Assembly: GCA_014799395.1 (NCBI GenBank)
Contig: JAAVID010000014.1
Location: 1-43,759, forward strand
Direction of reading: 5' to 3'
DNA length: 43,759 bases
Origin: Oscillospiraceae bacterium
GTDB lineage: Bacteria; Bacillota; Clostridia; Oscillospirales; Ruminococcaceae
This document shows positions 1-43,759 of this stretch, piece by piece; within the stretch, counting starts at the first letter, position 1; each line of letters opens with the position of its first letter. The notes under the pieces were generated by a model. The model did no database searches and had not been told where the DNA came from. It saw only the letters and a program-made list of their open reading frames with translations. The position numbers and the translations under genes were made by a program.

Positions 1-1
1 A

Positions 2-199
2 AAGCTCAAATCAATGTGGATATTATCTTCCGATGAGTTTGTAAATGAAAGCTACTCAAATCAAAACGGGAAGTATATCGGCACTCGCAGTATAAAGTTC
101 AACGGCTGCCGAACAAACAAATCAACGGGAGAGAAAGAAGAGTATTGCAAGGAAAAATACGAAAAGTATTTATGCGAGGACTTTTCTAAATTTCACTGA
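2..199 (+). CDS. C-terminal end of an unidentified protein (partial)
   Basis: The frame is open to the left window edge and stops at 197-199. An ATG at 14 exists, but no ribosome site precedes it, so this is probably the last 65 residues of a gene starting outside the window. The residues are polar and rich in Lys, Glu, Ser and Tyr, with no motif I recognise. Codon use is more AT-rich than in the genes that follow. It ends 13 nt before the next gene, so the two may share a transcript. Function cannot be assigned. Confidence 0.5.
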   Translation, partial: KLKSMWILSSDEFVNESYSNQNGKYIGTRSIKFNGCRTNKSTGEKEEYCKEKYEKYLCEDFSKFH

Positions 200-212
200 G
201 AGGGAGATTTTT

Positions 213-740
213 ATGGGATTGGGAATATTGATGTGCGGCTTGAACGGCGCGGGCAAAAGCACGCTCGGCAGGGCGCTTGCGGACAGGCTGGGTTATCATT
301 TCATCGACAACGAGGACTTGTACTTCCCCAAGACCGACCCCGACTATATGTACGCGGTCGAGCGCACTCAGGAGGAAGTCGAGGAGCTTTTGCTGAGCGA
401 GATTAAGACTTACGGGAACTTTGTGTTCACGTCCGTCAAGGGGAGTTACGAAAAGGCTCTGCCGTTTTTTGATATTGCGGTGCTGGTGAGCGTTCCGAGG
501 GAGCTTCGGCTGGAGCGCGTTAAGGAGCGCTCGTTCAAGAAATTCGGAGAGAGGGCGCTTCCGGGCGGCGACCTCTACGAGCACGAAAAGGGATTTTTCG
601 AGTTCATCAGCGCTCGCCCCGAGAATATGGTCGAGGAGTGGCTGAAGTCCTTTGACGGGCGGGTCATTCGCGTTGACGGAACTAAGCCGATAGATGAAAA
701 TGTTGAGTTTATTGCCGGGGAAATACGCAGTTTAATTTGA
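213..740 (+). CDS. P-loop kinase of the adenylate/shikimate kinase-like type
   Basis: This 175-residue protein has a clear Walker A motif, GLNGAGKS at residues 9-16, within a short N-terminal beta strand. That is the layout of small nucleoside- or metabolite-kinase P-loop folds. An Arg/Lys-rich stretch around residues 103-115 (RLERVKERSFKKFG) would suit a lid that closes over ATP. The substrate cannot be told from sequence; nucleotide, shikimate-like or small-metabolite kinases are all possible. The ATG has a good ribosome site (GAGAGGGAG). It lies 25 nt upstream of the MNT/HEPN pair and may be co-transcribed with it. An AAA-type ATP-binding protein is the usual database label for such proteins. 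Confidence 0.7.
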   Translation: MGLGILMCGLNGAGKSTLGRALADRLGYHFIDNEDLYFPKTDPDYMYAVERTQEEVEELLLSEIKTYGNFVFTSVKGSYEKALPFFDIAVLVSVPRELRLERVKERSFKKFGERALPGGDLYEHEKGFFEFISARPENMVEEWLKSFDGRVIRVDGTKPIDENVEFIAGEIRSLI

Positions 741-765
741 GTTATTTTCCGAAAGGGAGTGCGGA

Positions 766-1053
766 ATGTCAAGAATTGAAGTTGAAGCTATGATAAAGAA
801 ACTGCTCCGCAAGTACCACGCGGAATACGCGGTACTGTTCGGCTCTTACGCGCGCGGAGACGCGGACGAAAATTCCGATATTGACGTTATTGTTTTCGGC
901 GGCGACGAATTTCACGCTACGGATATTTTCGCGTTCGGAGAGGAATTGCGCGAGCTTTCCAAAATGCGTGTGGACGCGTTTGAGATACGCGAGATAAACA
1001 AGGATACGGAATTTTACCGCAACGTTCTCAAGGAGGGGGTGCGCATTGCTTGA
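766..1053 (+). CDS. MNT-type nucleotidyltransferase, putative MntA antitoxin
   Basis: This 95-residue minimal nucleotidyltransferase carries the GSX10DXD signature: G26-S27 and D38/D40, followed by a third acidic residue near D70. These residues bind the metal and transfer a nucleotide. In the type VII MntA-HepT systems, MntA AMPylates the HEPN toxin and silences it. The length is usual for minimal MNTs. The ATG follows AAGGGAG. Its stop codon overlaps the next gene's TTG start by 4 nt, and the SD for that gene sits inside this one, so the two are translationally coupled. All three catalytic acids appear intact, so it should be active. Confidence 0.85.
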   Translation: MSRIEVEAMIKKLLRKYHAEYAVLFGSYARGDADENSDIDVIVFGGDEFHATDIFAFGEELRELSKMRVDAFEIREINKDTEFYRNVLKEGVRIA

Positions 1054-1394
1054 AAAAAACGGATAAGGAGCGCTTGAAAAAGATCGCTGAGACTTGGGCG
1101 GGGCTTAAAGCGCAGATAGTTAAGCGAAACATCACCGAGGAGCATCTGCTTACCGACGAATTTTCACAATGGGCGGTGACGACCCCGTTATATAATATCG
1201 GAGAACAGGTATATCAGCTAAGCGGGGAATTAAAGGCGCGCTATCCCGAACTGCCGTGGAGCAAGGTCTCGGGACTGCGCCACAGATTGATACACGATTA
1301 CGACGGCGTAAACTGGACGATTATCGTTGAAGTGATCTTTAAGGAAATGGAACCTTTTATACAGTCCGTTAAACGGATTTTGGACGAAATTTAA
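1050..1394 (+). CDS. HEPN-domain protein, putative HepT toxin
   Basis: This 114-residue, mostly helical protein ends with the RX4HXY motif of HEPN ribonucleases (R77, H82, Y84). In the HepT family the tyrosine is the residue AMPylated by MntA, while Arg and His form the RNase site. The start is a TTG at 1050 overlapping the mntA-like stop (TTGA); AGGAGGGGG lies about 11 nt upstream and no ATG is available. The pair forms a complete type VII toxin-antitoxin module. It sits directly upstream of nadB (19 nt) without a visible terminator or promoter between them. Confidence 0.85.
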   Translation: MKKTDKERLKKIAETWAGLKAQIVKRNITEEHLLTDEFSQWAVTTPLYNIGEQVYQLSGELKARYPELPWSKVSGLRHRLIHDYDGVNWTIIVEVIFKEMEPFIQSVKRILDEI

Positions 1395-1413
1395 AAATAA
1401 GAGGGTGGTAATA

Positions 1414-2892
1414 ATGAAATTCAAAAAATTCGACGTGCTGATCGTCGGCACGGGCATTTCGGGCATTTACGCGGCGCTGAACCTCGACAGCTCGCTGTCC
1501 GTGCTTATGCTGTCAAAGCGCGAGCTTACGCTGTGCAATTCGGCGCTGGCGCAGGGCGGCGTGGCGGCGGTCATGGACAGGGAACACGACGACAGCGAGC
1601 TGCACATCAAGGACACGCTTATCGCGGGGCAGTACAAGAACAACCTCGAAAACGTGAAAATTCTTGTCGAGCAGGGTCCGCGCGACGTCGAGCGGCTGGT
1701 CGAGAAGTACGGCGTGGACTTCGACCGCAACGAGGACGGCTCGCTCGCTTTAACGCTCGAGGGCGGACATTCGCGGCGGCGTATCGCTCACCATAAGGAC
1801 ACCACGGGCTTTGAGATCGAGACGAACCTCATAGCGCAGGTGCAGAAGCTTACCAACGTTACCGTTATCAATAACTCGGTGCTGTGCCGTCTGGAAAAGA
1901 ACGACGAAAAGTTTTTCGCCGAGGTCATTGTTGAAAACGGCGGGTACGAGTATTACTGCGCGAATTCGGTCATTATGGCGACGGGCGGTATCGGGCGCGT
2001 TTACGATTTCACGACAAATTCCGCGATAGCGACGGGCGACGGCATTCAGCTCGCGTACAATCTCGGCGCGGAAATTAAAAATTTGTCGTATGTGCAGTTC
2101 CACCCTACGGCGTTCGCGGATAAGGAAAACCGGGAGTGTTTTCTCATCTCGGAAGCGGTCCGCGGCGAGGGCGCGTATCTGCTCAACTGCAACGGCGAAC
2201 GCTTTATGCCGGACTACGAGCCCGAGCGCAAGGAGCTCGCGCCGCGCGACGTGGTCTCCAAGTGCATAATGGCGGAGCAGAAAAAGACGGGCAGCGACGA
2301 GTTCCGGCTGGACATCTCGTATAAAGACCCGGAATTCGTTAAGAACCGCTTCCCGATGATATACAACAAGGTGCTGGAAAAGGGCTATGATATGACGAAA
2401 GAGCCTATCCCGATATATCCGTGTCAGCATTATCTGATGGGCGGGATAAACGTCGACGGCAAGGGCGCTACCAATATCGAGGGCTTGTACGCGGCGGGGG
2501 AGTGCTCGCATACGGGCGTTCACGGCGCGAACCGTCTGGCAAGCAATTCGCTGCTGGAAGCGCTGGTGTTCTCGCGGCTTATCGCCGAGGACATCAACGG
2601 AAAGCCGAAGCGCGGCGAAAACGGCGATGTCGAGTATCCGATGTCCTCTCCCGAGGGAAAGCCGCTGCCGAGCGGGATACGCACCGAAGTCCGCCATATA
2701 ATGCAGAAGTCCTATTTTATCTACCCCGACTATCCCGAGGCGGAAAAGGGCTTGAAGCGCATTGCCGAGCTTAAAAGCGAGCTCGAAAACGGCGGCTTTG
2801 CGGTAACTCCCGATTTTGTTGAAGCCAAGTCCATCGTGACCTGCGCATACATTATCTTAAACGAAGTGATTGAAAGGAAAGACGAACAATGA
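1414..2892 (+). CDS. nadB: L-aspartate oxidase
   Basis: NadB oxidises L-aspartate to iminoaspartate, the first step of de novo NAD synthesis; under anaerobic conditions fumarate can accept the electrons. The N-terminus has the FAD-binding GxGxxG motif (VGTGISGIYA, from about residue 11). Further FAD/substrate motifs of the succinate dehydrogenase/NadB flavoprotein family are visible: LAQGGVAAV, HHKDTTGFEI and GVHGANRLASNSLLEALVF. The 492-residue length matches bacterial NadB. I start at the ATG at 1414 with GAGGGTGG upstream; an in-frame GTG at 1405 falls within that SD. It overlaps nadC by 4 nt. No nadA is visible nearby. Confidence 0.95.
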   Translation: MKFKKFDVLIVGTGISGIYAALNLDSSLSVLMLSKRELTLCNSALAQGGVAAVMDREHDDSELHIKDTLIAGQYKNNLENVKILVEQGPRDVERLVEKYGVDFDRNEDGSLALTLEGGHSRRRIAHHKDTTGFEIETNLIAQVQKLTNVTVINNSVLCRLEKNDEKFFAEVIVENGGYEYYCANSVIMATGGIGRVYDFTTNSAIATGDGIQLAYNLGAEIKNLSYVQFHPTAFADKENRECFLISEAVRGEGAYLLNCNGERFMPDYEPERKELAPRDVVSKCIMAEQKKTGSDEFRLDISYKDPEFVKNRFPMIYNKVLEKGYDMTKEPIPIYPCQHYLMGGINVDGKGATNIEGLYAAGECSHTGVHGANRLASNSLLEALVFSRLIAEDINGKPKRGENGDVEYPMSSPEGKPLPSGIRTEVRHIMQKSYFIYPDYPEAEKGLKRIAELKSELENGGFAVTPDFVEAKSIVTCAYIILNEVIERKDEQ

Positions 2893-3725
2893 TACTTCTC
2901 CCGTTTTATGTTGACGACATTATCAAGACGGCGCTGTCCGAGGATATAAACTATATCGACAGCACCGCCGACCTGCTTATCCCCGAGAAAAGCTATTCCG
3001 ACGCGTATTTTATGGCTAAGGCGGACGGCGTAGTCTGCGGCGCGGACGTTGCGGCGCGCGTGTTTACAATGCTCGACCCGACTATCGACGTTAAGTTTAT
3101 GGTGGACGAGGGCGAGCGCGTTTCCAAGGGTCAGAAGATAGCCGTTATCAACGGTCATACGCGCGAAATGCTCAAAGCCGAGCGCACCGCGCTGAACTTT
3201 ATCCAGCATATGAGCGGCATTGCGACCTATACGCGCAAATGCGTCGACGCTGTCGAGGGCACAAACGCGACTATCGCCGATACCAGAAAGACCCTCCCGG
3301 GCTTAAGAGCGCTCCAGAAATACGCGGTCACGGTGGGCGGCGGACGTAATCACCGCTACAACCTCACCGACGCGGCTATGCTGAAAGACAACCACATCGA
3401 CGCTTACGGCGGCATTACCGCGGCGGTAAAAACGCTCCGCAAGCGCGCGGGGCATATGCTCCAGATCGAGGTCGAGACGCGAACCCTCGACGAGGTAAAG
3501 GAAGCCCTCGAATGCGGCGTAAACGTGATAATGCTCGACAATATGAGCCTCGAACAGATGACCGAGGCGTGCGCTCTCGTAAACGGCAAAGCAAAGACCG
3601 AGGCTTCGGGCAACGTCACGCTCGACAATATACGGGCGGTAGCCGAAACGGGCGTTGACATAATCAGTCTCGGCGCGCTCACACATTCCGTACAGGCGTT
3701 TGATATTTCAATGAAATGGGGTTAA
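2889..3725 (+). CDS. nadC: Nicotinate-nucleotide pyrophosphorylase (quinolinate phosphoribosyltransferase)
   Basis: NadC converts quinolinate and PRPP to nicotinic acid mononucleotide, CO2 and PPi. The family motifs are clear: ADTRKTLPGLR, GGGRNHRYNL, LKDNHI, and the C-terminal EASGNVTLDNI with ISLGALTHS, which hold the quinolinate and PRPP sites. The 278-residue length is normal. The ATG overlaps the nadB stop (ATGA), so translation is coupled. With nadB it supplies two of the three de novo NAD steps; quinolinate synthase (nadA) is not in this window and must be elsewhere if the pathway is complete. Confidence 0.95.
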   Translation: MILLPFYVDDIIKTALSEDINYIDSTADLLIPEKSYSDAYFMAKADGVVCGADVAARVFTMLDPTIDVKFMVDEGERVSKGQKIAVINGHTREMLKAERTALNFIQHMSGIATYTRKCVDAVEGTNATIADTRKTLPGLRALQKYAVTVGGGRNHRYNLTDAAMLKDNHIDAYGGITAAVKTLRKRAGHMLQIEVETRTLDEVKEALECGVNVIMLDNMSLEQMTEACALVNGKAKTEASGNVTLDNIRAVAETGVDIISLGALTHSVQAFDISMKWG

Positions 3726-3728
3726 ATT

Positions 3729-4007
3729 ATGGACGAAATCGAATTCAGATACGACACACAGCTTCTGCTTGACGCGGACGAGCCCTCGGACGACCTCGAG
3801 GACGAGCTCGACGAATATATCCGCACACACTTCAAGGGCGACTCCCTCCTGGTAATCGCCGACGAGGACAACGGCGTAACCACCGCCAAGCTCCACTTCC
3901 ACACCAACGAGCCGTGGCAGATACTCGAATACTGCCGCTCGTTAGGAGAGATATATGATATTGTAGTAGAAGATATGGTAAGACAAAGCAGAGGTTTGAA
4001 GGGCTGA
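3729..4007 (+). CDS. Stand-alone fatty-acid-kinase/YloV-like domain protein
   Basis: This 92-residue protein resembles an isolated piece of the YloV/FakA family. After an acidic segment (residues 15-31) comes GDSLLVIADEDN, then KLHFHTNEPWQILEYC and GEIYDIVVEDMVRQS. This parallels the FakA pattern of GDS-hhhh-DDD, K-x-H-h-H-T-x-x-P and the G-x-h-x-x-h-x-h-x-N-M turn. In FakA this domain sits between the ATP-binding and fatty-acid-carrier parts; here neither is present. It starts 3 nt after nadC with only a weak SD in the nadC end. It could be a regulator, a partner of a separate kinase, or a remnant. Family assignment is moderate and function is unknown. Confidence 0.55.
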   Translation: MDEIEFRYDTQLLLDADEPSDDLEDELDEYIRTHFKGDSLLVIADEDNGVTTAKLHFHTNEPWQILEYCRSLGEIYDIVVEDMVRQSRGLKG

Positions 4008-4013
4008 CCGGTC

Positions 4014-4335
4014 GTGAGGCTCCGCCTCACACTCCGGCAAGGGCTCTGCCCTTGCATCCCGCCTAAGGGGCAAGCCCCTTAGGAATCCCGGTTCCCATTA
4101 CGGTGGGAATTTTAGTTATGACCTTGTCTCTGTAAGGTTACAACGCAGCTCTTGGCTGTAATAGTAATAACGGCGCGTTTTTTTAACAACGCGCCGTTAA
4201 ATTATTCAGCCAAGAGCAACGAAGTTACCTTACAGAGACGACCTGAAAATTAAATCGCCCAAAGTGTTGGGAAACGGGATTCCTAAGGGCGCAGCCCTTA
4301 GGCGGAATGCAAGGGCAGAGCCCTTGCACTGACTT
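4014..4335 (+). repeat. Large palindromic 3'-end cassette, copy 1
   Basis: This element fills the gap between two convergent genes. From the left: hairpin 4014-4030 (GTGAGGC/GCCTCAC), hairpin 4037-4055 (GCAAGGGC/GCCCTTGC), hairpin 4062-4083 (CCTAAGGGGC/GCCCCTTAGG), and a small hairpin 4092-4109. Next is a long nested hairpin, 4126-4239, with an 11-bp stem 4148-4158/4207-4217 around an inner 11-bp stem 4169-4179/4188-4198 with a T-run loop. From the right, hairpins 4282-4302 and 4309-4327 mirror the left side. The whole is roughly a symmetric inverted repeat with no ORF inside. It may terminate transcription from both sides. A close relative lies at 33337-33617. Confidence 0.85.
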
Positions 4336-4352
4336 CCTCTCTAAATACTATC

Positions 4353-6890
4353 TTACTCCGCTACATTATTCTTGATAACCATTTTTCTGATGAATTCGGA
4401 GGTATGGAGGGGTCTGCCGTTTATGATACCCTGTATCATATCGGCGTCGAAGGCGCGGGCGTTTTCGAGGGCTTTGATGGTGTCTACGCCCTTGATACAA
4501 ACGGTCATACCCTTTTCGTGAGCGCTCTCTATCACGGAGCGGACGAACGCTGCCTGGACGGGGTCGTCGCTCAGACGGCGGCTTCTCAGCTTAATGCATT
4601 TTACATACGGGCTTTCGACGGGCGCGGAGGTGAATACGTTTCCGCCCTTGTCGTCGGCGATTATGTTTACGCCGCTGTTCGCCATTTGTTTGAGGAAATT
4701 GGTTCTTCCGAGCGTTCCGTCGCTTTCCGATACCGAAACGCTTACCGCCTCGGGCGGGAGGGAATACTCCAGCAGCGCCTTGCGGAGTATGATAACGCCC
4801 GTCTCGGAGTTAAGGATATTCTCCGGGATACTGAACGCCACGCGGAAATTCAGCAGTCCGCACTCCCGCACAGCCGCGCAGAACTCGCAGATACGTTCGA
4901 CAACGAACTCGTAGATATCCTCGGCTTTGCCCATACGTTCGAGAACGGGCAAAAACTTGTCGCGCGAGACTATTATATCGCCGTTGCCCCAGAAAAGGTG
5001 CGCCTCACAGCAGATAAGCTCTCCCGTCCGCGCGTCGACAACGGGCGTGTACAGGAAATAAAAGCCCTCGAAGTCGTTCTCGGCGGCTTCCGTTACCAGC
5101 CGTCTTATGCGGAGATTGTTGTCGAGCTTTTCCTCGATACTGTCCGAATAGCTCACAGCGTCGTGAATGCGCTTGTCTTTCGCGAGCCTGAGCGTTTTTG
5201 TCGCGACGCGCACGCAGTCGGCAACGTCCTCGGCGTCGTTGGGAAACATACATACTCCCGCGTAGATGTCGAGCCGGTACTCGCTTTCGTTAAGAAACCA
5301 CGGCGAGCGGAATTTGTTGAGAATGGTCTGCGCCAGAGCCAGTCCCTCCTCGCGCAGACAGACGCCGAACGTGATAAACAGTATATCGTTTGAGAACATA
5401 TATACCTTTTTTTCCTTTTCGGTAGGTATCGCGGAGATATATTCCGCAATGCTCCGCACAATATCCTCGGTATAGCGGAGCGTATAGATCTCGGAAAGCT
5501 CCTTTAGGTTGGCTATCTCCACGGAGATGACCGCGCCGCTCTCGCCCTCGGCTATCGACCTGTTGAAATCGCGCTCGAACGCGCTTCTGTTCGGTATACC
5601 CGTCGTGGTGTTGTAGTACGCCAGACGGAGCAGGTGCTCCTGCGATACCGCAAGCTCGTTCTCCATAAACGAACGGTAAATGACCGTCGAGATTATCTGC
5701 GTAATGCTGCGTATCATCTTTCTGTCGCGGTTTGTCCACACGCGGTTCCCGTTTTTCGCCATAAATACGATAAGACCGCGCGGGTCGCCGTTTTCGTACA
5801 CTCTCGACATTGCCACGCTTCTGCCCTTGCTCTCCCCGCCGCGGAGCTCGTCCTCGTGCATACATACCACGGCGTTGTTTTCAAGCGCCTTGTCGACATT
5901 CGGGTTGAACGGCGTATTTGACAGCATAGGGATAATATCGCCCGTCTCGCTCCAGCGGTATACCTTTATCGGCTGAACGTTGTCGGAGCAGAAAAACAGA
6001 TCGTCAAGCCCGAAATAATCGCGGATAAGCGGGATTATACTGCCGAACGAAGCCGCGGTGCTCCTGCTCTGAAGTATCAGGGAATAGATGTTGTTCACAA
6101 GTATCTGATCCTCGAAATTCTGTCCGAGGAGCTTATTGGCTTTCTGCGAGTTTTCCATTTCCTCGCAGACGACAACGTAAGAGTTTGCTATCTCCGAGAC
6201 CGTTCTTACCATAGTCTCCAGCAGGGGAACGCAGTCGTTTATATCCTCCAGCGACTCGCCCGCGATAACCCACGACGCAACCGTCTGGTGCTTTACGCGG
6301 ATATTCTTTTTACGCTGATAGCTCATTTTATTGAGGTTTATTTTCCTGTCCTGCGCCGCGGCGATAATTCTGCCGTCCTCGCCGACTATCGCGGAATACA
6401 TACCCTTGATACGCGAAAACGGGAGCTGAATTCTCTCCAGATAGTCCAGCCCCAGTATGTCGAGCAGCTGCGGCATATTATCCCTCGACGAGCCCATAGA
6501 GCCCTCCGCCTTGCGCCTGAACGAGCTGATAACGGGGTCGCTTCCGCAGTCGAGATACCCCGTCACGTCAAACAGCATACCCGAAAGCACGCGCAGAGAC
6601 CCGTCCCTGCGGAACTCGGGCGCAGCCGCTATGTAGTACCATCTGTACTCGCCGCCGCAGTTAAGACGGACGTGCGCCTTAACGCCGCTCTGATGTCCGC
6701 TTATGACCTCGCTTACAATATCGCAGAACGGCTGATAGTCCTCGGGGCAGATAATATCCCCGAGAAGCGCCGTTTTTTCGGTCGAAAAAGGATTTTCCCC
6801 GAGCAGAAATTCAATGGGGAAATCGGGCTGATACTTCATTACAAACGCGAAATTACCGCTGTTTCTGACTGCCTGTTCCAGTCCTGTCAT
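4353..6890 (-). CDS. PAS/PocR/GAF-type sensor with degenerate GGDEF and EAL domains
   Basis: This is an 845-residue multi-domain protein. An N-terminal PAS-like region (about 15-115, with GGEYRWYYI) is followed by a PocR-like ligand domain (about 140-245), a GAF-like region (about 265-410), a diguanylate-cyclase fold (about 425-585) and a phosphodiesterase-like fold (about 600-835). In the cyclase the GGDEF signature reads SNDIL. In the EAL domain EAL reads EAH, and the DDFGTG-type loop is DDKGG. Catalysis of c-di-GMP synthesis or breakdown therefore looks lost; a sensor or c-di-GMP-binding role is inferred. The start is the ATG at 6890 (SD AAGGGG at 8 nt). A GTG nine bases upstream lies inside the SD. 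Confidence 0.85.
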   Translation of the reverse strand: MTGLEQAVRNSGNFAFVMKYQPDFPIEFLLGENPFSTEKTALLGDIICPEDYQPFCDIVSEVISGHQSGVKAHVRLNCGGEYRWYYIAAAPEFRRDGSLRVLSGMLFDVTGYLDCGSDPVISSFRRKAEGSMGSSRDNMPQLLDILGLDYLERIQLPFSRIKGMYSAIVGEDGRIIAAAQDRKINLNKMSYQRKKNIRVKHQTVASWVIAGESLEDINDCVPLLETMVRTVSEIANSYVVVCEEMENSQKANKLLGQNFEDQILVNNIYSLILQSRSTAASFGSIIPLIRDYFGLDDLFFCSDNVQPIKVYRWSETGDIIPMLSNTPFNPNVDKALENNAVVCMHEDELRGGESKGRSVAMSRVYENGDPRGLIVFMAKNGNRVWTNRDRKMIRSITQIISTVIYRSFMENELAVSQEHLLRLAYYNTTTGIPNRSAFERDFNRSIAEGESGAVISVEIANLKELSEIYTLRYTEDIVRSIAEYISAIPTEKEKKVYMFSNDILFITFGVCLREEGLALAQTILNKFRSPWFLNESEYRLDIYAGVCMFPNDAEDVADCVRVATKTLRLAKDKRIHDAVSYSDSIEEKLDNNLRIRRLVTEAAENDFEGFYFLYTPVVDARTGELICCEAHLFWGNGDIIVSRDKFLPVLERMGKAEDIYEFVVERICEFCAAVRECGLLNFRVAFSIPENILNSETGVIILRKALLEYSLPPEAVSVSVSESDGTLGRTNFLKQMANSGVNIIADDKGGNVFTSAPVESPYVKCIKLRSRRLSDDPVQAAFVRSVIESAHEKGMTVCIKGVDTIKALENARAFDADMIQGIINGRPLHTSEFIRKMVIKNNVAE

Positions 6891-7001
6891 AGTGCTCACC
6901 CCTTGATCGAAAATTTAGTTGCGCCTTTAACGCGCAATATATATTATATAAGTATTTTTGGTAATAAATGCCTGTAATCGCAGACGTTATTCTTCACTTT
7001 C

Positions 7002-7031
7002 ATTGTATACATTATACCATAAAGTTTTCAA
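7002..7031 (-). promoter_or_regulatory. Putative promoter of the degenerate GGDEF/EAL gene
   Basis: Read on the minus strand, TTGAAA (7026-7031) lies 18 nt before TACAAT (7002-7007). An overlapping TATAAT (7011-7016) preceded by TGG would act as an extended -10. Either fits the gene starting at 6890, leaving an AT-rich leader of roughly 110 nt. Confidence 0.5.
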
Positions 7032-7111
7032 CATTGCAAGTACTTTTTTGTTATTTTCACAAATTTTTCATTTTTTTTATTTTAATAATTCTCATATTTG
7101 TGTAAAACTGT

Positions 7112-7149
7112 CAAAAAAATATCGGCGAAACGCGGTAAACGCTTCGCCG
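7112..7149 (-). terminator. Terminator after the anti-sigma gene
   Basis: The stem CGGCGAA (7123-7129) pairs with TTCGCCG (7143-7149). On the minus strand it is followed by a run of T (complement of the A-run at 7114-7119). This ends the sigma/anti-sigma transcript. T-rich bases on the plus side would also allow activity in that direction. Confidence 0.7.
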
Positions 7150-7178
7150 AACTAATATTTTTTGTGAATAATTCACAA

Positions 7179-7940
7179 TTATTCGCTCTTGACAAATGTC
7201 GCTTTATAGGCATTTTCACTGTTGAACAACAGAAGTTCATCACCTTTGATTATAACGAACATCACCTCGCCGTTCAGAACGGCTTCGATACGCTCCGAGT
7301 TTTCGTCGAACTCGGAAGATGTGATATTATCATCGCCGTACTTGCCCATGTCGATGTCGGGGAGCGCGGTATAGACCGCCGTTTCGCCGTTGTACTCGAA
7401 CGTGAGCGTATCGCCGTCAAACGTCAGCACCGCCCGTGCCGAGGCGTTATCCGCAGGCTCGGCGGGGAAATCGCCGAGCGACCCGCCCGCGCCCGTAACG
7501 CTCGCGCCCGTAACGCCGTCGCCCGCCTCGTCCGCGCTCACAACGCCCTCGGCACATACGCCGTTATCCGCGTCGAAGTTCGGCTCGTTTGACGTATCCC
7601 AACCGCCCGCAAATTCGTTGGCGTTCACCGTGTTTCCGTTGGTGTTTCCGTTGGTATCGCCCGAGGGGCTGCCCGCGGTCGGCGCGGTGCTTCCGCCTAT
7701 CATATGGTTTATTCCGTCTGTAGCGAACTTTCCGCCGTGCGTGAGCGTGAGCACCGTCACTCCGATAACCAGACAAGCCGCTATCGAACCGCCGATAGTC
7801 ACAATGCGCATAGGGAGCTTCTTTTTAGTAACTTCCGGCTCGGCGAGCTTTCGCTCAACGCCGCGGCGGATACGCTCCATAGCCGCCTCGTCGGGGGTGA
7901 TCTCCGAAAATTCCTTTTTGTATTCGTCTCTGAGATCCAT
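7179..7940 (-). CDS. Putative membrane-anchored anti-sigma factor
   Basis: This 253-residue protein has a charged cytoplasmic N-terminus (residues 1-43), one membrane segment (about 45-67) and a long extracellular part. The outer part begins with a Gly/Asn/Thr-rich low-complexity linker (about 84-150, including NGNTNGNT). It ends in a beta-rich domain (about 165-253) with alternating TFDGDTLTFEYNGE-type strands. Its ATG overlaps the stop of the ECF sigma gene by one base (TAATG), the usual arrangement for a sigma/anti-sigma pair. No zinc HxxxCxxC anti-sigma motif is present. The role is inferred from topology and gene order; the outer domain is not one I recognise. Confidence 0.7.
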   Translation of the reverse strand: MDLRDEYKKEFSEITPDEAAMERIRRGVERKLAEPEVTKKKLPMRIVTIGGSIAACLVIGVTVLTLTHGGKFATDGINHMIGGSTAPTAGSPSGDTNGNTNGNTVNANEFAGGWDTSNEPNFDADNGVCAEGVVSADEAGDGVTGASVTGAGGSLGDFPAEPADNASARAVLTFDGDTLTFEYNGETAVYTALPDIDMGKYGDDNITSSEFDENSERIEAVLNGEVMFVIIKGDELLLFNSENAYKATFVKSE

Positions 7941-8467
7941 TAAAACTCCACCCCTTTCAAAAGCGTTTTCAGCTTATCGCGAGCGCGTGAAAGCCGCGTT
8001 TTCACGGTCGACTGCCTCGTGCCGAGCGTCCCGGCTATCTCCGCTACGGACATATCCTCGAAGTAATACAGATGAACTATCGTGCGGTATTTCTCGGGAA
8101 GCGCCATTACTGCGTCAAGCACCGCGCTTTTTCGCTCCGAACGTTCGGCTTGCTCCTCGGTGCTGTCGCCCGAGGACAGCTCCGCGACCTCGTCAAGGCT
8201 CGCGGTCTCGCTGCGGTGACGGAACTGCGCCGAACGCGCGAAGCTGTTCGTGCAGTTTACCGCGCAGCGTATCAGCCAAGCCTTGCGGTGCTCCTCGTTT
8301 TCGTATGTAAGGTCGGCTTTGAAGTAACGGACGAACACGTCCTGGACCACGTCCTCCGCGTCGACGGGGCTTTTCAGTCTCGTAAACGCAATGCCGTACA
8401 CGGTCGGCGTGTACTTTTTCATTACCGCGTCAAAGCTGTCGCGCGCCGTGAGAGATAATGCTTCCAT
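7940..8467 (-). CDS. ECF-type RNA polymerase sigma factor
   Basis: This 175-residue sigma-70 family protein consists only of regions 2 and 4. Region 2 (about residues 15-80) includes DAEDVVQDVFVRYF and KAWLIRCAVNCTNSF. Region 4 (about 118-170) has LPEKYRTIVHLYYFEDMSVAEIAGTLGTRQSTVKTRLSRAR, a helix-turn-helix that reads the -35 box. The two are joined by an acidic linker. The length is typical of ECF sigmas. The overlapping downstream gene is its likely membrane anti-sigma, so an envelope or extracellular signal is inferred. An ECF-like promoter just upstream suggests self-activation. Confidence 0.92.
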   Translation of the reverse strand: MEALSLTARDSFDAVMKKYTPTVYGIAFTRLKSPVDAEDVVQDVFVRYFKADLTYENEEHRKAWLIRCAVNCTNSFARSAQFRHRSETASLDEVAELSSGDSTEEQAERSERKSAVLDAVMALPEKYRTIVHLYYFEDMSVAEIAGTLGTRQSTVKTRLSRARDKLKTLLKGVEF

Positions 8468-8491
8468 AAAATTCTCCGCTTCTGTATATAA

Positions 8492-8517
8492 TACCCGATG
8501 AATGTCAAAAAGGTTTC
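8492..8517 (-). promoter_or_regulatory. Putative autoregulatory ECF promoter
   Basis: On the minus strand GAAACC (8512-8517) followed by a T-run lies about 14 nt before CGGGTA (8492-8497). This resembles the GAAAC...CGTA promoters used by Bacillus-type ECF sigmas. It sits 25 nt before the sigma gene start. A TTGACA also lies within it but has no correctly spaced -10. Confidence 0.4.
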
Positions 8518-8581
8518 GTTTTTAATAAATTTTTTTGAAAAATTTAACGCACAATTAAAAAAAGCCAAAAAGCTACCCCAA

Positions 8582-8730
8582 ACCTTACAGGATAAACGTT
8601 GTAATCTAAACGCACAAGGTATTGGGAATAGGGATTCCAAAGGGGCTTGCCCCTTTGGCAGGATTGTAAGGGCGGAGCCCTTACACTGCCTTACACTGCC
8701 TTACACTGCCCTTGCACTGCCCTTGCACTG
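8582..8730. repeat. Half-copy of the palindromic cassette ending in short tandem repeats
   Basis: The remnant ACCTTACAG at 8582-8590 and TTGGGAATAGGGATT precede hairpin 8637-8658 (CCAAAGGGGC/GCCCCTTTGG form) and hairpin 8666-8684 (GTAAGGGC/GCCCTTAC). This is the order of the right arm of the 4.2-kb and 33.5-kb cassettes. It then runs into tandem units: TTACACTGCC three times (8681-8710) and CTTGCACTG-type units twice (8711-8730). These stop 1 nt from the fumA-like stop codon. It lies at the 3' end of that minus-strand gene and may act as its terminator. Confidence 0.75.
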
Positions 8731-8731
8731 T

Positions 8732-9574
8732 TCATATATAACATTCGGCGTGTCTTGTAACGTGACAGCCTATGTTGACCGCCACGGGCAGACCCGCGAT
8801 GTGGGTGGGGGCTTTCTCGATGTTGACGTAGAGCGCCGTGACCGTTCCGCCGAAGCCCTGCGAGCCTATTCCGAGCTTGTTTATCTCTTCGAGCATTTTT
8901 TGTTCCATTTCGGCGTAGAGGGGGTCGGGATTGCGGAGCTTCAGGTTTCGGCAGAGCGCTTTTTTCGCGAGCAGCGCCGAATACTCGAAATCGCCGCCGA
9001 TACCCACTCCCACCACGATAGGCGGACAGGGATTGCTTCCCGCGAGCGATACCGTCTCCACGACGAATTTCACAATATCTTCCTTAGCCGCCGACGGCGT
9101 GAACATTTTCAGACGGCTCATATTCTCGCTTCCGAAGCCCTTGGGCGCGACCGTCAGACGTATCTTGCCGCCCTCGACGATACGCGTGTGGATAACGGCG
9201 GGGGTGTTGTCGTTTGTGTTGACGCGCTCAAGCGGGTCGCGGACGATACTCAGCCTCAGCCGCCCGTTGACGTACCCCTCGGCAACGCCCTTGTTTACCG
9301 CGTCCTCAAACGCTCCGCCGACGATATGCACGTCCTGTCCTATCTCCGCGAACACGACCGCCATTCCCGTGTCCTGGCAGATAGGCACGCCGAGCTCCGC
9401 GGCGCAGTCGATATTGGATACTATGTCGCCGAGCACGCTTCGGCAAAGCCCGCTCTCCTCGGCTTCGGCGCTGTTTTCGATACACTCGCGCATACCGCAC
9501 GGCAGACGCAGGTTAGCGTCAACGCACAGCGCGGATACGGCTTTTGTTATTTCGGTCACGTTTATTTCGCGCAT
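8732..9574 (-). CDS. Class I fumarate hydratase, alpha subunit
   Basis: This 280-residue protein matches the alpha subunit of iron-sulfur (class I) fumarate hydratase/L(+)-tartrate dehydratase, which interconverts fumarate and malate. Family features include VPICQDTGMAVVF near residues 63-75, the Cys cluster ligands spread along the chain (for example within SNPCPPIVVG and NIGCHVTRH), and PKGFGSENMSRLKM. The beta subunit, which completes the enzyme and is often the next gene, is absent from this window. GGAGGAAGAACA precedes the ATG. The start overlaps the upstream antitoxin gene by 13 nt, so both probably share one promoter. Fumarate links it to NadB chemistry, though this is inference. Confidence 0.9.
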   Translation of the reverse strand: MREINVTEITKAVSALCVDANLRLPCGMRECIENSAEAEESGLCRSVLGDIVSNIDCAAELGVPICQDTGMAVVFAEIGQDVHIVGGAFEDAVNKGVAEGYVNGRLRLSIVRDPLERVNTNDNTPAVIHTRIVEGGKIRLTVAPKGFGSENMSRLKMFTPSAAKEDIVKFVVETVSLAGSNPCPPIVVGVGIGGDFEYSALLAKKALCRNLKLRNPDPLYAEMEQKMLEEINKLGIGSQGFGGTVTALYVNIEKAPTHIAGLPVAVNIGCHVTRHAECYI

Positions 9575-9765
9575 TGTTCTTCCTCCGTATTATATTCATT
9601 AGGTAGTTTCAACGCGTGCATTTCGTTGTAATCCTCAATGTCAAGTATAACATACGCGCCCCTGCCGTTCTTTGTGAGGAACACGGGACTGCCGACGGAA
9701 ACATCTTTAAGAACGTCGCTGTAATTCCTTAAATCGGATACGGGTCTGATAATGGGCATAATCAT
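9562..9765 (-). CDS. Phd/YefM-type antitoxin without an adjacent toxin
   Basis: This 67-residue protein has the Phd/YefM fold: PIIRPVSDLRNYSDVLKDV, the short loop GSPVFLTKNGRGAYVILDIEDY, then a brief tail. Such proteins bind DNA at their own promoter through the N-terminus and neutralise a RelE/Doc/YoeB toxin through the C-terminus. The tail here is short and no toxin gene follows. Instead the fumarate hydratase alpha gene starts inside its end (13-nt overlap). It may now serve as a transcriptional regulator of the two-gene unit; that is inference. SD AGGAGGAATG precedes the ATG. Confidence 0.8.
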   Translation of the reverse strand: MIMPIIRPVSDLRNYSDVLKDVSVGSPVFLTKNGRGAYVILDIEDYNEMHALKLPNEYNTEEEQCAK

Positions 9766-9771
9766 TCCTCC

Positions 9772-9822
9772 TTTTGCTGTAAAATATTATATCACAATTA
9801 CACAGCAAAGTCAACAGCAAAA
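9772..9822 (-). promoter_or_regulatory. Promoter with repeated operator-like boxes for the antitoxin-fumarate hydratase unit
   Basis: On the minus strand TTGACT (9809-9814) and TATAAT (9786-9791) are 17 nt apart. Around them are TTTTGCTGT at 9772-9780 (plus-strand reading), ACAGCAAAG at 9802-9810 and ACAGCAAAA at 9814-9822. The first and the last two face each other as inverted repeats bracketing the promoter. This is the usual form of a Phd/YefM autoregulatory operator. Confidence 0.65.
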
Positions 9823-9847
9823 TACTGATTTTTTTACTCTTAACGAG

Positions 9848-9891
9848 AGTGGGGAGGGTGTGTGGGGGCTTCGCCCTTTGGAAACCCGTTT
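9848..9891. repeat. Diverged GC-rich hairpin remnant after the amidohydrolase gene
   Basis: Read on the minus strand this shows GTTTCC, AAAGGGCGAAGCCCCC and CACACCCTCCCC. That is the same word order as the element at 23021-23098. The stem is only partly paired. It lies just past the 3' end of the amidohydrolase gene and could be a weak terminator. Confidence 0.45.
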
Positions 9892-9898
9892 ATTTGCC

Positions 9899-11089
9899 TT
9901 AATTATTCACAGCGATTTTTCCCCCGACCACCACCATACCCGGCAAACTCATAATATCCAAAGGCGACTTCCCGTTGTCGAACAGCACGAAGTCCGCGCA
10001 TTTGCCGACCTCTACCGAGCCGATTTTTTCCTCAACGCCCAGGACCCTAGCGGCGTTTATCGTTATCCCGCGCAGCGCGTCCTCCTCGGAGAGCCCTCCG
10101 CGTACCGCGAGCGCCGCCGTCAGAGGCAGATACTGTATCGGAGTTTCGGGGTGGTCGGTGCAGATAGCGCAGTTTATCCCGTGCTCGTGAAGAATACGCG
10201 GCGTTGTTATGTCGTGATGAGCGAGCTCGGGCTTCCCCCTGTCGCCGAAAAGAGGTCCGACCACGACGGCGGGAAGCTCCTCGGCGAGCTCGTCCGCGAT
10301 GATACCGCCGTCCGTGCAGTGAACCAGCACATAGTCCAGAGCGAACTCCCCGGCAATGCGCACCGCCGTGAATATATCGTCCGCGCGGTGGCAGTGGAAA
10401 TGCGCTTTCAGCTTGTTTTCCTTATCGAACAGGGGGAGAAGCGCCTCGCATTTCGCGTCGAAGTCGGGCTTGGAGACCTCGTCGTCCGTGCCCTTTGTGC
10501 GCTTGTACTCGTCCAGGTCCTCCTTGTAGCGGAGCGCCTTTTGAAGCTGCTCGCGGATTATCGCGGCGGTCGCCATACGGGTAACGGGGGTCTCGTCGCG
10601 GTCGTTGTAGGACGACTTGGGATTTTCCCCGAGCGCGAACTTTATCGCGATTGGCGACTTGACGACGAGCTTATCCACGCGCTTTGAGCCGAACGTCCTT
10701 ATCAGCGCGAACGAGCCGCCTATCGGATTCGCGCTCCCCACGCCCGTGCAAACGCAGGTAACTCCCGCGTTTACCGCGTCCTCGAAGCACCTGTCCATAG
10801 CGTTTATGCTGTCGACGGCTCTTAAATGCGGCGTGGACGGGTCGGTCGTTTCGTTGCCGTCGTCGCCCTCGAGCTGCATTGAGTAGCAGTCGCTCCACAT
10901 TCCGAGATGACAGTGCGCGTCGATAAACCCGGGGTACAGCGTTTTCCCCGTGCCGTCGAATTCTTCCTCGTCCGTCGGGATATATTCCCTCATATCGCCG
11001 ACTTCGGTGATTATCTCGCCGAAACGCACAAAGCCGTTCTCATAGTCCTTATCGGACATAGTTTTGATTTTTACGTTTTTTATCACCAT
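9899..11089 (-). CDS. Metal-dependent amidohydrolase (imidazolonepropionase-like)
   Basis: This 396-residue TIM-barrel hydrolase belongs to the amidohydrolase superfamily. PGFIDAHCHLG gives the first metal pair (H59, H61). Later metal and catalytic positions are seen in KAHFHCHRADD, LVHCTDGG and the terminal Asp of ICTDHPETP. A flanking beta-sandwich is formed by the N-terminus and the C-terminal KCADFVLFDN...VVGGK segment. Relatives hydrolyse cyclic amides, imidazolones or peptides, and the substrate here cannot be told. It stands alone with its own promoter. The ATG at 11089 has AAAGGG some distance upstream. Confidence 0.85.
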   Translation of the reverse strand: MVIKNVKIKTMSDKDYENGFVRFGEIITEVGDMREYIPTDEEEFDGTGKTLYPGFIDAHCHLGMWSDCYSMQLEGDDGNETTDPSTPHLRAVDSINAMDRCFEDAVNAGVTCVCTGVGSANPIGGSFALIRTFGSKRVDKLVVKSPIAIKFALGENPKSSYNDRDETPVTRMATAAIIREQLQKALRYKEDLDEYKRTKGTDDEVSKPDFDAKCEALLPLFDKENKLKAHFHCHRADDIFTAVRIAGEFALDYVLVHCTDGGIIADELAEELPAVVVGPLFGDRGKPELAHHDITTPRILHEHGINCAICTDHPETPIQYLPLTAALAVRGGLSEEDALRGITINAARVLGVEEKIGSVEVGKCADFVLFDNGKSPLDIMSLPGMVVVGGKIAVNN

Positions 11090-11105
11090 AGCATTTGAAC
11101 CCTTT

Positions 11106-11133
11106 ATTATATTACTTCAAGCCGTACTGCAAA
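11106..11133 (-). promoter_or_regulatory. Putative promoter of the amidohydrolase gene
   Basis: On the minus strand TTTGCA (11128-11133) is 16 nt before TATAAT (11106-11111). The -10 ends only about 17 nt before the start codon, so the leader would be very short. Confidence 0.5.
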
Positions 11134-11476
11134 ACTCTGCATTTATTGCATAAATAAGCACCGACAAGCACATCAACCCATAGATAACCCGTGGTTAAAC
11201 CCACACCGACAAGCATATCGACAAACAAAACGACAGTCAAACGACAGACGGAATGACAGTCAACAAAGCGGTTTAAGGGCTTTCGTACAGTCCGTTGAGA
11301 CCGCTTTCACAAGCCGAAAGTGACAGTCGGGCAACCCACGATTTGACAGTCATTCCGCCCACAGGGTAACACGCCTACTTTATTAAAAGAAGAAATAAAA
11401 GAAAAACAAAAAACCAACAACGCGCGTGCGCGCGCGGGGGGTTATATATTAAATAAACAGTTTTTTGCAGTTATGA
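11134..11476. other. Gene-free stretch with spaced short direct repeats
   Basis: No convincing gene is present. ACCGACAAGCAYATC occurs at 11160-11174 and 11204-11218 (44 nt apart). GACAGTC occurs at 11232, 11255, 11322 and 11345 (spacings 23, 67 and 23), with a GACAGAC variant at 11243. AAAGCGGT and ACCGCTTT form an 8-bp stem around 11265-11308. An A-rich run is followed by alternating CG bases near 11430-11450. Possible meanings are protein-binding iterons or the decayed remains of a mobile-element replication gene; neither is established. Confidence 0.5.
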
Positions 11477-11570
11477 GGGCTGTATTATATAATCAGCCCC
11501 CATAGCTTTGATTAACCTGCCGGTAACGGCATAGCGCGAAGCGCAGTTAGAAAAACGCGAAGCGCAGTTA
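11477..11570 (-). terminator. Hairpin cluster after aroK
   Basis: Three hairpins lie at the 3' end of the fabD-aroE-aroK unit: GGGCTG/CAGCCC at 11477-11499 with an AT palindrome loop, TGCCG/CGGCA at 11518-11531, and GCGCGAAGCGC-type stems in a 15-nt direct repeat at 11535-11549 and 11556-11570. The second repeat contains the aroK stop. There is no clean T-tract, so terminator function is inferred. Confidence 0.45.
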
Positions 11571-12080
11571 AGAGCCCTCGTAGAACCTCACAAGTTTAAT
11601 TATCTCGTCGGCAATGACGGTGTCGCGGGTATTGCCGTTTACCATACACACCGCGTTTCGGCGGTATATCTCGGCTCGCTTGTTGTAGAGCTCCTCGAGC
11701 TGCTCGGGAGTGTTGTTCATCACGAGCGGACGGTTGGTATCGCCGCTTATCCGCTTGCAGCATACCTCGAACGCCGTGTTGATATACACCGATAATCCGT
11801 TTTCCCTCGCGAATTTCGCGGTATCGTCGTTGATAAGCGCTCCGCCGCCCGTGGCGACTATGCTGCCGTCGGACAGCTCGCGGATATATTTCGCTTCGAG
11901 CTGTCTGAAATGCGGCTCGCCGAACTTTTCAAATATCTCGGGTATAGACATTCCCTCGGCATTGACGATATAGCGGTCGAGGTCGAGAAAGCGCCTGTTG
12001 AGAGTCGCGGCGATAAGCCGCCCGACGTGGCTCTTTCCGCACCCCATAAAGCCGCAGAGATACACGCTCAGCTTTTTCAT
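11568..12080 (-). CDS. aroK: Shikimate kinase
   Basis: AroK phosphorylates shikimate at the 3-hydroxyl with ATP, on the route to chorismate and aromatic amino acids. The Walker A is GFMGCGKS (residues 10-17). The shikimate-binding DLDRYI, the ATGGGAL loop and a lid Arg in TNRPLV are all present. The 170-residue length is typical. I use the ATG at 12080, which overlaps the aroE stop by 4 nt (ATGA); a longer reading would run into aroE. It is the last gene of the fabD-aroE-aroK unit. Confidence 0.93.
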   Translation of the reverse strand: MKKLSVYLCGFMGCGKSHVGRLIAATLNRRFLDLDRYIVNAEGMSIPEIFEKFGEPHFRQLEAKYIRELSDGSIVATGGGALINDDTAKFARENGLSVYINTAFEVCCKRISGDTNRPLVMNNTPEQLEELYNKRAEIYRRNAVCMVNGNTRDTVIADEIIKLVRFYEGS

Positions 12081-12922
12081 ACCAGAGCCTCCATATCCTC
12101 GATGAGCTTGTCTATGTCCTCCTTGCGGTACTCCGCGCCGTCCCATATCTCGTGAGCGGCTACCGCCTGGAGCACGAGCATAGCCATTCCCGTCGTTGCC
12201 TTGCAGCCCTTTTCGCGGGCGGTCCCGGCGAGCAGGGTCTCCTTGGGATTGTAGACAGCGTCGAACACGAACCTCACGTTATCCAGGACCTCGGGCAGAC
12301 ACGGCATTCTGTCGACCTTCGGGAACATTCCAACGGGGCAGGCGTTCACGAGCAGGTCAAACTTCTCATTGCCGAGAACGGCGTTGGAAAGACCCTCCGC
12401 GGGTATCTTGACCGCCTTTACCTTGGCGGTCGGCTTCATAGCCTGTATCTCGCCGATAACGTTCGCCGCGAGCGGGAGGTCGTTCTCAAGCGCCGCGATG
12501 GTGAGCTCTCCGCCGTTGAGAGCGGTCTCGACAGCCATCATACGCCCCACGCCGCCGCAGCCGATAAGCAGCACCTTAGAGCCGAGCGACGCGCCGAGCA
12601 GCTCTATCGATTTCGTGAACCCTATGCAGTCGGTGTTATAGCCGATTTTCCGACTGCCGTTTTTAACGCAGTTTACCGATTTGTAGCGCCGAGCGCCGTC
12701 CGACATCTCGTCGCAATATTCTATTATCCCGATTTTGTGAGGAATAGTGATATTGAACCCGTCAAATTCCGACAGAAACCCGAACTTGTTTTTCAGATCC
12801 TCGGGGGCTATATCCTCCAGTGTGTACTCCACTTTTTCTCCAGACAGCTCAAACAGCCGCGTATGTATCTGCGGCGAGAGCGAGTGTCCGAGGGGGTGAC
12901 CTATCAAACAGAATTTTCTCAT
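12077..12922 (-). CDS. aroE: Shikimate dehydrogenase
   Basis: AroE reduces 3-dehydroshikimate to shikimate with NADPH. The N-terminal substrate half has GHPLGHSLSP (Ser14/Ser16 contact shikimate) and NITIPHK with the catalytic Lys. The C-terminal Rossmann half has LIGCGGVGR, followed by NACPVGMFP and the TTGMAMLVLQA segment. The 281-residue length is standard. It lies 22 nt after fabD and overlaps aroK by 4 nt, so shikimate steps 4 and 5 are co-transcribed with a fatty-acid gene. Confidence 0.93.
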   Translation of the reverse strand: MRKFCLIGHPLGHSLSPQIHTRLFELSGEKVEYTLEDIAPEDLKNKFGFLSEFDGFNITIPHKIGIIEYCDEMSDGARRYKSVNCVKNGSRKIGYNTDCIGFTKSIELLGASLGSKVLLIGCGGVGRMMAVETALNGGELTIAALENDLPLAANVIGEIQAMKPTAKVKAVKIPAEGLSNAVLGNEKFDLLVNACPVGMFPKVDRMPCLPEVLDNVRFVFDAVYNPKETLLAGTAREKGCKATTGMAMLVLQAVAAHEIWDGAEYRKEDIDKLIEDMEALV

Positions 12923-12944
12923 TTGTGTATCTCCTTAATTAAAA

Positions 12945-13865
12945 TCAGCCTTTGAGCGCGGCGAGCGCCTTTTCCAATGTTTCAACATTTTCAACATTTA
13001 CGTTGACAACGCCCTTGAGCGTTTTCTTGACGAGACCCGTGAGCACCTTGTTCGGACCCAGCTCCACAAACGCCTCGATACCGTTCTCGTTCATAGCGTT
13101 CAGCTCGTCGACGAACTTTACGGGCGAGCAGATATGCGCCGCGAGGTAGGACGGCATATCCGAGAAGTCCTCGAGCTTTTTGCCGTACAGATTAGCGTAA
13201 AAATCGCAGTTCGGCGCTTTGAACGCGAAGCCCGATACAGCCGCCTTGAACTCGTCCGCCGCAGGCTGCATGAGCTTCGTGTGGAACGCCGCGGACACCG
13301 CGAGCTTCACGCTGCGCTTGCCGAGCTCGGTAAATTTCGCTATTGCCGCGTCGACAGCCCCGACCTCTCCCGCGATGACGGTCTGGACGGGGGAATTGTA
13401 GTTCGCGGGCGCGACAAATCCGTCAACGGAAGCGCATACCTCGTCAATAAGAGAATTGTCCGCGTTGAGGATAGCCGCCATAGCGCCCTTTGAGTTCTCC
13501 GCCGCCTTTGCCATAGCCTCGCTGCGGAGCTTGATAGCCCTGAACGCGTCCTCCATCGAGAGCATTCCCGAAGCGTACATAGCCGCGTATTCGCCGAGCG
13601 AATGACCCGCTACGGCAGCGTTGTCAATGCCGTTCTCGCGCACAGCGTGCAGCGCGATAAGCGAAGCGGTGAAGATAGCGGGCTGAGAGAGCCTTGTCTG
13701 CGCGAGCTCCTCGGCGGTGCTCTCCGTGAGCTTTTTCAGCAGGTCATAGCCGAGAATATCCGAGCCGCACTCGAGTATCTCCTTTGCCCCGTACTTCTCC
13801 GCGAGCTCCGCGCCCATGCCCGGATATTGAGAGCCCTGTCCCGAAAATAAAAACGCTGTTTTCAT
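12945..13865 (-). CDS. fabD: Malonyl-CoA:ACP transacylase
   Basis: FabD moves malonyl from CoA to acyl carrier protein, feeding chain elongation. FLFSGQGSQYPGMG at the N-terminus is the oxyanion-hole segment. AGHSLGEYAA carries the nucleophilic Ser and its neighbour His. A later AAFHT supplies the catalytic His and PVQTVIAG is conserved. At 306 residues the length is normal. The start is the ATG at 13865 with GGAGG upstream; an earlier in-frame ATG lacks an SD. Unlike in many Firmicutes it is divergent from the fab/acc cluster and leads aroE and aroK. Confidence 0.95.
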   Translation of the reverse strand: MKTAFLFSGQGSQYPGMGAELAEKYGAKEILECGSDILGYDLLKKLTESTAEELAQTRLSQPAIFTASLIALHAVRENGIDNAAVAGHSLGEYAAMYASGMLSMEDAFRAIKLRSEAMAKAAENSKGAMAAILNADNSLIDEVCASVDGFVAPANYNSPVQTVIAGEVGAVDAAIAKFTELGKRSVKLAVSAAFHTKLMQPAADEFKAAVSGFAFKAPNCDFYANLYGKKLEDFSDMPSYLAAHICSPVKFVDELNAMNENGIEAFVELGPNKVLTGLVKKTLKGVVNVNVENVETLEKALAALKG

Positions 13866-13893
13866 AAAAAATCCTCCGTTAAACATTAAAATT

Positions 13894-13922
13894 TATTGAC
13901 TAAATGAAAAAAGGGTTGACAA
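13894..13922 (-). promoter_or_regulatory. Putative fabD promoter overlapping the fabH promoter
   Basis: On the minus strand TTGTCA (13917-13922) is 17 nt before TCAATA (13894-13899). The -35 box is nearly the exact complement of the fabH -35, so the two polymerases would compete for the same bases. The -10 is weak. Confidence 0.4.
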
Positions 13923-13944
13923 ATTGCCGAAAATAAGGTAAAAT
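13916..13944 (+). promoter_or_regulatory. Promoter of the fabH-acc cluster
   Basis: TTGACA (13916-13921) is separated by 17 nt from TAAAAT (13939-13944). The leader to fabH is about 105 nt and contains two small hairpins, ACGGCA/TGCCGT-like near 13975-13990 and TGGGAA/TTCCCA near 13995-14011. I see no FapR-type operator. Confidence 0.7.
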
Positions 13945-14056
13945 ATAAGGTGGAATGTTGTGGCAATTTCATAGACGGCATTTGCCGTTTGGTTTGGGAA
14001 TTTTTTCCCATAGCTTTATTATACATTATTTAGAGAATAAAATCAAGGAGTTTTTT

Positions 14057-15055
14057 ATGAGCGGTATTGAGTTTTTGGGAACGGGCAGTTATGTTCCCGA
14101 ATTTGTGGCGGATAATGAGAAATTCGCGCAGATAGTCGAGACCTCGGACGAGTGGATATTCCAGAGAACGGGTATCAAGCAGCGTCATATTTCAACGGAT
14201 AAACCGAATTATTATATGGGAGCGCAGGCGGCGAAAAGAGCGGTCGAAAACGCGGGTATAAGCGCGCAGGACGTGGAGCTCATAATAGTATCCACCTGCA
14301 CGCCCGATTTCTTTTACCCCGCGATGTCCTGCCTTATTCAGAAAAAAATCGGCGCGAAGAACGCCGCTTGCTTTGACGTGAACAGCGCCTGCACGGGCTT
14401 TATCACCTGCCTCGATATCGCGCAGAAGTATCTCGAGACCGAAAAGTACAAAAACGTGCTTATCGTCTCCACGGAGAAGCTCTCGAGCCAGGTCGACTAC
14501 ACCGACCGCGCGAGCTGTATCCTTTTCGGCGACGCGGCGGGCGCGGTGCTGCTCGGTAAGAGCGATAAGCGGTTCAATTCGTTCCTCGGCGCGGAGGGCG
14601 ACGAGTTCGAGGCGCTGTACTGCAAGGCGAACTATCAGAGCAACTGCCCGTGGTTCGGCGATATAGACGAGTTTTACGGTCACAGATTCGATACCCCCGC
14701 AAAGCAGAATTTCCTTATGCAGGACGGCAAGGCGGTGTATAAGTTCGCCGTGAACGCGATGGCGGACGCGGTTCGTCATGTCGCAAAGCAGGGCGGCTTC
14801 GATGTGTCCGAGCTCGACCTCGTGATACCTCATCAGGCAAATCTGCGCATTATCGAAAAGGCGACCGAGCTCCTCGGTATCCCGTCCGATAAGGTGTACA
14901 CGAATATCGAGCATATGGGCAACGTTTCAAGCGCGTGCATTCCCGTCGCGCTGAATGAGCTGTTCACGGCGGGAAGAATTCACGCCGGTATGAAGATATG
15001 CTTCGTGGGCTTCGGCGCGGGGCTTACTTACGGGGCGGCGGTCATAGAGGTTTAA
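14057..15055 (+). CDS. fabH: Beta-ketoacyl-ACP synthase III
   Basis: FabH starts fatty acid synthesis by condensing acyl-CoA with malonyl-ACP. The catalytic triad is readable: Cys112 in NSACTGF, His259 in PHQANLRI and Asn289 in MGNVSSA. The C-terminal GFGAGLTYGAAV is the conserved end. At 332 residues it has family length. I use the ATG at 14057 with AAGGAG upstream; the frame is open further but lacks an SD. It is the first gene of the cluster and is followed, unusually, by a toxin-antitoxin pair. Confidence 0.96.
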   Translation: MSGIEFLGTGSYVPEFVADNEKFAQIVETSDEWIFQRTGIKQRHISTDKPNYYMGAQAAKRAVENAGISAQDVELIIVSTCTPDFFYPAMSCLIQKKIGAKNAACFDVNSACTGFITCLDIAQKYLETEKYKNVLIVSTEKLSSQVDYTDRASCILFGDAAGAVLLGKSDKRFNSFLGAEGDEFEALYCKANYQSNCPWFGDIDEFYGHRFDTPAKQNFLMQDGKAVYKFAVNAMADAVRHVAKQGGFDVSELDLVIPHQANLRIIEKATELLGIPSDKVYTNIEHMGNVSSACIPVALNELFTAGRIHAGMKICFVGFGAGLTYGAAVIEV

Positions 15056-15078
15056 GGTTTTTGAAAGGCGGTATTACT

Positions 15079-15309
15079 ATGAGTACGAGAGACAAGGCTA
15101 TCAGAATTATCGATAAATTAAATGAACGGCAGCTTGAGGGCTTTATAAATATGTTCTCCGATTTTGTTGCTGATGAAGTTGACATTGAGGAGGAAAAGCG
15201 CAAAAGACTCGCCGCTTATCTGTCTGTAAAAAAGATGGTCAAAAAAAATCCCGACATCGACTACGATAAAGAACTAGCCGAATACAGGGAGGAGAAATAC
15301 GGGCGTTGA
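15079..15309 (+). CDS. Putative antitoxin of a PIN-domain toxin
   Basis: This is a 76-residue, highly charged, helical protein beginning MSTRDKAIRIIDKLNERQLEGF and ending in KKNPDIDYDKELAEYREEKYGR. Small proteins of this kind that count a DKLNERQLEGFxNM start are common antitoxins upstream of PIN toxins in Clostridia. I infer the role mainly from the coupled PIN gene, whose TTG start overlaps its stop by 4 nt. The ATG at 15079 has GAAAGGCGG upstream; the frame is open into fabH but that part is a shadow. It sits between fabH and fabG. Confidence 0.7.
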   Translation: MSTRDKAIRIIDKLNERQLEGFINMFSDFVADEVDIEEEKRKRLAAYLSVKKMVKKNPDIDYDKELAEYREEKYGR

Positions 15310-15734
15310 GGGTTTTGATCGATACAAACATTTTGCTTGATTTCTTTTTTGACAGAGAGCCGTACAATGTCTATGCGGACAGGGTTCTGAAAATGTGCGG
15401 AAATTATGAGCTGCAAGGTTTTATAGCGGCAATTTCAATTCCAAATGCGTTTTATATTTTAAGAAAAGATCATCCGGCTGATGAAAGACGGAAAATGCTT
15501 TTGGATATTTGCGGATTTTTGAGTATAGTTGGTATTGATAGCGCGAAAATCTGGGGAGCATTGATAAATTCCGAATTTACGGATTTCGAGGACTGCCTTC
15601 AGGACGAATGCGCGGTCGCGTGCGGCGCGGATTACATCATCACGCGCAATATCAAGGATTTCGCGCACAGCACTGTTCCGCCGATAACCGCCGAGGATTT
15701 TTTAAAACTGATCGATAAACAGCGAATTGTTTAG
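15306..15734 (+). CDS. PIN-domain ribonuclease toxin
   Basis: This 142-residue PIN protein is a VapC-like endoribonuclease fold of the PIN_3 type. The metal-binding acids are D6 in LIDTNILLD, D96 in FEDCLQDECA and D118 in IITRNIKDF. The closing VPPITAEDFL is also family-typical. The start is a TTG at 15306 overlapping the antitoxin stop, with GGAGGAG about 11 nt upstream. The first half is clearly more AT-rich than the fab genes on either side, which suggests it was acquired. No promoter is visible between it and the fab genes. Confidence 0.88.
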   Translation: MRVLIDTNILLDFFFDREPYNVYADRVLKMCGNYELQGFIAAISIPNAFYILRKDHPADERRKMLLDICGFLSIVGIDSAKIWGALINSEFTDFEDCLQDECAVACGADYIITRNIKDFAHSTVPPITAEDFLKLIDKQRIV

Positions 15735-15748
15735 GAAAGGATAATCAA

Positions 15749-16486
15749 ATGGCTAAAACTGCAATAATCACGGGTTCCGCAAGAGGAATAGGCGCGGCTA
15801 TCGCGCTGAGACTGGCAAAGGACGGCTTTAACATAGCGCTTAACGACGTAAGCGAGAAGAGCTTTGAAAACAACGATATTATGGAGAAGATAACGGCGCT
15901 GGGCGTGAAGTGCGAAAAGTACATCGCGGACGTTTCGAGCCACGAGGCTTGCGAGAGCTTCGTCAAAAAGGTAAAAGAGGACTTCGGCACTATCGACGTG
16001 CTGGTGAACAACGCGGGAATAACGCGCGATGGTCTGCTTCTGCGTATGTCGGAGGAGAATTACGACGACGTTATCCGTATCAATCAGAAGTCCGTGTTCA
16101 ATATGACAAAGTTCGCCGGCGCGGTCATGCTCAGACAGAAGAGCGGCAGGATAGTGAACCTCGCTTCGGTGGCGGGTCTGTACGGAAATCCCGGGCAGAT
16201 GAACTATTCCGCTTCCAAGGGCGCGGTCATCTCGATGACCAAGACCGCCGCAAAGGAGCTCGGCTCGCGCGGTATCACCGTAAACGCGGTAGCTCCGGGC
16301 TTTATCAAGACCCCGATGACGGACAAGCTCACGGAGGAGCAGAAAAACGCGATGCTCGCGCAGATAGCGATGAAGCGCTACGGCGAGCCCGAGGAGATAG
16401 CGGGCGTGGTGGCGTTCCTGTGCGGCGACGACGCGTCTTATGTAACGGGACAGACTATCGAGATAAGCGGCGGATTAAGTATGTAA
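15749..16486 (+). CDS. fabG: 3-oxoacyl-ACP reductase
   Basis: FabG reduces 3-ketoacyl-ACP with NADPH. This short-chain dehydrogenase has the nucleotide motif TGSARGIG (8-15), NNAG (87-90) and the catalytic tetrad Asn112, Ser140, Tyr153 and Lys157 (NYSASK). The ending GQTIEISGGLSM is typical of FabG. At 245 residues the length fits. AGGAAAGG precedes the ATG. It follows the PIN toxin by 14 nt, so the toxin-antitoxin pair is embedded in the transcription unit. Confidence 0.95.
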   Translation: MAKTAIITGSARGIGAAIALRLAKDGFNIALNDVSEKSFENNDIMEKITALGVKCEKYIADVSSHEACESFVKKVKEDFGTIDVLVNNAGITRDGLLLRMSEENYDDVIRINQKSVFNMTKFAGAVMLRQKSGRIVNLASVAGLYGNPGQMNYSASKGAVISMTKTAAKELGSRGITVNAVAPGFIKTPMTDKLTEEQKNAMLAQIAMKRYGEPEEIAGVVAFLCGDDASYVTGQTIEISGGLSM

Positions 16487-16535
16487 TAAATTGACCGTTT
16501 TGTAAAAAACCGTCAATGATGGAGGAAAAACAAAA

Positions 16536-17780
16536 ATGAGTAACGAAAGACGAGTGGTAATTACGGGGCTTGGGTGTCTGACCCCCTGCGGAAATTCTCC
16601 CGAGGAGCTTTGGGCGAACCTGCTTGCGGGAAAGCACGGCTTTGAGCTGGGAAACTGGTTCCCCGAGGAGCCCGAGACAAAGGGCGTCGTCGCTAAGGTC
16701 AAGAATTTTGACCCTACCGTGATCTTCGATAAAAAAGAAGTGCGCAGAAATGACGTTATCGTTCAGTACGCGGTGTACTGCGCAGAGCAGGCGCTCAAGG
16801 ACGCGGGGACGGACTTGAAAGACCTCGACCCGTTCCGCGTGGGCTGCATTATCGGAAGCGGTATCGGCGGTCTTTGCACCACCGAGGAGGAGCTCAACAA
16901 CTACAACGAAAAGGGCAACAAGCGCGTTTCCGTGTTCACGATAACCAAGATGATCGGCAATATGGCGGCGGGCGAGGTCGCGATAAGAACGGGCTTTAAG
17001 GGAAGCAACTTCTGCGTTACCACGGCTTGCGCTACGGGTACTCAGTCGATAGGCGAGGCGTTCCGCGATATAAAGCACGGCTATCTCGACGCGGCGCTGG
17101 CGGGCGGCACGGAGCATTCCGATATAGGCTTCTGCTACGCGGCGTTCAACAATATGAAAGCGATAACGCGCTCGACCGACGTCGACAGGGCTTCTGTCCC
17201 GTTCGACGCGGAGAGAAGCGGCTTCGTTCTCGGCGACGGCTGCGGAGTGGTCGTTCTCGAGGAATACGAGCACGCAAAGGCTCGCGGCGCTAAGATCTAC
17301 GCCGAGATATGCGGCTACGGCTCGACCTGCGACGCGTATCACGAGACCAGTCCCGACCCCGATGGCTTGGGCGGCGCAAAGGCGATGGAGTTCGCCGTAA
17401 AGGAGGCGGGCATAGACCCCTCCGAGGTAAACTACATCAACGCGCACGGCACTTCCACGCATATGAACGACGCTACCGAGACAAAGGCGATAAAAGCCAC
17501 GTTCGGCGAGCACGCGAAGAATATCGCGGTAAATTCCACCAAGTCGATGACGGGACATCTTCTCGGCGCGGCGGGCGGCGTTGAGGCGGTAGTCACGGCG
17601 CTGTCGATAAAGAACGGCAAGATACACCGCACGCTCGGCTATAAGGTTCCAGATCCCGAGTGCGATCTGGATTACGTTACCGAGGGCACGCGCGAGCTGA
17701 AGATAACCGCCGCGCTGTCAAATTCGCTCGGCTTCGGCGGTCATAACGGCTGTCTTTGCTTTAAGCCCGTAGATGATTAA
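16536..17780 (+). CDS. fabF: Beta-ketoacyl-ACP synthase II
   Basis: FabF condenses malonyl-ACP with a growing acyl-ACP. The active site is Cys165 in TTACATGTQ with the two histidines of NAHGTSTHMND and TGHLLGAAG, and the Lys of STKSMTGH. The C-terminal LSNSLGFGGHN loop is conserved. The length of 414 residues is normal. TGGAGG lies upstream of the ATG. It follows fabG by 49 nt and precedes accB by 21 nt. Confidence 0.96.
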   Translation: MSNERRVVITGLGCLTPCGNSPEELWANLLAGKHGFELGNWFPEEPETKGVVAKVKNFDPTVIFDKKEVRRNDVIVQYAVYCAEQALKDAGTDLKDLDPFRVGCIIGSGIGGLCTTEEELNNYNEKGNKRVSVFTITKMIGNMAAGEVAIRTGFKGSNFCVTTACATGTQSIGEAFRDIKHGYLDAALAGGTEHSDIGFCYAAFNNMKAITRSTDVDRASVPFDAERSGFVLGDGCGVVVLEEYEHAKARGAKIYAEICGYGSTCDAYHETSPDPDGLGGAKAMEFAVKEAGIDPSEVNYINAHGTSTHMNDATETKAIKATFGEHAKNIAVNSTKSMTGHLLGAAGGVEAVVTALSIKNGKIHRTLGYKVPDPECDLDYVTEGTRELKITAALSNSLGFGGHNGCLCFKPVDD

Positions 17781-17801
17781 GTTGTGTTATAAGGAGTAAT
17801 T

Positions 17802-18296
17802 ATGAACGTTAAGGATAAAGAGCAGCACCAGATAGACAATACGGTCGAGTGCGTTGAGGCGCTCGCGAAGATCGTCAAGGAGAACGGCCTCGGGCGGCTG
17901 AAAATAAGCACCGAGGACATCGACATCGTGATAGAGGGCAAGCGCTGTCCTCCGCCTCCCGTCGGCGTAATGCCGTCTATCCCCCCTATGGCTCCTATGA
18001 GCGCGCCCGCAGGTGCGCCGTCGGCTTCCGTTCCGACGGAAAAGCCCGCGGAGACGGTTTCGGGGAACGTTATCACTTCGCCGATAATCGGCACGTTCTA
18101 TTCATCGCCCGCGCCCGAAAAGCCCGCGTTCGTCAAGGTAGGCGATACCGTAAACGTCGGCGACGTAGTCTGCATTATCGAGAGCATGAAGCTGATGAAC
18201 GAGATAAACAGCGAGTTCTCGGGCAAAGTAGCCGAAATTTATGTAAACAACGGCGACGCGGTAGAGTACGGTCAGAAGATAATGAGAATAGAGTGA
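17802..18296 (+). CDS. accB: Biotin carboxyl carrier protein of acetyl-CoA carboxylase
   Basis: AccB carries the biotin that shuttles carboxyl between AccC and the AccAD transferase. The N-terminal helical part (1-47) is followed by a Pro/Ala/Met-rich flexible linker (about 50-85) and the biotinyl domain. The biotin lysine is K130 in IESMKLMNEI; Ser and Leu replace the Ala and Met often seen on either side of Met-Lys. The length is 164 residues. A good SD (AAGGAG) precedes the ATG. Confidence 0.95.
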   Translation: MNVKDKEQHQIDNTVECVEALAKIVKENGLGRLKISTEDIDIVIEGKRCPPPPVGVMPSIPPMAPMSAPAGAPSASVPTEKPAETVSGNVITSPIIGTFYSSPAPEKPAFVKVGDTVNVGDVVCIIESMKLMNEINSEFSGKVAEIYVNNGDAVEYGQKIMRIE

Positions 18297-18304
18297 GGTC
18301 GGAT

Positions 18305-18745
18305 ATGGTTTTAAATCAAGAGCAGATAAAGGAAATAATCCCGCACCGCGACCCGTTTTTGCTTATCGACGAGGTAACGGAGCTGGAGCCGGGCGTTTCG
18401 GTAACGGCGAAAAAGTACCTCAAGCCCGACGAATACTGGTATAAGGGGCATTTCCCCGGTCAGCCCGTAACTCCGGGAGTTCTGATGATAGAAATGCTCG
18501 CGCAGGCGGGCGCGGTGTGCGCGCTGGCGCTTCCCGAGAATAAGGGAAAAATAGCGTTTTTCGCGGGTATCGACAAGGCAAGGTTCAGAGGACAGGTGCT
18601 CCCCGGCGATACCCTCGAGCTGAGCGTCGTTATGACCGATAAAAAAGGCGCGGTAGGGTTCGGCAAAGCGGTCGCCAAGGTCAACGGGAAAAAGGTCGTT
18701 ACCGCCGAAATATCCTTTGCGGTAGCAGATCCCAAGGCAGAATAA
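18305..18745 (+). CDS. fabZ: 3-hydroxyacyl-ACP dehydratase
   Basis: FabZ removes water from 3-hydroxyacyl-ACP. The hot-dog fold active site is His in the GHFPGQPVTPGVLMIEMLAQ stretch with the Glu eleven residues on; IPHRDPFLLID marks the N-terminus. I use the ATG at 18305 with GAGGTCGG upstream (146 residues); a GTG at 18293 overlaps the accB stop and would add four residues. It lies between accB and accC, a common Firmicutes order. Confidence 0.95.
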   Translation: MVLNQEQIKEIIPHRDPFLLIDEVTELEPGVSVTAKKYLKPDEYWYKGHFPGQPVTPGVLMIEMLAQAGAVCALALPENKGKIAFFAGIDKARFRGQVLPGDTLELSVVMTDKKGAVGFGKAVAKVNGKKVVTAEISFAVADPKAE

Positions 18746-18763
18746 TTTTTTGGAGAATTAAAA

Positions 18764-20113
18764 ATGTTCAACAAGATACTTATCGCCAATCGCGGCGAGA
18801 TAGCGATACGCATAATGCGCGCCTGCCGCGAGCTTGGAATAAAGACCGTCGCCGTGTACTCAACGGCGGACAGGTCGGCGCTCCACGCGCAGATCGCGGA
18901 CGAGGCGGTGTGCATAGGTCCCGCGCCCTCAAAGGACAGTTATCTCAACACCAAGGCGATAATCGCCGCCTGCGAGACCACGGGCGCGAACGCGATACAT
19001 CCGGGCTTCGGCTTTTTGTCGGAGAACGCGAATTTCGCGCGGCTGTGCGATACCTGCGGCATTACGTTTATAGGTCCGACCCCCGAGTGTATGGACGAAA
19101 TGGGCGACAAGGCGAACGCGCGCAGGACGATGATAGACGCGGGCGTTCCCGTTATCCCGGGCTCGGACGGTATCGTTCCCGACATCAGCGAGGCTAAGAG
19201 GGTTTGTAAGGAGATAGGCTACCCCGTTATGGTAAAGGCTACGGCGGGCGGCGGCGGACGCGGTATCCGTCTCGTCGAGGACGAGGAACAGCTTGAAAAG
19301 CAGTTCGCCGAGGCGCAGGCGGAGGCGCTCGCGTGCTTCGGCAACGGCGATCTGTATATTGAAAAGTTCGTCGTTAATCCGCGCCATATCGAGATACAGC
19401 TCCTCGCGGACAACTTCGGCAACGTGGTTCATCTCGGCGAGCGCGACTGCTCGTTGCAGCGCCGCAATCAGAAGGTCCTCGAGGAAAGCCCCAGCCCCAT
19501 TATGACGGAGGAGCTCCGCGAAAAAATGGGCGCGGCGGCGGTCAGCGCGGCTAAGGCTTGCGGTTACAGAAACGCGGGCACTATCGAGTTCTTAGTCGAT
19601 AAGGACAGGAATTTCTATTTTATGGAAATGAACACGCGCATACAGGTAGAGCACCCCGTTACCGAGTTCGTCACGGGTATCGACCTCGTAAAGGCGCAGA
19701 TACGCGTCGCGGAGGGCGAAAGGCTCTGGTTCTCGCAGGAGGATGGTCGGGTGACGGGTCACGCGATAGAGTGCCGTATCAACGCCGAGGATCCGCGGCA
19801 TAATTTCCGTCCGTGCCCCGGGCTGATACGCTCGATACACGTTCCGGGCGGCTTCAACGTGCGTATCGACAGCGCCGTGTACGCGGGCTACGAGATACCG
19901 CCGTTCTACGACAGTATGATAGCGAAGCTGCTCGTAAAGGGCGCCGACAGGGAAGAGGCAATAAAGAAAATGCGCGTGGCGCTCGCGGAGTTCATAATCG
20001 ACGGCGTGGAAACGAATATCGATTTCCAGTTAAGGCTTCTCAAAAACGAGAGCTTCGAGCGCGGCGAGTTTGACAACGGCTTCTTGAACCGCACAAACAT
20101 AATGGAGGACTAA
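18764..20113 (+). CDS. accC: Biotin carboxylase subunit of acetyl-CoA carboxylase
   Basis: AccC carboxylates biotin on AccB with ATP and bicarbonate. It begins [20 protein letters not shown]. The ATP-grasp features follow: [15 protein letters not shown] (glycine-rich loop), [34 protein letters not shown] (metal-binding Glu/Asn and the catalytic Arg), and the C-terminal RINAEDP. The 449-residue length is standard. TGGAG stands upstream of the ATG. accD begins 3 nt after its stop. Confidence 0.96.
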
Positions 20114-20116
20114 TAA

Positions 20117-21001
20117 ATGGCTTCAATAGAGGATTTGTTTAAGGTCGTCAAGTCGCGCTTTACCGACGACAGCCGCTCCGCGCCCGTTGAAAAGGACGTG
20201 TCTATCCCGCAGGATCTGCTGTTCAAGTGTCCGAGGTGCGGGAATGTCGTATACAACGAGGAGTTTATCCGTGCGATGAAGGTCTGCCCGAAGTGCAATT
20301 ACCACGCGCGTCTGACGTGGCAGGAGCGCCTGGAGCTCACCGCGGACAGGGGGAGCTTCAAGGAGCTCGACAAGGATATGCAGCCGCTGAACCCCATAGG
20401 CTTTCCGCGCTACGAGGATAAGGTCGCGAAAATGCAGGAGGCTTGCGATACGCGCGAGGCTATCGTGACGGGCGAGTGCACTATCCGCGGCTACCGCTGC
20501 GTTATCGGCATTATGGACAGTCATTTTCTGATGGCGAGTATGGGAAGCGTAGTGGGCGAGAAGATAACCCGCGCGTTCGAGTATGCCTCGGAAAAGGGCT
20601 TGCCCGTGGTGATGTTCACATGCAGCGGCGGCGCGAGAATGCAGGAGGGTATCATCTCGCTTATGCAGATGGCGAAAACCAGCGGCGCGGTGAAGCTCCA
20701 CAGCGACAAGGGCGGGCTGTACATCGCCGTTATGACCGACCCGACGACGGGCGGCGTTACGGCTTCCTTCGCGAGCCTGGGCGACATCATAATCGCCGAG
20801 CCGAAGGTGCTTATCGGCTTCGCTGGGCGGCGCGTTATCCAGGACACGATACGCCAGAGACTGCCCGACGACTTCCAGAGCGCGGAGTTCCAGCAGGACT
20901 GCGGGTTCGTTGATATGATAGTCGAGCGCGGTATGATGAGAAAGCGCCTGTCGAATATCCTCAAGCTGCATGGCTTCCCGAAAGAGACTACGGCGAGATA
21001 G
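20117..21001 (+). CDS. accD: Acetyl-CoA carboxylase carboxyltransferase, beta subunit
   Basis: AccD with AccA transfers carboxyl from biotin to acetyl-CoA. A four-Cys zinc ribbon (C38, C41, C57, C60) lies at the N-terminus. The crotonase-fold core shows MGSVVGEKI, CSGGARMQEG, DPTTGGVTASFA and IGFAGRRVI. The 294-residue length is typical. GGAGG near the accC end serves its ATG. accA follows after 10 nt. Confidence 0.95.
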   Translation: MASIEDLFKVVKSRFTDDSRSAPVEKDVSIPQDLLFKCPRCGNVVYNEEFIRAMKVCPKCNYHARLTWQERLELTADRGSFKELDKDMQPLNPIGFPRYEDKVAKMQEACDTREAIVTGECTIRGYRCVIGIMDSHFLMASMGSVVGEKITRAFEYASEKGLPVVMFTCSGGARMQEGIISLMQMAKTSGAVKLHSDKGGLYIAVMTDPTTGGVTASFASLGDIIIAEPKVLIGFAGRRVIQDTIRQRLPDDFQSAEFQQDCGFVDMIVERGMMRKRLSNILKLHGFPKETTAR

Positions 21002-21011
21002 GAGGACGGAT

Positions 21012-21815
21012 ATGAGTAATTTAACTGCCTGGGAACGAATGGAAATAGTTCACAATAAAAACCGTCCGACGGTCAACGATTATATACCGGCGATGTTCAC
21101 GCGGTTTATGGAGTTCCACGGCGACCGTTATTTCGGCGACGACGCGGCGATAATCGGCGGCATAGGCTACCTCAGCGAAACGCCCGTGACGGTCATCGCG
21201 CAGGTCAAGGGAAGAAATCTCGACGAGAACAAGAAGAGCAACTTCTCAATGCCGCACCCCGAGGGCTACCGCAAGGCGCTGCGTTTGGCAAAGCAAGCCG
21301 AGAAGTTCCGCCGACCCGTAATTTGTCTGGTCGACACTCCCGGCGCGTACTGCGGTATCGAAGCCGAAAAGCGCGGACAGGGCGAGGCGATAGCGCGCAA
21401 TCTGTACGAGTTTATGACGCTGAAAACGCCGATAATCTCGATAGTGCTCGGCGAGGGCGGAAGCGGCGGAGCGCTCGCGCTCGCGGTCTGCGACGAGCTG
21501 GCAATGCTCGAGAACGCGCTGTACAGCGTTATCTCCCCGAGGGGCGCGGCTTCCATCGTGTGGAAGGACTCGTCCAAGGAAAAGGACGCGTGCGAGATTT
21601 TGAAGATCACCGCGGAGGATCTTTCGAGCTTCGGCGTGTGCGACAAGATAATCAAAGAGCCCGAGGGCGGCGCGCACAACGCCCCCGAGCAGACCGCCGA
21701 CAGCATTTACGAGTACCTGGTGGACGCGGTCTCGCGGTTCGGGTCGGTGGAGATAGAGCGGCTTTTGAGCGACCGATACGCTAAATTTAGAAAAATTGGT
21801 ATGTTTACCGAATAA
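21012..21815 (+). CDS. accA: Acetyl-CoA carboxylase carboxyltransferase, alpha subunit
   Basis: AccA is the partner of AccD. It shows FMEFHGDRYFGDD, IAQVKGRN, the DTPGAYCGIEAEKRGQGEAIA loop, LGEGGSGGALALAVCD and SPRGAASIVWKD, all characteristic. At 267 residues it lacks the N-terminal extension of the E. coli protein, which is usual in Firmicutes. The ATG at 21012 has TAGGAGGACGG upstream; the frame open from 20970 is a shadow of accD. It is the last gene before a separate acpP promoter. Confidence 0.95.
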   Translation: MSNLTAWERMEIVHNKNRPTVNDYIPAMFTRFMEFHGDRYFGDDAAIIGGIGYLSETPVTVIAQVKGRNLDENKKSNFSMPHPEGYRKALRLAKQAEKFRRPVICLVDTPGAYCGIEAEKRGQGEAIARNLYEFMTLKTPIISIVLGEGGSGGALALAVCDELAMLENALYSVISPRGAASIVWKDSSKEKDACEILKITAEDLSSFGVCDKIIKEPEGGAHNAPEQTADSIYEYLVDAVSRFGSVEIERLLSDRYAKFRKIGMFTE

Positions 21816-21854
21816 TTTTGGTTATTTTTACCTATTATTTTTTGGCGTTTGGTA

Positions 21855-21883
21855 TTGATTATTTTTTGTATATGATTTATAAT
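21855..21883 (+). promoter_or_regulatory. acpP promoter
   Basis: TTGATT (21855-21860) and TATAAT (21878-21883) are 17 nt apart. The site lies in an AT-rich gap of 113 nt after accA and would let acpP be transcribed independently of the cluster. Confidence 0.7.
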
Positions 21884-21928
21884 AGTACTTGATAAAGCCG
21901 AAAGGCAAATTAAATGGAGGTATTTCAG

Positions 21929-22162
21929 ATGGATATTTTGGAAAAGGTTAAGGACTTGATCGCGGATCAGCTCGACGTTGCGGATAAGGAAAGCATTACC
22001 GAGGGTTCGTCTATCACGGACGATCTCGGCGCGGACAGCCTGGACGTTGTAGACCTGGTTATGGCTCTTGAGGACGAGTTCGGTATCGAGATCCCCGAGG
22101 ACGAGGTAGAGAACATCAAGACCGTTGGCGATATAATTAAATACATTGAGGATAAGCAGTAA
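21929..22162 (+). CDS. acpP: Acyl carrier protein
   Basis: ACP holds growing acyl chains on a phosphopantetheine arm attached to Ser37 in the [18 protein letters not shown] helix. It is 77 residues, acidic and four-helical, as expected. I choose the ATG at 21929; the ATG at 21914 overlaps the GGAGG ribosome site that serves 21929. It stands at the end of the fab/acc cluster with its own promoter and is followed at once by a cloverleaf-like repeat. Confidence 0.95.
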
Positions 22163-22295
22163 GCAGACTGCCGATAAACGCTCGCACCGTGCCGCAGTTT
22201 CACTGCGGCACTTACTTCGTCAAGGCTCACGCGGCAGCCACAAAGGCTTGCCGCGCGAGCCTTTCCTTGTCTGCGAGCGTTTCTCGGCAGTCTGC
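22163..22295. other. Cloverleaf-like structured element after acpP
   Basis: The outer arms 22163-22186 and 22272-22295 are complementary at 23 of 24 positions. Inside are a perfect 10-bp hairpin with a 3-nt loop (22189-22211) and a longer hairpin of about 18 paired bases with one mismatch and one bulge (22222-22263). The layout is a closed three-way junction of 133 nt beginning right after the acpP stop. It is too large and lacks the features of a tRNA. It may be a 3'-UTR stability element, a processed RNA, or a REP-like palindromic repeat. Confidence 0.75.
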
Positions 22296-22316
22296 GGTAA
22301 ATGCGAGTTTACTCTG

Positions 22317-22342
22317 AGAGAGGGGCGGAAAAATCCCTCTCT
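22317..22342 (+). terminator. Hairpin after the acpP cloverleaf
   Basis: AGAGAGGG (22317-22324) pairs with CCCTCTCT (22335-22342), followed by TATATAATCTCTTTT. The T-tract is interrupted, so the strength is uncertain. A small GTAAA/TTTAC hairpin lies just before it (22297-22312). Confidence 0.55.
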
Positions 22343-22420
22343 TATATAATCTCTTTTAACGCCGTTTTGTGAACCGTAATTATAACAAAAAAGCAAATAA
22401 AAATTTGTTAAAATATCATA

Positions 22421-22449
22421 TTGACACTATATGAGAAAAGCGGTATAAT
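22421..22449 (+). promoter_or_regulatory. Promoter of the small membrane protein gene
   Basis: TTGACA (22421-22426) and TATAAT (22444-22449) with 17-nt spacing form a near-perfect sigma-A promoter, 37 nt before the start codon. Confidence 0.8.
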
Positions 22450-22485
22450 ATAAAAAATCCTCGTAAGCAATGAAAGGAGAACGCC

Positions 22486-22965
22486 ATGATCTCTGAAAAA
22501 ATCAAAAATTCTGCCGAAAAGGCAATGCCCAAAGAGAAAAGGTTCATCGACGGAGTGCGGAGCTTTTTCGGGAAGAAACCGCACAGGCTTATTTTGAGCG
22601 GTCTTGTGGCGCTTGCGCTTTTATATCCTATATATTGTATGGCAGGCGATAATATCAACGACAGATATAATGTGCCGATGTTGGCTTTGGGATTTATTCA
22701 GGTCACAGCCGCGGGAGCGTTCTTTGCGAATATAAAAACTTATTCGCTGAAGAAATACGTGTGCGCGGTCTCCGTCTGGTCGGTGGTGCTGTATTTTGCC
22801 GCGGTTACTCTGGAAGTTCTGTCGGGTATGGATACGTCTGATTTTATGCAGGTAATTCCGGGCTGGACAACACTGCTGCTCTTGGGAATTCCGATTTGCG
22901 CAACTTTGATTGCGTTGTCTGTCCTCTTTGCGTACTTGGTAACTTGTTACCTTAAAGAAGAATAA
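22486..22965 (+). CDS. Four-helix membrane protein of unknown function
   Basis: This 159-residue protein has a basic N-terminal tail (residues 1-37) and about four membrane helices, near 38-52, 63-82, 92-110 and 125-150. No family motif is recognised. It has its own strong promoter, an AAAGGAG ribosome site, and a rho-independent terminator immediately after, so it is a single-gene unit. Its topology (short polar loops, one conserved-looking Gly/Trp turn PGWTT) suggests an integral inner-membrane protein; no transport motif is visible. Confidence 0.7.
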   Translation: MISEKIKNSAEKAMPKEKRFIDGVRSFFGKKPHRLILSGLVALALLYPIYCMAGDNINDRYNVPMLALGFIQVTAAGAFFANIKTYSLKKYVCAVSVWSVVLYFAAVTLEVLSGMDTSDFMQVIPGWTTLLLLGIPICATLIALSVLFAYLVTCYLKEE

Positions 22966-22970
22966 ACAAC

Positions 22971-23001
22971 AGCGCCGAGCTTTTCCGCCCGGCGCTTTTT
23001 T
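22971..23001 (+). terminator. Rho-independent terminator of the small membrane protein gene
   Basis: AGCGCCG (22971-22977) pairs with CGGCGCT (22990-22996) followed by six T residues, a classic terminator. Confidence 0.88.
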
Positions 23002-23020
23002 CGCGGAAAATTTTAATTGG

Positions 23021-23098
23021 GGTTTCCGAAGGGGCGGAGCCCCTTCGGCGGGAGGCTGGGGGCAGAGCCCCCACACCCCTCCCTCGTGAGAGGGTCGT
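23021..23098. repeat. Diverged palindromic cassette arm
   Basis: GGTTTCC is followed by hairpin 23026-23048 (CCGAAGGGGC/GCCCCTTCGG), GGCGGGAGGC, hairpin 23057-23073 (TGGGGGC/GCCCCCA) and CACCCCTCCCTC. The order of hairpins and spacers copies the right arm of the 4.2-kb and 33.5-kb cassettes with base changes that keep the pairing. It follows an already complete terminator. Confidence 0.7.
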
Positions 23099-23150
23099 CG
23101 CGAGTGTTATGCAATTTAAAAATATTTCTATATAAATTGTAAAAAAATAC

Positions 23151-23179
23151 TTGAAAAATTTCCTTGAATATTGTACAAT
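23151..23179 (+). promoter_or_regulatory. Promoter of the glycolytic unit
   Basis: TTGAAA (23151-23156) and TACAAT (23174-23179), 17 nt apart, lie about 74 nt before the pgk start. No other promoter is seen before tpiA or gpmI. Confidence 0.7.
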
Positions 23180-23252
23180 ATATAGTGGATAGTCAAATAT
23201 TTGTCATTTGGCAATTTTTGACAAATTTCACTTACGAAAGGAAATAATTATT

Positions 23253-24473
23253 ATGGCTAAGCTCAACAAGAAGAATGTGGAAGATTTGAATGTCAAGGGC
23301 AAGACCGTCCTTGTCCGCGTTGATTTCAACGTTCCGCTCAAGGACGGCAAGATCACCAACGACAACCGTATCACCGCGGCTCTGCCCACCATCAACAAGC
23401 TGACGGAGAACGGCGCTAAGGTCGTTCTGTGCTCGCACCTCGGCAAGCCGAAGAACGGTCCCGAGGCTAAGTTCTCGCTCAAGCCCGCTGCCGACAGACT
23501 GGCGGAGCTGGTCAAGGGCAAGGTTACGTTCGCTCCCGACGATACCGTCGTAGGCGAAAACGCGAAAAAGGCTGTTGCGGCTATGAACGACGGCGACATC
23601 GTTGTTCTCGAGAACACCCGCTTCCGCGGCGCGGACGAGACCAAGAACGGCGAGGGCTTCTCCAAGGAGCTCGCAGACCTCGTAAACGGCGAGATCTTCG
23701 TTATGGACGCTTTCGGTTCTTCTCACAGAGCGCACGCTTCCACGGTCGGCGTTACCAAGTTCGTCAAGGAGACCGCTGTCGGCTACCTGATGAACAAGGA
23801 GATAGAGTTCCTCGGCAACGCCGTTGAAAGCCCCGAGCGTCCGTTCGTTGCGGTACTCGGCGGCGCTAAGGTCGCAGACAAGCTGAACGTTATTTCCAAC
23901 CTGCTCGAGAAGTGCGACACGCTCATCATCGGCGGCGGTATGGCTTACACGTTCCTCAAGGCGCAGGGCATGGAAGTCGGCAAGTCTCTGGTCGACGACG
24001 AGAAGATCGACTACTGCAAGGAAATGATCGAAAAGGCTAAGAAGAACGGCAAGAAGCTCCTGCTCCCGATCGACACCACTGTCGCGGCAGGCTTCCCCGA
24101 CCCGATCGACGCTCCTATCGAAGTATCCACCGTCGATTCCGACAAGATACCCGCCGATATGGAGGGTCTGGACATCGGTCCCAAGACTATGGAGCTGTTC
24201 GCGAACGAAGTCAAGTCCGCTAAGACCGTTGTATGGAACGGACCGATGGGCGTATTCGAGAACCCCATTCTCGCAAAGGGAACTATCGCGGTCGCTAAGG
24301 GAATGGCAGAGGCGAACGCTACCACCATCATCGGCGGCGGCGACTCGGCTGCGGCTGTCGTTCAGCTCGGCTTCTCCGACAAGATGAGCCACATCTCCAC
24401 CGGCGGCGGCGCGTCTCTGGAATACCTCGAGGGTAAGGGTCTGCCCGGCATTGACGCTATTCAGGATAAGTAA
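23253..24473 (+). CDS. pgk: Phosphoglycerate kinase
   Basis: Pgk makes ATP from 1,3-bisphosphoglycerate. [35 protein letters not shown] and [12 protein letters not shown] form the substrate half. [30 protein letters not shown] and GGGDSAAAV form the nucleotide half. At 406 residues the length is standard. I use the ATG at 23253 (SD AAAGGAAA); a TTG-started extension to 23208 has no SD. It heads a unit with tpiA and gpmI. Confidence 0.97.
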
Positions 24474-24480
24474 TCAAAAC

Positions 24481-24506
24481 AATAGGGCGGAGCAATTCGC
24501 CCTATT
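24481..24506 (+). promoter_or_regulatory. Intercistronic hairpin after pgk
   Basis: AATAGGGCG (24481-24489) pairs perfectly with CGCCCTATT (24498-24506). No T-run follows, so it is more likely an RNA-stability or partial attenuation element than a full stop. Confidence 0.6.
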
Positions 24507-24528
24507 AAATTGAAGAAAGGTTAGAGCT

Positions 24529-24942
24529 ATGACTTTAAACAACGAAAAGATAGAGCGTATAACCGACTGCACCATAGATCGCAAAGATGGCAACATAGAA
24601 TTTGCGGAAATGAAGAACTCCAGATTCTGCGCCGTTGTTTCGGAATGTGATTTCAGCGGTTCGGAATTCGGTCGGACTAATCTTCGCGGGAACTCTTTTG
24701 TATGCTCCGACATGAGAGGAGACTACTTTGAAGAGGTCAACCTGTCGGGCGCAGGGTTTGAGCGCTCGGATATCGGCGGCGCGGGATTTACGGACGTGAA
24801 TCTCCACGGCGCGGCGTTTGACTGCTGTGACCTTTCGGGTGCTGAGTTCACCGATTGTAGGATTGACGGAATGAAGATAAAAGGCTACGATATTTCGGAG
24901 CTTATCGAATTTTACAAGAATAACCATAAGGAGAATGGGTAA
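24529..24942 (+). CDS. Pentapeptide-repeat protein
   Basis: This 137-residue protein is built of A(D/N)LxX-type pentapeptides from about residue 28 to 115, for example CDFSGSEFGRTNLRGNSF, VNLSGAGFERSDIGGAGF and CDLSGAEFTDC. These form a right-handed quadrilateral beta-helix. Some members (Qnr, MfpA) mimic DNA and protect gyrase; most have unknown roles. No signal peptide is seen, so it is cytoplasmic. It lies between pgk and tpiA with AAGG upstream, and its end touches the tpiA SD. A link to glycolysis is not evident from its sequence. Confidence 0.85.
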   Translation: MTLNNEKIERITDCTIDRKDGNIEFAEMKNSRFCAVVSECDFSGSEFGRTNLRGNSFVCSDMRGDYFEEVNLSGAGFERSDIGGAGFTDVNLHGAAFDCCDLSGAEFTDCRIDGMKIKGYDISELIEFYKNNHKENG

Positions 24943-24943
24943 T

Positions 24944-25717
24944 ATGAAGAAGAATGCAAGAAAAGCAATTATCGCGGGCAACTGGAAAATGAACAAGACC
25001 CGCCCCGAGGCTAAGGCTCTGCTTGAGGAGCTCAAGCCCCTTGTTGCGGACGTTAAGAGCGTTGAGATCGTTGCGTGCGTACCGTTCACGAACCTGGAGA
25101 CCGCTCTTGCGGCTACCGAGGGAACGAACATCAAGATCGGCGCGGAGAACTGCCACTTCGAGAAGAGCGGCGCGTTCACGGGCGAGATTTCGGCGGATAT
25201 GCTCGCGGAGATGGGCGTTGAGTATGTAGTTCTCGGTCACTCCGAGCGCCGCCAGTACTTCAACGAGACCGACGAGACCGTCAACAAGCGCACCAAGGCG
25301 GCGTTGGCTGCGGGTCTTAAGCCGATAGTATGCGTTGGCGAGCTGCTCTGGGAGCGCGAGTGCAACATCACCGAGGAGGTCATCGCGCGTCAGATAAAGC
25401 TTGATTTCTTCGCTATCTCGGCGGAGGACGTAAAGAAGTGCGTTATCGCGTATGAGCCCGTATGGGCTATCGGCACGGGCAAGACCGCTACCGCGGAGCA
25501 GGCGGAGGAGGTCTGCGCGTTTATCCGCGCTCAGCTCGCGAAGCTGTACAGCGCGGACGTTGCCGAGGCTGTAACCATTCAGTACGGCGGCTCTATGAAC
25601 GCGAAGAACGCCGAGGAGCTGGTCTCCAAGACCAACGTTGACGGCGGACTTATCGGCGGCGCGTCTCTCAAGGCGGAGGACTTCACCGTAATCATCAAGG
25701 CAGCGGAGAACGGTTGA
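24944..25717 (+). CDS. tpiA: Triosephosphate isomerase
   Basis: TpiA interconverts dihydroxyacetone phosphate and glyceraldehyde 3-phosphate. The catalytic residues are Asn13 and Lys15 in GNWKMNK, His99 in LGHSERR, and Glu171 in AYEPVWAIGTGK; the phosphate grip QYGGSMN and GGASL follow. It has 257 residues. I choose the ATG at 24944 because AAGGAG is 10 nt upstream; the ATG at 24935 is too close to that SD. It overlaps the next gene by one base. Confidence 0.96.
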   Translation: MKKNARKAIIAGNWKMNKTRPEAKALLEELKPLVADVKSVEIVACVPFTNLETALAATEGTNIKIGAENCHFEKSGAFTGEISADMLAEMGVEYVVLGHSERRQYFNETDETVNKRTKAALAAGLKPIVCVGELLWERECNITEEVIARQIKLDFFAISAEDVKKCVIAYEPVWAIGTGKTATAEQAEEVCAFIRAQLAKLYSADVAEAVTIQYGGSMNAKNAEELVSKTNVDGGLIGGASLKAEDFTVIIKAAENG

Positions 25718-26244
25718 TGAACGATACGAAAGCAAAAAGGCTGCTTAATTGGTCGCTCGTCTGCACGGTGTTGTATTACGCGCTGTTCTTTATCGGGTGG
25801 TCTTTACAGCTGCCGCTGTTTGCTAAGTTGTTTGAATATACCGATGAACAGAAATCCAATATGGTAACGGTATTTTTTCCGTCCGTTGTCATTGTATTGG
25901 CAGTCGGCGCGGTCGGTTTGACGGTATTCAATATACTTTTGCGGAAGAAATTCTCGCCTCGGGTTTTCATATGCGCGGCGGTATTTTCTGCGTTGGTATT
26001 TGTTTCCGACAAAATGGCAAAGTTCACCATTCCTTTTGAGGGAGTAGTAGACCCTTGTGTGCACCTGCGCGCAATGGGTGTTAAGGATACCTTACATTCG
26101 GCTGAGCTGAGCGAAAAAACGATCATAGCTCTTGATGTGTTTTTGTCTGTTTTTTTGGTGGCAGCAATTACGCTGATGATGTGCGCTTTCTGTATCGGCA
26201 AAAGTGAACGGCGGACTTTCTCCCGCATAACCGAGCGGGAATAA
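25717..26244 (+). CDS. Membrane protein of unknown function in the glycolytic unit
   Basis: This 175-residue protein has about four hydrophobic segments (near 12-33, 50-72, 83-97 and 137-162) and a charged C-terminus. No family motif is recognised. The ATG shares its first base with the tpiA stop (TGATG), and GGAG upstream serves as SD, so it is translationally coupled to tpiA. gpmI follows after 27 nt. The gene is less GC-rich than its neighbours. Function is unknown. Confidence 0.7.
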   Translation: MNDTKAKRLLNWSLVCTVLYYALFFIGWSLQLPLFAKLFEYTDEQKSNMVTVFFPSVVIVLAVGAVGLTVFNILLRKKFSPRVFICAAVFSALVFVSDKMAKFTIPFEGVVDPCVHLRAMGVKDTLHSAELSEKTIIALDVFLSVFLVAAITLMMCAFCIGKSERRTFSRITERE

Positions 26245-26271
26245 CAAGATTATTTTATAGGAGAAATTTTT

Positions 26272-27846
26272 ATGGCTGTTAAACCTGTTTTATTAGTTGT
26301 AATGGACGGCGTCGGCTACTCCAAGACCGGACTTGGCGACGCTGTTACCGAGGCGAATACGCCTACGCTCGACTGGCTTCTCGCGAACTGCCCGAATACG
26401 CGCCTTAAAGCACACGGCGACGCGGTAGGTCTGCCCAGCGACGACGATATGGGCAACTCCGAGGTCGGACATAACGCGCTCGGCTGCGGACAGATATACT
26501 CGCAGGGCGCTAAGCTCGTAAACGAGAATATCGAGAGCGGCAAGATGTACGATTCGTCCGCGTGGAAGGAGATCGTCGGGAACGTCAAGGCTAAGGACAG
26601 CACGCTGCACTTTATCGGTCTGCTTTCCGACGGCAACGTTCACTCGAACATTTCCCACCTGTTCAATATGCTGAAAAGGGCTAAGGCGGACGGCGCTAAA
26701 AAAGCTCGCGTTCACGTTCTGCTGGACGGGCGCGACGTTCCGTCCGATTCCGCGCTTACCTACATTCAGCAGCTTGAGGACGTTCTCGCAGAGCTGAACG
26801 ACGGCTCGTTCGACGGCAAGATCGCGAGCGGCGGCGGACGTATGACTATTACAATGGATCGTTACCAGGCGGATTGGGCAATGGTAGAGCGCGGCTGGAA
26901 TATCCACGTTAAGGGCGAGGGCAGAGCGTTCGCGTCCGCGACGGAGGCTGTTCAGACCTACCGCACCGAGCTCGGCAAGGCGGACGACCAGAACCTCCCC
27001 GGCTTCGTTATCGCGGAGAACGGCGTGCCCGTCGGCAAGATCGTTGACGGCGACAGCGTGATACTGTACAACTTCCGCGGCGACCGCGCTATCGAGCTGT
27101 CTATGGCGTTCGATATGGACGAGTTCGACCACTTCAATCGCGGCAAGAAGCCCGACGTTTGCTACGCGGGTATGCTCCAGTACGACGGCGATTTGAAGCT
27201 CCCCGCGCGCTTCCTCGTTAATCCGCCCGAGATACACGACACGCTCTCCGAGGTGCTTGTGGCGGCGGGTCTGAACCAGTACGCGGTATCCGAGACCCAG
27301 AAGTACGGTCACGTTACCTATTTCTGGAACGGCAACAGAAGCGGAAAGTTCTCCGAGGAGCTGGAGACGTTCAAGGAGATACCGTCCGACAAGGTCAGCT
27401 TTGACGAGCGCCCGTGGATGAAGTCCGCGGATATCGTCGACGACCTTATCGAGGCTATCAAGTCCAAGAAGTACGACTTTTTGCGCTGCAACTTCCCGAA
27501 CGGCGATATGGTCGGACATACGGGCTCTATGGAGGCTACGATAATCGGCGTTGAGTCGGTGGATATAGGTCTTGCGCGTTTGAAGAAGGTTTGCGACGAG
27601 TACGGCGTTACAATGCTCGTTACCGCAGACCACGGCAACGCGGACGAGATGCTGGAGAAGAACAAGAAGGGCGACGTGCAGGTGCGCACGGCGCATTCGC
27701 TGAACCCCGTTCCGTTCATCATTTACGATAAGGACGTGAAGTACGTTATCAAGGACGGAAATTACGGTCTGTCCAATGTCGCGCCCACGGTAGTGAAGAT
27801 GTTCGGACTGACCGCTCCGGCAAGCTGGCAGCCGTCGATGATTTAA
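26272..27846 (+). CDS. gpmI: 2,3-bisphosphoglycerate-independent phosphoglycerate mutase
   Basis: GpmI interconverts 3- and 2-phosphoglycerate using two Mn ions. The alkaline-phosphatase fold begins VVMDGVGYS. The phosphorylated Ser63 lies in DMGNSEVGHNALG. Metal ligands include NFPNGDMVGHTG, TADHGNADEM and AHSLNPVPF. The 524 residues match the family. A strong AGGAG ribosome site precedes the ATG. It is the last gene of the unit; enolase and GAPDH are not in the window. Confidence 0.96.
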   Translation: MAVKPVLLVVMDGVGYSKTGLGDAVTEANTPTLDWLLANCPNTRLKAHGDAVGLPSDDDMGNSEVGHNALGCGQIYSQGAKLVNENIESGKMYDSSAWKEIVGNVKAKDSTLHFIGLLSDGNVHSNISHLFNMLKRAKADGAKKARVHVLLDGRDVPSDSALTYIQQLEDVLAELNDGSFDGKIASGGGRMTITMDRYQADWAMVERGWNIHVKGEGRAFASATEAVQTYRTELGKADDQNLPGFVIAENGVPVGKIVDGDSVILYNFRGDRAIELSMAFDMDEFDHFNRGKKPDVCYAGMLQYDGDLKLPARFLVNPPEIHDTLSEVLVAAGLNQYAVSETQKYGHVTYFWNGNRSGKFSEELETFKEIPSDKVSFDERPWMKSADIVDDLIEAIKSKKYDFLRCNFPNGDMVGHTGSMEATIIGVESVDIGLARLKKVCDEYGVTMLVTADHGNADEMLEKNKKGDVQVRTAHSLNPVPFIIYDKDVKYVIKDGNYGLSNVAPTVVKMFGLTAPASWQPSMI

Positions 27847-27853
27847 ATAACGG

Positions 27854-27877
27854 TGCGCCCTTAGTTTTAAGGGCGCA
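27854..27877 (+). terminator. Terminator-like hairpin after gpmI
   Basis: TGCGCCCTTA pairs with a complementary arm ending GGGCGCA, with a short T-rich loop. The 24-nt hairpin is identical to the one at 28349-28372, but only ATTAGTTTG follows instead of a T-run, so it may be a weaker terminator. Confidence 0.65.
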
Positions 27878-27940
27878 TTAGTTTGTATAAAAAGTATTTT
27901 TTACCGACAGAGACAGTCTGAATAGGGCTGAAAAAACCCC

Positions 27941-27969
27941 TTGACATTTTGCCTTGATTGTGATAAAAT
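27941..27969 (+). promoter_or_regulatory. Promoter of the coiled-coil repeat gene
   Basis: TTGACA (27941-27946) and TAAAAT (27964-27969) are 17 nt apart, 34 nt before the start codon. Confidence 0.8.
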
Positions 27970-28003
27970 AAAAATATATCATATAGAAAGGACACTTTTA
28001 CTT

Positions 28004-28294
28004 ATGCTGACGAAAGAAGATCTGCAAGCTCTGTCGGAGATGATGGACAGCAAGATCGATCCTATCAATAAAAGGCTCGATAAAATGGACGAACGTCTCG
28101 ATAAAATGGACGAACGTCTTGACAAAATGGACGAACGTCTCGACGCGATGCAGGAAGATATTGAAATTGTGAAAGAGGATCTGCAAGAGGTAAGAAGCAC
28201 TGCAAACGCTTTAAGCGAATGGGCTGAAACGCTTACCGAATATCACTTCCCCGATTTACACTATCCGCTTCACGAAGATGAAAAAATTTCATAA
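28004..28294 (+). CDS. Small coiled-coil protein with tandem heptads
   Basis: This 96-residue protein is almost entirely predicted coiled coil (residues about 8-70). Its centre holds the heptad KMDERLD repeated three times from a 21-bp DNA repeat, then MQEDIEIVKEDLQEV. A short non-helical tail (YHFPDLHYPLHEDEK) follows. Similar small heptad-repeat proteins are common in Clostridia without a known role. The ATG at 28004 has AAAGGA upstream; an upstream extension of the frame overlaps the promoter. It is a single-gene unit between its own promoter and a terminator. Confidence 0.75.
   Translation: MLTKEDLQALSEMMDSKIDPINKRLDKMDERLDKMDERLDKMDERLDAMQEDIEIVKEDLQEVRSTANALSEWAETLTEYHFPDLHYPLHEDEKIS
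28076..28144 (+). repeat. 21-bp tandem repeat coding for heptads
   Basis: Units at 28076-28096 and 28097-28117 are identical; the unit at 28118-28138 differs at two bases, both silent. A fourth, diverged unit begins at 28139. Each unit encodes one coiled-coil heptad. Confidence 0.9.
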
Positions 28295-28348
28295 ATTAAA
28301 TAAAGAGGTTTGAAAAGACCTGTCGGAAAATACTTTTATATAAACCGC

Positions 28349-28377
28349 TGCGCCCTTAGTTTTAAGGGCGCATTTTT
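28349..28377 (+). terminator. Rho-independent terminator after the coiled-coil gene
   Basis: A 24-nt hairpin (28349-28372), identical to that at 27854-27877, is followed directly by six T residues. Confidence 0.85.
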
Positions 28378-28471
28378 TGCTGCCGGGAGCGGCGGTATTA
28401 CCGTTTACACCAACATTTACTTTGTTCCCGAAAATATTTCACAAAATATTGTACAAAGTTAATAAAAACTA

Positions 28472-28500
28472 TTGACACAAGCGTTTTTTTTAGGTATAAT
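28472..28500 (+). promoter_or_regulatory. Promoter of the EssC/FtsK-like gene
   Basis: TTGACA (28472-28477) and TATAAT (28495-28500) with 17-nt spacing match the sigma-A consensus exactly. The leader to the start at 28571 is about 65 nt. Confidence 0.85.
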
Positions 28501-28570
28501 TATTACATAGGCATAGCTTAGACTTTGCTGTACGCGCTTACGTTCACGGAAGCCCAAAAGGAGTAATATT

Positions 28571-31500
28571 ATGGCAGATTTAGTAAACGAAATGCTTGGT
28601 AAGTTTATGGCGCTCATGCGCGAGGAGAAAGAGATCTCCGCGGAAATGGACGCCGCTTTCAAGGAATACAACGATTATTGCAGCTCCTCCGACGAGGACC
28701 TCAACGAGAAGATCGGCGAGATACGCGAGAAAATGCATAAGCTCGATTACCTCCTCGATTACGCTAAGGAACACGCTCAGCCCGACGAGCTCGAGGAAGC
28801 CCCGGCTCCTTTTGAGACTTCCGCGGGTCAGCTCGAGAGTATCCGCCAGACCATAAAGCTCGAGTCCCGCAACGACCCCAACGCCGAGACCCTGTACACC
28901 AAGGTCACGGGTCAGATGAAGTTCTACGAGCAGAAGATCGAACAGACCAAACAGCTCATCGAGGGAAGCAAGGTGCAGGCTAAGCGCCAGTACGACAGCG
29001 ACGTAGCCACGCTCACCGAGCGCAAGACCCAACACGGCGAAAAGGTCAAGGCTTACATACAATCCGACGATTTCAAGGAATATCTCAAGCTCCTTGTGTT
29101 TGATAAGTCCGCGTTCAACAGTCCCGCGACGGTCGAGCTGCCGTCAAAGGAGCTTATCAGTCTGGGTCAGCGCCGCGTTAAGCTGTCCGTGCCCATGGAG
29201 GTCGAAACGGAGCTTTCCACGCTCTCCAACGGCGAGTACAACGCCGCCGCGCGTACTATCGGCGCGCCTTATCAGATCCCCGTAAACAAGGGAAGCGTGC
29301 TGTTTCTCGATTATGACGAGCGCAATCAGACTTATCTTATGGGCGGCGTTCAGCGCCTGCTCCTCAATCTTATAAAGTATATCGGGCAGGATATTACCAA
29401 TGTGGTCTTTTGTGACCCCGTTACGTTCACGGCGGACGGTCTCGGTCATATCGCGGCGCTCGGCAAGGGCGCAAACCCGTTTATCACCGTTCCGACTTCG
29501 CTTTCCGACGCGGCTGCCAAGCTCGGCGAGTTCGCCGAGGCGGCGCAGTCGTCGCCCACGCCGGATAAGATCTCACGCGTGCTCGTGCTCAACGGCTTCC
29601 CCGAGAATTATATGGACGATATGCTGAATAAGGCGCTTGCCGTTTGCAGAACAGCAAAGCAGAACGGCGTGCTTGTCGTGCTTACTCATAACGCTTCGGT
29701 TGAGGAAACTCCCGTTGAAAGGGAAGTCCGCACGCTCGCGGCGTCCATTCGCAGCAGAAACGGCGGCTTCTGGATAGAGGACGTGCGCGAGAGCCTGTTC
29801 TGGTATTCCGCGCCCTCCGACCTTCCGGAGGATATTCGCCGCGTTTATATCGACCAGCGCCGCCAGGCGGCTCACGCTTCCGAGCCCGCCGAAAAGATCG
29901 AGCCTGTTTTCGGCTCTTCCGCGCCCAAAGCGCCCGCAGCACCCGCGGCACCGGTAAAGCCCGCGGCTCCCGAGCCCGTTGAAAAGATCGCGCCTATTTT
30001 CGGTTCTTCCGCGCCAAAAGCGCCCGCTCCCGCTGCTCCCGCAAAGCCCGTCAAGCCCGTTGAGGAGTTTGAGCCGATCTTCAGCTCTTCCGTTCCCAAA
30101 AAGCCCGAAGAGCCCAAGGCAGAACCCGTTCATATACCCGAGCATAATTCGGAAATGCCGGAAACGCCTGCTCAGCAACAGGCTGCACCCGCGCCTCAAC
30201 AGGCAGCGCCTGCGCCGGCACCGCGGCCCGCGGCTCAGCCCGTTCAGAGACCCGCGGCGGACGGCAGACCCCGCAAGGGAAGCCGCAAGCTCCCCGAGAT
30301 AAAAATAGGTATGAGCGTGGACGGCAGTCCGATAAATATGGACGCGGGCGGAAATATCGTCTTTATCTGCGGCAAGAGCGGCGGCGACAGACAAATGCTC
30401 ACCGACAGGCTTATCACGCAGATAATCGAGCGCTCTCACCCCGACGACGCGGAGCTGTGGCTTTGCGACTGCGGCGGCGGAGAATTGATGAAGTATTCGG
30501 ATAAGCCCGCGGCGCATATTCGTTACGCGGTGTCCGATTTTGACGGCGAGACGGCGTTCGACTTTATCGAGGTCATTTCCGCCGAGTTTGAAAAGCGCGT
30601 CGTGGCGCTCAACAAAAACGGCTGGGAGGACTATGCCGCCGTTCCCGAAAACGTGTATATGCCGAGAGTGTTCGTCGTTATCAACGAGTTCTCGAGACTG
30701 CTTGAGATACTGAGCGGCGCTCCGAGATATTTCGGCAGAAGCTTTACCGCAAAGCTCGCGAATATTTTCAGAAGATGCGCGGACTGCGGAATTCATTTCG
30801 TGCTGACCTCCGAGGCGTTCCTCGACAACGGAAAGCGCCCCGAGTGCTTTGAGAACGTCTCCGTACACTGCGCGGCTGCCGTATCGGGCTGCGACAGCGG
30901 CGTCCGCGAGATGTTCGGTCAGGTCAAGCTGTATGAAAATGAGATCGAGTCGCTCAAAAAAGTTCCCGAGGGCTGCGCGTTCACCGCGTCCGAGGGCAAT
31001 GACGACGGGCTTGTGATGGTTCGTCTGCTTGTCGCGCAGGCTTCTCTTGACAACAGATTTATCGCCGTTACCGAGTACAGAACGGGCTACGACGAATATG
31101 TAAACAAGCACCCGATACTCGCAAACAGAAAGCTCCGCGCGGCACAGCGCGACCACGCGGCGGCGCAGGGCGAGATGATCGCGGCAAAGGGCGCGGACGA
31201 GACGCTGCTGTTCCTCGGCGAGCCGTGCCGTTTCAGAGCGGAATACCCGATACGTCTGTACGAGGAGTTCGGCGAGAACCTGCTGACGGTCGCTCCCGAG
31301 CGCGAAAAGACGGGCGCGGCGCTCGCGGTCAAGGCGGCGATACAGTCTCTCGCGGCGCAGAACGTCGCTGTCGAGGTGCTCACCTGGCGCGGAGACCCCG
31401 TGTACGCGGAGCTTATGAGCAATAACGCTTTGAACGGCGTGAACGTGCTTTCGGGCGACGAGGCTGTTGCGCGCGTCAAGGAGCTGTCGGCGGATATTGC

Positions 31501-31825
31501 GGCGGGCAAGCGCTTGGCTTCGTTTGAGATAGTGCTCGGCGGAGATCATCTGATAGCCGCTCTTCACGCGGAGGACGGTCTCGCCGATATGAAGCGCGCG
31601 CTGGTAAAGGGCTCGCGGCTCGGAACGCATTTTATGTTCGTTTCGGGAAGCGCGGCTCAGCTTTCGGCGGGCTTCATCTCGCTGTTCAGACACAGGATAG
31701 TGTTCCCGTGCCCGTTCGCCGAGGCGGAGAAGATACTCCGCGACCCGGGCTGCGAGCTCCCCGGGAACGCGTTCAGACTGTCGGACGATTATGACGAGCT
31801 TACGCTTGTCGCTTATTCGGTTTGA
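28571..31825 (+). CDS. EssC/FtsK-like protein with three degenerate ATPase modules
   Basis: This 1084-residue protein starts with a coiled-coil region (about 1-170). Module 1 (about 235-430) has a Walker B-like strand VLVLNGFP. A Pro/Ala-rich linker follows (about 435-570) with three repeats of the form EKIxPIFGSSAPKAP. Module 2 (about 575-830) follows the FtsK/SpoIIIE pattern, but Walker A reads GKSGGDRQ (601-608; Lys-Ser lost) and Walker B reads VVINEF (Asp to Asn). Module 3 (about 880-1084) is similar and also lacks a P-loop. Three tandem modules recall EccC/EssC of type VII secretion, but no WXG100 or other secretion gene is nearby and no membrane helix is evident. ATPase activity seems lost. 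Confidence 0.7.
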   Translation: MADLVNEMLGKFMALMREEKEISAEMDAAFKEYNDYCSSSDEDLNEKIGEIREKMHKLDYLLDYAKEHAQPDELEEAPAPFETSAGQLESIRQTIKLESRNDPNAETLYTKVTGQMKFYEQKIEQTKQLIEGSKVQAKRQYDSDVATLTERKTQHGEKVKAYIQSDDFKEYLKLLVFDKSAFNSPATVELPSKELISLGQRRVKLSVPMEVETELSTLSNGEYNAAARTIGAPYQIPVNKGSVLFLDYDERNQTYLMGGVQRLLLNLIKYIGQDITNVVFCDPVTFTADGLGHIAALGKGANPFITVPTSLSDAAAKLGEFAEAAQSSPTPDKISRVLVLNGFPENYMDDMLNKALAVCRTAKQNGVLVVLTHNASVEETPVEREVRTLAASIRSRNGGFWIEDVRESLFWYSAPSDLPEDIRRVYIDQRRQAAHASEPAEKIEPVFGSSAPKAPAAPAAPVKPAAPEPVEKIAPIFGSSAPKAPAPAAPAKPVKPVEEFEPIFSSSVPKKPEEPKAEPVHIPEHNSEMPETPAQQQAAPAPQQAAPAPAPRPAAQPVQRPAADGRPRKGSRKLPEIKIGMSVDGSPINMDAGGNIVFICGKSGGDRQMLTDRLITQIIERSHPDDAELWLCDCGGGELMKYSDKPAAHIRYAVSDFDGETAFDFIEVISAEFEKRVVALNKNGWEDYAAVPENVYMPRVFVVINEFSRLLEILSGAPRYFGRSFTAKLANIFRRCADCGIHFVLTSEAFLDNGKRPECFENVSVHCAAAVSGCDSGVREMFGQVKLYENEIESLKKVPEGCAFTASEGNDDGLVMVRLLVAQASLDNRFIAVTEYRTGYDEYVNKHPILANRKLRAAQRDHAAAQGEMIAAKGADETLLFLGEPCRFRAEYPIRLYEEFGENLLTVAPEREKTGAALAVKAAIQSLAAQNVAVEVLTWRGDPVYAELMSNNALNGVNVLSGDEAVARVKELSADIAAGKRLASFEIVLGGDHLIAALHAEDGLADMKRALVKGSRLGTHFMFVSGSAAQLSAGFISLFRHRIVFPCPFAEAEKILRDPGCELPGNAFRLSDDYDELTLVAYSV

Positions 31826-31835
31826 GAGGTCGGCT

Positions 31836-32186
31836 ATGGGAATGATCGATGAATTGAAGGCGCTCGGAGCGGATACCGACGACGCTCTCACAAGGTTTAT
31901 GGGCAATACGGAGCTGTTCGAGCGTATGCTCAAAAAGCTCCCCAAGGTCGTTGAGGAAGCGCCCGTTATGCCGTATCTTAAGTCGGGCGATCCCGATATG
32001 GCAATGACAAACGCGCATACCTTAAAGGGCGTTATCGGAAATCTCTCGCTCACGCCGCTGTACAACGGCTACGCCGAGGTGGTTGACCTTCTGCGCGACG
32101 AAAAGCCCGAAAAAGCCGCCGCGCAGTTTGAAAAAACGCTCTCGCTCCAGAATGATATTCTGGAATGTATAAAAAAGTATATGTAA
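31836..32186 (+). CDS. Hpt (histidine phosphotransfer) domain protein
   Basis: This is a 116-residue four-helix Hpt protein. The phosphorylatable residue is His61 in AHTLKGVIGNLSL, matching the AHxLKGxxxNLG signature. Such proteins pass phosphate between a histidine kinase and response regulators. The ATG at 31836 follows GAGAGGTCGG; a second ATG lies two codons on. It is 10 nt after the EssC/FtsK-like gene and 92 nt before a response regulator, so phosphotransfer between the two is likely. No histidine kinase gene is in the window. Confidence 0.85.
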   Translation: MGMIDELKALGADTDDALTRFMGNTELFERMLKKLPKVVEEAPVMPYLKSGDPDMAMTNAHTLKGVIGNLSLTPLYNGYAEVVDLLRDEKPEKAAAQFEKTLSLQNDILECIKKYM

Positions 32187-32200
32187 CGATTTTCATTAAA

Positions 32201-32230
32201 TGGGGGTTGGGGGCGGCGCCCCCACATCCC
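32201..32230. repeat. Minimal GC-rich hairpin of the cassette family
   Basis: TGGGGGC (32208-32214) pairs with GCCCCCA (32218-32224), followed by CATCCCC. This matches the second hairpin of the element at 23057-23073. It lies between the Hpt and response-regulator genes and could lower read-through. Confidence 0.55.
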
Positions 32231-32278
32231 CGTTATCTTTAATTGAAAATCGGTATAAAAAGTGAAAGGTGTTTTCCA

Positions 32279-33328
32279 TTGAAGAACTCAATTTTAATAG
32301 TTGACGACCAGGAGATCAACCGCGTTTTGCTTGCGGAGCTTTTTAAGGACGAATACAACATAATAGAAGCGGAAAACGGGCAGGAAGCGCTTGACATAAT
32401 AAACGAGGACGACAGCATAATCGCCGTTATGCTCGACCTGATAATGCCCGTAATGGACGGAATGAGCGTGCTTTCGGAGCTTAACAGAACGGGAAAGATA
32501 TACAATATCCCCGTGTTTATAATCACAGCCGCGGATAATATGCAGATGCTTACGGGCGCGTATAATCTCGGCGCGGTGGATATAATCTCCAAGCCGTTCC
32601 GTATGTGCTTTATCAAGGCGAGGATAAGCAATATCGTGGAGCTTTACCGCCATAGAAACGAGCTTGTCGATATAGTCGACGAGAGCGTGGAGAAGATGTC
32701 GAAAATAAACGACAAAATGGTGGAAACGCTCGCGACGCTTATCGAGTTCCGCGACTGCGAGTCGGGCGAACATGTCAAGCGCATAAAAAATATCACCATA
32801 AAGCTGATGACCAAGGTAAGCGAGATGTTCCGCGAGTATCGGCTGGATAAGTCGACTATCGCGAAGATAGGCACGGCTTCCATACTTCACGACGTGGGAA
32901 AGATCGCGATACCCGACAATATACTGAAAAAGCCCGGACGGCTCACTCCCGAAGAGTTTGAGATAATGAAGATACACACCGTCAAGGGCTGCGATATTCT
33001 GGCGCAAATGCCCGAGGATATTATGGATCACGAGGTGTATCGGTTCAGCTACGATATTTGCCGTCATCATCACGAGCGCTGGGACGGGCGCGGTTATCCC
33101 GACGGGCTGAAGGGCGACGAGGTCTCGATATGGGCGCAGGTAGCCGCGGTCGCCGACGTTTTCGACGCGCTTACCTCGCCGAGAGTGTACAAGGCTTCGT
33201 TCAACGTGGAAACGGCGGTGAAAATGATAAACAACGGCGAGTGCGGACAGTTCAACCCCAAAGTCCTCGAAGCATTCAACAGCATAGTAGACGACTTAGT
33301 AAAGAAACACAGTGAAGAAGAGGAGTAG
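32279..33328 (+). CDS. Response regulator with HD-GYP output domain
   Basis: A receiver domain (residues 1-120) shows the acidic pair D9/D10, phospho-acceptor Asp53 in MLDLIMP and Lys105 in SKPF. The output domain is an HD-GYP phosphodiesterase (about 150-340). His204-Asp205 lie in SILHDVGKIAIPD, and HHERWDGRGYPDGL follows, all intact. HD-GYP enzymes hydrolyse c-di-GMP, so an active, phosphorylation-controlled phosphodiesterase is expected. I use the TTG at 32279 with GAAAGGTG upstream (349 residues); a TTG at 32243 is in frame but lacks an SD and precedes the usual receiver start. Confidence 0.9.
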   Translation: MKNSILIVDDQEINRVLLAELFKDEYNIIEAENGQEALDIINEDDSIIAVMLDLIMPVMDGMSVLSELNRTGKIYNIPVFIITAADNMQMLTGAYNLGAVDIISKPFRMCFIKARISNIVELYRHRNELVDIVDESVEKMSKINDKMVETLATLIEFRDCESGEHVKRIKNITIKLMTKVSEMFREYRLDKSTIAKIGTASILHDVGKIAIPDNILKKPGRLTPEEFEIMKIHTVKGCDILAQMPEDIMDHEVYRFSYDICRHHHERWDGRGYPDGLKGDEVSIWAQVAAVADVFDALTSPRVYKASFNVETAVKMINNGECGQFNPKVLEAFNSIVDDLVKKHSEEEE

Positions 33329-33336
33329 GGGCAGTC

Positions 33337-33617
33337 GTGAGGCTCCGCCTCACACTCCGCTCAAGGGGCAAGCCCCTTGAGAATCCCTGTTCCCAACTTC
33401 TTGGGCGTTTAGATTATAACGTCGTCTCTGTAAGGTTACAACGTTGTTCTTATTAAAAAAAGCGGCAAGGTTCTTCTTGCCGCTTTTTGTAGGAAAAAAT
33501 TCACCTTGTAACCTTACAGAGACAACATCAAAATCAAATCGCCCAAAGTGTTGGGAAATGGGATTCCTAAGGGCGCAGCCCTTAGGCGGAATGCAAGGGC
33601 AGAGCCCTTGCACTGAC
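33337..33617. repeat. Large palindromic 3'-end cassette, copy 2
   Basis: The left arm has hairpin 33337-33353, identical to copy 1, and hairpin 33360-33381 (CTCAAGGGGC/GCCCCTTGAG). A perfect 18-bp inverted pair (33424-33441 and 33506-33523) starting GTCTCTGTAAGG encloses a separate hairpin, 33456-33488, with A and T runs. The right arm (about 33538-33617) matches copy 1 (4253-4333) over about 80 nt with one difference. It lies between convergent genes. No ORF is inside. Confidence 0.88.
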
Positions 33618-33637
33618 ATTCTCTCTATTTACTCTTC

Positions 33638-35749
33638 TCACTCTGCAAAATCGAAGTCTATAAATCCTCCGTTTACGTTTACGGAGACGCATTTTACTTT
33701 TATTTTGTCGCCGACGGTGAAGACTTTTCCGTTTGCCGCGCCGGTGAGGATAACGCCGTGTTGGACTTCATACTCGCCGAGGGGCATACGGGTGACGGAG
33801 ATCATACCCTCGACGGTGTTGTCGAGCGCCACGAAAATGCCGCTCGGTGAAACGCCCGAGATAAAGCCGTCGTATTCCTCGCCGATATGGTTTTTCATAT
33901 ACTCCGCCATATAGAGATTTTCGCACTCGCGCTCGCAGCGTACCGCCGCAAGCTCGGTGTTGCTCGCCTGCATTGCCGCTTCGGAAGCGAACTTTTTGTA
34001 TTTTTTCGTGAGCTTTTCGGTGGACAGGGCATAGACATAATCCGTGAGTATGCGGTGGATAGCGAGGTCGGCGTAGCGTCGTATCGGGGAAGTGAAGTGC
34101 GCGTACTCGGGCATTACAAGTCCGTAGTGACCGAGCGGTTCATCGGAGTACTTCGCTTTCATCATAGTCCGCAGTACTATGCGGTTTATAACGATATATT
34201 TGTCGCTGTCCTTACTGTCGCTGATGACCTTTGCGAGGTCGGCGGCGGCGGAGCGCTCCGAAATGCCCTCGGGGTTTATGCCGAGCGCCGTGAGCGTATC
34301 GCCGAGCGCGAGGAGCTTTTCGGCGGCGGGCGCTTCGTGAACGCGGTACACGAACGGGAATTTTTCTTTCATCGCAAGAGAAGCCGCCGCATTGTTCGCC
34401 ATAAGCATAAACTCCTCGATTATGCGCTCGGCAATGCCGCGGTCGCGCGGTTTTACGTCAACGCAGGTGCCGTTTTCGTCGGTGATTATCTTCGCTTCCA
34501 CCGTGTCTATTTCGGGAGCGCCGCGGTTTACGCGGTTCTTTTCCAGTATCTCGGCGAGTTCGCGCATTATCGGGATACGGTCGAGAACGCGGTCGTATTT
34601 CGCGATTATCTCATCGTCGGCGGTATTTTCGAGAATACGGTTGACCTCGGCGTAAACGCCCTTAACGCGGCTTCTGATGACCGTTTTCTCAAAACGGTAA
34701 TTCAGCAGCTTGCCGTCGTTGGAGATATTCATAAGGCAGGAGAACGCGAGACGGTCAACGTTGGGATTAAGCGAACAAATGCCGTTGGAAAGCTCTTTCG
34801 GGAGCATAGGAACGACCCTGTCCGCGTAGTATATCGAAGTTCCGCGCGTAAACGCCTCGCCGTCCAGCGCCGAGCCTTTTTTAACGTAATGCGAAACGTC
34901 CGCGATATGCACTCCGAGTTTAAAGCCGCCATCGATACGCGTTATGGAGACCGCGTCGTCTATATCCTTGGTGTCCGCGCCGTCTATCGTGAAGATAGGC
35001 TCGCCGCGCAGGTCGAGCCGTCTCGCTGCCTCGTCGGGGTCGGGCTCGTCAATGTCGAGCTTTGAAGCCTCGTGAAGGACCTCGTCGGGGAACTCGATAT
35101 GCAGATTATTCACGAGCATATACGCCTCCGCGCCCGCCCTGGCGTTGTCAGCCGAGCCGAAGCTGTCCGCGATAGCGACGGTGTGGTCGAAATGCCGCTC
35201 GCCGCGCTTCTTTATCGAGAACGCCACCTTATCGCCGACGTGCAGGGGGTTCGCCCCCGCTTTCGCGATATACAGCGGCTCGTCGCAGAGCTTGTCGGGG
35301 AGGACCATAAGGCGGTTGCCCTCCGCAACGATAACGCCCGTCAGCAGCATATCGCTCTCCTCGAGAACGGCGAGCACGACGGCTTCGGGGCTTCTGTCCT
35401 CGACCGCCGTCATTATCTGTTTCGCGAGTACTGTGTCGCCCGGTATCGCGCCGCACATATCGCGTCCGCGGACGAAGTATTCAACGGGCATATCGTCCTG
35501 CGAAGTCATAAAGCCCGAACGGGGAGTAACGCGCGTGATAACGGCGGTGAAGTAGTCATCGGAGTTTTTAAGTCTCCACACGCCCTTTTTATTGGTAACG
35601 TCGCCGAATTTTTTCATTTCCGCCAGGTCGTCCGAGAGCTTTTTCGCGAGCTTTTTCGGCAGGTCGAGCGTTCGTGTGAGCTCCTTTTCGGTCAGCCCGT
35701 CGTCCGACTTGTACAGGGCGGTCAGTATGTGAATTTTGAGCTTGTTCAT
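33638..35749 (-). CDS. rnr: Ribonuclease R
   Basis: RNase R is a 3'-5' exoribonuclease that can degrade structured RNA. It has 703 residues: an N-terminal winged helix (1-60), cold-shock RNA-binding domains, the RNB catalytic domain with IFTIDGADTKDIDDAVSI (clustered catalytic Asp residues) and FTSPIRRYADLAIHR, and a C-terminal S1 domain (EYDGFISGVSPSGIFV). No basic Lys-rich tail is present. The ATG at 35749 has GAGAGGGATT upstream; a TTG six bases earlier is in frame. It follows secG, a common Firmicutes pair. Confidence 0.95.
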   Translation of the reverse strand: MNKLKIHILTALYKSDDGLTEKELTRTLDLPKKLAKKLSDDLAEMKKFGDVTNKKGVWRLKNSDDYFTAVITRVTPRSGFMTSQDDMPVEYFVRGRDMCGAIPGDTVLAKQIMTAVEDRSPEAVVLAVLEESDMLLTGVIVAEGNRLMVLPDKLCDEPLYIAKAGANPLHVGDKVAFSIKKRGERHFDHTVAIADSFGSADNARAGAEAYMLVNNLHIEFPDEVLHEASKLDIDEPDPDEAARRLDLRGEPIFTIDGADTKDIDDAVSITRIDGGFKLGVHIADVSHYVKKGSALDGEAFTRGTSIYYADRVVPMLPKELSNGICSLNPNVDRLAFSCLMNISNDGKLLNYRFEKTVIRSRVKGVYAEVNRILENTADDEIIAKYDRVLDRIPIMRELAEILEKNRVNRGAPEIDTVEAKIITDENGTCVDVKPRDRGIAERIIEEFMLMANNAAASLAMKEKFPFVYRVHEAPAAEKLLALGDTLTALGINPEGISERSAAADLAKVISDSKDSDKYIVINRIVLRTMMKAKYSDEPLGHYGLVMPEYAHFTSPIRRYADLAIHRILTDYVYALSTEKLTKKYKKFASEAAMQASNTELAAVRCERECENLYMAEYMKNHIGEEYDGFISGVSPSGIFVALDNTVEGMISVTRMPLGEYEVQHGVILTGAANGKVFTVGDKIKVKCVSVNVNGGFIDFDFAE

Positions 35750-35795
35750 AAGCAATCCCTCTCTTTATAGGTGTGTTTGTTTTTTTAATTATTCA

Positions 35796-35822
35796 AAAGG
35801 GCAGTCGCTTGGACTGCCCTTT
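35796..35822 (-). promoter_or_regulatory. Intercistronic hairpin between secG and rnr
   Basis: AAAGGGCAGTC (35796-35806) pairs perfectly with GACTGCCCTTT (35812-35822) around a 5-nt loop. It begins 4 nt after the secG stop. On the minus strand no immediate T-run follows, so partial attenuation or mRNA stabilisation is more likely than a full stop. Confidence 0.65.
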
Positions 35823-35826
35823 GTAT

Positions 35827-36273
35827 TTATTCTGCTGAGCTTGTAGTCGAGCTGTCCGAGCCGCTTTCGGAATTATCCGAGCTGTCCGCCGAACTGTCGG
35901 AGCTGCTTTCGGAATTATCCGAGCCGTCCGCCGAGCTGTCGGAGCTGTCCGTCGAACTCTCCGTGCTTGATGAGCTGTCGGAAACAACGGAGTTCGGTGC
36001 GGACGTGTTATCGGTCTTGCCCGCGCCCCAGTAAACGTTGATGACGTTTACGAGCAAAGCGAGCACAAAGAACACGATAGCCGCCACGATAGTCGCCTTG
36101 TTGAGCATGGCTTCCTTGGTGCGCCCGGCGTTCTTCTGGAAGTAGCTGTCCGAGGTCGAGCCGGAGATGGTCTGCGACATCTGCGTTTTGGTGTCCTTCA
36201 TCAGAACGACAACGACTATAAATACACAAGCGATGATCAGAACGATCGCGCTGATAACTTCAAAAATACCCAT
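35827..36273 (-). CDS. secG: Preprotein translocase subunit SecG with an unusual Ser/Asp tail
   Basis: SecG assists SecYE in protein export. Residues 1-85 are a normal SecG: a first membrane helix (about 4-25), the loop LMKDTKTQMSQTISGSTSDSYFQKNAGRTKEAML and a second helix (about 60-80). Residues 86-148 are an added tail almost entirely of Ser, Asp, Ala, Glu and Asn, with SSDSSAD/GSDNSES-like repeats, which would extend from the membrane. SecG usually stops near 75-80 residues. The ATG at 36273 has GGAGGAAGAA upstream. Its 3' neighbour is rnr. Confidence 0.92.
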   Translation of the reverse strand: MGIFEVISAIVLIIACVFIVVVVLMKDTKTQMSQTISGSTSDSYFQKNAGRTKEAMLNKATIVAAIVFFVLALLVNVINVYWGAGKTDNTSAPNSVVSDSSSSTESSTDSSDSSADGSDNSESSSDSSADSSDNSESGSDSSTTSSAE

Positions 36274-36313
36274 TTCTTCCTCCAAATAATAAAAGTTTAT
36301 ACCATACCTATTG

Positions 36314-36342
36314 ATTATAACACAATAAAACAGAAATTTCAA
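36314..36342 (-). promoter_or_regulatory. Promoter of secG-rnr
   Basis: On the minus strand TTGAAA (36337-36342) and TATAAT (36314-36319) are 17 nt apart, about 40 nt before secG. Confidence 0.78.
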
Positions 36343-36411
36343 GTATTTTTGTAAAATTTTTTATATATTTTTATTGCGGGTCGGTTATGTGTAAATTTTA
36401 TACAAAAATTA

Positions 36412-36440
36412 TTGACTTTTTTATGCAAGTGTGATATAAT
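36412..36440 (+). promoter_or_regulatory. Promoter of the HAD-DUF342-NlpC-like unit
   Basis: TTGACT (36412-36417) and TATAAT (36435-36440) are 17 nt apart, 45 nt before the start codon of the HAD gene. Confidence 0.8.
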
Positions 36441-36485
36441 AAAATAGAGTAGGAATATATTACGTTGAGGGCAAATGGATAAATT

Positions 36486-37160
36486 ATGATAAGGGCTGTT
36501 ATCTTTGATATGGACGGGCTTCTGCTCGATACCGAAAAGCTGTTGGTGAGGTTCTGGGTGCAGGCGGCGAACGAGGCGGGGTTCCCGATGAAACGGGAGC
36601 ACGCGCTCGCGATACGGTCTCTGCACAGGAAGTTCGCGATACCGTATCTGCAAGGGCTGTTTGGCGAGGAGTTCGATTATGTGAAGATACGTTCGCGCAG
36701 AATGGAATTGATGAACGAATATCTTTCCGAAAATCCTCTCGAGCTGAAACGCGGCGCAAAGGAGCTTACGGCGTTCTTAAACGAAAACGGCATACCCGCC
36801 GCCATCGCGACGGCGACCGACTTTGAGCGCACAAAGGCTTACCTTACGCGCGCGGGGATATTCGGGTGCTTTGATAAGATAGTCTGCGCGACTATGGTCG
36901 CGGAGGGTAAGCCCAAGCCCGATATATACATATACGCCGCGGGAGAGCTGGGGCTCGAGCCCGGCGAGTGTATGGCTCTCGAGGACTCGCCGAACGGTGT
37001 GCGGTCGGCTGCGGCGGCGGGGTGCGTTACGGTAATGGTCCCCGATCTTACGCCGCCCGACGAGGAGCTTTCCGCCCTCGTATACGAGAGCGCGGGGTCT
37101 CTGGAGGACGTTATCGGTATAATAAATAAGGTAAACAGGGTCGGCACGGTAAAAAATTAA
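36486..37160 (+). CDS. HAD-superfamily hydrolase, beta-phosphoglucomutase-like
   Basis: This 224-residue HAD phosphatase has motif I FDMDGLLLDTE (nucleophile Asp8, acid/base Asp10), a helical cap (about 16-85), the motif II Thr in AIATATD, Lys in KPKPDIY and motif III acids in ALEDSPNGVRSAAAAG. Relatives act on sugar phosphates or phosphoglycolate; the substrate here is unknown. The SD is weak (GAGGG about 14 nt upstream). It is followed after 28 nt by the DUF342 gene. Confidence 0.88.
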   Translation: MIRAVIFDMDGLLLDTEKLLVRFWVQAANEAGFPMKREHALAIRSLHRKFAIPYLQGLFGEEFDYVKIRSRRMELMNEYLSENPLELKRGAKELTAFLNENGIPAAIATATDFERTKAYLTRAGIFGCFDKIVCATMVAEGKPKPDIYIYAAGELGLEPGECMALEDSPNGVRSAAAAGCVTVMVPDLTPPDEELSALVYESAGSLEDVIGIINKVNRVGTVKN

Positions 37161-37188
37161 ACGACCTGCAAATAAACGAGGTGAGATT

Positions 37189-38589
37189 ATGGCTGAAACC
37201 GAAAGGCAGTTTATCAAATTGGACGGCTGGGTCGAGATAAATTGCGAAAGCAACGGAAGAGTCGCGAATATGGTGCTCCACAGCCCGCAGAGCGGCGGCG
37301 CGGAGGTAAGCTACGATATGGTCTGCGGCGAGATAGCGCGTCTGGGCATAACGACAAATATCGACGAGAGCAACATAAAGCGCGTGATCAAGGAGCGCCT
37401 GTACGACTTACAGGTGTGCGTTGCCGTCGCGACTCCGCCGAAAAAGGGAAAGAACGGATATATCAGCTTCAGATTTGACAAGGAGCATAAGCTCAAACCC
37501 CGCCAGAACGAGTTCGGCATTGCCGATTACCGCGAGCTGAACGCTATCGTGCCCATTCACAAGAACGAGATAATCGCCGATATTGTTCAGCCCGAGGAGG
37601 GCGTTCCCGGAATGGATATTTTCGGCAACGAGATACCCGCCGAGCCCGGCGACTCGCCGAAGGTCTCGCTCGGAAAGAATACGCTCGTCACGACGGACGG
37701 GTCTAAGGTGGTCGCGGCGTGCGACGGTCATATCGTTTTCGGCAACGGCTGCTTCCAGGTGGAGAGCGCGGTGACGATAAAGACCGACCTCGACCTTTCG
37801 GTCGGCAATATCAGCTTTTTCGGCGACGTTCATATAAAGGGCAACGTTATGGAGGGCTTCTCCGTAAACGCGGGCAAGAACGTCAAGATAGACGGTTCCG
37901 TGTTCGGCGGCGAGATTACCGCGGGCGGCAACGTAACGATAGTCGGAGGCTGTATCAACTCGAAGCTGAGCTGCGACGGAAACGCCGACGTCGGCTTCTG
38001 CGAGAACGCCGAGATATTCGTCAAGGGCGATATTATCTCGAAGCAGTTCGCTTTCTGCAACGTTTTCTGCTACGGCGGACTTACCGCCAAGGGAACTCAC
38101 GGAGTTATCTCGGGCGGACGGGTAACGTCTATGCACGACGTGAGCGCGGGCATAATCGGCTCGGAGAAGTACACCGCGACGGAGGTCTATATCGGCGACG
38201 GCTCGGTGCTGTACACGAGAAAGCGCGAGGCGGAGGCTGACCTTAAGGAGTCTGTGCGCATATTCGACGCGGCTGTGAAAAATCTCGCGTTCCTCAAGCA
38301 GCGCAAGATAGCTCAGGGCGGCGAGATGACGGAGGTACAGCAGAGAGCTTACCGCACGGAAACGCAGAACAAGCTGTTCCACTCTCTGCGCAAAAACGAG
38401 CTCCAGGCGCTTATCGACCAGCTCGAGGAGGACATCAAGAACAAGGACACGCTCAGCGCCAAGGTCTCGGGGGTCATTTATCCCGGAGTAAAGTTCTGCG
38501 TGAACTTTTTAACGCTGGATATTATCGAGACCACGCCGAGGGCAAAGGTCACGATAATCGATGACAAGCTGATAGCGGTGCCGCTGTAA
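37189..38589 (+). CDS. DUF342 (FapA-like) polymer-forming beta-solenoid protein
   Basis: This 466-residue protein has an N-terminal domain, IVPIHKNEIIADIVQPEEGVPGMDIFG and GDSPKVSLGKNT (about 110-165). A long right-handed beta-helix follows (about 170-340) with repeated hydrophobic turns such as GNISFFGDVHIKGNVMEG and AGKNVKIDGSVFGGE. A helical coiled-coil end closes it (about 345-420). This is the DUF342 layout, whose members include flagellar assembly protein A. No flagellar gene is in the window, so the role is unknown. It is cytoplasmic by sequence. A GAGGTG ribosome site precedes the ATG. Confidence 0.85.
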   Translation: MAETERQFIKLDGWVEINCESNGRVANMVLHSPQSGGAEVSYDMVCGEIARLGITTNIDESNIKRVIKERLYDLQVCVAVATPPKKGKNGYISFRFDKEHKLKPRQNEFGIADYRELNAIVPIHKNEIIADIVQPEEGVPGMDIFGNEIPAEPGDSPKVSLGKNTLVTTDGSKVVAACDGHIVFGNGCFQVESAVTIKTDLDLSVGNISFFGDVHIKGNVMEGFSVNAGKNVKIDGSVFGGEITAGGNVTIVGGCINSKLSCDGNADVGFCENAEIFVKGDIISKQFAFCNVFCYGGLTAKGTHGVISGGRVTSMHDVSAGIIGSEKYTATEVYIGDGSVLYTRKREAEADLKESVRIFDAAVKNLAFLKQRKIAQGGEMTEVQQRAYRTETQNKLFHSLRKNELQALIDQLEEDIKNKDTLSAKVSGVIYPGVKFCVNFLTLDIIETTPRAKVTIIDDKLIAVPL

Positions 38590-38621
38590 AATATTCATTC
38601 TAACCGAGAGGGTAGCATTTA

Positions 38622-39239
38622 ATGAAGAATAACATTTTAATAATCGCCGGTGTGACGATCGTCGCGCTCGGCGTAATAGCCGCAGTGATCTTAGCAAGCG
38701 TTCTGAACGGCGGAGAGCCCGACAACAGCTCGGACGACTTCAGCAGCGTAATAACAATACCCGATACCTCGGAGCCGTCCGATATTTCGGACATAAGCAC
38801 ATATTCCGAACCCGTTGACAGCCCCGACAGCTCGGAAAGCCTTGACTCGGATTCAAGTCTCGGAAACGAGGCGCAGGGGATTGTCGCGACGGCGAATTCG
38901 CTTATCGGAGTGCCGTTCCTCGAGAACGGAAGCGACCCCGACGGGTTCGACAACTCGGGATTTATCTACTACGTTCTCCGTGAAAACGGTTACATCACCT
39001 GTCCGAGACAGACCGAGGCGCAGTCGCGTATGGGCACGGTCCTCGATTACGACAGCATTAAAGAGGGCGACCTTGTGTTCTTCAGCAACGAGGGAAGCGA
39101 CGAGGCAAACTTCGGCGGCATCTACGTCGGAGACGGCAAAATGATAGCCTGCCTTATGCCCGATACGTTTGTAAGAGAAGTCGACATTACTACCGATTAT
39201 TATCGGGATAACTTCTTTGGGGGAGTGAGCCTGACATAA
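38622..39239 (+). CDS. Membrane-anchored NlpC/P60-like protein lacking catalytic residues
   Basis: This 205-residue protein has an N-terminal membrane anchor (about 5-28), a Ser/Asp/Pro-rich linker (about 30-82) and an NlpC/P60-like domain (about 84-205). Active cell-wall peptidases read DCSGF with the nucleophile Cys and HVGIYxG with the catalytic His. Here these are DNSGF (Asn111) and NFGGIYVG (Phe164). The fold marks PRQTEAQSRMGT and EGDLVFFS remain. It is probably a non-catalytic wall-binding or regulatory protein. The SD is AGAGGG. It ends the HAD-DUF342 unit. Confidence 0.8.
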   Translation: MKNNILIIAGVTIVALGVIAAVILASVLNGGEPDNSSDDFSSVITIPDTSEPSDISDISTYSEPVDSPDSSESLDSDSSLGNEAQGIVATANSLIGVPFLENGSDPDGFDNSGFIYYVLRENGYITCPRQTEAQSRMGTVLDYDSIKEGDLVFFSNEGSDEANFGGIYVGDGKMIACLMPDTFVREVDITTDYYRDNFFGGVSLT

Positions 39240-39243
39240 AATT

Positions 39244-39269
39244 AACGCCGCCCGTAACGGGGCGGCGTT
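39244..39269. terminator. Bidirectional terminator between convergent genes
   Basis: AACGCCGCCC (39244-39253) pairs perfectly with GGGCGGCGTT (39260-39269) around GTAACG-like loop bases. It lies 4 nt after the NlpC-like gene stop and 10 nt from the end of the convergent minus-strand gene. Confidence 0.75.
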
Positions 39270-39279
39270 TGGTATGTGC

Positions 39280-39753
39280 TTATGCGGCAAGTTTTGTGAG
39301 AGTGTCCATATTTACGGTGAGTTCGCTGTCGTTTTTGTGCTGTTCGATGTATTCTTTGACCGTATTCTTAAGCTCGGGATTAAGTTCAAGCAGCTCGGGA
39401 TTACGCGTTACTATTTTAGGATTGCTTACCAGAATGGACGGCTCTTCAACCAGTATTTCCGCGATAATGGGCTTTATTCCGGGGTTCGCGAGGAAAATAA
39501 CGGGTTCGCGTGTTATGATGCTCGGGTCGTCCATTAAGATGTCGGTGATATATTGCTTGTAATTGTCCGTTGCGAGCGTTTCTTCGTCGTTAGTTAAAAG
39601 AGCGTTCATATAAATTGAAGGTCTCAGATCGATGACGGAATGCTCGGCTCTGACCGTTTCAACGAGTATATATATCATAAACGAGTTTGACAGCACCAGA
39701 AGTCCGAATATAACGGCGAGTACCGTGAGGATTATTTTTTTGGATTTTTTCAT
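39280..39753 (-). CDS. Membrane-anchored protein of unknown function with short PxI/NP repeats
   Basis: This 157-residue protein has a basic start and one membrane helix (about 7-30); the rest is outside. The outer part is helical with a run of short repeats around residues 76-130: DDPSIITREP, VEEPSILVSNP, KIVTRNP and ELLELNP. Each is a proline-bounded 8-11 residue unit. I do not recognise the family. GAAAGGCGG is the SD. It is a single gene, convergent with the NlpC-like gene, and more AT-rich than its neighbours. Confidence 0.65.
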   Translation of the reverse strand: MKKSKKIILTVLAVIFGLLVLSNSFMIYILVETVRAEHSVIDLRPSIYMNALLTNDEETLATDNYKQYITDILMDDPSIITREPVIFLANPGIKPIIAEILVEEPSILVSNPKIVTRNPELLELNPELKNTVKEYIEQHKNDSELTVNMDTLTKLAA

Positions 39754-39928
39754 AATATTGACCGCCTTTCATTTTTTCAAAAAGACTTTTATTCTCGGGA
39801 TTGAGATATAAGTCCTTATCTAAAATTATACTATATATGTCGGTCAAAAGATATATTAAATTTTACCAAAATATGACAGGGAAAATTAGCAATATTTTTT
39901 GGTAATGAAAAATCTCTTAATCATATAG

Positions 39929-39957
39929 TTGAAAAATTCGCGGGAATATGGTATAAT
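39929..39957 (+). promoter_or_regulatory. Promoter of the 40.0-43.6 kb unit
   Basis: TTGAAA (39929-39934) and TATAAT (39952-39957) are 17 nt apart, 43 nt before the first start codon. Confidence 0.8.
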
Positions 39958-40000
39958 ATTTTATGTATGAGTAATTCACGAAAAAACCGAAAGGATAACT

Positions 40001-40966
40001 ATGAAAACCGTATTGACAGATAACAGCTTATGCGCGTATACTCTGTTTGACGACGCGCCGTCCGAGTATATTTACAAATATATCCGGGCGCTCGCGGGCG
40101 CGGGCGTGCGGTATGTCGAAATTGACTTCCGTACCCTTATGAAGCTCCGCGAGCTCCCGAAGGGGATAGGCTATATTTTCCGGCTTGTCGACCCTATGTT
40201 CCTGAGATTGGCGGAGCTTTTCGATTTTGACTATATCCTCGTGACGTTCGCCGACGTGAGGAGAAAAATAAAGACCGATATTCCGATAATGCTGGAGCTT
40301 CCCGTTATCGACGGGTATTCGCGCAGAGTATTGCAGTACGCGGAACATTCTATGGACGGCAGGGTAACGGCGGTGAGGATACGCGGAAGTCACCCGCTTA
40401 TGACGCAGGAGGAAGCGCGGAAGTATGTGCTGGGACTGAAAAACGAGTTCCCGGTGCCTCTGGACTTCTGCCCGATGAACGACAATAAAACGGCGCTGGA
40501 CAGCGCGATGAAGTTCACGGCGGCGGGCGCGGACAGCGTTACGCTCACAATGGGCTTGACGGAGCGGTACTGCTCGCTGGAGGAGTATTTTTTCACGCTG
40601 ATGTCGGTCTACGAGTCGCTCCCGCCGGAGCTTCGGCTCAACCCGCTCTGCTCGGCGACGGTGTATCACCGCTATCTGTTCCGCAACAGAAACGGCGACG
40701 GGATAATGCATTATATGGATATTCTCGACCACGACATTCATTTTTTGCAAAACGCCGACACGGGCGAGCGCGTGCGTATCAAAATGGGGCTTAAGGACAC
40801 GGAATATCTTCACAGAACGTTCGTCTCGGCAATGGAGAGAATGGCGCGCGGCGAGGATATTCCCGATGATATATTTGAGGACATAAGCGACGCTATTCGG
40901 CATTACGATACCGATTTTTACAATTCCGAGCTTCTTAACCGAAAAAGAAAGGGCTTGCTGAACTAG
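40001..40966 (+). CDS. DRE-TIM metallolyase-like protein (divergent HMGL family)
   Basis: This 321-residue protein shows a faint match to the HMG-CoA lyase/isopropylmalate synthase TIM barrel. It has an initial strand VLTDNSLCAY where active members have DxTLRDG, then GAGVRYVEID. Later comes CPMNDNKTALDSAMKFTAAGADSVTLTM with ERYCSLEEYFFTLM, paralleling HND-x-GLA-x-A, AGA-x-x-h and NxxLEEV. The catalytic RD and the HxH metal pair are not kept, so catalysis by the usual mechanism is doubtful. AAAGG serves as SD. It heads a four-gene unit. Family call is moderate; role unknown. Confidence 0.55.
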   Translation: MKTVLTDNSLCAYTLFDDAPSEYIYKYIRALAGAGVRYVEIDFRTLMKLRELPKGIGYIFRLVDPMFLRLAELFDFDYILVTFADVRRKIKTDIPIMLELPVIDGYSRRVLQYAEHSMDGRVTAVRIRGSHPLMTQEEARKYVLGLKNEFPVPLDFCPMNDNKTALDSAMKFTAAGADSVTLTMGLTERYCSLEEYFFTLMSVYESLPPELRLNPLCSATVYHRYLFRNRNGDGIMHYMDILDHDIHFLQNADTGERVRIKMGLKDTEYLHRTFVSAMERMARGEDIPDDIFEDISDAIRHYDTDFYNSELLNRKRKGLLN

Positions 40967-40977
40967 GAGGAAAAATC

Positions 40978-41787
40978 GTGATAAAGCTTATCGCAAGTGA
41001 TATGGACGGCACTCTGCTGGACGACGAGAAGCGTCTGCCGCCCGATTTTTTGGAGGTCCTCGACGGGCTTATCGAGAGGAGCATTACGTTTACCGTCGCG
41101 AGCGGACGTACATACAGCGCTCTCGAGCATTTGTTTCCCGGGGAATATCGGGATAAAATAGCGTTTATATGCGATAACGGCGCGTGTACGGTTCTGAACG
41201 GCAAGCCCGTGAACGTCACACCGCTGGACGCGGAGACTTACCGCGAGCTGCTGGAGGCTTGCCGCGTGATAGGCGACCTGCGCGTGGTGGTGTGCGCGGA
41301 GAGCGGCGTTTATCACATAAATTCGGGCGATGAGTTTTCCGACGAGGTCGGGCGGTTCTACAAATCGCACAGCGCCGTGGAGGACTTGTTCGCCATAAGC
41401 GGGACGGTCTACAAGATCGCCGTGTGCGACGAGCGCGGAACGCTGGCTCACGGCAAGCCCGCCCTGGACGCGATATTCGGCGACAGGCTGAACGTCCAGG
41501 CTTCGGGCGTTGTCTGGATGGACGTTATGGCTTCGGGAGTGAGCAAGGGCGCGGCGCTGAAAGCGCTGCGGGATAAGCTCGGCGTTTCGAGGGGGGAAAC
41601 GATGGTGTTCGGAGATTACTTCAACGACGTGGATATGTTACAGCTCGCCGATTGGAGCTTCTGTATGGAGAACGGTCACGAGGACGTAAAGAAGCTGTGC
41701 AGATTTATCGCCCCCGACAACAATCACGGCGGGGTAACTCGGTGCATAAAAAAATACGCGTTGGAGGTCGGAGAATTTAGCGTATGA
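40978..41787 (+). CDS. Cof-type HAD phosphatase
   Basis: This 269-residue class IIB HAD hydrolase begins SDMDGTLLDDEK (nucleophile Asp8, Asp10). Next come TVASGRTYSAL and ICDNGA, a large C2 cap (about 85-180), the Lys in SGVSKGAALKAL and FGDYFNDVDML. Relatives hydrolyse sugar phosphates, pyridoxal phosphate or FMN, so the substrate is open. The start is a GTG at 40978 with a perfect AGGAGG 8 nt before. It overlaps the next gene by 4 nt. Confidence 0.9.
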   Translation: MIKLIASDMDGTLLDDEKRLPPDFLEVLDGLIERSITFTVASGRTYSALEHLFPGEYRDKIAFICDNGACTVLNGKPVNVTPLDAETYRELLEACRVIGDLRVVVCAESGVYHINSGDEFSDEVGRFYKSHSAVEDLFAISGTVYKIAVCDERGTLAHGKPALDAIFGDRLNVQASGVVWMDVMASGVSKGAALKALRDKLGVSRGETMVFGDYFNDVDMLQLADWSFCMENGHEDVKKLCRFIAPDNNHGGVTRCIKKYALEVGEFSV

Positions 41788-43043
41788 ACGGTTTGAATAT
41801 CGCGTTAATAATCGTACTGCTCGCGCTGTCGGCGTTCTTTTCGGCGTCCGAGACGGCTATTTCGAGCGCTAATCGGATACGTCTGAAAAATATGGCGGAG
41901 AACGGCTCGCGCGGCGCGGCGCGGGCGCTTGGCATTCTCAAAAAATACGACAAGGCGCTTACCACTATCCTTATCGGCAATAATATCGTTAATATCGCGA
42001 TGTCGTCTATCGCCACCATTATGGCGATAGCGGTGGTCGGCGAGCGGTACGGCTCGCTTGTCTCGACCGTCGCGACTACGCTGGTGGTATTGGTGGTCGG
42101 TGAGGTAATGCCCAAGGCTATCGCGAAAGACCACGCGGAGAGCGTTTGTATCGGCGTTTCGGCGGTCATCGCTTTGCTTACGGTGATCTTCACGCCGTTC
42201 TCGGCGTTTTTTATACTGCTGAAAAAGGGCGTCGCAAAGCTGTTTCATACCAAGGAGTCGGTGAGCGTTACCGAAGAGGAGCTTATGGCGATAATCGACG
42301 AGATAGAGGACGAGGGCGTTCTGGAGCAGCAGGAGAGCAACCTTGTGCGCAGCGCGCTGATGTTCGACGAGATAACGGTGGACGAGATAATCACGCCGAG
42401 AGTGCGCGTAGTCGCCGTTGACGTAAACGACGGCGCCGAGGAGGTACGCGCGAAATTTCTCAGCGAACAGTATTCGCGAATGCCCGTTATCGAGAAAACG
42501 CTGGACAATATAATCGGTATCATTAACGAAAAGGACTTTATCAAGGCTTACGAGGAAAAGGGCGCGGAGCTTATGATAAGCGAGCTGGTGCAGGAGACGG
42601 TGTATCTTCCGAGTATGGTCAAGATCTCCGAGGTCCTGAGAACTATGCAGAAGAAAAAGTGCCATATGAGCGTGGTGCTCGACCAGCACGGCGGAACGCT
42701 CGGCATAGTCACGATGGAGGACCTGCTCGAGGAGCTGGTCGGCGAGATATGGGACGAGAGCGACGAGGTAAAAAGCCCCGTCACGGCGCTTTCCGACAAG
42801 GTTTTCTCGGTGTACGGCGAGGTCTCGCTCAACAGTCTGCGGCGGTATTTTTCGGGTCACGATATTGAAGTCGAGATAGACAGCGAGGCGCATACGGTCG
42901 CGGGGTGGGTGCTGGAGCTTTTCGGGACTATCCCGAAAAGCGGCGACATTTCCGAGACGGAGGAGCTTACCGTGACGGTTCTCGAGGCGGAGGAGCTGCG
43001 CGTAAACAAGGTCAGGATAGAGCTTAAAGATAAGGATGAGTGA
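41784..43043 (+). CDS. CNNM/CorC-type membrane protein with CBS pair
   Basis: This 419-residue protein has an N-terminal DUF21 membrane domain (about 1-185) with ASETAISSANRIRLKNMAENG and GNNIVNIAMSS. Two CBS domains follow (about 205-325; ITPRVRVVAVDV, SRMPVIEKTLDNIIG, LDQHGGTLGIVTMEDLLEELVGEI). A CorC_HlyC domain closes it (about 340-415). These proteins export or regulate Mg2+ and Co2+; older annotation calls them hemolysins. The start overlaps the HAD gene by 4 nt (ATGA), and the next gene's ATG starts at its last base. Confidence 0.92.
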   Translation: MNGLNIALIIVLLALSAFFSASETAISSANRIRLKNMAENGSRGAARALGILKKYDKALTTILIGNNIVNIAMSSIATIMAIAVVGERYGSLVSTVATTLVVLVVGEVMPKAIAKDHAESVCIGVSAVIALLTVIFTPFSAFFILLKKGVAKLFHTKESVSVTEEELMAIIDEIEDEGVLEQQESNLVRSALMFDEITVDEIITPRVRVVAVDVNDGAEEVRAKFLSEQYSRMPVIEKTLDNIIGIINEKDFIKAYEEKGAELMISELVQETVYLPSMVKISEVLRTMQKKKCHMSVVLDQHGGTLGIVTMEDLLEELVGEIWDESDEVKSPVTALSDKVFSVYGEVSLNSLRRYFSGHDIEVEIDSEAHTVAGWVLELFGTIPKSGDISETEELTVTVLEAEELRVNKVRIELKDKDE

Positions 43044-43627
43044 TGAAAAATTTTTACATCGTGATAATAGCGTTATCGGGAATGTATCTTACGGTACAGC
43101 TTGTTGCGTGGCTGTTTTTCGGGAAGATGTTCTTTCCCGACGCGGGCGAGCTGTTTGCGGACAAGGACGACAAGAACCTGTGGCAGACGGTGTTCCCGAA
43201 GAATATGCTCAGGCTGATAATCGTTATCTTTACCGCGGCGGTAGCGGGCTTGCTTATGGACGCGGCGGGTCTGGCGGGGTGGATAACCCTGCCGCTTGGC
43301 GCGGTGGCGGGGGTCACGGTGAATTTCGTGATAAGCGTGGCGGTAAGTCCGCTGTACGATAAGGCCCGAAAAAACGGCGAGCCCACCGACGAGGAGCTGG
43401 AGGGGCTTGACGGAAAGGTCGTCGAGTATATAGACAAGGACAATTTCGGGGTCATCACGGTGAAGCACGGCACAAAGAGCTATCTGATGAGAGCGGTCTC
43501 GGCGAACGGGCGGAAGCTGGTAAAGGGCACGGCGGTGGTGGTGGTCTACGCGCAGGACGGGTGTTGTTTTGTCGAGAGCGCGGAGAGGCTCTATGATGTG
43601 CTGTTTGAGGAGGAGAGCGGGGAGTAA
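43043..43627 (+). CDS. NfeD-like membrane protein
   Basis: This 194-residue protein has a first membrane helix (about 2-26), two further ones (about 55-98) and a C-terminal OB-fold domain (about 118-190) from GLDGKVVEYIDKDNFG to LVKGTAVVVVY. This matches short NfeD-family proteins, which usually work with flotillin-like or membrane proteases; neither is in the window. The ATG at 43043 overlaps the preceding stop by one base (TGATG) with AAGGA upstream; a GTG three bases earlier is possible. It is the last gene seen. Confidence 0.75.
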   Translation: MKNFYIVIIALSGMYLTVQLVAWLFFGKMFFPDAGELFADKDDKNLWQTVFPKNMLRLIIVIFTAAVAGLLMDAAGLAGWITLPLGAVAGVTVNFVISVAVSPLYDKARKNGEPTDEELEGLDGKVVEYIDKDNFGVITVKHGTKSYLMRAVSANGRKLVKGTAVVVVYAQDGCCFVESAERLYDVLFEEESGE

Positions 43628-43707
43628 TTTTATTTGTTGTCGGCGGTGGTTTCGTTTATTTTAATTAAATTGTCGTCGCACGGTGCAAGAGGACACCCTT
43701 CGGGAAA

Positions 43708-43759
43708 GAGGGGGCTGGGTCTCGTGACGAATAGAGGACGTGTTACACAGCGCCCCCTC
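43708..43759. other. Long-range GC-rich inverted pair at the window edge
   Basis: GAGGGGGC (43708-43715) is complementary to GCCCCCTC (43752-43759), the final bases of the window. A small ACCCTTCGGG hairpin lies just before. No gene is seen after 43627. It may be another intergenic repeat that continues beyond the window. Confidence 0.35.

Follow-up and report, generated by a model that had tools for sequence, protein, structure and literature searches.

What does an FtsK/EssC-like protein do when its ATPase motifs are gone, and do the signalling genes beside it reveal its role? These questions are raised by a gene in the stretch of DNA analysed here (43,759 nt from an Oscillospiraceae bacterium), which we refer to as the window. 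The gene and its surroundings contain the following features, in which amino acid (aa) positions are those of the FtsK-like protein unless another protein is named.

28472..28500, + strand: sigma-70-type promoter-like site, TTGACA-17-TATAAT (12/12 match, by consensus scan alone)
28571..31825, + strand: FtsK/EssC-like pseudo-ATPase gene, 1,084 aa, ATG start (open reading frame list)
28571..29062, + strand: N-terminal coiled coil, aa 1-164 (model helices at 2-68 and 103-163; pLDDT block means 49-89)
29051..29305, + strand: strongly conserved region, aa 161-245 (FNS, GQRR and most of the TIGAP region invariant in 22 rows)
29306..29899, + strand: module 1, aa 246-443, without a P-loop in place (soluble FtsK-like proteins match it weakly and collinearly, E 0.0017)
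29900..30277, + strand: Pro/Ala-rich linker, aa 444-569, variable in length and relaxed (omega 0.13-0.51)
30278..31060, + strand: module 2, aa 570-830, FtsK-type domain with Walker A and B lost (profile matches, alignment)
30371..30394, + strand: Walker A remnant GKSGGDRQ, aa 601-608 (alignment)
30677..30691, + strand: Walker B remnant VINEF, Asn for Asp, aa 703-707 (alignment)
31061..31822, + strand: module 3, aa 831-1084, probably RecA-like, without a P-loop in place (alignment, profile, model)
31836..32186, + strand: Hpt protein, 116 aa, with AHTLKG (ATG at 31836, 10-nt gap after the FtsK-like stop)
32279..33328, + strand: receiver and HD-GYP protein, 349 aa (TTG at 32279 is the chosen start; the frame opens at 32243)

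The ATG of the FtsK-like gene is preceded by GGAG, and its stop codon is at 31823-31825. Because the sigma-70-like site lies downstream of a terminator-like hairpin (28349-28372), the gene probably has a transcript start of its own. Genes for PGK, TPI and iPGM are found upstream in the window genome. A small coiled-coil gene (frame 27941-28294) is flanked by two near-identical terminator-like hairpins, at 27852-27879 and 28349-28372, and has a promoter-like site of its own at 27941; the stretch 27852-28372 that contains it looks like an inserted cassette. At the 21 other loci compared, no match to this small gene was found near the FtsK-like gene.

The first-pass annotation had proposed a tandem three-module plan like that of the type VII secretion proteins EccC/EssC. 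For module 2 this stands on profile evidence, and for modules 1 and 3 it depends on weak profile matches and low-confidence structure models. Module 2 matches Pfam FtsK_SpoIIIE with an E-value of 4e-4 (20.3 bits, below the cut-off of 24) and the EssC model TIGR03928 with an E-value of 4.7e-9 (34.4 bits; cut-off 778.4), and by profile we assign it an FtsK-type P-loop fold, though Pfam's cut-off is missed. Structure prediction with three alignment rows gave models of low confidence, and in an internal repeat test the three modules did not retrieve one another by profile (best E 0.0015). A fold search with the N-terminal part returned assorted long helices. Against solved structures, the profile of the N-terminal 443 residues reached at best an E-value of 0.2, with designed helical proteins; nothing matched the aa 161-245 region, and a single-protein phmmer search gave no match up to E 1. 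Peak 19-residue hydropathy of the protein is 1.44 on one simple scale, below the usual threshold of 1.6 for a membrane segment, so that no clear membrane segment is present.

Both module 2 remnants are as first described: the P-loop reads GKSGGDRQ, and Asn replaces Asp in INEF. The Asn of LNGFP, which had been taken for the corresponding Walker B change in module 1, is not a fixed residue, being N, D, C, H, R, G, L or others across the relatives. Module 2 is readable in 31 of the 33 orthologues (the motifs are unreadable in G222 and G218), and Walker A and Walker B are each incomplete in all 31. Position 7 of the P-loop is Arg in 27 and Lys in four; the last Gly is retained in two and lost in 29, and the Ser/Thr is retained in nine and lost in 22. 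Lys occurs together with Ser/Thr in three copies (3/31), and no Walker B has both Asp and Glu (0/31). In the alignment of full-length rows, no P-loop was seen in place in modules 1 and 3. The pattern [AG]xxxxGK[ST] is present somewhere in five of 23 full-length rows, never at the P-loop place: as the alignment reads, it falls after the module 2 Walker B in L059 and L065, and inside module 3 in L063, L064 and L067. Dead ATPase motifs are thus a trait of the orthologous family, as had been claimed, and a homologue with intact Walker motifs was not found among the orthologues read.

Orthologues occur in 33 of 43 genomes of the genus (34 matches, less G201, where the matching frame is of EssC size, 1,538 aa, and shares a contig with the WXG100 genes). 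Outside searches covered samples of the order, phylum and family. The N-terminal 443-residue profile matched in 3/394 order genomes, all from the genus, and in one of 398 phylum genomes, which is the window genome itself. With the full-length query, 197 family genomes gave three full-length relatives, again all from the genus, and weak matches alone in 19 others; the window protein alone, searched against genome contigs, matched two loci. Alignments and tree used 22 of the 23 rows, since L057 and L003 are copies of one contig and one of them was dropped, and the tree accordingly covers 22 of the 33 orthologues. Across seven pairs, all domains have Nei-Gojobori omega values of 0.016-0.254 (0.07-0.20 in module 2) and the linker 0.13-0.51, with some dS values above 1. 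Mean column identity is 71% in the N-terminal part, the most constant, versus 57% in modules 2 and 3. The modules are under purifying selection though their motifs are lost, which argues for a maintained pseudo-ATPase. As far as sequence comparison goes, this is a family of FtsK/EssC-like pseudo-ATPases of one genus that is maintained by purifying selection. A limited search of the literature, with sources available in part, returned no description of an FtsK/EssC-like family in which all modules are dead.

Several other readings of the gene were rejected. Sequencing error or a pseudogene is rejected because the 31 readable copies have the same losses and selection is purifying. For a virus origin, a profile search of viral contigs (profile A1) found no relative; matches to PHROGs above chance fall on the FtsK part (best E 9.6e-10). 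As a candidate defence system the protein is recognised by PADLOC as mad8 alone, with an E-value of 9e-4 versus 3.5e-16 for the intact relative L107. A part in type VII secretion was rejected since the EssC cut-off is missed, a profile search of the window genome gave no WXG100 match, the protein has no clear membrane segment, and an FtsK-size gene is present separately (on contig C50, the only other PF01580 match in that genome). The proposal that the protein is not a component of that system is supported by these results and by the lost motifs.

The reading we favour, and consider moderately likely, is that of a genus-specific soluble pseudo-ATPase that acts as a non-hydrolysing scaffold, which Hpt and HD-GYP genes have joined in one clade. 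A scaffold role is suggested by ATPase parts that are lost in every readable close relative in a protein that is yet kept by selection. The ancestor would have been a soluble three-module FtsK/EssC-like protein with a helical N-terminal part and its sole P-loop in the middle module, and this last active site would then have been lost. An oligomer would be built from the coiled coil together with the P-loop-fold modules, the FtsK fold being kept for assembly and ATP use given up, and a protein partner would bind at the best-conserved part (aa 161-270 with the coiled coil). The FtsK-like gene may be co-transcribed with the Hpt and HD-GYP genes. In one clade these genes, close downstream, may use or tune the scaffold, whose core role would be independent of them. 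A possible precedent, by analogy, is EccC, of which the available part of PMC11154593 describes the DUF, D2 and D3 modules as degenerate and thought to be structural or regulatory.

The first-pass annotation had instead proposed a signalling scaffold, in which the FtsK-like protein senses something and relays it via Hpt to the HD-GYP protein, lowering c-di-GMP. The genes on which this draws are as first described. The Hpt gene lies 10 nt beyond the FtsK-like stop (31825-31836); its product has the His in AHTLKG, though the match to Pfam is weak (E 0.0021, 18.7 bits; cut-off 24.6), and the next protein has a receiver (78 bits) and an HD_5 domain (104 bits) with the catalytic motifs HDVGK and HHERWDGRGYP. 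Nor is the adjacency confined to one genome: in 16 of 33 the gene directly downstream, on the same strand, is that for Hpt (G000, G197, G198, G199, G208, G211, G220, G222, G223, G224, G227, G229, G230, G232, G233, G236), each time with HD-GYP behind it. Of the 33 genomes with the FtsK-like gene, 25 have a close Hpt (E under 1e-25), versus one of the ten without it, a difference that shared descent alone could give. Against this, eight of the 33 have no close Hpt, and in 15 the Hpt gene is not adjacent (G094, G180, G205, G206, G207, G210, G213, G219, G221, G225, G226, G228, G231, G234, G235); contig ends intervene in the remaining two, G212 and G218. In six of the 15 (G205, G206, G207, G226, G228, G231) the Hpt gene sits on a different contig, next to one for a protein with two receiver-HD-GYP units. 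Hpt also lies away from the FtsK-like gene in G221, beside an HD-GYP gene truncated by the contig end, and in G219, where the 9 kb read gave no HD-GYP match. A second Hpt/HD-GYP pair of the window genome (contig C72) adjoins a GH94 gene; such pairs exist independently of the FtsK-like gene. On the 22-orthologue tree a single change (support 96/94) accounts for the adjacency. From the adjacency counts and the tree, one clade does have the tie to Hpt and HD-GYP and another lacks it; as a general rule the tie is not supported. Control of c-di-GMP would be, at best, an addition at the level of the clade. The Hpt/HD-GYP mechanism is possible there and is not general, and as an account of the family we regard it as unlikely. 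The two-unit proteins are 710-719 aa long (L084 2443-4596, L085 2406-4550, L087 2169-4328, L088 2432-4585, L089 4893-7031, L090 1172-3304).

A version that joins the two readings, in which an ATP-free oligomer of the FtsK fold serves as the signalling scaffold on which, in one clade, the Hpt and HD-GYP proteins are assembled, so that an old motor would set c-di-GMP, has in our judgement a slim chance. If instead the modules bind a nucleotide without hydrolysing it, a phosphate might be held by the conserved Arg that replaces the Walker Lys; at position 7 of the old P-loop all 31 copies have Arg or Lys, and the low omega of module 2 is in keeping with such a sensor. However, most copies have lost the last Gly and the Ser/Thr, which are also missing from the remnant in the EccC5 DUF, GEREQVL; that DUF, according to the available part of PMC11154593, did not bind ATP and has a helix instead of the loop. 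We hold a sensor to be improbable. MurC and M20 peptidase genes are commoner neighbours of the FtsK-like gene than Hpt/HD-GYP, both occurring within 9 kb at 18 of 22 loci, with VanY at 14, and loci with and without the adjacency are among them. They might point to a scaffold in the cytosol for making peptidoglycan precursors, but there is no fixed operon, since some genomes have them on the strand of the FtsK-like gene and others on the opposite one, and they are missing from the stretch read in the window genome, G219, G231 and G223 (for G219 and G223 a short contig or stretch). We find this cell-wall role very unlikely.

By sequence, the window protein is closer to soluble coiled-coil FtsK-like ATPases than to EssC, among the relatives that were compared. 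Four such proteins from the order genomes (L107, L149, L150, L155) likewise have a long N-terminal part before three modules; modules 2 and 3 are collinear with those of the window protein, and module 1 weakly so. Three of the four have no strong hydrophobic segment, and the window protein likewise has no clear one. Each has a single P-loop, in the middle module, and lacks one in modules 1 and 3, as does the window protein; their module 2 retains GKST or GKTT, which the window protein has lost. Since these nearer relatives carry one P-loop, the all-dead state is probably derived from a plan with one active site, the direction of loss being our inference. Protein kinase and PP2C genes lie alongside at the L107 and L149 loci, and none is annotated among the window neighbours. 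The L107 locus (70-11777) has kinase, PP2C, FHA and Cdc48-type AAA genes near the intact FtsK-like gene, and the L149 locus (3776-14436) has kinase, PP2C, vWA and transglutaminase genes; the FtsK-like and kinase proteins of L107 match PADLOC mad8 and mad6.

Module 2 matches EssC best at the second ATPase (TIGR03928 positions 806-999). The window protein does not pass this curated model and, unlike EssC/EccC, has no FHA match, clear membrane segment or intact module; such a protein is expected to have intact Walker A and B at least in its first ATPase module and, ahead of the ATPase modules, two membrane segments, and peak hydropathy is 1.74 in two EssC-like relatives versus the 1.44 given above. 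A weak profile match is a poor ground for naming such genes type VII secretion ATPases. WXG100 proteins exceed the cut-off in five of the 43 genus genomes, and G201 (L172, contig C55) is the sole one in which several of them share a contig with a frame of EssC size; it has no dead orthologue. With the DNA translocases FtsK/SpoIIIE the protein has in common the FtsK-type fold of module 2 and probably of module 3, and it lacks their Walker motifs and a clear membrane part. In EssC, D2 is required for assembly, and its Walker motifs matter there (available part of PMC9436818). The EccC5 DUF remnant resembles the [DE]R remnant common in the window family, a likeness we draw ourselves from the available part of PMC11154593. 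According to the same part, degenerate modules are known within working EccC/EssC machines, whereas no module read in the present orthologues keeps its motifs and the protein is still under selection. The family would offer a clean natural setting in which to ask how the FtsK fold functions once ATP is out of play.
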